64,000 nucleotides of DNA from the NCBI GenBank assembly GCA_019055375.1, contig JAHQIW010002164.1, forward strand, positions 186,001 to 250,000, in the 5' to 3' direction. Under the pieces are notes generated by a model that was given only the letters and a program-made list of their open reading frames with translations, searched no databases and was not told the origin of the DNA. Below, piece after piece: positions 1 to 64,000 of this stretch (position 1 is its first letter; every line of letters starts with the position of its first letter). Source of the stretch: Parelaphostrongylus tenuis. Its lineage: Eukaryota; Nematoda; Chromadorea; Rhabditida; Metastrongylidae. A program made the translations under genes and the position numbers.

Positions 1-3000
1 CGAAGAGACACCTCCTTCTCTGTAAATTTTCATTGCTGTTCGTAAGATTCTGTTCATCAGATTGTATAAATTTGGCTTGGAAAGTTTATGAGGTAGAAAA
101 GTTTGACTCTTCTGTTCGCACTCCGTTGCTGGGACTCGACATCAAAAATGGACGTGATGGATCGGCTGCTCCAACAAGAGGTTTGATGATCTCACTGTAA
201 AGATACACGTAGTCCTTCACTTGAGCACTCTCTGTAACAAGTACGATACTAGTAAGTAGCAGAAAAGATCAATAAAAACGAAAATAGTACACAGTTAGAG
301 CAAATGTTTCACTAGAAGCTTCAAAATCGACTTTTGAAAACTACACAAAACATATGAGCTTAATGCTAAAATTCAGGAAAATATTGGAAAAAGACGTGGA
401 GGTTTCATACCGTTATAGTTCTTAACTTTCCACCAGTGTGACCGTATAGCAACCTCGTTCTCGTTGTTTCCAGCCCAAAGCAACACAGAAGAATGGCGCT
501 TAATTCGCCATATCTGGAAGTATAATTAAAATTCTACCTTTATGGATATGCATGGAATCAAAATGTCGGTTAATCAAACGCAATCAAATGAGTGGTAGAT
601 TGAAAAATATTTCATCCAGGCGTCGAGTGCTTTTTAAAACCTCACAGTAAATATTCAAAATAATTTGAAAAAATAATGTTCAAAGCCTAAGCGAGCTTGG
701 TACGCCAGGGCCATACACACGCGTTTCGGAGGTCTCGCCCTCCTCATCAGTGACCCACGCTCCACATTAAGCTCTGCATTGTGGCCAGGAGGAAGGTGTA
801 TGTAATGACGGCACAGTGTACAATGACAACGTGCCATCAGCACTTCTCAATCGATGGATCTCAACTGGTAGAACAAAATTGATCCATGGCATCGACTGTT
901 TTCTTTTTTTTGAAAATTTTGATCTTTTGACATATTTTTATTTTTGGTTCTTAGTCTTTCACTATAGAATATTCCCAGAAATATCAATAATGATAGTGTG
1001 ATTTACTTCACAGTCAAAAAGGAACTTCAAAATAAACAGGACGAGGAATCATATATTGTGGAATAGGAAACTATGTAGTAAGTGCCTGCCCCAAAATCAA
1101 CCGTCACCGTTCAAATTAGCTCGTTCTTTACGTAAGTACTTTTTTCATTATCTCCAACCCGTTTCAGCCGTTTAGGAAAAGATGTCGCTGCTTTTGTTCA
1201 ACAATTCAGTACTCTACCAGTGTATTTTTGAGCGTTTTATGAGGTCTTTTACCTGCACTTGTGCAGTGTAATGCACGTGGTTTCGACCTTGCAGCCTTGT
1301 CAGACGAAAGGCATCGTGCAACTGACGAAGCTGCAAGGCACTACACGTGTATTGCACTGTTTAAGTGCCAATAAAAGACCTCATAAACGACTCAAAAACA
1401 CATTTTCAGACTACATTGCTTTGATCGAGCTGTTAGAAGACAGTCGAGTATAAAAGTACTTCAGTAATCTTTATTTCGAGTGTTTTATTATGACCACGCT
1501 CAAATTTGATTAGATCTCTACACTATTATCTGAGCCAGCATGTCATGTGGTCTGGTAATGGGCTCTTGTACAGCCTGATACACGTGTTTCGACCTTACAG
1601 TCTCGTCAGCCGGGCAGAACCCGTCGTCTTTCAATATTTTTTAGCCAATTCTCTGTGGGTGCACCAGTCCCCACACTGAAGGGTATCAAAGACGAACGCT
1701 CTACACTGCATGCCAATCGAGAATATCACCGAACTTACAGTGTTACACACTCAATTGCTCTTTGACTGGTGCTTTTGTCATATTAATGACTAATTGTTTG
1801 AAAAAGATTGAAAGACGACGGTTCTGCCCGGCTGACGAGACTGTAAGGTGGAAACACATGCATCGGGTGCACAAGAGTCCATTACCAGACCACATGACAT
1901 GTTGACTTAAATAATAATAAAGGGAGCTACTTCAGTAATCATTTAATCTCATAAAGCACGGAAACTTCAGTGATTTACTCTATTTCTTTAACGGTTCATT
2001 AATTGGGCTATGACAGTAAGATGAAATTTCGTTTCACAATCAAGCATTTTCGCTGGATAAAATTTATTCTTCAAAGTTTCAATGGCCATTCGATAGCGCA
2101 AATGTCGAAAATTCTAGTGATGGACTTGGCTTCTAAGAAGGACTTCGCAGTGCGCTGTAATTGCCAAAAGAAGTAGATATGAATCACTTCCGTTATCTTC
2201 GTCCTATTTCTGCCTTTCGGAAAAAAACGCATTTTCTGGTGTTCTAAGGTTTTGGTAATGATTAAATTGCTTAAATCTCAAACATTTCAAAAGTGACTTT
2301 CTCTCTAAAACGACCTGTTTGATGCGTTGTAACATTGAAAAATATAGTTACGTCTCACATTCGCACATCTTTCTTTGGACAGCCCCAGGCCTGTAGTAAC
2401 CATTCGATATAACAAGTCTCGGCAATTTTGGAGGCAAATTTGATTTTTGAAAAAACTTCTTAGTGCGCTGTAGTAATCAAAAGAAAGTAAGGTTTCGCTA
2501 AGCGCGATATTGGTACCAAACCACCGGGCTTTTGTCGGAATACGGACAGGATTTCGCAACACTAGGGCCAAGCCACCGCTCTTTTTCCGGTGTCAAATTG
2601 GCGACACCTAACTTTCTTTTGAGTGTAATAACGTACTAAGGAGTTCTTTACAAAAACTAAGTGCATTGTGGGAGCCGTCGAGATTTTTGCTATCGAAAGG
2701 TCATTGAAAGGATGAAGGAAACGTTTCCTTGGACGAAAAATGCTTGAGTAGAAACAGAGTTTTACTTTCACTCTAACAGAGCAGTAGGAAAGTAAATATG
2801 AAAATAAAGCACACCACGGAAATTCTTGTGATTTAAGTTATCGAATTACTAGTAAAATTTCAAAAAAAAAAGCAAGAAACTGATTTTTTTTTCAAGGGAA
2901 TGAACAAGGTGGAGACATCGGGAAAGTACCTTTGCATATTATTAGTCTTCTCTTAAATTTTGGCACTGGAGCAATATACAAAAAAGTTTATCAACCAGAA

Positions 3001-6000
3001 CTAATCAAAATTGCTTAACATTATTAAAAGTATACGCCATCAGCCTGAACACATTCCTACTATCTCTCAGACAATCAATACCGCTTTATGAATATTTTCC
3101 TAAGTTTTCTCTTGGTACCAAATTTGTCCATACTTTTAGCATCATGGCCGCTCAACGAAAACTTTATCGCAATTCGCTGCTTTACAAGTACGAATTGGTA
3201 CGCAATGCACAGGACGCCTTTAAGAACATTAACAGTGCAGAGGCTATAGAAGAGCATCAAGGAGGAAGCAATTTCAATTACTTATAGTTGATAGATTTGG
3301 TGTTTATTGCTCTATTGCTAGAACATATGAGAAAACCAAATATTATTTGTAGCTTCTGAACTTGAGCCTAATATGAGTAGTTAAAGTAGCGCTTGTGGCG
3401 CAGTGGTTAGAGGTGCTCTGCGTCGCACACGAGGTCAATGGTTCGATCTCGCGCTCATGACTCACCAGGCCATCCATACCTTCGGGGCCAGTAAATTGGT
3501 ATAAGATTGGTCTCAGACTTGTCTGGGAGGATAAACAGCACTGACTCGGTTCAGCGGGAGGCCACCGCGAGTCATTGCAAAGGTCAGATATGCATTCAAT
3601 CACCTCAATCAAAGTTAGAAATTGAAGAGGAATGCGTAGCGTATTTCTCAGGGATTGATCAACGCCGAGAGCTTTATCCTTTATGCTTTATGAGTAGCTA
3701 AGAGGTGGCTCATGTTGAATAGATAGAACATGAATTAAATACTTATTGAGTGTAATGGCTGCTCAAACCTTTCCAGACAGCAGGTGCTGTTTCTCACTCA
3801 TGATATTCTACAAAAAGTTTTTCAAAATAGTTTTTCAGAGCTTCCTAAACGCCATCTAGGCACTTTATCAATATTATGAACCGAACAAAAGTATGATGAT
3901 CTTAAGCAATTATCTCGTTGCGCTCAAACTGATCAACGATTGCTACATCAATACTCTTTGTTTTCAAAGCACCTGCAAGCACCACTGATTGGTTTGTCCT
4001 AAACGTCAGAAATAACATACCTGCTGATTCACTTCAGTTCTAACATTTTCGGTAAAGTCGTTGTCAGTCGGATATAGAGCACACGCAAACATCAGATCCT
4101 ATGTCATTGGTGGGTAAAAGAACAGGCGCATTCGAGAAGCTCATTGAGGACAATTATGTAAAAACTTACTTGCCATAATAAAATTCCTTTGCTATCTGCA
4201 TTATCATAAAATTCGTCTGACTCGTAAACGCCGCCACCCCATACTCGTAGTGTATTCATGCCTAGGATTACATCTATGAAGAAGAAGTTAACGAAGTTGT
4301 GAAAACGTGTGAGTGATGAAAGTTTGAGAAAACAAGTCGACGGATATATGGACACCCAAAAGCATCAATATAAAAATAATTAGTTTGTTAAGCGCGAGTT
4401 TTTGTAAAATTTTCTATCCGGCGGTATATTTCACGCTATAAGTTATAACATTTCTACATAACAAAAAACTTCAGATTCCTACTAGGCCGAGAAAAAAGCC
4501 GTTGAAAACACCCGTTGAAAATTCAAGTGTTCATGCACCAATTCAATTGAAAGTAACAATAAATATTCTTCAAAACAAAGATCATCGTTAATCACGATCT
4601 TGTGCCAACAGTCTGCCAGCTTGTGGATCTGCTCGAAATCGCCATTACTCGGGCATTGAAAATAACAAAGCTCCTGACAACGTCTTTCGACTTGATCAAA
4701 TGTTTTGAATCAGCGCCCCACGCACAAAATGTTCCATTGAGCGGAATTGTACCATAACCGAATGGCGCAGCATCTGGACTGCAGGCTGTGTGCGGCAAGT
4801 CCTCGACTACCTCCTATTCATGAAACCTTTCCTTAATCTTCTTTGCAGTGCAAGGTTTGGCATTGTCTTTTCAAAACAGTGCGCATTTTCGACGAATCAA
4901 TGACGGATACTATTTTTTTTATTCGTTATGTATTCTGAGAAGGAGGGAGGCATATTTCTGAGGTGTACTCATGAATTTACATTAACAGATATTGTGTGAA
5001 GCAAATATAAAATTTGATTTTTTACAGGTATTAGGAATTTTTCGCTTAACTTAGTACAGTAATTTTACCTGTTTCTACAGCAGAGTCAAGCAAGAATCTC
5101 ACACGCCTTGTGTTATTGACCGAAAGAAACATCGAAACAGGAATCCAGTTCGATCCTAAACACATCGTCACTCGTACACGTATAGAATGTTTTAATTAAA
5201 ACAAGTAAGTATAGATACCTTTGAGAAATATGGGACGATCGTTGATCTTTACATAGAAGTGTCGACCTTTCGAAGGTTGTCCCACATCGACGTAGTTCTG
5301 AACAAGTTCGACATGACGGAATCCAATGTGACGAGTAATTTCTAAATGGGAATGAGGAGAAAACAATGATTTGTGTGCAATGTGGTAGCAAATAAGATAT
5401 ACACACCATTTTCGCCATTCTTCACTGTGATGTTGTACAACTTCTGACTACCCTCGCCATTTGGCCACCACAACTTTACTTTCTCTCTGGCTATTTTCAC
5501 TTCAAATTTCAACGTCATTGGCTTGCCTTCTCCGGTAATATGATAAGTTTCGTACTGATCCACGTCGAGTTCCACAATAATCACTCTCAAGACGGCTGTT
5601 ACCAGTTTAAACTCAGTGAAGACTCGTACTTCCCCATGAATTAACCATGAGTCTGAAGTGTCTTGGGTGTTCCATAACGATAGTAAGCACCTTTCTCACA
5701 AAAGACTATCAAAGTAGCAAAAACATAAAAATATTATGATAAGAACCATGTGTTCGTTCAGTTATCCATGAAATATCGTCCACGAAAACGTGGTCAAATG
5801 CAACAATATCAATGGGCTTCCAAATCCCCATTGTTGGAATCGCTGGGCCCCAATCCCAACTGAAGCTATATTGAGCTTTCCTAGAACATAAATAGAAGCT
5901 TGAACAATCCATACAAGACAATGAAAAAAAATTCACTCTTACAATTACGGTGTTTCATCTTGATTCAATTTCTTTTTATGTCGCTGATAGAGGATCGAGA

Positions 6001-7833
6001 TAGTAAGTAATAAAAAGTACCTTATAAAATTTGGATGACATTCACCATGATATGAATAAGGAGGACAAATGGGTGGAACAAAATGTTGCCGAGATTTCTA
6101 AAAAAAACGTCGATATCACGCAATTGAAACGAACATGCGCACATTAGCATTTGAAGAAAAGTAGGACTGCAAAGAAGCAACTAGTTGCTCTCATTTAATA
6201 TCAAAGAAGAGGAAGTGTTCTACCTTTAATCACGATAGAAAGATCTATTAGTACCCTATGTAAACATAAATAGTAAAGTCACTGCTCAGCTTACATAATA
6301 TTGATCCGATTTCTCCTTGGCGTACAGAACTGGTGAGGTGAATCGAACCTCGATTTTGTTCTCTTCTCTTAATATCCCACTTACATCCACGAAGTACTCC
6401 ACAAATTGGTTGTTTGTTGATATCAAAAATTTACGGTTAAGAATTACCGACGATACTGTGTCAATACCTCGCATCCTCAACAGGAAAACGTGGAACTGAA
6501 AAGGAAGAAATATATATTTCACCACTTCCTCGAAAACAGTTCCAATTGTGTCACTGTGGAGGATCTTTTCCGTCAAAAAAAAGTCAAGGATGAGGCGTTT
6601 GGATCTACTAGGGATAAGCTGTAGATTCGACTTCATTGAGTATTGTAGAGATGACTGGTTGCATAACTGGCTTTCGTAGTAGCCTGCAAAAATCTGCTAA
6701 TGTAGCAAGGCGATGTTTTATCCTTACAGATAAGTCCGATACCAATTTTGCGATATTGCGCGCAAATTGGTTGGTTAAGTTTACAATCATCCCCGAAGCT
6801 CATTACTCACTTTATCACTTTAATTGACCCGTTTTACAGCTTTTCTCTTCTTTTTATTGGCGGCTCCCAGTACTTCCAGCATTCAATTCGTCTTCTCACG
6901 TTCATTGCTAATCAAAATTCCGCTTCTTCATGAACGTCGTAAGGAGCTGGATGAGATATCTCATTGCTTCTATAATCTCATAAGGATATAACATGTTTTT
7001 GAACTATTAGGTCTAGTACTATACAGGTACCTGTTTCGTCCTGATAGGTCTCATCAATGCACCCTCCTTCGGTTTAGCCAATTCCCTGAGGCTAAATAAT
7101 CCTCTATGTGCTACTGATGAGTTCCAGTGGGAGTAAGCAGGTAACTGTATAGCACTAGACCTAATAGCTTAAAACATGTTATATCCTTATCAGATTATAC
7201 CATCTTGAACGGTCGATAGAAGTGGTATCTATCCTCGTTGCAGTCTTGAGAATAGCCAAACTGGAGCGTTCCGTGTGGCGTTATTGACTGCGGGGTTGCA
7301 GGGGAAGGGAGGCGGCTCCACTGCGCGTCAAGCCGCGCCGAACATCGCTAGCCACTCGGACAAGCTATCTCCAATGTTAGCATTTATTATCTATAAGTGT
7401 GGAAACGGAGATTAATAAAGGATAACAAAAAAGCAGTACCTTCAAGATGCTTTTAGCGATGTAAAATGTTCTGGTATATGTCCAATTGTCTCTAGACACC
7501 CACTGGAGTGCCAAATGATTGTCTCCGTATAACGGATCAGGAATAATAGCTTTACGGTGTAGATCGGAGAACACATCACCAGGTACGTGACCTTAAGGCT
7601 TTTTTTCGCAATGTCCAGTTTATAACTCACCTTAGGTTATTTTAACATAATTGTATTGGCAACACTTATTCGAAATTTGTGTATTACGATCAAAATACTT
7701 CTGTTACTCAAAAACGATGGTAAAGCACAAAAAAACTTTTTTTCAAAACCATTTTCAATTTTCTGAACAACCGACGACTTATTAAGAGCAAATAGAATAT
7801 ACAATAAGGTATAAATGGTATTAAAGCGTTGTA

Positions 7834-7869
<36 letters not shown>

Positions 7870-10800
7870 CTGAATTGCAAAAATCCGCGTTTGTATTCTT
7901 GTAAGGTTGATTGTTCCAGAAAAACTATTGTGGTACTATTAGTCACTTTTTTTTTATCTAGCTAATACCACGAAGTTGATAAGTACGTTTTATTCGGCCA
8001 AGGTTCCGACGTCTTCGTTAGAACGAAAGGTTAGCCTAGTCAATCTTATTTTCAATCTTGTGGAATTAGCTTAGTCCAAAAAGAAACTATTATTGATCAG
8101 TAATGCTGAGACTAGAGGAAAGTTGATTTTAAAATACTGCGACATTATTCAAACAGTTCCGGATGTCACAAAATTACATATACTTTCTCACATGTAGTCC
8201 AGAACGGTACAAACAACACCAGTTGGTGAACTCTATATGTACAAGTAAGTGACATTCAACCCAGTTATTTTCTAAGAAGCGATAATGGAAAAATCCTGCG
8301 TGCATACTGGGGGCGGTTAGCGCAATGATCGGTGAGGCTTCGTACCACAAAGCAAGGTGATGAGCACACGCTGGCTCGTCCTCTTTAAAACTTTTTCGCA
8401 ATCACTTGATGCAAGCCTCAAGGAACTCTTCACTTAGCTACCCCAAAATTGCCAGGAGAATCGACAAACAATGCACAACGTTCCTATCTCCTTGACGACC
8501 AAGTAGAAATGTGGGCGCGGCACGCGACGAGCTAGAATCACGATGCGGCGGTCTTCTGATGAAATTTTTACTTTTATCGTCACTAAACGGATTCTATTCG
8601 CCAATAACTCATAGGAAGTGATAGAAGAGAGGTCACTCAAGCTATTTGTAGCAGAAATATTGCCGATGCTCCTCCCTAAAAACCCGCTTTTCAAGGGAAA
8701 AGCTACAAAATCAGAAAAAGTGGGGTTTCGAGCTGCGATTCAACATTTTCAATTGTCGTATTCATAATCATTCATATTCAACCAAATTCGTCTTTCAATT
8801 AGTACGTCAGCCAAAAATGACTTTAAACTATGGCAAATGAATAAGTCGTCGCATGATCAAATGTATTATCATTTTCATGCCTGTTATCAAATTTAGGACA
8901 AAATTTGATTGTAAAATTTTGTGATTTCATATACATGTTTCTCATACATATATATGCATATATATGTATGTATGTTTGATCTCCTATGAGATTCAGAGTA
9001 TTACTGTGGAAGTTGTTATGCATTGTATACGAGATATTCTATATCGAGAGAGTCAATTCTCAGCAGACTAATATCTGTAGCGATAGGTGGGAAGATTAGC
9101 TGGAAAAGACGGTCTTACAGCTAAAAGATGTGTGACAGAAATAGGTCGTAAGAGTTGGAAGTAAATTCATTTTTGTAGCTTTCCTGTTGAACTCGCGCTC
9201 TTACAAAGTATTGGCGTACTTCCTACTGAGAATGCCCACAGAAATTTCCTAGATAGTATGTCGCTACCATAAGATAACGAAGTGTCCAGGCCATCCAAAT
9301 TTTGCTATATAACTTCTCAACAGTAGACTGGGCAAAGTTCTAACGATTAGATAGTCATCCGAAAGGAGCGGCTTATCTTTCCGCCTTTGGTACTACTCCG
9401 TAGGAAGCCTTCCTATGAACCAAGCATAGTGTTGAAATCTCTATTTTTCAAGCCATTGAATGATTACTAATAGTCTACGTAAAGGCAGGACAGTAATGGC
9501 AGAGGTACATTGTAAATGTACTTTTCCACGGAAGTGCTCTGAAATTTGTTCAAGCAAAACCTGTCGATGCTTTTTGTGGCCGCATACTAAAACTCTCTTC
9601 ATATATGTTCCTTCTACTACTTGCACATTGTGGAAAATGTTTTTGAATTAATTTCTTATAAAATGGGCGTAGGAATGCACAATGAGAACTGATAGTATGA
9701 CTTTCCCAAGGATGTACCTTTCAACTTGAAAGGTGGGAATTATTGGAAGACGTAAGCTTTCTTCATGCAAATATAGGTTTGTCTAATAAATATCTGTCCT
9801 TTCATAACAATAAATTTGCTCAGAAATCAAGAATCAACTGCATAAGCCCCAAAAACGATAGTGTAAAGTTCTGACATCGGACTATCTAGTCCAAAAGCAA
9901 AACGTAGTTCTCTTTTCATTTATTACAGCGTAACAAGAAGTTTTTTTTCTCTATAAATCAAGCCTAATACAAAAATCTCCACTTCTCTAGCTATTGATTA
10001 ATCACTAAAAGTGTAATGAAATTTTCTCCAGGCAAAAAGGCAAGGAAACAGGAGCATATTTCACAAAATGTAACTGCAGCTCCACAATTCATGATGGAAA
10101 GCGGAGAATTTTTGGAAAGCTAGGTGCTCTTTCTAAAAAAACAAGTTTGTAGAAATATTTTGATATGTGATTTTAGAGCCTGAACTATGTATCCTTTTAC
10201 GACAATGTAGTTCTCTCGTTCAAATTTAGATATTTCGATACATGGAAGTTCTCTTCACTATAAGACTATTTATAGAAGTCTAATTTGTAGTATTTTGTCA
10301 AAATCGAAGTTTATCAAAATCAAAATTTACGACAGAATCTCAAAAATTTGCTATAAAGTTTCAACAGCTTACTCCAAAAGCAAAACTTAATTCCCATTCC
10401 AGTCATCATTTTGTACTTCCAGAAATCAAGCTTATTGCTAAATCTCCAAGCTCCAGTCTCTCAAGCTACTGAATGATTACTGATAATCTGACGAAGAAGA
10501 TCTTTCTAGATAAGAAAGGAAACCCGAAAACTTTCCACATAAATGCAACCGCATCCACGCCATTCGTGATGAAAAGTGTAGACTTTCAAAGGAACAGATG
10601 TTCTCTCTACTAAAAATACGTTTATAGAAGCCCATCCAATGACAGTCTAATTTCTCATGCGAGAGAGTCTACTTAACATCAAAATTCTGACACATATTAC
10701 AAAAAATTCACTATGGAACTGGAACGCGCTGCGGGAGCAAAACTTCATCTTATTGTTTCGTTAGGAGAATGTAATATATAAGTCTTTCAACAAATTAACC

Positions 10801-11804
10801 TTAGTGAGGGTCGGCATCTTTCAGGCTATCAAAGGCTACAAAAACATAGATTAAAAAGAAAAAAGGAAGTCTCATGTGACGATTGAAAGTAAGTTTCCTT
10901 ACCAAAAGATGTGGTTCTTTCGTTGAATAATAGATTATATTTCCGGCAGATGGACGTTTTCTTTACCAAAAAACCCTCTAAAGAAGTCTATTCTGTGATA
11001 TTCCATTAGTTAATGCTGACATTGTGCCCTCAGAACCTCAATCAAGCAATAAATTTCTATTTCGATGGAAGCTCGTGATGATACGAAACCGCCGCAGCAC
11101 GCCGCGGCCGCCGCGAGCCGCCGCGAGCGCGGCGCACGCTATGTAGCGAAAACGGTACATATGGTCACCAGGAAGTTAAAGAAACCAAAATCCTCAAGCA
11201 GAAGCCGAAACAACACGTGAAATGCGTTTAGGTCCTTTGTGGATGATGAATGTGAAAAAAGAAATCGAATACATGAGCGCCGGGATTCGCGCAGTAAATT
11301 GTGATGACGGATGGTTTAAAATGACGACGAGCAAAAACTTATGTGATAGCGACATGATTACGTCAAAACTACACAGATCTTTCTTCTTTCCATTGGCCAG
11401 GAAAAATGAGATGAACAAGCAGCAAAAATTCTTGCAAAAATGTCACACTACTTTTGACTAGGTGTTTTCAACATAAGATCTGCTTTGCTATTACAAATCC
11501 GCAATCCACGTCGGTCGCATTAAACATGTTTTGTAAGTGCTGTTCTAGGAAGCAGAAAAACTTTTTTTATTGGAAAATACTGATAATTTTTCAATGATTG
11601 CCACTGTATGAAAGTATACAAATCCGGAGTAATAAATCAGTGGATTTCAGTGAATGAAAGAAAAATTTCAGGCTTTCACTTACCTCTGCTATAAATTGTT
11701 TTATTATCGCTGTGATAACTCCATACTCCATTAAGATCAATCACTTGAAAAGCTGAAGCATCAATGAATAAGCCAAATACTAGTAGTGCTGTGATGGCAG
11801 TCAT
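1..11804 (-). CDS. Beta-mannosidase gene A (GH2), 3' end beyond the window
   Basis: Lysosomal/secreted exo-enzyme that removes beta-linked mannose from N-glycan core fragments. Coding exons, 5' to 3': 11804-11684, 7591-7440, 6495-6295, 6097-6021, 5880-5747, 5661-5407, 5341-5219, 5155-5069, 4261-4170, 4098-4021, 513-411, 231-108, and 19-1 (cut by the window edge). Phases agree at every junction and give about 522 codons. The first exon encodes a hydrophobic signal peptide of about 18 residues, then a GH2 sugar-binding start (QVIDLNGVW). Later exons carry [17 protein letters not shown] and the catalytic acid/base glutamate in WAGNNENE (codon 462-460). The nucleophile exon lies off the left edge. 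Every complete exon has exactly the length of its counterpart in gene B, so the two are recent tandem paralogues. Introns 1 and 10 are swollen by repeats. Family identity is certain; activity is inferred. Confidence 0.93.
708..756 (-). ncRNA. Hammerhead ribozyme, type I (family M4)
   Basis: Read on the minus strand: stem I GGGUCA, core CUGAUGA, stem II GGAGG with loop GCGAGA and CCUCC, core GAAA, a two-pair stem III (A-U, C-G) ending in cleavage triplet GUA, then stem I partner UGGCCC. Stem I pairs over six positions with one G-U; stem II over five. All invariant core bases are present. It lies in intron 10 of beta-mannosidase gene A, antisense-neutral with respect to splicing. Ends of the host repeat were not found. 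Fold done by eye. Confidence 0.75.
1219..1400. repeat. Foldback element M3
   Basis: The sequence from about 1229 (TTTATGAGGTCTTTT) is repeated inverted ending near 1395 (AAAAGACCTCATAAA), so the unit is an imperfect palindrome. Its centre resembles the hammerhead region of M2 but with CUGACAA in place of CUGACGA on one arm and no GAAA on the other, so it is a decayed relative. Confidence 0.6.
1560..1622 (-). ncRNA. Hammerhead ribozyme (family M2, copy 1)
   Basis: Minus strand: distal helix GGGUUCU, stem I GCCCGG, core CUGACGA, stem II GAC-UGUAAG-GUC, core GAAA, short stem III ending GUA, then UCAGGC and distal partner AGAGCCC. One mismatch in stem I. Compared with the copy at 46383, stem II is GAC/GUC instead of GUC/GAC, a change on both arms that keeps pairing. 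Confidence 0.72.
1820..1880 (+). ncRNA. Hammerhead ribozyme, weakened (family M2, copy 2)
   Basis: Plus strand: GGUUCU, GCCCGG, CUGACGA, GAC-UGUAAG-GUG, GAAA, CACAUGCA, UCGGGU, then AGAGUCC. Core bases are kept, but the last stem II pair is broken (GAC with GUG). Mirror image of the unit at 1560-1622. Confidence 0.6.
1923..3380. other. Intron 10 of gene A, no feature recognised
   Basis: AT-rich intron sequence. A loose internal repeat (about 2135-2175 and 2455-2490, both with GTGCGCTGTA) is visible, but no domain, tRNA or element end could be supported. Confidence 0.5.
3383..3725 (+). repeat. SINE1, tRNA-derived
   Basis: The head carries an RNA polymerase III A box (GGCGCAGTGGTTAGAGG) and B box (GGTTCGATCTC) spaced as in a tRNA. 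The 7-bp acceptor arm does not pair, so this is not a working tRNA. The body continues with a conserved stretch around CTTGTCTGGGAGGATAA and GAGTCATTGCAAAGG, found again at 36.2, 43.6, 46.9-47.5 and 54.1-54.8 kb. Confidence 0.8.
4560..4905 (-). pseudogene. Mariner transposase relic in intron 8 of gene A
   Basis: Minus-strand translation, with stops and shifts, gives the mariner C-terminal catalytic region ([22 protein letters not shown], then a tail ending WQTVGTRS). Intron 8 of gene B has the matching relic at 28255-28605, so the insertion predates the mannosidase duplication. Confidence 0.75.
6971..7199. repeat. M1 element, palindromic copy in intron 2 of gene A
   Basis: Both ends read inward as a long imperfect palindrome (TAAGGATATAACATG and CATGTTATATCCTTA). 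Each arm has a mutated hammerhead. The copy is absent from gene B, so it came after the gene duplication. Confidence 0.75.
7108..7155 (+). ncRNA. Decayed M1 hammerhead
   Basis: Stem I GUGCUA/UAGCAC and core CUGAUGA are intact, but GAAA has become GUAA and stem II is weak. The opposite arm (about 7016-7062, minus) keeps GAAA but has UUGAUGA. Neither is expected to cleave. Confidence 0.55.
8290..8660 (+). repeat. R1 interspersed repeat
   Basis: Shares AAGCAAGGTGATGAGCA and a GGCTACC...TTGCAAGAAG-type block with copies at 11985, 38060 and 40050. Possibly SINE-derived; its body resembles SINE2 weakly. Origin unresolved. Confidence 0.5.
9440..10990. repeat. Three decayed units of about 0.5 kb
   Basis: A block reading roughly ATTGAATGATTACTAATAG recurs near 9457, 9995 and 10462, each followed by similar flanks. 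A related, inverted copy lies in intron 2 of gene B at 30510-31130 (AGTAATCATTCTCTAGCTTG). Confidence 0.5.
11085..11150. other. GC-rich island inside an AT-rich intron
   Basis: A run dominated by CCGCGG/GCCGCC triplets, followed by CGAAAACGGTACATATG. An inverted relative (CATATGTACCGTTTTCGG then GCGGCGAACAGG) occurs at 30430-30505 in intron 2 of gene B, so it belongs to a repeat rather than being a CpG island of a promoter. Confidence 0.55.
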
Positions 11805-11984
11805 TTCAGTAGTTATAAGAGCAGCGACGACCTTTCTATATAGAACGCGTGATAACAGTGCAACAAGTCCTTGATAACCCCTATCTGTAATAACAAAAGG
11901 ACAGAATTTATATAAAGCACAATATTATCATACACCATCACGAGATTAGAACACTATCTATTTTAAGGAAACGGCGTAGTGCGT

Positions 11985-12320
11985 GAGTAGTGATGCTGAG
12001 TATCAGGAAGCAAGGTGATGAGCATGGCGCTTGGTCAATCCTTTTCCCAACACTTTCTTGCAATCAATCAAAAAGCGCCTACGAGCGCTTTAGCTTGGCT
12101 ACCTCGGACATTGCAAGAAGAAAACTCTCGATTAGCATTCCAGAACATTCACATGAGGATGAAATCTTTGAGCAGCAGCCGAAGCTGCACGTGAAGTAAT
12201 TGAAGACTTTTGCGCAGGATGAAAAGATGCGGGGTAATGAACCGATAGCAAGAAGTGCTGAGATGCTCACAGCAAATTGTAATGACAGGTGGTGCTCAAT
12301 CAATAACTCACTGCTTATTT
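11985..12320 (+). repeat. R1 interspersed repeat upstream of gene A
   Basis: Contains AGCAAGGTGATGAGCA, TTGGCTACCTCGGACATTG and GCAGCAGCCGAAG, the signature blocks of R1. It lies just upstream of the gene A start codon region; no promoter motif could be called there. Confidence 0.5.
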
Positions 12321-12511
12321 TCACTAAACAAACATATGGTTTCCAATAAATCCCAGGTCCGACTAACTATTAACCTCGGCATAGTTTGGATAAATCAGTA
12401 TCTTCATCTGTTTAGCCGCTCCGAGGTGTTAATGATATTATTTATTGAATATCAGCGAAGCACATAACAATACAGTTAATAATGCAGCACGAATATTACA
12501 ACAGTCGTGGT

Positions 12512-12547
12512 GGCTAACGTTTCGGCAAGGTTCGCCATCTTCAGAGC
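12512..12547 (-). ncRNA. Hammerhead-like motif at a PLE end
   Basis: Minus strand: GGCU, CUGAAGA, U, GGC-loop-GCC, GAAACGUU, AGCC. The GGCU/AGCC arms can form stem I and stem II is GGC/GCC, but stem III is only one possible pair and one extra base precedes stem II. Known PLE hammerheads have very short helix III; assignment is tentative. Confidence 0.45.
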
Positions 12548-12772
12548 CTGGAAAGGTCAAATTGATTCGCGAATTATTAAATCGAAGTCCTTCATAACCC
12601 TAGCAGAAAATGTAAGAGATAAATTTTTTGGGTCGCATAGAAAAACTTCATTTCAAAACACTCACCGCTTGGATGTTTTAGGTCTTTCAGTTAATCATTG
12701 AAGACCTGCCACTGGGAGTCTATGATAATGTAAGAATGTGCCTGGCTCAGGTCGGGACTATTAGCCTGAGAT

Positions 12773-13165
12773 ATGGTGCTAGGTCACGCGTTATTACGAG
12801 GCATTCCTCGAGACGGCGACTGCATGAGGTCGGGTACAATTTACCTTATCTCTTGCGCGGCATGCGGGGATGAATATATTGGCGAAACGGGTAGACCACT
12901 CTGCATCCGCGTAAAAGAGCACCTAGCTGGGAAACGTAACTACGACCCAAAAACCCCACTAGGGACGCATAGGGAACAGAAGCATAATGGAGCAGATTTT
13001 AAAGTTAAAGTCACGGTCCTTGCACAGGAATCGAAAACGTCTACGCGTAAAACTTTGGAAGCCTTCTGGATTCATAGCAAAGGCCCAAAAATGAACAGCA
13101 AAGAGGAATGCCTCGTAATAACGCGTGACCTAGCACCATATCTCAGGCTAATATTCCCGACCTGA
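12773..13165 (+). CDS. GIY-YIG endonuclease of a Penelope-like element
   Basis: Open frame of 130 codons. The nuclease motif reads TIYLISCAACGDEYIGETGR, with conserved Arg in CIRVKEH and a C-terminal part with GTHREQKH and TLEAFWI. In PLEs this domain follows the reverse transcriptase and nicks target DNA. Here it stands alone between inverted ends, possibly as the remaining C-terminus of a polyprotein. The first Met may not be the native start. Related copies: 33592-33963, 31560-31870, 16140-16465, 35690-35935. Confidence 0.8.
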   Translation: MVLGHALLRGIPRDGDCMRSGTIYLISCAACGDEYIGETGRPLCIRVKEHLAGKRNYDPKTPLGTHREQKHNGADFKVKVTVLAQESKTSTRKTLEAFWIHSKGPKMNSKEECLVITRDLAPYLRLIFPT

Positions 13166-13361
13166 GCCAGGCACAGTCATACATTATCATAGACTCCAAG
13201 TGGCAGATCTTCAATGATTAACTGGACGACCTAAAATCTAAGCGTGAGTGTTTTTGAAATGAAGTTTTTCTATGCGACCCAAAAAATTTATCTCTTACAT
13301 TTTCTGCTAGGGTTATGAAGGCCTTTGATTTAATAATTCGCGAATCAATTTGACCTTTCCA

Positions 13362-13398
13362 GGCTCTGAAGATGGCGAACCTTGCCGAAACGTTAGCC
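13362..13398 (+). ncRNA. Hammerhead-like motif at the opposite PLE end
   Basis: Exact inverted copy of the motif at 12512-12547 (GGCU, CUGAAGA, GGC/GCC, GAAACGUU, AGCC), now on the plus strand. Confidence 0.45.
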
Positions 13399-13559
13399 AC
13401 CACGACTGTTGTAATATTCGTGCTGCATTATTAACTGTATTGTTATGTGCTTCGCTGATATTCAATAAATAATATCATTAACACCTCGGAGCGGCTAAAC
13501 AGAAGAAGATACTGATTTATACAAACATATGGTTGTTAATGCTCTACTGAAATAGATAA

Positions 13560-14900
13560 TGTTTTGACTGCAACCTCGTCGGCCAAATGCCTTCATAATC
13601 TCAACAGATTGGGTCACGAGATCTAGATTTCAGTCGCATAGGAAACAAAACAGCTTTTCCATATACATTCATCTACGAGTCTTCTTTCAAAAGCTCCACG
13701 TGGAAACCAACCATACCAAGCTCACATGGATTTCCAGTGCATGTGGTGAAGGTTCAGTGGTTTTGCTGTTGTGATCCGCTGCCGATTTGTGTCTCGCAAC
13801 GGACAAGAGAGAAGAGTTTAAATCCTTTATATGGATTATACCAAAACAGCCTATAATATACATGCATTACTAAAATGATAATATAATAATATTTATATAT
13901 ATGATCACGACATATCGTTATGCGAACATATGCGTAAGTCAATATGGGTGACCGACTGATGAGGAGTATCGAGGACAGTGCTATGGCAAGTGGTGTTATT
14001 GTAGCTGACGGTGATGATGTTATCGTAAGTGATGATGTTATCAAGTGATCATGTTATTGCATATGACATTGTTATTGCTTTTTGACATTGTTATGACAGA
14101 TGACAATGTTATTGTAATTGAAGATGTTATCGTAAGTGATCATGTTATTGCATATGATCATGTTATTGCATTTGACATTGTTATGACAAGTGACAATGTT
14201 ATTGTAATTGACGATGTTTCGTAATTGTCGAAGCATGACTAAGCGGCGGAGCCCATTTGGGAATGCTATGTTCGCCCCCAAGTAGAACACCGACGGCGGG
14301 ATCCAGTGGGTGAGTATATAGTGTTAGCAGTGGGGTCGCTAGTGATTAGATATGGGCAGAATCCCTAAACCGCGGTGATGGGTCGAGCATAGCCATGGTG
14401 AGTTTGCTCCGCCACGGAAGTACTATGTTCCGCTCACAATCTATTGAATTCACTGTTGTATGAATGCAACCTTATGAAAGTAATTAGTTACAAGACAAAG
14501 AGGTTGTGTAGAGAGAGCAATAATGGATCGACAATGTACTGAGGTGAGGTGGTCCGGGTGATGTCAGACGACCGATACGGATGATGACCCGCGATCGCAC
14601 TGACTGTTGAGGTTGGTGGCAGCTGGGTGCCGCCCTTGTCACTTGGACCATTTCTGTCTAAGTTCCTCGAGCCTCTGCGATACCACTTGCTCTCTAAGTT
14701 CGTAGACCATTTGCGCTGCCTAAATTATCATGTAATTCCCGAAAAGATAGCAAAACTCCGTTGGGAGGTTTGCTATAGTGCACCTCTCTCACCTCAAAGT
14801 AGCAGTCTGAGGCACTCTGTGAGATCACGCGTAATAACGAGGCACCACTTTGCTCGATTCGTTTTCAAGCCTTCGATTAATGACTAATAAATCAAATTAC
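13560..14900. mobile_element. Decayed PLE with internal minisatellite
   Basis: The left part (13600-13740) resembles the PLE untranslated region near 42.1-42.3 kb. The right part (14820-14850) contains the GIY-YIG C-terminal stretch in reverse (ATCACGCGTAATAACGAGGC). Between them lies a short-period repeat. An inverted pair GGCGGAGC (14240) and GCTCCGCC (14404) is also visible. No open frame. Confidence 0.5.
13990..14230. repeat. Minisatellite, ATGTTATTG-type
   Basis: Degenerate units such as TGACAATGTTATTGTAATTG and TGATCATGTTATTGCATATG repeat head to tail across about 240 bp. Confidence 0.8.
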
Positions 14901-15049
14901 ACTGCTAGTTTACCATGACTCATATCTGTGTATGGTCTCAACGACAACGGAAAGCTATCAAAATTATTCCCTTTCTCGCAGATTGTTTAACACTCACCGA
15001 TTATTAAGAGTTCGATAGTTGACAATGGTTCAGATTCATTAAACTAATA

Positions 15050-15485
15050 CTGATTATGGTATTTGAATGCCCCGTAATTTCTTCGCACCATTGTTTTATT
15101 CGTGTTTTTTTTCAGGTTCAAATCGGACTATTCCCAAACGGCTGTGGTATGTTGGAGAATGTTATAGTAGCTCGGGAAGCCATTTGGATGTGCCCGTCGC
15201 ACTATCCTGGCCATCTTAATGAAATGTACCATATCAAAGCGATGCTTCAGTAACACCTCATGCATTGACCGACCACCTCACATTACAAAGGTGACTCGTC
15301 ACATTTTGGAGAGACTGAGCTGAATCATCATAGCACATCCACTGTATAGTCCTGCTCCGTATCATCCATTTAAGCACCTACGGGAAAAAAAGGTCAAAGA
15401 TTACAACCTTGGTCATTCCCGTTGAGAGCGACTGCTGATTGCACCAATAGGCTAAACATGGCTGAGAGAAAGGCAAAGCTAGGTT
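15050..15485 (+). pseudogene. Mariner transposase relic
   Basis: Broken plus-strand reading with VQIGLFPNGCGMLENVI, PTTSHYK, LYSPAPYHPF and KHLREKKVKDYN, matching the order of motifs in the mariner catalytic half. Several stops and shifts; no inverted ends found. Confidence 0.6.
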
Positions 15486-16139
15486 CATGATGGTGCAGTA
15501 GATAACACAGGAACTCTCAGAAGGTAATATTGGAATCTATGCCCCATTGGGATTCTGAGTTTTGCTCACATCTCAACATTTCTGAAGTTGAACTCCACGA
15601 CGTACTCTGGCATTTGAAGCGGAGGCAGTAAATAAAGGCGTAAATATAACGAATTTTGTAATTATTCCAATAGCCGGGAAAAGTGGCTTCTATTTCTGAA
15701 CGTTCAATTCACTTTTCTAGCAGTGCTCACCTAGCAAAATAGTATCGTAAACCATGAAAACATACTAGTGCACTATCTCTCCTCCCACCCCTTACGCACG
15801 AAAATAGCCCTTATTTGAAACATGTACCGAACGGCTGAAAATGTTTGTACGGGTAGGGAGGAGAGAGACTATTCACTTCGCCTGGCAAGACATAGCGATG
15901 TTAAATGGCTAAGAAAGAGCAGCCACTGTAGTCAGGCCATTAAGAAGATTTAGGTCTTGTAACATAAATAACGGGAACAATGTTGTATATCTTTCGCCTC
16001 TATAAGTGATGAAGTAAAGGTCGCTAACAAAAGGCGTTCATGAAGCAACGGTACGGAAAGCTCCGTAGAAATCGTAGAGATTTCACCTGACAACTTAGGT
16101 CCTCCTTTGGTTCAGAACCGCTTGTACAACCGTCAATGC

Positions 16140-16465
16140 AAGACTGACATTTGAATACTGCGCCCTGATGATAGAGACGGAAATTGCATGAGTAGGTCAC
16201 AATATACGATATCTCTTGCACGACATCATGTGAGGATTATAATGGCAAGACGGGAACCACTTTGGATCCGCATCAAAGAACACCTAGACGAGAAAGCCAG
16301 CAGCGAAACAAATAAACATCTAGGGGCGCACAGATTGGAAAACACAACCGATGAGGACTTCGATGTGATAGTAAGAATCATGGGGCAACAATCACAAACA
16401 TCAGCGCGAAAAAACCCTCAAAGCCTCTTGGATAGACCGCGAAAGTCCAGATATGAATAGGACGC
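16140..16465 (+). pseudogene. GIY-YIG fragment of a PLE
   Basis: Translation from 16188 gives EPLWIRIKEHL, NKHLGAHRLE, DFDVIVRIMGQQSQTSARK, aligning with the nuclease at 12773-13165 but with the GIY and YIG motifs lost and a shift near the end. Sequence from 14900 to 16140 otherwise holds only the mariner relic. Confidence 0.65.
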
Positions 16466-17407
16466 GAGATTGACTGAACATAATAAGTGATACGGCATCC
16501 TGTCCCAGATTGATTTTCTACTCTGAATATGGTTCATTTTTCAGAGTGTGTCACATATGACCGATGACCTTTTTCGTATAAGTATAAAGAAGGTAAGGTT
16601 TTTCAAAACAAGGAGATTTTGTCAAAGAAGAAGACATAACGAATTTTGTGTTCAAGAAATTATGCACTCTTTAATTCTCCTATGGTGCTACTGGCATAAT
16701 GTAATGTGTTCAGTACTTTCGAATTCATTTCATAAACAGAATGGAACAGAAATGACAACACTTTACCCCTACTAAATTGAAAAAGTTTCAGCGAATGAAA
16801 TTCGTTAATTGATCATTCATAAGTACAAGTCTTTATTATCTAAAACAAAAAAGAAATCGCTCAATGACGACTTCGTGCTATTTATAGTTACACCTATATG
16901 TGAGGCCAGTGCGTAAGCTCCTTTGGAGAACTTTTAGTAGCCTCTAACATGCAGTACTATGACTAGTTTACCAATTCTGAATAGCTCAAAGGTCTTATAA
17001 TATTTGAGACGCTTATAAACTTATCTTATGACATCTCTTGCTGAGATATTATATTCAGTAGTCTAATGAATTATGACATCGTTCCTCAGCGTGATAGCTT
17101 CTATTCATCTGAGCCGCAACCTGAAGCTCGATACCTCTCCTCGTGGTTCACCACTGTCTACATCTCCAGTTCTTTCAGCATCGATCGACGCACTCCGTCT
17201 CTGCGTTTTTCGTGGAAGACGAAGCAAGTTACTTCTAGCACTTGATAGCGAACCTTATGAAGTAAGTAACGCTCTTTGTATAAATTAAGAGAAGATATTA
17301 ATAATGTTTATTCAAAAAACCATTTATTTTGGTGGAAATATCGTGTAAAGTCTCAAGCATAGCATCCATAACTTTATAAGACTCTGCAATTTTTCAAATT
17401 ACAGATG

Positions 17408-20400
17408 CTAAAAATCATCCTTATACAAGTGAATTGTCTCTCGAAGATACAATTTAATTTCTTTGGTGGAATAAGTCATTGTGAATCCATTGTCGGAAAA
17501 CCATCCAAGAAAAGGTTTCCTTACAGATATCCATGTAAATGGAGATAAACTTGTAGATTGGATTGTCAGTGAGTAAACTTTCGGATTTATTCTCTTGAAC
17601 GCAGTAATGCTGACATCACCGAAGACGTCGAAATCAATCTGGAGTAAATTCAGAGTTATTTTTTGTAACTACAGCAAGTCCAATGCATTTTACGCCATGC
17701 AGATGATATCCTATGAATAAACTGAATCGACAGCAAACTAAAACTTTCCATTCTATTTGACCCGTTTTCACTTTTTTTTTCACTGTGCGTAACCTGGTAC
17801 TTTTAGCATGCAGTTCGTTTTGTGGAGTTGAGGATTCCGTGGGATGTTGGTTACTGATTTCCGAGTAGGGGTATCAGCCCCGTGCTGCTCATCACAACCA
17901 CTTAGCCACTCCCCTTCCTCCACCCTTCAACCCCATCCCCCCTCCTAATGCCTTTCTCTCTCAGCCAGAACCTACTATAATGAATAAATGACCCTATTTA
18001 AATTTCTTGCAAACTGCTCAATCTGTGAATCGGTTTATCCTGGCTTGACAGTCTAACAATCAGTGTTTATCAGCACTACAAGATCTTTGCTTTTCAGTCA
18101 AACAAAAACAAATATTGGAAGTGAAGTTCTTCATAAGAGGCTGTATACGGAGTAAAGGACCTACCTCATGAAATTCATCCGGAAGAAGAACACTTTCAGG
18201 AGCGATCAGCTTACCATGACGGCTTAGAAGACGAGCTCGTATCAAAAAATTCTTCTCATCTATTCTCCATTCTCGAGATGATCTAAATATGAACGAAGCA
18301 AATAGTTGAAAGCATGGATATTTGAGCAATGTTTTGGTGATTAGTAATTAATTATATGTAAGAATAGGAACCAGTTAGGAAATAGTTGTGTATTGCACCT
18401 GGCCAAAAAAGAACGCGTGTTTTTTCACTTACGTATTGAACATAATCTCATCCGCGGAAAGAGGAGCGACATTAACAGTTTCAATGGCCCTATACACTGG
18501 TTCAAATCCATTTGACCATGAAAACATATCGATTTGCAGCTTAGCACCGACGATTTTCCTTGGGGAATCGTTCACGATTGAAATTCCAACGTCGCTGAGT
18601 CCAGAAGCATACTAAAAATCAACCCATTTTTTTGGAATGATCTGAGCAACAAAGTTCATCGAGGAATACGAATGGTATTTTCGCAAAAGTGGGAACTATG
18701 ATTCAGCAACCACAGGCTCAACACTCACATGTCTCACTCTAGAAAAGCATTTTCAAAACGATCGATGTAGGGCGTGCGTGCACCCCCAGGTTCCGCATGA
18801 TTTCATGTGCGGATCCCTGCTTCCAACATTCAACTCGTTTTTTCGTCTTCTTTTTGAACTTCGTAGAACACTAATTAAGCAAATCTACTTGCAATCTTGA
18901 GGACAGGCTTGCTGTGGCGTTTCATAGGCCATTTGTTGCTGACTGTCTGAAAGTGTCAGGAAGTGGGGATCGGCCCCAGGCGCGCCGCGACGAGCATCAC
19001 AACCGCTTGACCACGATGAGCTCATATGTATAATGTATATATATATATATTACATGCATTTATATATGTATTATATATATATATATATCCACGGACCTCC
19101 CTCTTTGAGGGATCCCGCCCGGTTAGTCGCGAGGGCAGGTGGCGCGTCCCCAGGTGGTGGATAGGGGAATAAAACGCGAACCAAAAGTGACCGTGTGCTT
19201 CCCAGAGACGCAGGTGGATTCAGGGGACGAGCTCCCTGCTTCTGCAGCGCGAACTTGACAAAAACTCTATTTATACGAGTCAAGTCGGCCAAAAGCCTGC
19301 AATCAAGCGGCTGAGAAGTACATGGGAGGCGGTTAGGAGTCGCCTCCAACAAATAAGCTCCTCCCGCTCCTCCGAGAGAGACTGGCAAGCTACTCGTGAG
19401 TACCCAGCCCCCACGTTTAGAGCCTGGCAAGCTATACGTTGGGTATCGAAATGCCAAAAACAGCAACAAATATGGGCCTCATTCCCCTGACCCCGAAAGA
19501 GCCCCTGGTACGGCAGCGCCAGGTAGGACGAGTACGGAGAGGCTGCTAAAATCTCAGGGCCGAAATAGGCTGCCAAGATCGAAACGGACTAAAATGACGA
19601 TCTGTACCTACAACGCAAGAACCCTTGCTCACCAATCCGCTGTAGAAGATCTATTGATGCCGCAAGAAGAATAAGGTACGACGTCATTGGCCTGGCTGAG
19701 ACGAGAAGGCGCCATCCTTTTCACGCTGTTTATGACACCGGAGAAGAACTGTTCCTTGGAACATGCGATCGCAGAGGTGTCGGTGGCGTTGGCGTCCTCG
19801 TCAAATCGAATTTGACCGTGACATTGATTCGTTCGAACAACTAACAACCCGTATCGGACGATTACGGTTGAAACGATGTGGTTCTATGCCGGCTTTGACC
19901 ATCTTCGTTGCTTACGCACCAACATCAAGCTATGACGAAGACGAAGTCGAAGCGTTCTATATGGACCTCGAAAAATTCTTCAGAGAAGATCATACATTCT
20001 TCAAGGTCATTGTCGGAGATTTTAACGCAAAAATTGGACCTAGAAGAACGTCTGAAGAACGTCACATAGGGACCCACGGACTAGAATGGAATGAACAGGG
20101 TGAGAGGCTATCTGAGTTTATCATGACGACCCAAACCATCCATGGTAACTCGCAATTCCAAAAGCCTCTTTCTCAGCGATGGACGTGGGAGTCTCCCAAT
20201 GGAGAGTACCATAACGAAATAGATCACATCATAGTAAATCGAAGGTTTTGCCTGACCGACGTCGCTGTTGTTCCTAAGTTCTACACGGGATCAGACCATC
20301 GCCTCCTTCGCGCAACGTTCCGATTTTCGAGGAGAGGAGAGAAAGCCGCTAAATTCAAACAACGAAGTCCCAGAACTACCATAAACTGGGATGTATTCAA

Positions 20401-23400
20401 ATCATTAGTCGGCTCTTGGGAAGATACCGTTGTCGACAACATCGACGAAGAATACGATCGACTCGTTGAATATCTTCGCGTTAGCGCTATGAAAGCCGAG
20501 AGTCCTAAGGTCACGAAGAGACGCTTGTCTCCGCAGACACTCGAGCTGATACGTCAACGTGGAATCGCACGAGCTACAGGCAACCGAATCTTAACGTCCG
20601 AACTTGCGAAACGTTGCAGAGAAGCGATAAAAGAAGACCTTAAAGAGAGAAGAGCAGCAGTTATGGCAGAAGCTGCAGAAGCTGGGAAGAGCATTCGCAA
20701 AGCCCAGCGAGGCTTCGCCAACTATAAGACCAAGATGATTGCACTCCGATACCCTGACGGGACACTTACAGCTTCGAGAAGGGCTATGGAGAAAATCATC
20801 CACCAATACTACTCGGATCTCTTCGCTAGCCATGTTCTCTTACCGTCATATAATTGAAAGAGGACGAATATGTCGTTCCACCGGTCCTCCCTTCCGAAAT
20901 CCGACATGCTATATCGTCGGTGAAGAACAGAACAACACCCGGTCCAGACAGGATTAGACCAGAACACCTGAAGAATCTGCCGCCAGTTCTCATCAACACC
21001 CTGGCTCGGCTCTTCACTCGCTACCTGTCAGAATGCAAGGTCCTATTCAATGGAAAACCAGCAAGACCGTATTGTTGTTCAAAAAGGGAGACCTTCACGA
21101 CATAGGCAATTATCGCCCAATCTGCTTGCTGTCCGTTGTCTATAAACTCTTTACTCGAGTCATCCTGAACAGGATTGACAGAACACTGGACGAAGGACAG
21201 CCATGCGAACAAGCAGGGTTCCGAAAAGGATTTAGTACCATGACCACATCCACACGATTACAAGACTCTTCGAAGTTTCACGAGAGTACAAACAACCACT
21301 CTGTCTCACTTTTATCGATCTGAAGAAAGCCTTTGATTCAGTGGAAACAGAAGCGGTTATAGAGGCTCTGGATAACCAGGGCGTCCTCTACTCGGTACAT
21401 AATGATCCTTCGTGAGCTTTATAAAGATTTCACGACCAAAATATCTCCATTCTACAACAATATCACCATTGACGTAAGAAGAGGGGTTCGACAAGGCGAT
21501 ACAATTTCGCCAAAACTATTTACTGCCACCCTACAAAACGTCATGCGAACATTAGAATGGGACGAAATGGGAGTGAAAATTGACGGTCGACAATTAAACC
21601 ATCTTCGCTTTGCTGACGATATCGTTCTCATAACACCAAACATCAGCCAAGCGGAACGAATGTTGACCGATTTCGATAACACCTGTGGAAAGATGGTCTT
21701 CAACTGAATCTAACGAAAACAATGTTCATGAGGAACGGATGGGTTTCTAATGCCCCATTCACGCTCAACGGAACGACAATCTCCGAATGCTCCAGTTACA
21801 TCTATTTAGGTCGTGAAATCAACATGATGAACGACCTAGCCCCAGAGTTGAGCAGGAGGAAACGAGCGGCTTGGGGAACGTTTAAGAGCATCGAAGATGT
21901 AGTGAAGAGGACAAAGAACATCCGACTCCGTGCCCACCTTTTCGACTCGACAATTATCCCTGCCCTAACGTATGCAGCAGAAACCTGGTCGCTACGTAAG
22001 CAGGATGAAAGATCACTTGCCGTTATCGAACGCGCAGTCGAAAGGTCGATGCTAGGAGTATCCCGTATCTCGCAAATGAGACAAAGGATCCGAACTTCCG
22101 ACCTACGTCAACGATCGAAAATCAGAGACGCCGTTCTACACGCCAGGATATCGAAAATAAGGTGGGCCGGACACGTGATGCGCTTCAACGACAACCGATG
22201 GACGAGAGCCGTTACCGACTGGATTCCTCGGGACGTCAAGCGCTCTAAAGGAAGACCACTGACCCGTTGGTCCGATTTCTTCACGAAAGCGATGGAAGAA
22301 AGATATGATGCTCAGCGAATTCCTAGAGCAAGGAGGACCCACTGGGCTACTCTTGCACGCGATAGGGAAAAATGGAAGAGTTGCTGGTACCCGCTCGAGT
22401 CACTCGACGATCAACGGGACGACAGGTGATACAGGTGATACGTATCATCAGAATACCTGTCGTATGCAAGCAGCATATGCGCAGTGGTTTGCAGGTGCTC
22501 AGCGCGCAGCACGAGGTCAGATGGTTCCCGTATCTCGCATCATGGCTCACCAAGGCATCCGAACTTCCGACCTCTGGGCGTTCGGTCGAGACTGCGTCTA
22601 CACAAGGCAAGTTCTCAAACTGGTGCTGGGCAGTGATAGGCCACGCAACTGACGAGAGCCGGTTCAGCGGATGGCCTCGGCGCGAGCGATTGTAAAGGAG
22701 CCATGACGTTGGTCCATTCCTTCACGCAAAGCGAAGTTAGAAAGTATGAAGTTGAATGCAATGGCGGCCATCCCTCACGGAGGGATTGATTCAACGCTCG
22801 AGTCACTTGACATCATACGTATCACAGTGATACAGTATATATATATATATATGAAAATAAACCATGTGCTTTTCTTGAAATACAAAACATTTCAGGGAAC
22901 ACAAATCCTGCTCCTTCTGCGTCCTTCAACTTATAACTTGCGCATGTACATTGTCGTGACTAGACATGAGTGCATGGGTGTGCTTATGTGTGCACAAATT
23001 GTGCTCTTACACGTCCACTTGACCAAATGTCTCTGTTTAGAGGTAAACGAGAGAAAGTAGAACGTTTCAAAACAAATAGCTTGAAAAGACTCTCCTAGAT
23101 GAGTCCGTGATCTATCCACGAGGAGGTCTAACGTCATGACAGAGCTCGCAAACTAGTAAGCCCTCGACGATTTTCAGTAAGAAAGAGAAGCGCAAGCTAA
23201 GGAGACTACACTCACTTTAATTGAAGTAGAAAATGGAATAAATCGCTCAACAAACGTCCGCTGTGGAACTATAGTTGAAAATAAGTGCTTCTTGAAAACC
23301 AATATAGCAATGACTCTCACACCATTAGACAGAACAGAAGCTGCCTAAAAAAAGCGGTTCGGCTTATTCTCCGGTTTTTCGGACTATAACTTCGACCCCT

Positions 23401-26400
23401 GACATTTGTGAGAAGCAACGTTAGTCCTTGCGTCCTAATTTTTTCAAGTTTTCACCTGCTACTTTGTGAAGCATCCAACAGCACTCGACTCTGAAAACGA
23501 GTTTTATGCCTGAGGACTCCACCGCCGCTCTCATCATTACGTTGCTTCCTGATTTTCGTGCGTAAGTCAAAGAAATCAGGACACACTGAATGATAGGAGG
23601 GATTTTTGGACAAGAAAGGTGTCCAGTTTATCATCGGCACCGATCAGTTACCTTCTCTTCTATATACCATCGATGGCTCTTTATCTGAATAACCCTCAAT
23701 TCCAGAGAACAGCGTTGGACAAAAGGCATTTCTGTCAACAAAGATGGAGACTTGTAGTATTTATAGCCACGATGATCCACATTGTAGTGAAAATTGTTGG
23801 AGTAACGCCAATGTGCAAGACAAGACGCCGCTGTTTCGCTTCCATGGACGAGAATGCGCACAAGAGAGGAGCGAACATCAAATTACCAAGTTTCACAAAA
23901 CTGTGGACAAAAATACACTGCTGTTCATCTTTGTGAAGTCGATTTAATTCACTCTGCAACACTTGACTGCGACATGTAACAGTGAACATTAGATGTGTTC
24001 CACTTTACAATTTCACTCGAGTCACTTGATAAAAGAAACATTGCGTAGTGAAAAGTGACAGAGGGTTTGCATTCAGTTTATAAATGAATAAAACGGAACG
24101 ATGAAGGTAGAATATTATATATTCTCGTATCAAAAGACTTTCTACTTTCTATGTGAACCCTCTTTACATCTGCTGGGCGGATCCTAGCACTACTTCCACT
24201 CGACTCGTTTCCTCACATTCATCAACCACCAACGTTTTCGGTCTTTTTGGCTGTGATGTTGGAGGTGTTGCTTTGTTATAAATGTTGTTGAACGCCAGTT
24301 GAGTCAGTTCTCCATGGATTCTTAAAATTATCTATGCCAAAGCGTTCACAAGTACTTTGAAGAGGGTGAGCCGAACGCGGACAGATTTCAAATCAATTTT
24401 CCCTTTCCTAAGCAATAAAACGTTTGACTGGCCCTGGGCGGTGTTGAGCCACAACCTTGCTCGTAATGAACAAGCATCACAGTCATCGAGCATTCCCCAA
24501 AACCTTCACTTTTTAAGAGGTATGTGCTGAAAATAGACAAGTTCCCTACAATTTTGCATTGAAGCTTTCAGTATGTTAAATGAAAATGCAATAAACTATT
24601 TTTAGTAGAAAAACTTTTTTCTTTTAAAGTCTATTTTCTGAAAGCAGAAATCACAGGGAAAACTTTTGAATTACTATTTAACGCTCTTTGTGGTCTAAAA
24701 CTCACGATTGCAACTATCACCGAGGCCATAAATCGGCGCGCTTCATATTGTACCATCTTCCAGTTCAAATTGAAGTCAATAGATGACCACGTTGGTGCAG
24801 CCCAAACATCATTTAATTGCCAGTATAAAGCACACATAGTGTTCCCCCTTCCGAAGGACACCAGTCGATTACGGTACCTAGGCATATGATACCAAATCTG
24901 TGGTACACATGAAAATAAAAAATTAAGTGCAAAATATTCAGTACCTTCTATAATGCTCAGTCTGCACTTTATATGCTATAGCTTGATGAACTTGTGAAAA
25001 ATAAGCAAATCGATCAATGAATGAAGGTGAATTAAGGTACTCGCACTGATATAAATCGACCGACTCAGGACATTGAATCGGTATCTGGAAAAATGTGGGA
25101 TATCCCTGTCACAAAATCGTGACAGAAGTACGTTTTGCTCAGCGAATAATACAACCATTTATGTAAGTGCCAAAAATATCACACTTATAGTGTATTCAAA
25201 AGAACTACCTAACAAGATACCGGTAAATCAAAACTTTATACTGAAACCATCTTTAGCTCAAAGAACCCGAACTTTATCTATTCGAAAATATATCACGAAT
25301 GCAAGCGAGATTTTTTCGTACCGGGAAATGACTGAACACCATAAATATATTGCTGAGTAGACCATTTGGGTGGTGTTGCCGATTCATGAGCTGCTGTGAT
25401 CTGTAGGACCACTCGGAGACGTTGATATAGCTCAACGTTGTGCTCCTATAAAGTACAATTTGGTCAAACAATAAAAAACTTACATTACTCAAACCTGAAT
25501 GAACAGTTTTAATGCCGCAGTTTTCTCCCGATTCTGTTAAGTTCTACGTGAATCAGGAGTAATTCAAGACTGTGCTTGAGCTGAATGCGGAAGGCCGTAT
25601 CGCAACTTAGTTGATATTCATAATTTTCTCAAAATGCTATCAATAAAACAACAATATTTTTGTGCAAATGAGAGATGGAAACTAGGCACAAGAGATTGCA
25701 CTAGCGCTACCACTTGTGTAATTGAGAAAGTTGAAGAAGAAGGTGGGAAAATAAGTGGGAATAAATCAGCACAAACGCCACTCAGAAACTTTTTCCAACT
25801 TCTTAGGAAAGAGTCTAAGTGTCACTGAAGAAAGAAAGAGTAGAGCTGAAACGAGAATAGAAAGAAACTACGTACGCAAATGGAAGGCTCTGTACACCAA
25901 ACTCAGTGGCACATCGTGGTATCATATATGAACTGTCATTCCACAGGTTAACGGATTCATCATAAAAGTGTATATCCCCAAAGCGTGAATCCCCTGGATT
26001 TGAAGAAACACCTCCTTCTCTGAAAATTCTTACTGGTGTTCATCAGCAGTTATGTATAAAACAAGGTAAAGGTGCCTTGATGAAGAAAACATTCATTAGG
26101 GAAAAAAATTTAACTCTTCTGTCCGTACTCCGTTGCTGGGACTCGACATCAGAAATGGACGCGATGGATCGGCTGCTTGAACAAGAGGTTTAATGACCTC
26201 ACTGTAAAGATACACGTAGTCTTTCACCTGCTCATCTTCTGTAATATGCACATTAATAGTCAATAGCAGACAAGGATCAAAAATAGCTGCTGCAAAAAAG
26301 TTCAACTTTCATTGACCTTGATTTGATTATCGAAAAATGTCTTACAAACTATTTCAAACGAAAACCTGGGCCAGGCTGGTACTTCTCCTTTCTTTAAGAC

Positions 26401-29400
26401 TTTGAAGGGAGAAATACCAACCTCGCATAAGTTTTGTTTGCAAAAGGTCAATCTGTAAAATCAGCATACATTTTACGTATGTTCTAGTAAGCGATTTAGA
26501 GTCGACCTTTTGAAATGGATCCAAATTTGCGAGTTCAGTGTTAAAATGTAGGAAAATATTGTCAAAAAATGTAGAGGCTTCATACCGGCATAGTTCGCAA
26601 CAGTGAACCACTTTGACCGTATTGCAACCGCGTTCTCGTTATTTCCAGCCCACAGCAACACAGATGAATGGCGTTTGATTCGCCATATCTGGAAGCGCCG
26701 AGAACTTTATCCTTTATTCTTTTTGTAAGTAGTTGTAAGGTGGCTTATGCTGATTTAACAAAGACGTATCACAAACCACTGAGTGTAATGGCTGTTTAAA
26801 CCCTTTCGGGACAACAAATGTTGTTTTTGAAATGGCTTTCCAAAACAATTGCTTAAAACTTCCTCAGCTCTTTCTAGGCAGTTTTCTAAATTAAATTGTC
26901 CCATAAATTTGTTCCACATTTCGACGCTTTTGCTGCATCAGGTGTTGATTTGTTGAAGGAATATTTTAACCAACAATAAATCAATATTATGACTACTGAT
27001 GCGCAGCCAATTGTTGGGTAAAGTCTAAATGCTTTCCTCCAAAGAGAATGAGACTGGTGATTAACGCATCGGGTAGGTTATATTTGACTCATTATAGCCT
27101 TTGAAATTTTCCTCTCGCAGACACTGCTTCAGGGCGCTGAAGAGTTAATAATGCGATGGTGTAATATCAGGGCTATGCGGGTGGGTGGTTGTGGTACCGT
27201 GGCCTAGGCCAACTTGTCGAAAGTTTGGCGAGTTGACTTTGCAATGTGAGGTGGTTGGCCAGTGCAAGAAGGTGTCCATCAAGATATCACCTTGCTGTGG
27301 CCCATTTCATTTTGACGGCAGGTAATGGTGCTACTCTCCGTATACAAGTGTCCGTCCAAGCTGCTATAGCATTCTTCAACAAACCACAACATTGGCGATA
27401 GCCCGATTTGGAACAGAAAAGCAGTCAAACAAAGCAGTAGTGCGATAGAAGTTGTGGGGCAACTCAAAACAAAGCTTTAAACCTCGGGCGAGAAGTAAAT
27501 TTGCGTTTTATGCTTTCTGGAGCGTGCAAAGTTTTGCATGCCAACAACACTGACTATATTGTTTCAATATCAACCTTTGCTACAAAGCGGTCATAATGAA
27601 ACTTGGTCATTTAGTGCATCAATACTAATTTCAATGCGATGATCAGTAACACGGCGTGATTGGTTCGTCTTGAACGTCACAAACAACATGCCTGCTGATT
27701 TACTTCACTTCTGACATTCTCAGTGAACTCGTTATCAGTCGGATATAGAGCACATGCAAACATTAAATCCTGAAATGTTTGAGAGGTTTGGTATGTTTTC
27801 AAACTCATGTATATCTAGATAGCTAAAAAACAGAAAGTACTCTTGAGAAGCTCGTTGAGGGCAGTGGAGTAGAAGCTTACTTGCCATAACAGAATCCCTT
27901 TGCTATCTGCATAATTATAAAACTCGTCTGACTCGTAAATGCCGCCACCCCATACTCGTATTGTATTCATGCCTAGGATTACATTCATAAAGAAGAAATC
28001 AACGAAGTCGTGAAAACGTGTGAGTGGTGAAACTTTGAGAAAACAAGTCGACGGACATATGGACACCCAAAAGCATCAACATCAAAATAATTAGTTTGTA
28101 AGCGTGAGTATTTGTAAAACTTCCTATCTGCGGTATGTTTCACGCTATAAGTTATAACATTTCTACATAATATGAACTTCAGATTCCTACTAGGCCGAGA
28201 AAAACGTTCACTAATACCCGTTGAAAATTCAAAGTTCATGCATCAATTTAAATGAAAGCAACAACAATTATTCTTCAAACCAAAGACCATCGTTAGTCAC
28301 GATCTTGTGTCAACAATCTGCCAGCCAGCGGATCTGCTCGAAATCGTTATTACTCGCTTTGAAATAACGAAACTCCTGACATGCCTCTCAACGTGATCAA
28401 ATGTTTGAATCGGCGCCCACGCAGGAAATGTTCCATTGAGCGGAACTGTACCATAATCGCATGGCGCAGCATCTGAACTGTATGGCTGTGTGCGGCAAGT
28501 CCTCGACTACCTCCATTTCATCAAACCTTTTCTTAGTCATCTTTGCGGTTGAGGTTTGGCACTGTCTATCCGATACAGTGCGCACTTTCGACGAATCAAT
28601 GACGGGTACTATTTTTATTCGGTATGTATTCCTGAGAAGGAGGGGGCATATTTCTGAGATGTTCTCATGAATTTACATTAACCGATATTGTGTGAAACAA
28701 ATATCAAATTTGAATTTTCACAGGTGTTAAGAATTTTTCGCTCTATTTAGTATAGTGATTTTACCTGTCTCTGCAGCAGAGTCAAGCAAGAATCTCACAC
28801 GCCTCGTGTTATTGACTGCAAGAAACATCGAAACAGGAATCCAGTTCGATCCTAAATGAGTCGTCACTCGTGCCGTATAGAATGTTTCAACAGAACCAAG
28901 TAAGTATAAACTACCTTTGAGGAATATGGGACGATCGTTGATCTTTACATAGAAGTGTCTACCTTTCGGAGGATGTCTCAGATCGACGTAGTTCTGAACA
29001 AGTTCGACATGACGGAATCCGATGTGACGAGTAACTTCTAAATGGGAATGAGGAGAAAACAATGATTTGTGTGCAATGTGGTAGCAAATAAGATATACAC
29101 ACCATTTTCGCCATTCTTTACTGTGATGTTGTACAACTTCTGACTACCCTCGCCATTTGGCCACCACAACTTTATTTTCTCTTTGGCTATTTTCACTTCG
29201 AATTTCAACGTCATTGGCTTGCCTTCTCCGGTAATATGATAAGTTTCGTACTGATCCACGTCGAATTCCACAATAATCACTCTCAAGACGGCTGTTACCA
29301 GTTTAGTCTCGGTAAAGACTCGTACTTCCCCATGAATTAACCATGAGTCTGAAGTGTCTTGGGTGTTTCATAACGATAGTAAACAGCTTTATCACAAAAG

Positions 29401-32400
29401 ACTATCAAAGTAGCAAAAATATGAAAATATTATGATAAAAACCATGTGTTCGTTCAGTAATCCATGAAAGATCGTCCACGAAAACGTGGTCAAATGCAAC
29501 AATATCAATGGGCTTCCAAACCCCCATTGTTGGAATCGCTGGGCCCCAATCCCAACTGAAGCTATATTGAGCTTTCCTAAAACATAAATAGAGTCTTGAA
29601 GAATTTACGCGAAACAATGAAGAAATAACTCAGACTCCTACAATTACAGTGTTTCAATTTAGACTCAATTTCTCTTTTTGTCTTTGATAGAGAATCAAAA
29701 TAATAAGTAATAAAACGAGACCTTATAAAATTTTGATGACATTCACCATGATATAAAGAAGGTGGGCAAGTGGGTGGAACTATATGCTGGCGAGATTTCT
29801 GAAAGAAACAGCGTAGGTATTAAGGATGCAAAACGAGCATGCACCCATAGCCATTTGATCAAGAGTGTTAATGCAGAAAAGTAGCTAGTAACTCTCATCT
29901 ACCAATGCCTAGAAGGAAGTGTTCAACAACTGATTACGATAAAAAGACCTAATAATATCCTATGTAGAGATAAGTACAAAAGACAGTGTAATGCTCACAC
30001 GATATTGATCCGATTTTTCTTTGGCGTACAAAACTGGTGAGATGAGTCGAACCTCAATCTTGTTTTCTTCGCTTAACATTCCACTCAAATCCACGAAATA
30101 CTCCACAAATTGATTGTTTGTAGTTATCAAAACTTTACGGTTGAGAACCACCGAAGACACGGTATCAACACCTTTTATTCTTAGTACGAAGACTTGAAAC
30201 TGAAAAGAAAAGGTGCTCCTTAATTTCCTCTTGATAAGCCAAAACGTAAGGTAAATTTATTTTAACAGCTGACGTTGGAAAGAGAATAACACTTCAGTAC
30301 AGCAAATTGCACAGTGAATGCTGCCGCCCATCATTTCTTAATTAAAAATTCACTTTCTGTACGTCCCATAGAATTCATGGTATGCCACTAATGATCTGCG
30401 TGCAGTGATCCATCACTATTTAACCACTTGACGATCATATGTACCGTTTTCGGTAAACAGCGTGCGCCGTACTCGCGGCAACCGCGGCGAACAGGCGGCG
30501 AGTAGCATCAACGCTCTTTTATAAAGATAGAAATTAATTTATTCATCTGAGGCTCTAAGAAAACATGCCGGAAATCAATCTATGTTTAAACAAAAGAGCC
30601 ACTTTTTTCTGAAAGGAAACTTACTTCCAGTCGTTAGAGAACATTTGCCTCCTTCTTCTTGATCTATATTTTTGTACTCATTTGATGACATGAAAATTGT
30701 CGATCCTCAACCTTAGCTTAGATTTTTGCGAAGCTTTCATATTACATTCTACTTATGAAAAACAGACAAGATTTTGCTCTCAAAGTGTGTTGATCCACTT
30801 CCACAACTGACTTTTTCGTATTATATACAAGAATTTTGATTGAGTAAAATTTCTCGCTATGAAAAAGTAGACTGTCATTAGATGGGCTTTTATAAACGTA
30901 TTTTTATGAGAAAGAATACTCTCTGTTGTCTTGAATGTCTACGCTTTTCATCAAGATTTGCAAAGATGCGGTCGCACTTATGTGAAAAGTGCTAGTTTCT
31001 AGAAAGAGCTTTTTCACCGACCAAATGAGTAATCATTCTCTAGCTTGAGAACTGGAAATTTTAGCAATAAGTTTGGTTTGTGAGAGTACAAAAAAGATAG
31101 CTAAAAAGAGAATTACGTTTGGCTTTCGGAGTAAGCTAAGAGTAAAACCGACTGTCTATAAACCTCGGCATAGTTCGAATAAATGAGTATTTCTTCTATT
31201 TAGCCGTTCCGAGGTGGTATTGATATTATCTATTGAATATTAGCGAAGCATACAACAATTCAGTTTGTAATGCAGCTTGAATATACAATATTCGAGGTGG
31301 CTAACGTTTCGGCTGGTCGCCCTCGTCAGAGCCTGGAAAGATCACATTGATCCGCAATCCACTGAGCCAAAACCTCCATAACCCTAGCACAAAACGTTAG
31401 AAATGAGTTTTGAATCGCATAGTAAGAATCTTCATTTCAAAACGCTCACCGTTTTGATGTTTGGGTCTACCAGTTATCAATTGAATACCAGCCGCTTAAG
31501 GTCAGTGCATCAGTGGGCTGTGCCTAACTCGGACCGAAAAAATCATCCTAAGGTATGGTTCGAGGTCACGCGTGATTACGAGGCGCTCCTCTTTTCGGTC
31601 ATTTTCGGGCCTTTGCTATGTATCCAAAAGGCTTCTAAGGTTTTACGCGCAGAAGTTCATGATTACTGTGCGAGGATCGTGAATTTGACGCCGAACATTA
31701 CTCCTGCATGTTTTCGGTCCCTATGCGTGCCTAGTGGAGTTTTTGGATCAGAGTTGCGCAACCCAACTAGGTGCTCTTTTACACGGAGGAATAGTGGCCT
31801 ACCCTTTTCGCCAATGTACTCATTTCCGCTTGCCTCGCAAGAGATTAGGTAAATTGTATCCGATCTCATGCAATCGCCGTCTCTGCCGTTTGGGCAAACT
31901 TTGCAGTCATTGGCTTGGCAGAGACGATCATACAGTCGGTTGCGGACTAATTGGCGTTTCAGTGCTTTTTGTGGTATCTCGACTACTGCTACCGAATTAA
32001 CTAAACCTGCTCTTTTGAGCGGCGTTTAATGGCTGCACTCACTTCGTTGGAAATAAAAGGCAGGATGAATGGAACTTTATCCTCGCTAGACCTTTCGCGT
32101 AGGGGCGCCGAATTTCCTCTAAATTCAACCCGAGAAGCTCCTATCGTATTGTCACAAGTAGAGATGGCTAATTTTCAGACCATTCTTAAGAATTCTACCC
32201 TGTGTTCTTTTCCTGTGCGCACATTTGTCGCTGTTCGGAACATGTTCTCTAGAAGCGCGTGTCTTATGTGTGAATGATAAGCTGATAGGTAATGAACCAT
32301 GATGTTTCTGTTGCTTGATTTTCCGTACCATTTTGTATTGTAAGAGTTTTTGGACAGGTTGACTTGGAGCTCTTGGGAGCCATTTTGTTTTCGCTTTCCC

Positions 32401-35400
32401 ACGAGTAAACTTTATGTACTCTGACTGACTGTTCAGCAACTCAAAGCATTTGTCCATCTACTCTTGGGTTGGGCAGACGACAAAGCAGTCATCTATGTAC
32501 TTAAACGAACAGCAAAACGTAGGGGCAACACCGACACCACCTTTTCCGCGAGCGTTCTTTAGACAGCAAGATCCCAATAACAAAGTCGGTATCAATTTTC
32601 GCATATTTTCAAACGAAGCTCTCAGAATCCTTAACCACTACCGCGAGAAAATGTTTAGTTCTAACCTAACATCAGCGCAGAAAAGCGGTATGCGACAGAT
32701 ACCGGAGCTAATAAGTTCCAAAACAATTAGACTATCAGTTAGTGACAAGGGAGAGGAGTTTGTAATAATTCCCAATCGGTTGGATATTGCGATAGTGAAA
32801 AACCACCTTGAAGACACTACACTTTGTCGCCCATCATCTGATAAGGAATTCCAAAAACGGTACGAAAATCAAACCAACAATGGGTAAAAATAGAGAGTTC
32901 GAGTGGTTTAAAGCCTTGCGTTATCTCTCAATTAAAACTTAGTCCGCCATCATGTCAAGTCTTATACTTATTAAAACTCATAAGTTGGTATGCACTGATG
33001 ATCTTTTGTCTATTCATCCATTAAATTTCAAAGCTAGACCCATCATCACTATCACTATGATCACTATCAATATAATCACTAATGTCACTATCACTATGGC
33101 CATCATCACTACCACTACTGTCAGTATCATCATTATCACTATCAGTGTCATCACTATTAGTTGCACCACCATCTCTATTAACACTATCAGTATCATCACT
33201 ATCACTATCACCACTACCAGTATCATCACTATTAGTAACATCGCTATCATTATCATCATTATCAGTATCATCACTATCACTACCATCACTATCAGTATCA
33301 TCATTTATATTTTTCTCTAAGCCAAACACGAGGTGTTGCAATGAACTTTATTTGACAGCTGACGTTTCAGCAGTTCGCCTTCTTCAGAGCCTGGAAAGGT
33401 CAAATTGTCCGCAATCCAATAAGCCAAACACCTCCAACAGTCCCTTAAAAAAATCACCAGACCTAGATTCCAATCGCATCAAGCACAAAATCAGCTCTCA
33501 ACATACTCACCGCTTTTATATGCGTTCCATTGAATGATCCAAGTGGAGATCACCGGAAGGACATCACATAGGCTCGTAATGCACTTAACCCTCAAAATAA
33601 CAGTCTTATATACTGACTCAAATCACGAGTGATAACTAGGCATTTCTCCCTGCAGTTCATAGTTGGATTGGTGGCATTAATCCAAAGTGCTTCAAGAATT
33701 TTTCGCGCTGATGTTTTTTGTTCCCGCGCAAGGATGGTGACTTCGATCTCAAAATCAACTCCGTCGTGTTTCTGTTCTCTATGCGTCCCTAGCGGGGTAT
33801 TCCTCCTAATAAGGCGTTTGTCAGCTAGGTGTTCTTCTATGCGGGCATAGAGCGGCCTACCCGTTTCGCCAACATATTTATCACTACACGCTTTGCAAGA
33901 GATTAGGTAGACTGTACCTACGCTCATGAAATCACCGTCTCTGCCGCAGGACCTATTATACAATCTTTCATTATACAGAGACGGTCATATAAGCGGTTGC
34001 GAACTAGTTGGCGTTTTAGAGTATTCGGTGGTATTTCAATATAAGCCACCGATTGCTCTAAACCCGCCTTTTAACAGCGTTTTATAGCTGTACTAATCTC
34101 ATTTGAAAAGAACGGGAGGATGAGCGGGAATTTTCCTTTTATTCGAGCTTTCTTTCCGTGGCGCACTATTTCTTCTAAACTTAAGCCGAGGGGCTACAAA
34201 TTCGTATCCATTAGAAGTGGCTATTCCCCGAGCCAATTTTACGGATTCTACTCTTTGCTACTCCCCAGTACATACGTTAGCTGCTGTTCGAAACATGTAG
34301 TTGAAATAATATTATATTGTGCATTGCATTGAAGCATGCCGAGGTTAATAGACAGTCGGTCTTGGAAATTAGTATCATCACTATTGGTGACATCACTATC
34401 ACTCTCATCACTATCACTATCATCACTATCACATATCAGTATCATCACTATCAGTAACACCACTATCATCATTATCACTATCATCACTATCACTACCACT
34501 ACTAACACTGTGATCACTATCACTGTGATCACTATCACTATGGCCACTATCACTACGTCCAATCACTGCCATCATACCATAATCATGCCAATTACTTTAA
34601 CGATCTTCTAACAAAGAAGGCGTGATTGTTTGGGGCGGGGCCAGTGGGATGGGGCCAGACACGCTTTCAGGGTCTTGGTTCTCAACCGGTTAAAGGGTTA
34701 CACTGTGCACGTGTAACGTGAAAATTTCACTTCACGTACTGCAATGATAGAATATCACTACATGTCCACTGATAGAATCACCAGACATTGTAGCGATTAA
34801 CAGTCGATTGCTCAAGGATGGTATTTTGAAAAATATCTTCATATTTACCTGTCTTCTGAGACCTCGCTCAAATGCATTTGACCTGAAAATGTGTTTTTGA
34901 GCTTTCATACCTACAGATAGATTAGCATGGTTTCCAACCCAATAATATCCCAGTTGCTAAAGCATTTCTAGTCCATCTTAGGGCGCACTCACATGTTTTT
35001 TGGATCGTTATGTAAGCAGCTCGCCGGACAGCGCATACGTGAAGGAGTTCTTGGGCGTTGCCGGCCTTTATACCAAAGTGCCAAATGCCTCTCCCTCGCA
35101 AGACGAAGAGCAATAAACATGCACGGCTTGACTTTTCAACAGCTCATTACTGTTTTGAAAGAGTGCCGGAAGTGGTGAATCTTTAGATTGTCCGCGAAGT
35201 ATTTCGGGATATGTGAGAAGGTTGGCAATGGAACAGGGACTGGTCCCGAATTCTCGTATTGCCTTCATGTCTAGAGTGGAGGCCCCGTAGCTGATCTACA
35301 ACCTTAACTCTACTGTAAATATGTAGGCGATTATTGCGTTATGTGTTCCACTTTCCAATTGATGAGCGACCAAACAGAATACGTAAAAATCACCGGTGGG

Positions 35401-38400
35401 AAATTTAGAAAAAAACTGATTTCTATTTTTGAGCCTCAATCAAATTTACCGAAAATGCTTACATCACCAAGTGGTACCTAGAGCCCAGTAAAAAAATATA
35501 CTGGCTCGCTGTGCTTTTTTTCATCCCAATATCTTCTCCCTCCACGTTCCAAAAGGCTAAGTGTTGTTTCGAACAGCTAATAGTGTGTGTACAGTAAGAG
35601 AGTACAAGTTTAGATTGTTGAAATTGGCTCCACAATTGATCTCTTCCAGTGGTTACGAAATGTGGCTCCAGGGATAGGTTTGGAAGGAATAACATGGTTT
35701 CAAAGGATAATCCAGAGAAGATATGTTTTTTCGGCATGCTTTAAGTTAAACCAAATGCCCCCTAAGCTCGCATGGGGCACAGATACAAAGGGTAACGATT
35801 TTGAAGTAGATGTCACCATCATCGCACAGGATCATAAAACTTCAGAGCATTGGATTCTCGCATCATTTTGGGTAGATTTGATGAATATAAACATTAATCG
35901 CTTAGAGGAGCGCCTCTTTCTCCGCGTGATATGACTATGTCTACAGGAACGTTATTTTGATGTGAGAGGCGCAATGGCAGTCTATATGAATTCTGCATGA
36001 TTAGTATCCACTTGGACAATCTCAGTAGAGAACTCATCAAAAGCGGTAGTAAGTGAAAAAGTTTATTTGCTCTTGATGCAACTGAATTCAAGGTGATTTT
36101 TTCTGCTGAAACAATGGAGGTTTTTGGTTAACCGCGTTGAGAACAACTTGATCTTCCAAGGCCTTAAAACACAAAACCCATTGGAACCTCAGCTGTTAAG
36201 CTGAAGTATGTTTTAACACACGTTAAATGTGCGCGTCGTAGTGGTTAGGGATGCTCTGCAATATACAATCGATCATGGTCATGCCGAATGGTTCGATCCT
36301 GCGTTCAAGGCTCACCAAGCTTTCACTATTCATCCGGGGTCAGTGATTTGGTACCATAGTAGTTTGGGGTGATAGAAGCTCTAACTTGATACATCGGTAA
36401 GCCACCACGAGTCATTGTAAAGGCCAGTTATGCATTCAGTCACCTCAAACGGAGCTGAAATTGAAGACAAATGCATGACTCATCCATTAGAAACTGGTCA
36501 ACGCTGGAAGCTTTAATTCTTTTCTTAAGTAACCTCGTGTTTCGACCTGCAAAGGAAAAATCTGTGATTTGTTGGACGTTGCCGAGATTCATAAGTAGTC
36601 AGCCGGTATTGAAAAGTCTATATTTTTCTGATTTTTCAACACGAAAAACGACTGTGCTTTCAGAAAACAACAGAACATTTCTACTCAAAACTTAAAGATG
36701 GGGCGTTTAGCACTGAATAAACAATTAGACATACGCTATGGATTCGACTTTGTTGTAGAGAACTGGATCTGGATGCATACCTGGTCTTCTTGATGACCTA
36801 GAGACTATGTCAGTGTAACAAATCAATGTTTTATCATTCCTGTAAGTACGGTACCAATTTGGCGATTTTGTACAGATGATGAACTTGGTTGAATCAAGTT
36901 TGTGATAGCCCCCAATGTTAACAATTGATTTATCTTATTTGTTACAGCATTTTTAGTGTGCAGCTTCCAGTAATTCTAGCGTTCATCTTCTTCTCGTGTT
37001 CATCGCTTGAATGAGAATTTTGCTTTTTCTATGAACCTTGTAGAACCGATTGAGCACATCCCATTGCAATCTCGATAATATACAAACTGCGGCGTTCTGT
37101 ATGGAGTTCTTTATTAATTATGAGAGTGTTAAGGGACGATAAGTGGATCTACCGCGCGTCAAGCCGCGCGGGCATCTCTAGCTACTCGGATACAGTGTCC
37201 ATATCTTGAGTGTTCACAATTAGTATCTATAAATGGGGAAACGGAGATTAATGGAAGATAGCAATGAAAAGCAGTACCTTTAACATGTCCTTGGCAATGC
37301 TGAATGTTCTGGTATATGTCCAATTGTCTCTAGACACCCACTTCAGCGTCAAATGATTGTCAGCAAATAATGGATCGGAAATAATGGCTGTACGATGTAG
37401 ATCGGTGTATATATCACCAGGTACGTGACCTTAAGAATATCCTTCAGACTGCTCAGCATGCAGGTTGCCTTAGGATTTTACCACACGTATATCAAGAGAT
37501 GTTATCTGAAGTTAGCCTATTACGACCGATACCGCCTTGTAGTGGATGGAAAAACCAAGCGTGAAGCAGAAGAATTTCTGGCTACTTTGCAAGCTGATAT
37601 CCCGCCCACTTCGACATTATCAAGAAATCATATATTCTTTCTTAATTAACTCTTTTAGTCCTATATGGTATGTATATGTAGTGATGTTGGCAAAGCTCCG
37701 CATCGCGCATCAAGACTTTCCATTGTGCACGCAACAATGGATATGTGGGAAGTTAAATGGTAGTTTTAGGCTTCCAGTAGAGATTATCACTACCAAGTGA
37801 TGGAATACCACAAAAGAGACTCTTCTAAAGGTTTTGTCAAAGAGCGCCCAGTTTCCGAAAAATCTCCTATATTTCAGGAGGAAAACCACACCTTACCAAA
37901 AACGAACATGCTTCCAATGTTATACAATGTTTTTAATAGTTGTTTTTGTTTTCAGTCGATATTTTAGCAGGCGTTCAATAGCTCGAGAAATTTTCGATTT
38001 TGATATTGGGCTTGGTTTGTGAAACAACCTTCACTTCTCAACCTCTCTTAAAATGAATCAACGAATACCTAAGGGAACGCCTTAGCTCGGCTACCTTTAG
38101 GATCCTCCTGGCCACATTCTACGATATTCATAGAGTAGACTAACTCCCCATGCAGCAGCCGAAGTGACTAAGTGAATGTTCAAAGACCATTATGGAGGAT
38201 AAATAGGAGGAAACAAATCGAAGGCAGGAGGTGCCAAGACTTGCGCAATGATCTTGATGACGTGTCGTGTAAATTAAAAAAAAAAGTACACTGAGCATAC
38301 CCATTAATATCGAGTGATGTGCGAAGTTTTTGTCCCCGGAAAGGGTGAAATGCAAGTTCGAGTCCCGTCTGGTGTCAAAATCGCACATCACTCAACATCA

Positions 38401-39157
38401 CTGGATATATTTAAAACATCATACCATAGCTAAAAAATGGTCAAATGGAAAGATTTGTTAATTTTCTTTATTTAACCGCCTCTACCGTGGTATGGTGTTA
38501 CAATATACCCAGCGATATAGGGTGATACGCTAAAACTTTTGCGTCAGATGGAATTCAAACCCATATTTCACACTATCCTCGGGCGCGGGCTCAACCGCTG
38601 TACTACTCACGCCCGTTTTGACGCCATTCTTTCTACTCTGTGGAAAGAATTCTTGTCGATCACATAAGCTGAACATATTAACGAGATTGCCAGAAACTAT
38701 TCGTGATTACTTTCAGACCATAGGTGTCACTTTCCTTCTAGAAGTCATATATATATATATAGAGAGAGAGATAAACAAGTGGCACAAAATTCTATAAGTG
38801 TTACAATACTCTTGGCTAGGTGTTTTCAACAGATTATTTCTTTACTACTACAAATTACAACCACTTAGACCACTTAACTCAATTTTCTAATTGTTGATTC
38901 TGTACACCAAAAAATAAAGCTGTTTTCATTCGAGAAATCGGGCAGTTCTTGTGCGAATGACACCATAAGAAAAATAAATGAATACTTTGTGCTACATCAT
39001 TAAATGAAAGGAAATACTGCAAACTTTCGTACTTACCTCTGCCATAAATTGTTTTATTAGCACAATTGTAAGTCCATAGTCCACCAAGATCGATTATTTG
39101 ATACAATGAAGCATCAGTGAATGAGCAAAAGGCTAATAGAGCTATAGTGACAGTCAT
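17408..39157 (-). CDS. Beta-mannosidase gene B (GH2), complete
   Basis: Exons 5' to 3': 39157-39037, 37429-37278, 30199-29999, 29798-29722, 29576-29443, 29357-29103, 29037-28915, 28851-28765, 27972-27881, 27769-27692, 26688-26586, 26238-26115, 26019-25876, 25445-25322, 25045-24945, 24877-24655, 18611-18433, 18282-18165, 17638-17408. Phases match throughout and sum to 2667 bp (888 codons plus TAG at 17410-17408). Signal peptide about 1-17. Catalytic acid/base is Glu458 in WAGNNEN (codon 26637-26635); nucleophile is Glu555 in CATEFG (codon 25904-25902). The C-terminal domain includes [10 protein letters not shown] and GWFSDNGF. Removes terminal beta-mannose in lysosomal glycan breakdown. No stop or frameshift was found, so probably functional. 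Intron 10 has a GC donor. Introns 1, 2 and 16 host PLE, RTE and SINE insertions. The least certain boundary is the exon 16/17 junction. Confidence 0.93.
17760..17945 (-). repeat. SINE2 copy
   Basis: Runs from the tail (CCTGGTACTTTTAGCATGCAG) to the tRNA-like head, read reversed as TCATCACAACCACTTAGCCAC. Lies in intron 18 of gene B. Confidence 0.65.
18770..19020 (-). repeat. SINE2 copy
   Basis: Tail with TTCCAACATTCAACTCG and head CATCACAACCGCTTGACCACG, reversed A-box side. Lies in intron 16 of gene B just before the TA run at which the RTE begins. Confidence 0.65.
19022..19090. repeat. (TA)n microsatellite at RTE 5' border
   Basis: Alternating TA with short interruptions. A second TA run at 22835-22852 closes the RTE plus SINE block on the other side. 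Confidence 0.85.
19591..20855 (+). pseudogene. RTE endonuclease region
   Basis: APE-type nuclease motifs are in order: [49 protein letters not shown] and GSDHRLL, the last being the conserved catalytic SDH. Frameshifts near 19665 and 19800 break the N-terminus; from 19763 the frame is open for 364 codons. Confidence 0.88.
20854..22429 (+). pseudogene. RTE reverse transcriptase and C-terminal region
   Basis: Reverse transcriptase motifs are spread over several frames: [47 protein letters not shown] (motif A), [10 protein letters not shown] and [10 protein letters not shown] (catalytic motif C). After 21722 an open stretch carries [18 protein letters not shown] and [11 protein letters not shown], usual for the RTE C-terminus. 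Shifts near 21040, 21240, 21390 and 21710. Confidence 0.9.
22470..22836 (+). repeat. SINE1 copy joined to the RTE tail
   Basis: Head with ATGCGCAGTGGTTTGCAGG and ATGGTTCCCGTATC (A- and B-box positions), then the SINE1 body. It ends with CGCTCGAGTCACTTGAC, nearly the same as the RTE segment at 22391-22408, and runs into a TA repeat. Confidence 0.75.
22853..24165. other. Intron 16 of gene B, nothing recognised
   Basis: No domain, terminal repeat or RNA could be supported. Possible open frames are short and without family resemblance. CACTCGAGTCACTTGAT at 24014-24031 resembles the RTE/SINE tail and may be a remnant. Confidence 0.5.
24170..24500 (-). repeat. SINE2-like remnant
   Basis: Contains GATCCTAGCACTACTTCCA at one end and a reversed tRNA-like head (AAGCATCACAGTCATCGAGCA) at the other, as in other SINE2 copies, but more diverged. 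Confidence 0.5.
26890..27600 (-). pseudogene. Mariner transposase relic in intron 10 of gene B
   Basis: Minus-strand reading with [33 protein letters not shown] and [18 protein letters not shown], matching the mariner SPDL and DYHLF neighbourhood. Broken by stops. Not seen in gene A intron 10, which has a different set of inserts. Confidence 0.65.
27690..27691 (-). other. Non-canonical GC 5' splice site, intron 10 of gene B
   Basis: Exon 10 ends CAG followed by GCATGTT; the same position in gene A is CAG followed by GTATGTT. No GT nearby keeps the frame, so the intron should be of GC-AG type, a rare but known class in nematodes. Confidence 0.75.
28255..28605 (-). pseudogene. Mariner transposase relic in intron 8 of gene B
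   Basis: Reads [22 protein letters not shown] before breaking, then continues in another frame with SRSAGW. Same element and same intron as 4560-4905 in gene A. Confidence 0.75.
30430..31130. repeat. GC-rich island and inverted relative of the gene A intron 1 repeats
   Basis: Reads CATATGTACCGTTTTCGG, a GCGGC-rich run (to 30505), then a 0.6-kb block with TTACTTCCAGTCG and AGTAATCATTCTCTAGC. These are reverse-complement relatives of the 9440-11150 repeats. Lies in intron 2 of gene B. Confidence 0.5.
31299..31333 (-). ncRNA. Hammerhead-like motif at a PLE end
   Basis: Minus strand: GGCU, CUGACGA, G, GGC-GACCA-GCC, GAAACGUU, AGCC. Same plan as the motifs at 12512 and 13362, but with N7 = C and a different stem II loop. 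Confidence 0.45.
31560..31870 (-). pseudogene. GIY-YIG fragment of a PLE
   Basis: Open from 31869 to 31663 with [27 protein letters not shown] and [10 protein letters not shown], then a shift; the C-terminal end follows downstream to about 31570 (GAGGCGCTCC side). Confidence 0.7.
31900..32580 (-). pseudogene. PLE reverse transcriptase, C-terminal part
   Basis: Minus-strand reading [20 protein letters not shown] followed by CFVVCPTQ gives the reverse transcriptase catalytic motif YIDD. Next come a stop and [18 protein letters not shown], the usual downstream PLE context. Frame breaks follow towards the GIY-YIG domain. Confidence 0.7.
32590..33040 (+). pseudogene. PLE N-terminal region to first reverse transcriptase motif
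   Basis: Plus-strand reading [20 protein letters not shown], then [17 protein letters not shown] (the PLE DKG block) to 32884, and in a new frame LIKTHKL and FKARPI, the region just before reverse transcriptase motif 1. It ends abruptly in a microsatellite. Confidence 0.65.
33040..33310. repeat. ATCACT-type microsatellite
   Basis: Mixed TCACTA/TCATCA/TCAGTA hexamer-like units for about 270 bp, interrupting a PLE. Long open frames on both strands are an effect of the repeat period and are not genes. Confidence 0.85.
33357..33391 (-). ncRNA. Hammerhead-like motif at a PLE end
   Basis: Minus strand: GGCU, CUGAAGA, A, GGC-GAACU-GCU, GAAACGUC, AGCU. The cleavage triplet would be GUC if helix III is the single A-U pair. 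Stem I GGCU/AGCU includes one G-U. Confidence 0.45.
33592..33963 (-). CDS. GIY-YIG endonuclease of a PLE (second intact copy)
   Basis: Open for 123 codons: [41 protein letters not shown] and ILEALWIN. It diverges from the 12773 copy (YVG for YIG, EEH for KEH), so the two come from different PLE lineages. Reverse transcriptase sequence upstream (33960-34330) is broken. Probably a retained domain of a dead element. Confidence 0.7.
   Translation of the reverse strand: MYNRSCGRDGDFMSVGTVYLISCKACSDKYVGETGRPLYARIEEHLADKRLIRRNTPLGTHREQKHDGVDFEIEVTILAREQKTSARKILEALWINATNPTMNCREKCLVITRDLSQYIRLLF
34370..34575. repeat. ATCACT-type microsatellite, second block
   Basis: Same unit types as 33040-33310, beginning immediately outside the right border of the PLE composite. 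Confidence 0.85.
34576..35640. other. Intron 2 of gene B, nothing recognised
   Basis: A minus-strand stretch at 34922-35268 is partly open in two frames but matches no family known to me. No repeat ends found. Confidence 0.45.
35690..35935 (+). pseudogene. GIY-YIG C-terminal fragment of a PLE
   Basis: Reads [17 protein letters not shown] and ASFWVDLMN, aligning with the C-terminal third of the nuclease at 12773-13165; the catalytic part is missing. Confidence 0.6.
36230..36520 (+). repeat. SINE1 copy
   Basis: Head GCGTCGTAGTGGTTAGGGATG with B box TGGTTCGATCCTG, then the body GAGTCATTGTAAAGGCC and a CAACGCTGGAAGCTTTA tail. In intron 2 of gene B. Confidence 0.75.
36945..37200 (-). repeat. SINE2 copy, uninterrupted
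   Basis: Counterpart of 6820-7375 in gene A: CTTCCAGTAATTCTAGCGTTC tail to GCTACTCGGATAC head. It lacks the M1 insert and so marks the pre-insertion site. Confidence 0.7.
38060..38265 (+). repeat. R1 interspersed repeat
   Basis: Contains GCTCGGCTACCTTTAGGAT, GCAGCAGCCGAAG and CAAATCGAAGGCAGGAGG, in R1 order. In intron 1 of gene B. Confidence 0.5.
38290..38690. repeat. SINE3, two tRNA-like units facing each other
   Basis: One side reads GCAAGTTCGAGTCCCGTC (B box, plus); the other is inverted (GAATTCAAACCCATATTTC and GGGCTCAACCGCTGTACTAC). They are separated by TCACTGGATATATTTAAAAC. Same plan at 45880-46160 and 53240-53540. Confidence 0.6.
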
Positions 39158-39359
39158 TTCACTGATTCAGCGTGAAACAGCGACGGCTTCATACAGTGTA
39201 GGGCCTCAAATATATATTGTGTGACACAGTGCTACAGGTCCTCAATAACCTACTATCCACAGTGACAGAGAGAGAGATGTCATACAAATCACAATATTAT
39301 TAGTTGGAAAGAGAGTTTCCATTGTTTGATGAAACAATCAAAATATATGCATATAGTCA

Positions 39360-39715
39360 GACAACAAACAACAGCAACAACTATTCTTCAGAATACAGGC
39401 CATCATTATTCACCACTTTCTGCCATCGGTCCGCCAGTTTCGGATCCGACTGAAGTACCACTCATTCGGCTTCCAATCAAAAAACTCTAGACATGCTTAT
39501 TCAACTTCATCGAAAGATTCAAATCGGCTACCTTCCAAAAAGTGTTGTATTGATCGGAAAAGGCCGTAATCAGATGGAGCAACGTCCGAAGGTAGAATCT
39601 CAACTCCGTCCAACTCCTCAAACTTTGCCTTAGTCTTTTTGGCTGTGTGTGATTTTGCGTTGCCTTGCTGAAACAAAGCGCGCTTTTGACAAACACAGCA
39701 TCAACAAACGTTTTT
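39360..39715 (-). pseudogene. Mariner transposase relic upstream of gene B
   Basis: Minus reading GNAKSHTAKKTKAKFEELDG, then VAPSDYGLFRSIQHFLEGS, then DEVEQACLEFFDWK in shifted frames: the DYxLF core and tail of mariner. Lies about 200 bp upstream of the gene B start codon. Confidence 0.8.
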
Positions 39716-40049
39716 GTTCCCTGGGCAATTCCATTCTGCAGCAGGTATAGATAAATTATATATCAATAGATGCACGAGAAGTAGACCTTTCAAATGCTAT
39801 GAAAATCACACACGATTCATGCAAAAAGTTTACATTCCCATTCAAACGATGAAAACTTCTTTCCAACCTAATATCTTGCACCGTCACAAAGTTCAAACGC
39901 CATTCATTCTCTAGACCGACTCATTATTGAAACGTCGGCACTGATCAGTCGGGAGCGTGATGGGACAATCGTCATTGATGCAACAAATTTGAAGGTCACG
40001 TGATAAGCAATAAACTGTTAGGCCCCGTTCTCCAACAATCTATTACGAC

Positions 40050-40285
40050 CAGTCTACAAATACCTTAAAAAACGTCTTAACTCTGCTATCTTCCAGATTG
40101 CAGGTAGAATCGTCGCGTTCAAAATTTCACAACATTAATAAAGAAACGAAAACCTAAGGCAGCAGCCGAAGCAACAACCAAAACTCTTGAAGACTTTTGT
40201 GGAGGACAACTACGAGGAAACCAATCAAATGCAAGAGGAGCTGCGATCCGCACAACGAGTCGTGATTACTGGTCATGTTTGACCA
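40050..40285 (+). repeat. R1 interspersed repeat
   Basis: Contains CTGCTATCTTCCAGATTGCAG, GGCAGCAGCCGAAGC and GAAGACTTTTGTGGAGGA. Confidence 0.5.
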
Positions 40286-40369
40286 ACTAGCGTAATGTTT
40301 GATGCTTGATCAGTTAGCATGAATTCATGTTTACTTTTTGATGAGTAAATATGAGGTCCCAAAGTTTTG

Positions 40370-40725
40370 TTTTTTATTAAGCCAACACGGGACTGTTAAC
40401 AATGCAATTTTCTTAGTACAGTATACTAGAAATGGCTAGCGTTTCGACGGTTTCTCCTTCTCAGAGCGTAGAAGTGTCCAACTGACGTGTAATCTACTCA
40501 GGCCAACACTTTCATTGCGATGAAAGTTGAATATTAGCAATAGCTGGTTACTACACGATTCGACACTTAGTGTGAGATTTCATCTGCTCTGGTTGTAAAA
40601 GTTCTTGAATGAGCAGATTGTACGACTGTTTGACTCTCTCAGTCTCTGAACAAGGCTGAACAGTCGAAACGCCAGCGATTACCATTGTCTGTATTGTACT
40701 GAATAAGCTCTATTGTGTCAACCAG
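40370..40725. mobile_element. PLE terminal inverted pair without coding part
   Basis: Left end: GGCTAGCGTTTCGAC with CTTCTCAGAGCG (minus-sense hammerhead-like core). Right end: CTCTGAACAAGG with GTCGAAACGCCAGCG (plus-sense). The ends are inverted copies 200 bp apart, as in the element at 12342-13520 but with nothing left between them. Confidence 0.55.
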
Positions 40726-41489
40726 TAAATGTCGATTATTTGCTCAGTGCCGAGGCAGATCGCCACTCGATTCCGGAAAATACGGAGTTCTTACTGTGTT
40801 AGGTTGATAGAAAAGTAATGACGGTTTATGCGTTATTGAAATTTGTCGTCTGATATTAAAATAAAGTCTCGAATAAATTTAGAATTTATATATATCATTC
40901 TGAATTTCGGCTTCAACATCATCTGTGAGGGTTCGGTTCATTTTATTTCCTTCTTTCACTTTTTCTTTCGGTCCAACATCATCGCCGAATCACCCAGTAG
41001 GAAGTCCGGCCAAGGATCCATTGCCAAAATCCATTCCTTGGCAACGAAATCGTTAAAACCTCAAAAAGCTATTGCAACGTTGCGTTAGGAAATCAAAGAA
41101 TATTATATGCATAACCAGCAAAATACCGGTTTGAATTTGTGCTGGGGTCCGCACAACTAGTGATGACGGAACATCAAAGTATCTAAGTATGAGTATATAT
41201 CATTTTAATGCGCATTCCTCTACGTTTCGCTGCTAATGAGGTTTTACATGCTGTCCATATTGCCAAATCGAGTGCCTAACGGCTACCACTTCTTCAAGTA
41301 TATCGAGAACTTTTTGCAGGTCAAACTCTTTTGCAACCACAAGGGCGAGGAAAATGCTTAAAGAGCTCCTCGAATCCCTGGGCCCCAATATTTGTGATAT
41401 AGAAATAAAAAACTCTCTTCTTATTGCCATAGATAAGCTGATTGTAGTTGATTTTATGATTTCAAAAATTCACAGCCTAAAAGCACTCC

Positions 41490-42060
41490 ATAAGTCCGTT
41501 TCATAAGTTTTGGCGCTGAAGCAAGAAGCACTAAATTAATTAACCAGAACTAACTGAGATTACACGATTTTTGGTATCGTCCAATTGCGTATTTTCTTTC
41601 CATTAATTTTGATATATAAAATGCCTAAATTTGCTTCAAGATGGAGCTGTCGTGGAAACAAATTTGCTTGCTACTCATGCACGAATGACGCATAGGGAAA
41701 AATGCTAGTGAAGCTGCGCGCAAGATTGATGGAGTTTCCTTTGGGCAGCTCGAACGAGAATGATCCTCCTGATTGTTTTCCTCAGCTCCGTTCTTCTCGA
41801 ACCACTTCCTAGCGGTCCTCTCTCTTATCATATCATGGCCAAGCTCCACTAATCTTGCCTGTACTCTTCACTAGCGTTTTTCCTTATGCGCCACCCTGCA
41901 TAAGTAGCAAGTGAATATGTTTTCAAGACAGCTTCATCTTAAAGAAAGTATAGGCAAGTTGAATTCGTAAAAAATGCGCAATTGAATGATACCAAAATCA
42001 TGCAATATTGATTACTTTTTGTTATTAAGTTTGGTGATCACTGCTCTAGTGCCAAAACTT
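41490..42060. mobile_element. Foldback mariner derivative with helix-turn-helix remnants
   Basis: The right end has GCTCTAGTGCCAAAACTTTGG and the left end TAAGTTTTGGCGCTGAAGC, the mariner-type inverted repeat. Inside, a plus-sense piece (MELSWKQICLLLMHE) meets a minus-sense piece (RTARKWFEKNGAEENNQEDH), both parts of the N-terminal DNA-binding domain. Confidence 0.65.
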
Positions 42061-42475
42061 TGGAGAAACCTAATACTAATAATTCAAAACAGCTGACGTT
42101 TCGACAGACGCTCATTTCTTTAGAGCCTGGAAATACCATGTTAACTGCACCAGTCAACCAAATGGTTCGAAAATCTCAGCAGAAAAGGTCCTTTGAACTT
42201 AATTTCAATCGCACTGGAAACAAGACATCTTTTCCACACACTCACCGCTTCCTTTCATTGCGTATACCACATTAAAAGCAACAGTACAGAGCTCACATCG
42301 ATTTCCAAAGTACCTTTCTCACATCAAAGTAAAGTTTTGGGACATTGTGTGGGATTATGCGTGATAACGTGAATTCCTTCTTGTTGTTCATTTTTGGGAG
42401 CGAATTTGACCCATATTCTAATATACTTTGTACGGCAACAGAACACTACTCAAAAGATTCTTCTATTACGAAAAC
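42060..42475 (-). mobile_element. Truncated PLE end
   Basis: Starts with the PLE end motif (42091-42126), the CACTCACCGCTT untranslated block and a GIY-YIG C-terminal trace (GATTATGCGTGATAACG). Broken off by an RTE fragment at about 42480. Confidence 0.6.
42091..42126 (-). ncRNA. Hammerhead-like motif at a PLE end, mutated
   Basis: Minus strand: GGCU, CUAAAGA (expected CUGAAGA), GAAACGUC, AGCU. One invariant core base is changed, so cleavage is unlikely. Confidence 0.4.
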
Positions 42476-42479
42476 CGAA

Positions 42480-42720
42480 TAGACGAGAGCCGTTACCGAC
42501 TGGATTCCTCGGGAAATCAAGCGCTCTACAAGAAGACCACCGACCCGGTGTTCCGATTTCTTTACGAGAGCCTAGAAGAAAGAAGTGATTCTCAGCGAGT
42601 CCCTAGAGCGAGGAGGACGCACTGGGCTAGTCTTGCACGCAGTAGGGAAAAAGGGAAGTGTTGCTAGTGCCCGCTCGAGTCACTCGACGAACAACGGTAC
42701 GACAGGTGATGCAGGTGATT
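42480..42720 (+). mobile_element. 5'-truncated RTE copy
   Basis: Matches the last 240 bp of the RTE at 19088-22455 ([32 protein letters not shown]) including its CAGGTGATGCAGGTGATT end. Typical dead-on-arrival insertion. Confidence 0.85.
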
Positions 42721-43555
42721 CCATTACGAATTGATTTAACACTCACCGATTATTGGTGCGATATGGTTGGTAGCATTGACCAATTCGTGGAGCACTGAAA
42801 AATTTTTGTCTTGGATTAATTAAAGAGTAGTGAACATGGTTGTGTACTAGAAATCGTTTCAACAACAAAGCAGCAAACCTATTTTATTTTCTTGTAAATT
42901 TACTTCCAATATAATCGACCTTATCGCGATCTAAAGACTCAACCCTTAACCCTTAAGCTTAGAAAGCTGAGTGGATGTGAGGAGATTCGTCGAATGATAA
43001 CATCATTGATAATTCCTGACAGATGTGTAAGCAATGACTTTATTATGAAGAAGTTTAATTTGACCATATTTAACTCGGAGAAGAGTGTTCATAACTGTAT
43101 AATATGGCAATGTATTTTAAACCATGCATGTGTCTGTTATGCGCACTTATAGAGTGGAGGACATGTGTTTGAGCCTTACAACTCCGTCAGTTGCAAGGTG
43201 CCTTTTCGTTCATTCAGTTTCTCAAGAATTTACCCCTACTTGGATAAATCGACGACGGACTTTTAACACTCGGCGTACGGTAAAAACAATCACCGTGGTG
43301 TTCTCTCAAAATGATTGATTGTCCATTGAATGGCATATGGTGTTACGTGGGCATGTGAAACGAATATTGTAATCGACTATTTTTGAGACCTCGCTCAAGA
43401 GCAGTATAATCTGACAATTTTTTTTAGCTTATCAAGAGGTCTGTTATGAGCAATTACACAGTGTAAGACAGTTTCGAAGGCACGATTGCTCAGAAAAATT
43501 CTTGCTTAAGTTCTACAGATATTTTATCCCTTTTTTGAATGTGGACTGCTGATAA
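42721..43555. other. Spacer with a faint M2/M3-like trace
   Basis: ACATGTGTTTGAGCC with CTCCGTCAGTTGCAAGG (43160-43198) resembles the M2/M3 hammerhead region with core losses. Nothing else recognised. Confidence 0.4.
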
Positions 43556-43559
43556 AAGG

Positions 43560-43850
43560 ATAAAGCTCTCGGCGTTGATCAATCCCTGAGGGATGCGCCA
43601 TGCATTCGACTTCAATTTTTAACTTCGTTTGAGGTGACTGAATGCACATCTGGCCTTTACAATGACTCGCGGAGGCCTCCCGCTGAACCGAGTCAGTGCT
43701 GCTTATCCTCCCAGACAAGTCTGAGACCTGTCTGGTACCAATTTACCGACCCCGGAGGGATGGATGGCTTGGTGAGCTATGAGCGCGAGATCGAACCTGT
43801 GACCTCGTGTGCGACGCAGGGCACCTCTAACCAATGCGCCACATGAGCTC
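43560..43850 (-). repeat. SINE1 copy
   Basis: Reversed copy of 3383-3725. Head read on minus: GTGGCGCATTGGTTAGAGG and GGTTCGATCTCGC. Well conserved along its whole length. Confidence 0.82.
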
Positions 43851-45089
43851 GGACTGCTGATAATGTAATATAATCAAGAACACAGGAGCTCGTATGACTC
43901 TGTGCTCAGGTGCTCTCCAACGCAAGCTTGATTTGGGCTCACTAGGCACTCCATCTCATTGGGATCGTTAGCATGGTCACAAATTTATCGTGAAGAATAC
44001 GTTTGCCTGGTGTGCCAACAAACTGTTCTACAATCCACTTCATGTGCTTCCTCTGTATCCCACGGTACCCACTGTCCCAAACATGGCTATTCCCTGAGAG
44101 GCAGATTAAAATTTAATGCGTTACGCTTTTTATACTACTAGTGAACAAATAATGCCATAATTACACTTTCAATTATGGTCAGCACTACACTGAATCTCAC
44201 TGCCAATGGTCAGATTACGCACACCTTGAATCAATTCCATTACCCATCGCTTTCACTCATCACGCCTACTCCTATGAGTGCTCACCGCATACTCTGATTC
44301 GTCTCAAACTTGCGCATAAAAACAGCGCCATCTTTTCCATTATTTTAACAGCTGAAGAAGACAAATTACACATCTTATAAGAGTAGCTGGAGAAAATGAT
44401 TATAAGTGAAAGCTTGTCATTCAATTTTGAAGCCAATACTTCAACAATAGATGCGGAAACGCCAGTCGAAAAAGTGAATGAATCGTAAGCAATGAAAAGT
44501 TATCAAAAACTATATTGTAGGTTAACACAAGGATCTTCTTCACAGAACAAATATCCATATCAAGTCGCTTTTCGGGAGGAAAACGGGCTGTCCGTGGATT
44601 AATCTATTGGCATGCTGAAAGGCAAATTTGGATTCTTCTTCATAGAGAGAGCATGGTGTGTCCCTGACATCGTGTTAATTTGATTCTTATCATATCATGA
44701 TGTATTTTTGATTATTTTCCGTTTAGTACCACGGGTTGTCGAGCCTATCCCCATGTTCGACAAGGGTATCTCATTAAAAGTGTTAGAAATCATTCAAGAG
44801 CTTGAATCTCGTACTATCTGAATGTGTAGCCGGGCTTCCAGAAGGACCCTCCTATAGCGCTGAAAAATTCAAACATTATGCTTCACATGCGCGCACTTCT
44901 CTCCGGATCGAGCTCTTTCTTCAGACTATTTGTAATCAATTAACAGAGTAATGTTTACTGATTCCAGCGCTGTGCTTATTTTCTCGAAAGATCATTCCTC
45001 TGCATTCCTTACGTTCTTGTTATAGGAAGAAAATCATCTGCAGTGCAGCAGGAAAAATAATTTGAATTCACACACACGAGCAAGGTGGT
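43851..45089. other. Spacer, nothing recognised
   Basis: No conserved domain, repeat end or RNA found between the SINE1 copy and the duplicated HP1 region. Confidence 0.45.
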
Positions 45090-45275
45090 CTTTGTTAACA
45101 CTGAAATTATATGATTTTGGCTTCAGTTGCGCAATTTCTTATGAACATACTGGTGTACAACTTGCCTATGCTTGCTCAAAGTTAGAACTGTGGTGAGGAC
45201 AAATTCTAACACTTCTGGTCAATAAATTTGGTGCTTAGTGCTCTAGTGCCAAAACTTATGGAATGACCTAATAAT
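45090..45275. repeat. Short mariner-derived MITE
   Basis: Ends with GCTCTAGTGCCAAAACTTATGG, the same terminal repeat as 51430-52010, but contains no helix-turn-helix sequence. Its paralogue is 52400-52640. Confidence 0.6.
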
Positions 45276-45779
45276 TATTTGTGGTTTACTATTCGCTTTA
45301 CTTATAGAGTCCGTACCTTAAAGGCCCTTTGTCCATCAAACTTTACTTCTTGTCCGCCGCCGTAGTGGCACTTAAATGATCATGAACGCTCTCTGCTACC
45401 CAGTCAGCAGCGTCTGGTGCCAAGCAGAAATTCAACATGGTACCCAACGTGATAGCTCCGGCTGGTGCGATATGCTCATCGTCTCGCTATTGTCATTGTA
45501 GGAATGTTCTAACTACTTATATTTATGAATGTTTGGTTACTGAGGGTTCACTTACACCCCCATTCTTCACGCGAATTTCCTGTGCTGCATGTCGAGCGCA
45601 TTTCAAGCTGTTGGACGTTCGGCCTTCTTATTCATGTTGTCTATTTGACGGGATCCACCGCTCAGTTTAAGCAGATTTCACTCTTTTTTATATTTGTCCT
45701 CTAGCTGTTTTACTCGTATTTTTACACCCTTTATGGAAATGTTGATTAAGGTAACCGCGTTTCTTTTCAAGTTTCAACT

Positions 45780-48700
45780 ATGGAGAAGCGCAAGCGACAG
45801 AATAATGAAGAGGATTCTCGTGACGTAGGTTGAATAATCACTGACTAGATCTATTTCATTGATTTACCAATTTTGCGCAGAGCTTTGACATCAACGAGAC
45901 TCGAACCCCCAGTTCACCCTTTCCGGCAGCGCGTGCTCTAACCAAATGCACTACCGAAGCGTGTTTTGCCACCATTCTCTCCACCCTACAATGCACAAAT
46001 TTATCAGCAACCAACAGTCAGCGGTTTGGCCTAGGCGACTGTAGTGTAATTGGTTAGAACATACTCTCCGCAATAGGCTAAATGCGGGTTTGAGTTCCGC
46101 TTGACGTTAGCTCAGCATCATTGGATATATTTGTAACGTCATACTACCGCTAAAAACGATTAAATAGAAGGAATTCGTATTCCTTTATCTCGAGTGCTCG
46201 AGATAAAGGTATAATTATGGTAAAAGTACCAGCCAATGAGCAATCGAGTGCACAACACTCTGTGTTAGGTGAATGTTTCACCTGACATAGAGTGTAAAAC
46301 GTACGTCGTCGATAACTATATATAAGGAGTGTAAGGCTCCCGAGAGAACTGACTATAAAAAGATCGACAGACGACGGGTTCTGCCCGGCTGATGAGTCTG
46401 TAAGGACGAAACACGTGTCTCGGGCTGTACAAGAGCCCTTACCAGACCACATGACATGTTGGCTCAAATAATGATGAATTGAGAAGGAATTCGATTTGTC
46501 AATTTTTGTAAAAAAAACACTCCAGGATATCTTCGCGGTCGAGGCAATCATTAACAAACGGAGAAATAAGAAGGGCAAGCCGGAGTACCTTGTGAAATGG
46601 GAGGTAAGCTTGGCCAAATGAAACTTTTTTGTGCATCTATCCTACCAGTGTTGGATCGTTTCCTTGCTAGTTCAAGCTAACACAGAATGTTGTAATCACA
46701 TGTTTTATTCTGTTATATGGTTTACTTCTAAAATTTGTTCTTCTGTATGGACTGAAGTAGATTTAATGAGTAATATCAGATTTTCGGTGTTTGTGAGCAC
46801 GTTCTCTTCCCTATCAAGATTGAAAGAGGATAAAAGATAGAGGTCCTGGCGCCGATCAGTCCCTGAGGGATGTGTCACGCATTCATGTTCGATTTTATCG
46901 GGTCGATAAGAAATTTCCTGCACTTTTTCGTTCCTGTTGATTTTTATCATGCATTTTTAAGTGTTGGTTTTGCTATCGTTCAGAGCAGCTTCTTCCGTTC
47001 ACTTTGATATGTAGCACTCATACATTTGTTCTGAAATGAAGCTGTCCCGAGAGCGAAAACGATCCTTGATGCTACACTAGTAACGTTGCGTGCCGAAAGA
47101 GAACTTCAACTCAAACGATACTTGTGTAGCATCCAAAATCCTTTTTGCACTCGGTACAGTTACATCTCAGAACAAATGTACGAATGTTTTGTATCAAAAT
47201 AACCGCAAGAAGGAGCTCTGAAATATAATAGAAACAAAAACGTATATTCATGAAAATAATCAACAAAGACGAAAAATCCTCAGAAATTTCTTGCCAACCC
47301 GATAGCTTCGTTCGAGGCGATTTGATGGATATCTGGTCTTAAAACGACTAGCAGCGTTCAACCGCAGTATCTAATGCTGATTATCATCCCAGACGAGTCT
47401 GGTGCCAATATACTAATTCCGGAAGCACGATTGGCTAGACGAGCCATGGGCACGAGAACGCACCATTGACGTCGTGTGCCGCAGTCCACCTTTGACCACT
47501 CCTCCGCATGCTCCCGTTAACAATACTCAAATATCTGAGATTTTCGCGTGCTTATCACTATCATACTTCTGCTATCGACTGCTTTTTTACAGACCCGCTC
47601 AAAATGATTTAATCTGATAAGGATATGACTTTTTTTGAGCCATAGGTCTAGTGCTATATAGGCGCCTATTTCGTCCTATTGGGACTCATCAGTAGCACCC
47701 TCCCTCGGTTCCGTCGATCCCTTGAGGTTAAATAATCCTCTAAAGGAATCGGCGCCGAGTAAAAACTAATCACCCAAACTCGGATGATGGTCTTACCTGA
47801 CTTTGTGGTGACCGGCAGTCGAGCTTACGGCTTTTAAAATGAACTATACTTCTGCTATCGACTGCTTTTTTACAGACCCGCTCAAAATGATTTAATCTGA
47901 TAAGGATATGACTTATTTTGAGCCATAGGTCTAGTGCTATATAGGCGCCTATTTCGTCCTATTGGGACTCATCAGTAGCACCCTCCCTCGGTTCCGTCGA
48001 TCCCTTGAGGTTAAATAATCCTCTAAAGGAATCGGCGCCGAGTAAAAACTAATCACCCAAAGTCGGATGATGGTCTTACCTGACTTTGTGGTGACCGGCA
48101 GTCGAGCTTACGGCTTTTAAAATGAACCATCATCCGACTTTGGGTGATTAGTTTTTACTCGGCGCCGATTCCTTTAGAGGATTATTTAACCTCAAGGGAT
48201 CGACGGAACCGAGAGAGGGTGCTACTGATGAGTCCCAATAGGACGAAATAGGCGCCTATATAGCACTAGACCTATGGCTCAAAATAAGTCATATCCTTAT
48301 CACTATCATAGTTTTCTATTTAGGGATATCCGGTAGAGGAAAGCACGTGGGAGCCCGAGGAAAACATTGAATGCCATGATCTCCTTGTAAACTTCGAGAG
48401 GAAGCGAAGTAGGGTAAGAAAAAACTGTTGTGTTCTTAACCTCTAATGTATGGTCCAAAATGCGAATAGATATTGTGAATTGATGTAATACGCTTGCAAA
48501 TTTGATATGTGAATATTCATACTTTGCATTTATCGTGTTCAATTACTGTTTTTAGAATTTCGCCCTGGAGTATATATCCCATTATGATACTTTTTTCGCA
48601 AAATGTAGTTCAAAGACAGATTGCTTTCTTTAGATGAAGAAAAATGAGATCCCCGTTCTTTCATCAAACAGTCGCAAAGAGAAGCAGCTCCTTTGCATTT

Positions 48701-48949
48701 TGGCTCTCACGGATGCGCCTGGTGAGCGTCATTTCTTGATCAAATGGAAAAACCACACTGTTGATCTGATACCAGCCGCGGAGGCCAACGTCAAGTAAGT
48801 CACCTGTAGTCCCTTTCCTCCATTTTTATTCCCTTTTTCTTGTAAATTCTCAGTGTGCGCTCTTTTTCTATGAATTGTATTCTAGATATCCGCAAGAGGT
48901 GATTCGATTTTATGAGGAAAACGTAAAGAAGCAGATGCTCCGATATTGA
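45780..48949 (+). CDS. HP1-like chromodomain/chromoshadow protein, gene C
   Basis: Exons 45780-45824, 46526-46603, 48324-48413, 48634-48794 and 48886-48949 (stop TGA), all GT-AG and in phase, giving 145 codons. Residues 1-15 are a basic/acidic tail (MEKRKRQ). The chromodomain (about 16-60) reads DIFAVEAIINKR, PEYLVKWEGYPVEESTWEP and ECHDLL; the methyl-lysine cage positions are F, W and Y. The hinge is very short. The chromoshadow domain (about 80-140) has CILALTDAPG, HFLIKWKNHTVDLIPAAEAN and YPQEVIRFYEE. HP1 proteins bind H3K9-methylated histone and recruit partners through shadow-domain dimers. Introns 1 and 2 are packed with SINEs and hammerhead elements. Not assignable to hpl-1 or hpl-2 from sequence alone. 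Confidence 0.9.
45880..46160. repeat. SINE3 in intron 1 of gene C
   Basis: Inverted tRNA-like unit (CGAACCCCCAGTTCACCC, GTGCTCTAACCAAATGC) followed by a plus unit (TAGTGTAATTGGTTAGAACAT, GGGTTTGAGTTCCGC) and the CATTGGATATATTTGTAAC tail. Confidence 0.65.
46178..46481 (+). repeat. M2 element with 12-bp target-site duplication
   Basis: Flanked by AGAAGGAATTCG at 46166-46177 and 46482-46493. The matching intron of gene D has one copy only (AGAAGGAATCCA, near 53540), the empty site. Contains one hammerhead and the CATGACATGTTGG end shared with 1480-1922. Confidence 0.82.
46383..46425 (+). ncRNA. Hammerhead ribozyme, type I (family M2, best copy)
   Basis: Stem I GCCCGG, core CUGAUGA, stem II GUC-UGUAAG-GAC, core GAAA, CAC-GUGUC (two-pair stem III, cleavage after GUC), stem I partner UCGGGC. 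A distal helix GGGUUCU (46376-46382) pairs with AGAGCCC (46432-46438) across a bulge, as in natural hammerheads that use loop contacts. Confidence 0.82.
46835..47520 (-). repeat. SINE1 interrupted by a palindromic MITE, intron 2 of gene C
   Basis: The SINE1 tail lies at 46835-46950 and the body and tRNA-like head at about 47330-47520. A palindrome at 47022-47180 (ACATTTGTTCTGAAATGAAG, inverse at the end) splits them. The same nested pair is in gene D at 54115-54830, so it is older than the duplication. Confidence 0.7.
47651..47698 (-). ncRNA. Hammerhead ribozyme, type I (M1 unit 1)
   Basis: 48 nt on the minus strand: GUGCUA, CUGAUGA, GUCC-CAAUA-GGAC, GAAA, UAG-GCGC-CUA, UA with cleavage after the A, UAGCAC. 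Stems I (6 bp), II (4 bp) and III (4 bp including A15.1-U16.1) are perfect and the core is invariant. Close to the well-known schistosome satellite hammerhead around CUGAUGAGUCC. Confidence 0.88.
47934..47981 (-). ncRNA. Hammerhead ribozyme, type I (M1 unit 2)
   Basis: Identical to the copy at 47651-47698, one repeat unit (283 bp) downstream. Confidence 0.88.
48219..48266 (+). ncRNA. Hammerhead ribozyme, type I (M1 inverted unit)
   Basis: Same 48-nt sequence in the opposite orientation, now in the sense strand of gene C. Cleavage of the pre-mRNA here would fall in intron 2, 58 bp before exon 3. Confidence 0.88.
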
Positions 48950-49174
48950 TGTCACTATTGTTGTAATTTGCTTATCTATATTCTTTTTTTTTTATCGTGT
49001 GTTGGCTCAGCTTTGAATTTCCGCTTAACACAATATGACCGGTGCGCATCGATATATTCACTTTCTTGGAATTTGTTAATTTTCTCGTATGAAAGTTTTT
49101 TGTTACTTCTGTTTTTATTAGCAGCTAATCTAACACACATCATCATGATTGGCAATTAAACAGAACATACCTCG

Positions 49175-49535
49175 CCTTTCTACTGTTTTTCAACAAACCT
49201 TGCTCAAACAACAATAATCCTATAAAAATATAACATGTTTTGAGCCATTAAGGTCTAAGTCCTGACATCGGCACCTGTTTCGTCTTGCTGGAACTTATCA
49301 GTAGCGTCGTCCTCGGTTAGAACCGATCTCGCGAGGCTGTACTCCTCTATGAAGGCATCGACGACGAACAATAAATCACCGCAAGTCAGGTGATTGAATT
49401 GCCTGACATTACAATGACCGGCAGTCGAGCTTGTGGCATTCAGTCGCTTTTTTATAGACCTTGTTTAAGCAATATAAATGTGCTAAGGACATAACATGTC
49501 GAGCCATTAAGGTTTTATTGCTAAACAACTAAGAG
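49175..49535. repeat. M1 element, decayed tandem copy
   Basis: Carries the M1 landmarks ATATAACATGTTTTGAGCC, GTTTCGTC, CTTATCAGTAGCG and GACCGGCAGTCGAGC, then a second truncated start at about 49480. The hammerhead core reads CUGAUAA, so inactive. A trace of the same insertion lies at 55735-55815 in unit 2. Confidence 0.65.
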
Positions 49536-49559
49536 TTGGTGCCTGGGAATCTGACGAAG

Positions 49560-50110
49560 TTCTATGGGGCCTTTTCTGCATTTATTGGTTGTGGCAGCGT
49601 TGGTCGAGATGCTTGAAGTAGTGGTAGTCGGTGGGCATGAGGTCCAGCGAATATGAAAGATCGAAACAGAAGTCGTAGCCCAGTTCGTTTAACTTTCGAA
49701 GCGTTCGTTGTCCTACGTGTAACTGTCAGCTAGTTCTATTTAACCGTCAATACCATGCCCCAACCTTTCTCACCCTCTCTGTTTGTTTCAAATGGTGAAT
49801 AACCGAAGACTGGTCGACGCTGGGTCTCTCTGCAACATATCGTATAGCCTTAAGAGAATCAGCTTCGATGATCACTAGCAGTTGGTCGTTGTCAACTTAT
49901 CAAGAGCGGCCATTACGCTCCTCATTTTCGAGCACCTCGTCATTTCTACGAAACTTCTTGAACCTTCGCTGCAGTGAGCATTTTTAGTAGCTCTCAAACC
50001 AGATTCTTTGTTGATGTTGCGAGTTGACTGTGCTGCTTCACAGTCTGTTGTAAACTCATGGCTGGAAGCCGCAAATACTTTGGCAATCACAAAACTTCTT
50101 TCCATAGTCT
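49560..50110 (-). pseudogene. Mariner relic with internal deletion, unit 1
   Basis: Minus reading VDNDQLLVIIEADSLKAIRY (second helix-turn-helix region), SVDQSSVIHHLKQ, then a jump to LNELGYDFCFDLSYSLDLM and DYHYFKHLDQ (catalytic end). The central transposase is missing. Confidence 0.75.
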
Positions 50111-50234
50111 AGGATAAATATAAAATGGATTTCACCAATAACATAGTTAGTGATAAAATAAGGAGTAAAGTTATACCATCAAAACCATATCCAACATAAC
50201 CATGTTTAGCAGACATTTATCCATTCGATTTGCA

Positions 50235-50520
50235 GACTTCAGCAGTGAATAAATCGCCATCACTTTTGTATCACACGTTTTCTATACACTATTTTGTCTC
50301 TACAGAGTTTTCTTCCCACTGTGCCGATCCCAGTACTTCTGACATTCAGTTCGTTGTTCCTCTTCATCGTCGTAGAATACTGGCTAAGCGAGCCTTCTGA
50401 AATCTCGCGGATAACCTAGCTGTGGTTTAATCTTGCTTTGTCATTGGAGACAGGTGTGGAGCTCGACCTCACTGACGTAGTGATGATCATCAAAACCACT
50501 CAGCCACGGAGCCCCATTGC
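50235..50520 (-). repeat. SINE2 copy, unit 1
   Basis: Tail GATCCCAGTACTTCTGACATT to head GATCATCAAAACCACTCAGCC; on the minus strand the A box reads GGCTGAGTGG. Confidence 0.75.
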
Positions 50521-50834
50521 ATCGACCTAAGATAATCCGAGCAAATTTCTTATCTTATTCAACAGTAGCATGATGTTATAAAGTATGAAACCTTATAGTA
50601 GCTTGCAAAGCAATCAACAATAGGCGGAAATTGAAGCCGCCTTTCACCCACGACGAGGGCTTGCTACCAGTGCACACCGACATCACAGTTCCGTTGTCAA
50701 CCTGTCTGCGATATATACTTCCGTAACTGTGAGTAGCTAACCTTTGACGGTTTAGTCAATAAGCACGTATCGGTTTCAAATCAACGTGATACATAGTTTC
50801 ATATTGAGTGGACTCTGTTCCCAACAAATGCCTA

Positions 50835-51080
50835 TGAGGGCGTCGTGGCCGAGTGGTTGTGATGCTCGTCACAGCGCGTATGGACCGAGCCTCACCCTCT
50901 AACACCCTTCGGCAGTCAACAACGAACGCTTTATGGAACGCCATAGCCGAGCTATCTTCGAGATTGCAAGAAGACGTGTTTAACCAGTATTCTACCATGT
51001 TCAAGAAGAAGGCGAAATATTGAACTGAATGCTAGAAATACTGGGATCCGTAAAGTGGAAAGAAAACACTGTGAAGACAA
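50835..51080 (+). repeat. SINE2 copy, plus strand, unit 1
   Basis: Head GTCGTGGCCGAGTGGTTGTG is leucine/serine-tRNA-like; the B-box region is eroded. Body GAGCTATCTTCGAGATTGC and tail AATGCTAGAAATACTGGGATC. Faces the previous copy head to head. Confidence 0.75.
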
Positions 51081-51169
51081 TTCAATAAAGTGTCAAATAC
51101 TATCCATAGAGGAATTTGCTCACGAAAACTTCTCTAATTGTCTTCCGTCGTACATTAAAAGTAGTAACT

Positions 51170-51430
51170 AGCCTAGGACATTTGCTAAATAGTTACTTGG
51201 CAGCGTGCCAATTTTCAAATAGCTGTTTGGCACTGCCGCAGGCGACGTGACATCTTGAAACCCTGTGCGTCTGGCGCACTACACCCACTCACACGCTCTT
51301 ATTTGCTCGCTGCCTCTGTGCCTCTCGATCTCTCAGCCATGGACCACCCTGTTGGTATATAAGGCCCTTCTAAAGACCACTCAACTCTTCCTGCCACCTA
51401 ACGCGACCGTTGTCCTGTAGTTTTGTTAAT
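51170..51430 (+). repeat. TATATAA-bearing repeat P, copy 1
   Basis: About 260 bp: starts TTGGCAGCGTGCCAATTTTC, includes GACGTGACATCTTGAAACCC and TTGGTATATAAGGCCCTTC, and ends at the foldback mariner element. Further copies at 52130-52400, 57420-57670 and 58375-58600. It looks like a core-promoter fragment, but no gene downstream supports that. Confidence 0.6.
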
Positions 51431-52010
51431 GTTGCGTCATTCCATAAGTTTTGGCACCTGAGCAATAGACACCAAATTTACTGACCGTTAATAAGTGAAA
51501 TTATATGATTTTGGCTTCAATTGCACATTTTATGAACATTTTTGTGAAGATTTTGCCAATACTTCAAAATGGAGCTGTCATGAGCACGAATTGCTTGTTA
51601 CCAATGCACGACTGGCACGTAGAGGAAAATGCGTGTGAAGCGACGCGTAAGATTAATGGAGCTCCATGCGTGCGACCAGAGCGTGACTGATCCTTCAGAT
51701 TGCTTTCCTTAGCTTTCAACTTCGCAAACCACCTCCTAGTCTTCCTTTTTGCAGCCGCAACAACACCCCAAGCTCCATTATTCTTGCGCGCCGCTTCACA
51801 AACAGTTTTCCCTTCGCGCCATTCGTGCATGAGTAGCAAGAGTATTAGCTCCCAAGACAGCTCTATCTTAAGGCAATGAAAGACTACTTGTATACCAAAA
51901 TTCTTACAAGAAAATGCTCTTTTGCGTGATACCAAAATTATGCGGTTTCAACACTCTTGGTTGATATGTTTGATGCTCATTGTTCTAGTGCCAAAATTTA
52001 TGGAATGACC
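51430..52010. mobile_element. Foldback mariner derivative, unit 1
   Basis: Terminal repeats CATTCCATAAGTTTTGGCAC and its inverse near 51990. The minus-strand open stretch (51935-51564) encodes LSWELILLLLMHEWREGK, TVCEAARKNNGAWG and RWFAKL...DQSRSGR, the mariner N-terminal DNA-binding domain. A plus-sense partial copy of the same domain starts at 51570. No catalytic domain. Confidence 0.75.
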
Positions 52011-52129
52011 TAATAATTATTTGTGGCTTACTTTTCGCTTTACACATGCAGTTCGTACCTCAAAAGCCCTTGTTCTATCAAAATGTCCTCTATGTGAATA
52101 TAGCTCAATTCGTCGCCATGCACTACTAA

Positions 52130-52400
52130 TATCAATTAGCTTAGGGCATTGGTTAAATTCTTAGTTGGCAGCGTGCCAATTTTTAAATAGCTATTTGGCA
52201 CTGCCGCAAACGACGTGACATCTTGAAACCCTGTGCGTCTGGCGCACTACACCCACTCACACGCTCTTATTTGCTCGCTGCCTCTGTGCCTCTCAATCTC
52301 TCAGCCATGGACCACCGTGCTGGTAAATCAGGCCCTTCTAAAGACCATCTAGCTCTTTGTGCCACCTAACGCGACCGTTGTTCTGTAGTTTTGTTAATAT
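52130..52400 (+). repeat. Repeat P, copy 2
   Basis: As copy 1, with GCTGGTAAATCAGGCCCTTC at the TATATAA position, so that box is lost here. Confidence 0.6.
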
Positions 52401-52640
52401 TACGCCATTCCCTAAGTTTTGGCCACCTGAGCAATACACACTAAATTTACTGACAGCAATAACTGAAATTACATGATTTTGGCCTCAATTGAGCATTTTC
52501 TTATAAACATTCTGGTTTACAACTTGCCTATACTTGCTCAAAGTCAGAGCTGTGGTGAGGACAAATTCTAAAACTTCTGGTCAAAAAATTTGGTGCTTAG
52601 TGCTCTAGTGCCAAAACTTATGGAATGATCTAATAATTAT
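52400..52640. repeat. Short mariner-derived MITE, unit 2
   Basis: Starts CATTCCCTAAGTTTTGGCC and ends GCTCTAGTGCCAAAACTTATG; paralogue of 45090-45275. It marks the junction between the two duplicated units. Confidence 0.65.
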
Positions 52641-53239
52641 TTGTGGCTTACTGTTCGTTTTATTTATAAAGTCCGTACCTTAGAGGCCCTTAGTCTATCG
52701 AGCTACACTTCGTGTGAATACAGCTCAGAGTCCGTCGCCGTAGTGACACTTAAACGATCATAAACGCTCTCTGCCACACAGTCAGCAGCGTCGAGTGCCA
52801 AGCTGAAATTCAACGTGGTACCCAACGTGATAGCTCCGGCTTTTGTGATAAGTTCATCATGTCGCTGTCATTGTAGGGAATGTTCTGACTACTTATATTT
52901 ATGAATGCTTAGTTATCCAGGTTTCAACCAGATCCCCAAATTTTTGAATACAATTTCCTGTGCTGCAAGCTGCGCGCATTTCGAACAGTTCAACGTACAA
53001 CCTTCTTTTTTATGTGTATTTGACGAAATCCATCGCTTAGTTCTGTTGGATTGCACTTTTTTTATATTTGTCCTCTAGCTGTTTTACACGTACTTTTACG
53101 CTCTTTATGGAAAAGTTTATTAAGGTAACAGCGTTTTACATCAAATTCTAACTATGGAAAAGCGCAAGCGACAGAGTAATGAGGCGGATTCTCGTGACGT
53201 AAGTTTAGCACCATCGATAGCTTTACTTCAGTGATTTGC

Positions 53240-53540
53240 CAATTTTGTGCAGGACTTTGACGTCAGGCGAGGCTTGAACCCGCATTTCATCCTTTTCATT
53301 AGCGCTTGCTTCAATCAAATGCACTCCAAAGCGTGTTTTGCCACCACCTTCTCCACGCTACGACGCATCAGTATGCGAGCAACCAACCGTGAACAGTTCG
53401 ACACAAGCGTCGGTAGTGCAACTGGTCAAGACATGATACCATGGAAAAGATAAAACTCGGGTTCAAGTCCCGCTTAATGTCAGCTCAATATCATTGGATT
53501 TATTTGTGATATCATACCATCGCTGAAAGCGTTCATATAG
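53240..53540. repeat. SINE3 in intron 1 of gene D
   Basis: Counterpart of 45880-46160 with the same two opposed tRNA-like units and the CATTGGATTTATTTGTGAT tail, more eroded on the left arm. Confidence 0.6.
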
Positions 53541-53839
53541 AAGGAATCCAATTTGCCAGTTAGTGCGAAAAAGAACACTTCAGGATATCTAGGCTGCGTA
53601 AACAATTACGATTAAACGAAAAAGTAGAAAGGGTAAACCGGAGTACCTTGTGAAATGGCAGGTAGGCTTGGCGAAATGAAAGGTTTTGAACATCTATCAT
53701 GCCAGTGTTGGATAGTTTTTTTGCTAGTTCAAGCTATTACAGAACCTTCAAATCGCATATTTTACAGTGGTGTATGGTTCATTTCAAAAACTTATTTTTT
53801 TCTATATGAGTTAGAGTAGTTTCATAAGTAAATTCAGAT

Positions 53840-54061
53840 AAGGATATGACATATTTTGAGCCATAGGTCTAGTGCTATATAGGCTCCTATTTCGTCCTAT
53901 TGGGACTCATCAGTAGCACCCTCCCTTGGTTCCGTCGATCCCTTGAGGTGAAACAATCCTCCAAAGGAACCGACGCCGAGTAAAATTAAGCACCCAAAGT
54001 AGGATGATGTTATTACCTGACTTTGTGGTGACCGGCAGTCGAGCTTACGGCTTTTTAGCAG
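53840..54061 (-). repeat. M1 element, single unit with 14-bp target-site duplication
   Basis: Flanked by AAGTAAATTCAGAT at 53826-53839 and 54062-54075. Gene C has an uninterrupted related site near 46770 (GAGTAATATCAGATTTTCG). Runs from AAGGATATGAC to GGCTTTTTAGCAG; lacks about 60 bp at one end relative to the 283-bp unit. Confidence 0.82.
53872..53919 (-). ncRNA. Hammerhead ribozyme, type I (M1, gene D intron)
   Basis: As the 47651 copy but with stem III loop GAGC instead of GCGC; all three stems and the core remain intact. Confidence 0.87.
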
Positions 54062-54114
54062 AAGTAAATTCAGATTTTGTGTGATTTTCTGAGCACGGTC
54101 TTTTCCTTATCAAC

Positions 54115-54830
54115 AATACAAGAAAAAAAAGGATAAAGCTGTTGGGGCTGATCAATCATTAAGAGATGTGCCCTGCATTTGTGTTCAATTTTGATTGGGC
54201 TAACAAGAAATTTCTCGGACTTTTTCGTTTTTGCTGAATATTGGTCATGCGTATGAAGTGTTGGTTTTTGCTATCGTTTAAATCAGCTTCTTGCGATCAC
54301 TTTGATATGTAAACTTATGAATTTGTTCTAAGATGGAATTGCCTCGAGAGCAAAAACGATCGTTGATGCTACACGAGTATCATTTGGAATCAACTGCTGC
54401 TTTGGCACCCAAGGATACTCGACTCACGTGGCATCAACAGTCGTTTGTGCTCTAGGGACAATTGCATCTTAGGTCAAGTTCATAAGTTTATATAGTTAAG
54501 TAACCGCAAGAAGCTGCGCTGAACTATAGGTTTGATGAAAACGTATTTGCATGGAAAATAAACAACAAAGACGAAAAATTACGCGAAATTTTCTTGCCAA
54601 TCCAGAAGCCTCGTTTAAGGTGATTTGATGCTTATCCGGCTTTAGAATGACTCGCAACGACTTACCGCTGTATCGAACCAGTGCTGTTTTATTCTCCCAG
54701 ACAAGTCTGGTGGCAGTATACCGACCTCCGAGGGATGAATGGCTCGGCGCCACTTGCACGTGATCGCACAATCGGCGTCGTGTGCCGCATTGCACCTATA
54801 ACCACTGCGCTGCATACGTTCCCATCAACA
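54115..54830 (-). repeat. SINE1 interrupted by a palindromic MITE, intron 2 of gene D
   Basis: SINE tail 54115-54260, palindrome about 54314-54490 (GAATTTGTTCTAAGATGG and inverse), then SINE body and tRNA-like head 54600-54830 (CTCCCAGACAAGTCTGG; CTATAACCACTGCGCTGCAT). Same nesting as in gene C. Confidence 0.7.
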
Positions 54831-55829
54831 ATGCTTGCAAATATTTGAGAGGTTTATGCGAGTATCACCACTATATTTTTCTATTGAGGGATCTCCGGTA
54901 GAGGAAAGCACGTGGGAGCCCGAGGAAAGCATTGAATGCCATGAACTCCTTGTATATTTCGAGAGAAAGCGAAGTAGAGTGGGAAAAATTGTTTTCTTAA
55001 CTTCTAATCTATCGTCGATTATGTGAATAGGTATTGTAAATTGATCTAATACCCTTGCAAGTAAGATATGTGGAAATTTATACCTTGGAAAATCGTATTT
55101 TTTTGCTGTCTTTACAACTCACAAGTAGAGTACATTTTCCATCATAATAATTGTTTCGTAAAATGTAGCTCAAAAACAGGCTTCTTTTTTCAGGTTGGAG
55201 CAAACATGTCCCTTGTTCCGTCATCGGATAATGGTGAGGAGAAGCAGCTCCATTGCATTTTCTCTGTCACAGATGCGCCTGGTGAGCTGCATTTCTTGGT
55301 CAGATGGAAAGACGGCAGTGTTGACCTAATACCAGCCAAGGAGGCCAATGTCAAGTAAGTCACCTGCAGTCCTTTTCCTCGAAGTTTATTCCACTTTTTC
55401 TCGAGCTCTGTCTGCGTTCTTCCTTTATGAGTTGTATTCTAGATATACGCAAGAGGTGATTCGATTTTATGAAGGATTAGCAAAGAGGCGAAGACTTCGA
55501 TTTTGATGTCACTCTTATTGTAATTTGCCAATATGTCCTCGTATTTTTATCTTGGATTAGCTTAGCCATGCTCTTCTTCTCAATGCGATATAATCGGTGT
55601 ACATCGTTATACTCACTTTCTTAAAGATTGTTAATTTTGTTGTATGAAAATTTTTTGTTATCTTTGTGTTTTGCTGACAGCTGATCTAACACACGTCACC
55701 ATGGTTGGCACTTAATCCGAAACGTACCTTTCCATTCGACCGCTTTTTACAGACCTTGCTCAAAGAATAATGATCTGATTAGGATATAACATGCCGAGCC
55801 AATAAGGTCTAACTACAATACAGTGCAGA

Positions 55830-56420
55830 GATTGATAACTTGAAATTTGACAAACTCCTTGAGGACCTTTTCTGCATCCTATTGACTGTGTCAGCATTTT
55901 CTCTGTGAATAGTTGTCAAGATGCTTGAACTAGTGGTAGACTGTGGGCGTGAGGTCCGGTGAATATGAATGATGAAACAAAACTCGTAGTCCAATTCGTT
56001 CAACTTCAAAGCTTTCGATGTGTTACGTGTTACTGTCAGCTACGTTTAATTGACCATCATTACTTTGCACCAACCTTTTTCACCCTCTCACTTTTTTCAA
56101 ATAGCAAACGATCGAAGGCTGGTCAACGCTGAGTTTCTTTGCAACATCTCGTATAGTCTTAAGAGAACCAGCTTCGATCATTGCTCTCAGTTGGTCGTTG
56201 TCAACTTATCAAGACCGGCCATTACACTGCTCATTTTCAAGCAACCCGTCCTCTCTACAAAACCTCTTAAACCTCTGCTGCAGTAAGCATTTTAAGCAGC
56301 TGTTAAGCTAAATTGTTTGTTGATGTTGCGAGTTGTCTGTTCTGCTTCACAACCTATTTTGGACTCGGCGAAACCGCAAGTACTTTTGCACTTACCGAAC
56401 TCCTTACCATAGTTTAGAAT
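55830..56420 (-). pseudogene. Mariner relic with internal deletion, unit 2
   Basis: Paralogue of 49560-50110 with the same deletion; shares TCAGTTGGTCGTTGTCAACTT and the LNELDYEFCF region. More stops than the unit 1 copy. Confidence 0.72.
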
Positions 56421-56544
56421 AAATATAAAGTGAATTTCAGCTATAACATCGTTAGTGATCCAATAAGGAGTAACGTGAAGGCATCAAAACCATATCCAAC
56501 ATAACCACATTTATTAGGAATTTCTCCAATATCGATTTACAGAC

Positions 56545-56825
56545 TTCAGCAGTGAGTAAACCGCCATCACTTTTGTATCACACGTTTTCTAGACACTATT
56601 AAATCGTCTTTACAGATTTCTTCCCACTGTGCTGATCCCAGTACTTCCAACATTCAGTTCGTTGTTCGTCTTCATCGTCGTAAAATGCTAGCTAAGCGAG
56701 TCTTTTGAAATCTCGCGGATAACCTAGCTGTGGTTCAATATTGCTTTGCTGCTGAAGACAGGTGTGGAGCTTGGCCCCACTGACGTAGTGATGATCATCA
56801 AAACCACTCGGCCACGGGGCCCTCT
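56545..56825 (-). repeat. SINE2 copy, unit 2
   Basis: Paralogue of 50235-50520; head ATCAAAACCACTCGGCCACGG. Confidence 0.75.
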
Positions 56826-57089
56826 TGCATCAACCTAAGATGATCCAAGCAAATGTCTTGTTCTTATTCAACAATGGCATGATGTTATTAATATGAACCT
56901 TATAGTACTAAATGATATGCAAAACACTCACATTAGGCGAAGTTGAAGCCGCCTTTCACCCACAACGGGGGCTTGCTACCAGTGCATTACCGATATCACA
57001 GTTCTGTTGTCAACCTGTCTGCGATATATACTACCGTAACTGTGAGTAACGTAACTGTGTACTAACCTTTAACGGATTTAGTCAAGCGA

Positions 57090-57320
57090 AGCACGTGTCG
57101 GTTAATGGTTGTCATGCTCGTCACGGCGCGTATAGGACCGAGCCTCACCCTCTGACACCATCCGGCAGTCAACAACGAACGCTTTATGGAACGCCATAGC
57201 CAAGCTGTCTTTGAGATGCAAGAAGACGTGTTCAACAGTAATCTACCTTGTTCAAAAAGAAGGCAAAATATTGAACTGAATGCTAGTACTGGGATTCGTA
57301 TAGTGGAAAGAAAAACACTG
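57090..57320 (+). repeat. SINE2 copy, plus strand, unit 2
   Basis: Paralogue of 50835-51080 with the A-box part deleted (GTCGGTTAATGGTTGTCATG) and the same body and tail. Confidence 0.7.
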
Positions 57321-57419
57321 TGAAGACAATTTAATAAAGTGTCAAATACTATCCATAGAGGAATCTCCTCACGATAACTTCTCTAACTGTCTTCCTTCGT
57401 GCACTAAAAATATAAGCTA

Positions 57420-57670
57420 GTCTAGGACATTGTTTATATTCTTACTAGGCAGCGTGCCAATTCTCAAATGCTATCCGGCGCTGTCGCAGGCGGACGTAAG
57501 TTCTTGAACCCTGTGCGTCTGGCGAACTACACCCACTCAGGCTCTTATTTGCTCGCTGTCTCTGTGCCTCTCAATCTATCAGCCATGTACCACCCTGTTG
57601 GTATATAAGGCCCTTCTAAAGACCGCTCAACTCCTTGTGCCACCTAATGCGACCTTTATCTCGCAGTTTT
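57420..57670 (+). repeat. Repeat P, copy 3
   Basis: Keeps GTTGGTATATAAGGCCCTTC; otherwise as copy 1. Confidence 0.6.
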
Positions 57671-58255
57671 GTTAATATTACGTCATTACATAGAGTTTTG
57701 ACACCAGAGCAATAAACACCAAATTTACTGACCAGAATGACTAAATGTATGATTATAGTCTCAATTGCACATTTTTTATAAACATTTTCGTGTAGAATTT
57801 GCCAATACTCTGAAATGAAGCTGTCGTGAGCACGAATCGCTTGCTACTCATACACGAATGACAAGTAGAGGAAAATGCGTGTGAAGCAACGCGCGAGATT
57901 AATGGAGCTTCACATGTGCGACCCGAGCGTGACTGATCCTCCAGACTGTTCCCTCCAACTTTTAACTTCGCAAACCACTTCCTAGTCTTCCTTTTTGCAG
58001 CCGCAACAACACCCCAAGCTCCATTATTCTTGCGCGCCGCTTCACAAACAGTTTTCCCTTCGCGCCATTCGTGCATGAGTAGCAAGACTATTAGCTCCCA
58101 AGACAGCTCTATCTTAAGGCAATGAGAGACTACTTGTACACCAGAATTTTTACAAGAAAAGCTCGTCTGCGCGATGCCAAAATCATGCAGTTTTAACACT
58201 CTTGGTTGATATGTTTGATGCTCATTTGCTGAAAACTATTGGAATGACCTAATAG
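57670..58255. mobile_element. Foldback mariner derivative, unit 2
   Basis: Paralogue of 51430-52010. The minus-strand open stretch (58199-57753) again encodes LSWELIVLLLMHEWREGK and EAARKNNGAWG with RKWFAKL. No catalytic domain. Confidence 0.75.
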
Positions 58256-58374
58256 TTATTTGTGGCTTACTTTTCGCTTAACACATGCAGTTCGTACCTT
58301 AAAAGCCTTGGTCTATCAAACTGTCCTATATGTGAATATAGCTCAGTCCGTCGCCGTGCACTAGTAATATCAAT

Positions 58375-58600
58375 TAGTTTAGGCATTGGTTAAATTCTTA
58401 CTTGGCAGTGTGCCAATTGTCAAATAGCTATTTGGCACTGCCACAGGCGACATGACATCTTGAAACCCTGTGCCTCTGGCGCACTACACCCACTCACACG
58501 CTTTTATTTGCTCGCTGCCTGTGTGCCTCTCAATCTCTCACCCATGACCACCATGTTGGTATAGAAGGCCCTTTTAAAGAACGCTCATCTCTTTGGCTCA
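58375..58600 (+). repeat. Repeat P, copy 4
   Basis: Ends at about 58600, where the minisatellite begins; TATA-like position reads TTGGTATAGAAGGCCC. Confidence 0.6.
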
Positions 58601-59885
58601 ACTCGGATATTGGCTGCTTATAACATGGAAGTGCATTGTGTGATCGCATACTGGGTGCTTATCACGTAGATGTGCGTTGACGGCACGTCACATTCCGCCT
58701 AGTACGTGAAACTTCGATGAGAGCACGGCACATTGGCTGCTTGTAACAAGGAAGTGTATTGTGTGATCGCATACTGTGTGCTTATCACGTAGAAGGCTGC
58801 TTAGTACGTGGAACTCCGCTGACAGCACGGCACATTGGCTGCTTATCACATGGAAGTGTATTGTGTGGTCGCATACTGGGTGCTTATCACGTAGATGTGC
58901 GTTGACGGCACGTCATATTGGCTGCTTACTACGTGAAACTGCGATGAGAGCACGGCACATAGGGCTACTATGTACGTGGAACTCCTTTGAGAACACGGCA
59001 CATTGCCTACTTACTACGTAAAAAATGCGGCAAGAGTACGGCACATTGGCCGCTTAGAACTTATAACTACGTTGAGAGCACGGCACATTGCCTGCTCATT
59101 ACGTGGAACTGCTTTGAGAGCACGTCACAATGGCTCCTTTTACGTGAAACTGGAACGAATGTACGGCAAATTGGCTGCCTAGAACTTGGAAGCACTTTAA
59201 GAGCACTTCACTTTGGCTACTTACTACGTGAAACTGCGACGAGAGCGCGGCACATTGGGCTGCTATGTACGTGGAACTCCTTTGAGAGCGCGTCACATTG
59301 GCTACTTACAAGGTGAAACTGCGACGAGAGTACGGCGCATTGGCGGCTCATAACATGGAAGTGTATTGTATGATCGCATACTGGGTGCTTGTCACGTAGA
59401 TGTACGTTGACGGCACGTCATATTGGCTGCTTACTACGTGAAACTGCGATGAGAGCACGGCACATTGGGCTGCTAAGTACGTGGAAACTCCTTTGAGAGC
59501 ACGGCACATTGGCTGCTTAGTACGTGGAACTGCGAAGTGCGCATGGCACAATGGCTGCTTACTAAGTGAAACTACGATGAGAGTGCGGCACATTGGCTGC
59601 TTAGAACTTGGAACTACATTGACAGCACGGCACATTGGCTGTTTTGTACGTAGAAGTGTAGTGTGTGATCGCATACTGGGTGCATATCACGTAGATGTGC
59701 GTTGACGGCACGTCACATTGGCTACTTACTACGTGAAAATGCGGCAAGAGTACGGCACATAGGCTGCTTACTACGTGAAAATGCCATGAGAGCACGACAC
59801 ATTTGTTACTTCCTGATTGAATGTGCTTTGTTTGACCACATATTGGGTGCTTATCACGTAGAAGTGCGTTGTGAGCACGGCGCAT
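58600..59885. repeat. Minisatellite, unit about 41-44 bp
   Basis: Head-to-tail units built on GAGAGCACGGCACATTGG, CTGCTTACTACGTG and AAACTGCGAT, with a longer recurring variant containing TGTGATCGCATACTGGGTGC. Frames open across it on both strands are repeat artefacts. Confidence 0.9.
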
Positions 59886-59889
59886 TGGC

Positions 59890-60830
59890 ATCAGACAGTT
59901 GGTAGAAGTAGTGAATACCAATTTCAAAGCTGTGTCCAGGCTGTGAATGATGTATGCGTCGACGAGCCGATGGTACCATTCAGAGGAAGACCCAAGCTCC
60001 ACCAGCATGCTCCTTGCAACAGGAACATATTCGGTATAAAGCTCTTCAAAGTTTGTGGTTAAAAGCGGTTACACGCATGAGACACTGATCTACACAGGTG
60101 CGTATACAACTTTCAGATTCTGCGAGCCTTCATCGGATCGTGTGACGATGGATTTCATGGAGTTCCTCCTAGATCAATTGAGGCACCTTTACGTCGGCTA
60201 CTGGTACATCATGTTTCCCTAGAGCAGAAGGACTGTTGCAGAAGAATACATACCTGACCGGAACCTGTAAGAAAAGGCGGGAATGTATGCCAATGGAGTT
60301 CGTGCAAGGGAAAGTGCGTATGGACGAGTGGAGAGCTATGCAAAATCTAGCGTGATGGTAGTTAGATGTTTGTACAAGACAGAAATGCAGATGCGCTCGA
60401 CAGCATACTGCTCCGACGTGAATTTGGACACAACGAAGCTTGAGTTGTTGAAAGCTACAACAAGGTTAAGGAGCTTGTGGATCTCACGGACCTGATAGCT
60501 GCCTATTCTACATTCTTTCGGAGTTTGAAAAATGGTACCTGCATTTGGCTAGTTTTTGGCGACATGATCTATCCCTTCTTCAGGTACTTGCGTATTCTCT
60601 TTCATTTCGTTCACAACATGCTGCCACTGATCGCTTATGAAACGCACTGCGCTAACAAATAACGAATCACATTCAATAAGTTTAAGGAGGCAGTTCATGT
60701 CATCTATCTGAAAGACGATTCTTCTTCAGCGACGCCTATCGGCGTTCTCGATAAGGTTTCACGCGAAAACCGTCGCTCATATGAGTGCTATAAAAAATGT
60801 CGACTGAGAAAGGCTCCTTTTATGCTCGAT
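59890..60830 (+). pseudogene. piggyBac-type transposase, broken
   Basis: Reads SCVQAVNDVCVDEPMVPFRG, whose D in VDEPM sits at the first catalytic aspartate position of the piggyBac DDD triad, then NIFGIKLFKVCG. In other frames follow ELVDLTDLIAAYSTFFRSLK and FHFVHNMLPLIAYETH, matching the late GGVDLxD region of the family. At least four frame breaks. The following open stretch 60822-61145 was not recognised and may or may not belong to it. No TTAA-flanked ends were located. Confidence 0.7.
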
Positions 60831-61145
60831 ATCATGCTAAGAAAAGAAATACCAGATGAATTCTATGCACATTCGATGCAAAACAATCACATCAAACGGA
60901 AGGTGAACACGCGTTCCACTCACATCGGCAGAGCGTCCTACCACTACATCACCTACACCGCTCTTTATGAATCAAAATGCAGTAAAAATGGAGAATTCGA
61001 GAAGATTATGTATTTCGAAGCTATTAGCTTGATCGCATCTGATGCTGTTATATGTTATGATCAACCACATCCGTTGAAGGTTGGTTGTGACAGTACAATA
61101 AGATATATCAACGAAAAAGTAACCGAAAAGCGATTACACCGCTAA

Positions 61146-62270
61146 TAGTGGTAGCACGCCACCACGGTATGGATGGGACCTGTGTTCAGCTTTCGCCTAG
61201 TGTCGGATGTTTTTCATGCCATGAAACACTCTTAGGCTTACTTATATATACACACTTATCATACGATCCGGTTCAGACTGCGCAGATACCGGCACTTTAT
61301 TCATTCGACTCCCTTTCTTGCATTAATAATCCACAAAGGTCTTATCCTTCAACTTCTCCAGTTAGTTGAGAAATATTTTTTCTTTTTTCAAGAAATTAGG
61401 AAGTACACGACCGACGAAAAAAGCGACTTTCAATAATGAACTTATTATGAACTCTTCGATCAGGCGTACAACGGTGCGGATTTTTTTCCTCAGAGAAATT
61501 AGTGATGAAGTCGAAAAGTGCTTTCACATAATCGTCATTCCCATTGATATAATCATCTTTCCAAGTAATCATGATATTCTGATATTTTCATGTATCTCAT
61601 GTTGGAAGAAGAACTGCTATTTCCGTCCTTATTGTTACTTTTATTTCTAGGACTTCAGTGTGCACAAACTATAACGTTAAAAAACAATAAATAATATGAT
61701 TTATTCAGAACTAACTACCAATCAGCGATTTTGCTTTCTTCAAAGCCTCAAAGGTCACGGTGAACCAAGCGTGCTTTTCATTAATGGAAACTAAATGCAC
61801 AAAGTCTTAAGTGAGAAATGCAGGTTGTATCATGCTCACTTCTGCAGTTAAAGGTATCCATATAAGTGTCTCGAGGAATGGGACGTCAGTTCACACATTT
61901 TCATGTAATGTAGAGTCTTAACTTTTGCAATTGAAAAAGAACAAACAGTGTAAATGTAAACTTATATGGTTTCATTGCTCCCAAATATATTGCTTAATAA
62001 CTATATAAAATGTTTGAGTTCAATTTTTGAGAAATGGATATTAATCTGTAAAGGTCTATAGGCAGTTGGAGTTGTACTATTGTGACAACACAATCATACC
62101 ACTGTCAGGTGTTTTGTAGTTTAATGTAACTTATTGAGGGTGCAAAACATCCGACATTAACCGGTAGATGAATTCATGTCCCACCCATACCGTGTGCCCG
62201 TGCTACCACTACACCAGCGATGACACCACTCTTCTACTACTCTTTTGTCGATATATCTAGTCGTAGCTGT
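61146..62270. other. Spacer, possible PLE scrap only
   Basis: AGCGATTTTGCTTTC with CTTCAAAGCCTC (61722-61752) resembles a PLE end with the hammerhead core lost. Nothing else recognised. Confidence 0.4.
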
Positions 62271-63650
62271 CAGCAATCAACCTTCAACTGGCGTTGTCGG
62301 GTAAAAATATAACAGCATTAGTCCCAGCCAAGCAAACAGCTTCGAAATGTATAATCTACTCGAACTCTTAATTTTTACTGCATCTTGATTCGAGAGAGCG
62401 GTGTCGATGACGTAATGGTGGCACATGAGCAAGCAGAACTTCTTATTGGATTCTGTTGCGTGACCACATCCAAACGGTTTCACACGTCATTGAAGTGTGT
62501 AAGAGACACCGCGTGCCCATTGTTCTAACCTTTATCGACTATGACAAAGCGTTTGACAGTGTGGAAACGAGTGCAATTCTATCAGCACTCGCCGACCGAA
62601 GTATACACCCGCCCAACGTAGGAACATTAGCAGACTGCTATCAAAACTGCAGCATGAATACACGGCTTTTCCACTGACCCGCCACCATACCCATCGGAGA
62701 AGGGGTTCGACTGGGGACACTATACCATTAAAAAAGTTTACCGTCGTACGGCAGTGAATGACGAAGTCGCTCGAATGGGACGAAAATGGCATATTGATTG
62801 GTGACAAATTCATATCAAACCTTCGTTTTGCGAACGAATCGTCATATTATAAAAAGTACAAGTGAAGCAGAGATGATGTTCAGGGAACTCAACGAAGCAT
62901 ATAAAAAGCTGGGCTACACATAAACAGGACGAAGACACATTTCTTGATGAATCCTTGAGGTGAATGTGAACAAATTGAATTGAATGGTTTTCTGATCAAC
63001 GAGTCCACCTCGTACGTATAACTTGGAGGCAAGTGAACATGGAAAACAACATTAAAGAAGAATTATATAGAAAAAGAGCAGCATGAGCCGCAATCGGACC
63101 TCTGAAAGAGGCCATCGACCAGATGACGGACCCCAACTCTGTGGTTAACCTTTTCGATTCGACAATCCTCTCAGCGTTCTGTTATGCAACAGAGGCGTGG
63201 GCTGATACTACAACATCGTCAAGAAGTTGCATACTACTCATAGGGCGCTTGAGCAAAGTCTTCTAAAAGTCAACCAGCACTCGCAACGTCTGGCCGGTTT
63301 GTGCACCTCTGATCTTTGAAAAATATTCTATCTGCATCATCCAGTAAATGCACTTCGACAGCGAGTAGCCGATGGGCAGATCATTAGATAAGAAGAATAG
63401 ATGACAAGTGAACGAAAGAACAGTGGGTGGTTTCCAAGAGAATGCAGGCACCCTCTTGGAAGACCACTCAAACAATGGGCGAGCGCGTTCGTAACTAACG
63501 TCAACCATCTGCACCCGCAGATGTTAACGAGATTGGATTCAAGGATGGAAGCCACCATGCTCGAGACAGTCCACCATAATAGACGACAGTTGTGCGAGAG
63601 AGAAACGAATAAAAACTATGCTGGACCCGGACACCAGTGAAGACGGGCCC
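62270..63650 (+). mobile_element. RTE-like retrotransposon remnant, second lineage
   Basis: A plus-strand reverse transcriptase portion reads SHVIEVCKRHRVP and [15 protein letters not shown] (motif A), then GVRLGT- and FANE-type traces of motifs B and C, and near 63400-63630 a C-terminal MQAPSWKTTQTMGERV and LDPDTSEDGPVQV. It differs clearly from the 19088 element. Several shifts. Confidence 0.75.
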
Positions 63651-64000
63651 GTCCAAGTCTAGTACCAAGTACCATTATAAGATCTCGGCACTAATCATCT
63701 GTGCACCTAATCATAGCAAAAGAACAATCAACAATCCCATTCTCAGACTTGTAAGAGATTAAATATGATGTAATGAAAACAATGTTTTGTTGTCAAACAA
63801 CATCAGCTCTTTATATCACTCGATTTTAACAACGTAAATAAAACTCATGCGAATCGCTTACAAAAGGTTATTCATGACGCAAACTTCACAATCAACAATT
63901 AGTAACATAGTACTTTCATGTTTGAGAGCAAAAGAATACTCAGGCCATCACATTGGGCGATCCATCTTGGCGAGATAAATTGACCAGTATCTGAAACTTT
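63651..64000. other. Right end of window, nothing recognised
   Basis: AT-rich; no domain, repeat end or RNA could be supported. Confidence 0.45.

Follow-up and report, generated by a model that had tools for sequence, protein, structure and literature searches.

Animal retrozymes are described, in the excerpted text of a 2020 review, as showing no conserved motif that would point to an autonomous element mobilising them (PMC7761336). Penelope-like elements (PLEs) have been named strong candidates for this role, on the basis of shared features only, in the consulted sections of PMC7229834. The purified protein of a lizard PLE cuts and extends both DNA strands in vitro, and its two internal start sites delimit the known optional genomic "tail" (PMC11167929). 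In rotifers, several PLE inserts carry inverted terminal repeats, one repeat bearing a tail, as well as duplications of 8–10 bp, and the head-to-head form of PLE insertions has so far been explained by self-priming (both from the available part of PMC3846280). Nematodes go unmentioned in PMC7229834, PMC6155905, PMC7761336 and PMC11722881, and the literature on hammerhead ribozymes and nematodes gave no title on native nematode hammerheads among the matches listed; earlier reports may exist. The ends of retrozyme insertions constitute reaction-product evidence on which element moves animal retrozymes, and are analysed here for an insertion in a strongylid nematode and for its relatives.

The insertion lies at positions 47566–48295 of the window, that is, the whole stretch of 64,000 nucleotides that was analysed. 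The initial annotation described two direct units and one inverted unit between 15-bp direct repeats in an intron. Self-comparison of the window recovers the two direct 283-nt units (47563–47845 and 47846–48128, 99% identical). The inverted unit is present as well, but falls short of full unit length: the arm measures ~170–177 nt, and 48126–48302 is 99% complementary to 47898–48074. The 15-bp repeats were found as described, and their sequence, CTTATCACTATCATA, has exactly two occurrences in the 64 kb. The two arms overlap by 5 nt (ACCAT) at their junction, and the first 7 nt of the right duplication, CTTATCA, also match the unit at one of the two start sites defined below (site A), which we read as priming microhomology.

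The unit comprises 283 nt with 44% GC and a longest ATG-initiated ORF of 25 aa. It displays the traits of animal retrozymes, namely a type I hammerhead, a unit of 170–400 nt, a GC content below 50%, the absence of an ORF, and tandem and dispersed copies; the 15-bp duplication agrees with the trait of duplications longer than 4 bp. Together with the empty paralogous site and the many near-identical dispersed copies described below, these sequence features support the assignment of the insertion to a nematode retrozyme, as originally suggested.

The three identical 48-nt type I hammerheads of the initial annotation correspond to matches of Hammerhead_1 (RF00163), and the core is visible in the alignment. 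The covariance model thus finds the motifs in the window, each with 29.5 bits (E = 0.0034 for the 64-kb search), a score below the Rfam gathering score of 34. Because the three are copies of one motif, they do not count as independent evidence. Unit coordinates (u1–283) are given in the hammerhead sense, with the predicted cut at u189/190. The pairing of hammerhead and hairpin was assessed in ten sequences, nine from family A, decayed ones included, and one family B hammerhead (L058 omitted, hairpin side only). Pairing is kept in 81% as against 30–40% for slid partners, and covariation in this set, with its decayed copies, is not above that of shuffles (361 of 500 as high). Rfam matches to mir-5583 and mir-434 at 48044–48156 lie far under gathering and were rejected; they probably reflect the inverted arms.

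Exon peptides of the host gene, joined manually, match the Chromo (73 bits) and Chromo_shadow (60 bits) domains, and the gene is therefore called HP1-like. The intron position in an HP1 gene stands in this form, while its designation as the second intron depends on a putative first exon. The presumed exon starts 13 nt past the end of the right duplication, with the splice site placed by eye. The HP1-like region at 45.1–50 kb (also given as 45100–50000) is paralogous to 52.5–56.3 kb (52460–56300), in blocks that are 72–79% identical, and each gene copy has private insertions of ribozyme elements. The paralog presents an empty site, with the target found once as GTATCACCACTATAT near 54861–54876.

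Further copies in the window belong to two families, A and B (Table 1). The family B hammerhead scores 34.9 bits, above the Rfam gathering score. The hairpin and tail regions of both families resemble each other on inspection, yet the scores of 144 and 142 are below the shuffle maximum of 159. Other repeats of the window are a tandem array of diverged ~42-bp repeats (58560–59930), two arrays of low complexity that repeat every 15 bp (33010–33320 and 34360–34580), and a large dispersed direct repeat (4134–6506 and 27845–30210) whose pieces are 79–96% identical. An endonuclease–reverse transcriptase of the LINE (RTE-like) type, recognised by eye from ORF translations, lies at 19590–21640 (+).

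Table 1. Retrozyme and Penelope-like features of the window
Feature	Position	Strand	Remarks
Family B head-to-head copy with a B-ended and an A-ended arm (classes by eye)	1470..1927	.	13-bp duplications 1457–1469 / 1928–1940
Old, decayed family A head-to-head copy	6973..7212	.	
PLE insertion with head-to-head arms	12342..13520	.	GIY-YIG endonuclease ORF 12770–13162 (+); 14-bp duplications 12328–12341 / 13521–13534; B-ended left, A-ended right
PLE endonuclease remnant	33595..33984	-	GIY-YIG 32.2 bits, above cut-off
Family B retrozyme	46178..46481	+	Hammerhead 46383–46425 (+); 12-bp duplications 46166–46177 / 46482–46493; absent from paralog
Left 15-bp target-site duplication, CTTATCACTATCATA	47551..47565	.	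Single copy in paralog
B-primed arm, ~two 283-nt units	47566..48128	-	Hammerhead sense on - strand; start at site B (u283/1)
Type I hammerhead 1	47651..47698	-	RF00163 29.5 bits; cut 47657/47656 predicted from motif
Predicted hairpin, GCUCAAAAU...AUUUUGAGC	47880..47923	-	Site A in loop; computed folds
Type I hammerhead 2	47934..47981	-	RF00163 29.5 bits; cut 47940/47939 predicted from motif
A-primed arm, truncated inverted unit (u55 to ~u224–231)	48126..48295	+	Head-to-head with B-primed arm
Type I hammerhead 3	48219..48266	+	RF00163 29.5 bits; cut 48260/48261 predicted from motif
Right 15-bp target-site duplication	48296..48310	.	
Old family A copy, ~70%, more than one unit	49159..49520	-	Extension past 49440 by eye
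Single-armed family A copy in paralogous gene, A-primed	53840..54061	-	14-bp duplications 53826–53839 / 54062–54075; absent from first gene copy

A search of the 481.5-Mb assembly with the 283-nt unit returned 2571 first-look candidates, of which 40 were scored and gave 148 matches, many of them 99–100% identical. The occurrence of the repeat elsewhere in the genome, on which the initial annotation had made its reading depend, is borne out by these many near-identical dispersed copies. For family B, 40 of 3816 first-look candidates were scored, with 85 matches. Insertion ends were studied in 39 insertions, consisting of 39 further clusters plus two window copies, minus L019 and L022, which are same-contig mirror copies. 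This is a biased sample, the loci coming from the 40 scored of 2571 candidates and having been picked by identity to the full unit. Since they were found through full-unit matches, arm-length distributions were left uninterpreted. Contigs C4390, C1308, C2618, C1811 and C369 contain mirror-image copy pairs, a sign that these contigs may be palindromic, perhaps as an artefact of assembly.

Far from being an oddity, an inverted second arm proves to be the usual state, with 29 of the 39 insertions being two-armed and 10 one-armed. The arms are oriented head-to-head in 29 of 29 cases. The outer ends fall at site A (u219–245) or site B (u276–16), ~46 nt apart, in 67 of 68 arms, where the two site windows make up 18% of the unit and were set after seeing the ends; 16 of the 68 inner ends lie inside the same windows. 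Both ends could be classified in 28 of the two-armed insertions, and 27 of these have one arm starting at each site (p ~1e-7 if the ends are independent). Exact duplications of at least 10 nt flank 33 of the 39 insertions, compared with 1 of 300 mismatched flank pairs, and lie immediately next to the unit sequence, without intervening poly-A. The priming 3' ends match the unit over a mean of 2.2 nt at site A (n = 30) and 2.0 nt at site B (n = 26), versus 0.5 nt in permuted data (maximum 1.2). Earlier values for the overlap between duplication and element, 4.9 and 2.7 nt, were inflated by BLAST extension and have been discarded.

For the inner ends, the offset between the two arms (median 65 nt, n = 29) is compatible with a uniform distribution (KS p = 0.55). 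Ten of the 29 joins have an overlap of 1–5 nt, one is a 41-nt palindrome, and 18 contain a filler of 1–152 nt, in some cases copied from sequence adjoining the join. Joining by polymerase theta is marked by a short overlap or a filler at random join points, and the joins observed here resemble such products.

The arms reach 1489 nt, equivalent to 5.3 units. The predicted cleavage site lies within 67 of the 68 arms (36/36 A arms, 30/31 B arms, and the one unclassified arm), the sole exception being the 57-nt arm of L016. Four of the 68 inner ends are located within 5 nt of the predicted cleavage site. Because the arms cross this site and few inner ends occur there, the template must have been closed or uncut at that point. 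Rare substitutions were compared over 36 loci and 14 variants, with L012, L025, W53, L019, L022, arms below 96%, arm ends, u1 and u224–245 left out beforehand. Carriers form 31 same-locus pairs (null mean 2.5, maximum 10), and 15 opposite-arm pairs over the 36 loci (null mean 1.2, maximum 6). The rare variants common to both arms, together with the read-through of the cut site, point to one closed or uncut RNA that was copied from both DNA strands, and a single RNA sequence was probably the template for both arms. The sharing of variants could in part also reflect gene conversion from one arm to the other.

The window also contains PLE sequences. The insertion at 12342..13520 has hammerhead-like cores by pattern only, with no Rfam match there, and its endonuclease reaches 21.4 bits for GIY-YIG, just under the cut-off of 22.6. 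Among the three PLE endonuclease stretches of the window, the Pfam GIY-YIG profile passes one, places one just below the cut-off and misses one. No PDB relative was found by sequence. A genome search with the endonuclease gave 19368 first-look candidates; 150 were scored and all 150 matched. The endonuclease-linked tails end at T413–430 or T458–467, ~47 nt apart, in 30 of the 30 loci fetched, which amount to ~25 distinct insertions, as L059, L060, L061 and L075 have one flank in common, a second flank is common to L071 and L072, and L053 together with L056 makes up the two arms of one insertion (C5095). The remaining flanks beyond the ends differ from one another. The stretch between the two end sites corresponds to the published PLE tail, which lies between the two starts of reverse transcription (PMC11167929). 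A second subfamily, with six copies, ends three times near T406–424 and three times at T459–465.

All four PLE copies for which both ends are available combine A and B (L050, L069, C5095 and, less surely, L052). Neighbouring endonuclease matches of opposite orientation are head-to-head in 13 of 14 pairs among the matches listed, with C1048 arranged the opposite way. A stop-free PLE frame of 552 aa matches RVT_1 (40.7 bits) and GIY-YIG (18.5 bits, below the cut-off), and the named sequences among the best 120 protein relatives of the PLE are from the strongylids Ancylostoma, Necator, Haemonchus, Nippostrongylus, Angiostrongylus and Heligmosomoides, which is the ground for placing the genome among the strongylid nematodes. 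At L058 (2150–2467), a PLE copy ending at its own site A adjoins an old retrozyme A copy that starts near its own site A. This junction would represent either a PLE insertion at that place or a template switch of two RNAs at the equivalent place; a template switch, if true, would be direct evidence for shared machinery.

The single ORF with reverse transcriptase and GIY-YIG domains that characterises PLEs is found in PLE copies elsewhere in the genome. The retrozyme unit has no ORF, and is therefore not a PLE. Its insertions display the PLE pattern of two start sites flanking an optional tail, head-to-head arms, a one-sided tail and a short duplication, and site B is located downstream in the predicted folds of both elements. 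These insertion ends suggest that the retrozyme borrows the PLE copying machinery. We consider it likely, judging from sequence, that a circular retrozyme RNA is inserted by a GIY-YIG PLE enzyme through two-strand target priming.

Such a process would begin with the transcription of tandem copies and the cleavage of the RNA to unit length by the hammerhead, perhaps in a dimeric form via the 12-nt palindromic stem III, after which a host ligase would close the unit-length RNA. The PLE protein would recognise the hairpin ~16–60 nt downstream of the cut site and make a staggered cut that gives rise to the 10–16 nt duplications. Both 3' ends, with ~2 nt of pairing, would act as primers on a single RNA, as the ends of the insertions indicate; reverse transcription would start from one of them at site A, within the hairpin, and from the second at site B, ~46 nt further 3'. 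The cDNAs would run toward the RNA 5' end, past the cleavage site, for up to several rounds; their lengths are observed and the circle is presumed. The cDNA ends may then be joined at random points by a polymerase-theta-like activity, to which the sequence of the joins points, and the outcome would be head-to-head arms between copies of the duplication.

Several observations count against insertion by the PLE enzyme. The similarity between retrozyme A and the PLE tail is not beyond that of shuffles (69 of 500 as high), nor is it for further PLE tails (14 of 200 for L080, 42–171 of 200 for the others). Since no sequence similarity between retrozyme and PLE was detected, recognition of the hairpin by the PLE protein is something we infer. 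In predicted folds, site A of the retrozyme lies in a hairpin loop and that of the PLE in a stem-closed region that is partly paired. The hammerhead fold of the monomer merely ties with a competitor (-10.1 versus -10.2 kcal/mol), and 60-nt folds prefer pairings other than the hammerhead; moreover, in vitro PLE insertion proceeds without need for hammerhead cleavage (PMC11167929). Among the two-armed insertions, L018 is A+A and L012 has one unclassified end. Six of the 39 insertions have no exact 10-nt duplication, and the 21-nt duplication of L015 is a TAA repeat. The duplications of the four two-ended PLE copies measure 14, 13, 6 (weak) and 11 (AT repeat) nt, the last two being the ones at odds with the proposal.

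The template of the PLE route might be an uncut linear multimer transcribed from genomic units in tandem, which we regard as unlikely. The initial annotation had concluded on a multimeric template, and the multimer is kept here as a rival; a circle fits the data better, with the two not fully separated. Units of an array could owe their common variants to the source array, and some variants differ among units of one array (L014, L031), which also favours the multimer. Against it, arms of 5.3 units and the crossing of the cleavage site in 67 of 68 arms would require long uncut RNAs despite the ribozyme, an argument that is not decisive. It appears quite improbable that a LINE, such as the reverse transcriptase-encoding element at ~19.6–21.6 kb, mobilises the retrozyme and that the inverted arms arise by twin priming. 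The window does hold a LINE-like ORF, and twin priming is known for L1; however, no poly-A lies between duplication and unit, the start sites are two fixed ones ~46 nt apart, as in the PLE copies, the class of element mapped for comparison, and each arm has its own site in 27 of 28 insertions.

Snap-back self-priming of one cDNA, as a source of the inverted arm, was proposed for PLE palindromes in rotifers (consulted part of PMC3846280) and finds some echo in L033, with equal inner ends, and in L013 and L014, where they are nearly equal. With such an origin, one would not anticipate a fixed end of the second arm next to the duplication, and the inner-end offset, being compatible with a uniform distribution, is a poor fit, so that we hold this origin to be very improbable. 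We give practically no credence to the inverted structure being an assembly or library artefact. Mirror-image copy pairs do occur on the five contigs named above, as palindromic contigs would show, but the focal insertion has dissimilar outer flanks, which bear a direct duplication that is single in the paralog, and the arms are unequal in length and end class.

With insertion by the PLE enzyme as the preferred reading, we lean, with some reserve, towards a wider view in which animal retrozymes are satellites of PLEs. The closed circle made by the ribozyme would mimic the start hairpin of the PLE, and both cut strands would copy one circle at once, each from its own start site; joining of the cDNAs would follow after several turns. 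The rule of two sites with one arm each, and the random inner joins, bear on the question of why PLE insertions are head-to-head. If true, rolling-circle, two-strand target-primed insertion would also explain the head-to-head form and the one-sided tail of PLEs.

In L1 twin priming, both nicked strands prime on one RNA and an inversion results, which is the likeness to the focal element. The differences are that the inverted form here constitutes the majority of the loci examined and that the two strands start from different fixed internal sites. Plant LTR retrozymes, as far as the excerpted PMC7761336 describes them, are alike in having a hammerhead, in being non-autonomous and in their circular RNA, which is presumed here; they differ by type III hammerheads, LTRs, a PBS and PPT, and 4-bp duplications. 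The animal non-LTR retrozymes of coral, mussel and axolotl (consulted sections of PMC7229834) share the type I hammerhead, the 170–400 nt unit, tandem units, GC below 50%, the lack of an ORF, duplications longer than 4 bp and the presence of PLEs in the same genome. In comparison with these, most of the insertions examined here are head-to-head with two fixed starts. GIY-YIG PLEs (PMC11167929, and PMC3846280 in the part available) are alike in their two start sites bounding an optional tail (30–40 bp there, ~46 nt here), in their head-to-head arms with the tail on one arm, in the hammerhead upstream of the start sites and in their short duplications, of 8–10 bp in the rotifer cases of PMC3846280. 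Unlike them, the focal element has no ORF, a hammerhead of canonical size, no detected sequence similarity and a unit of 283 nt.
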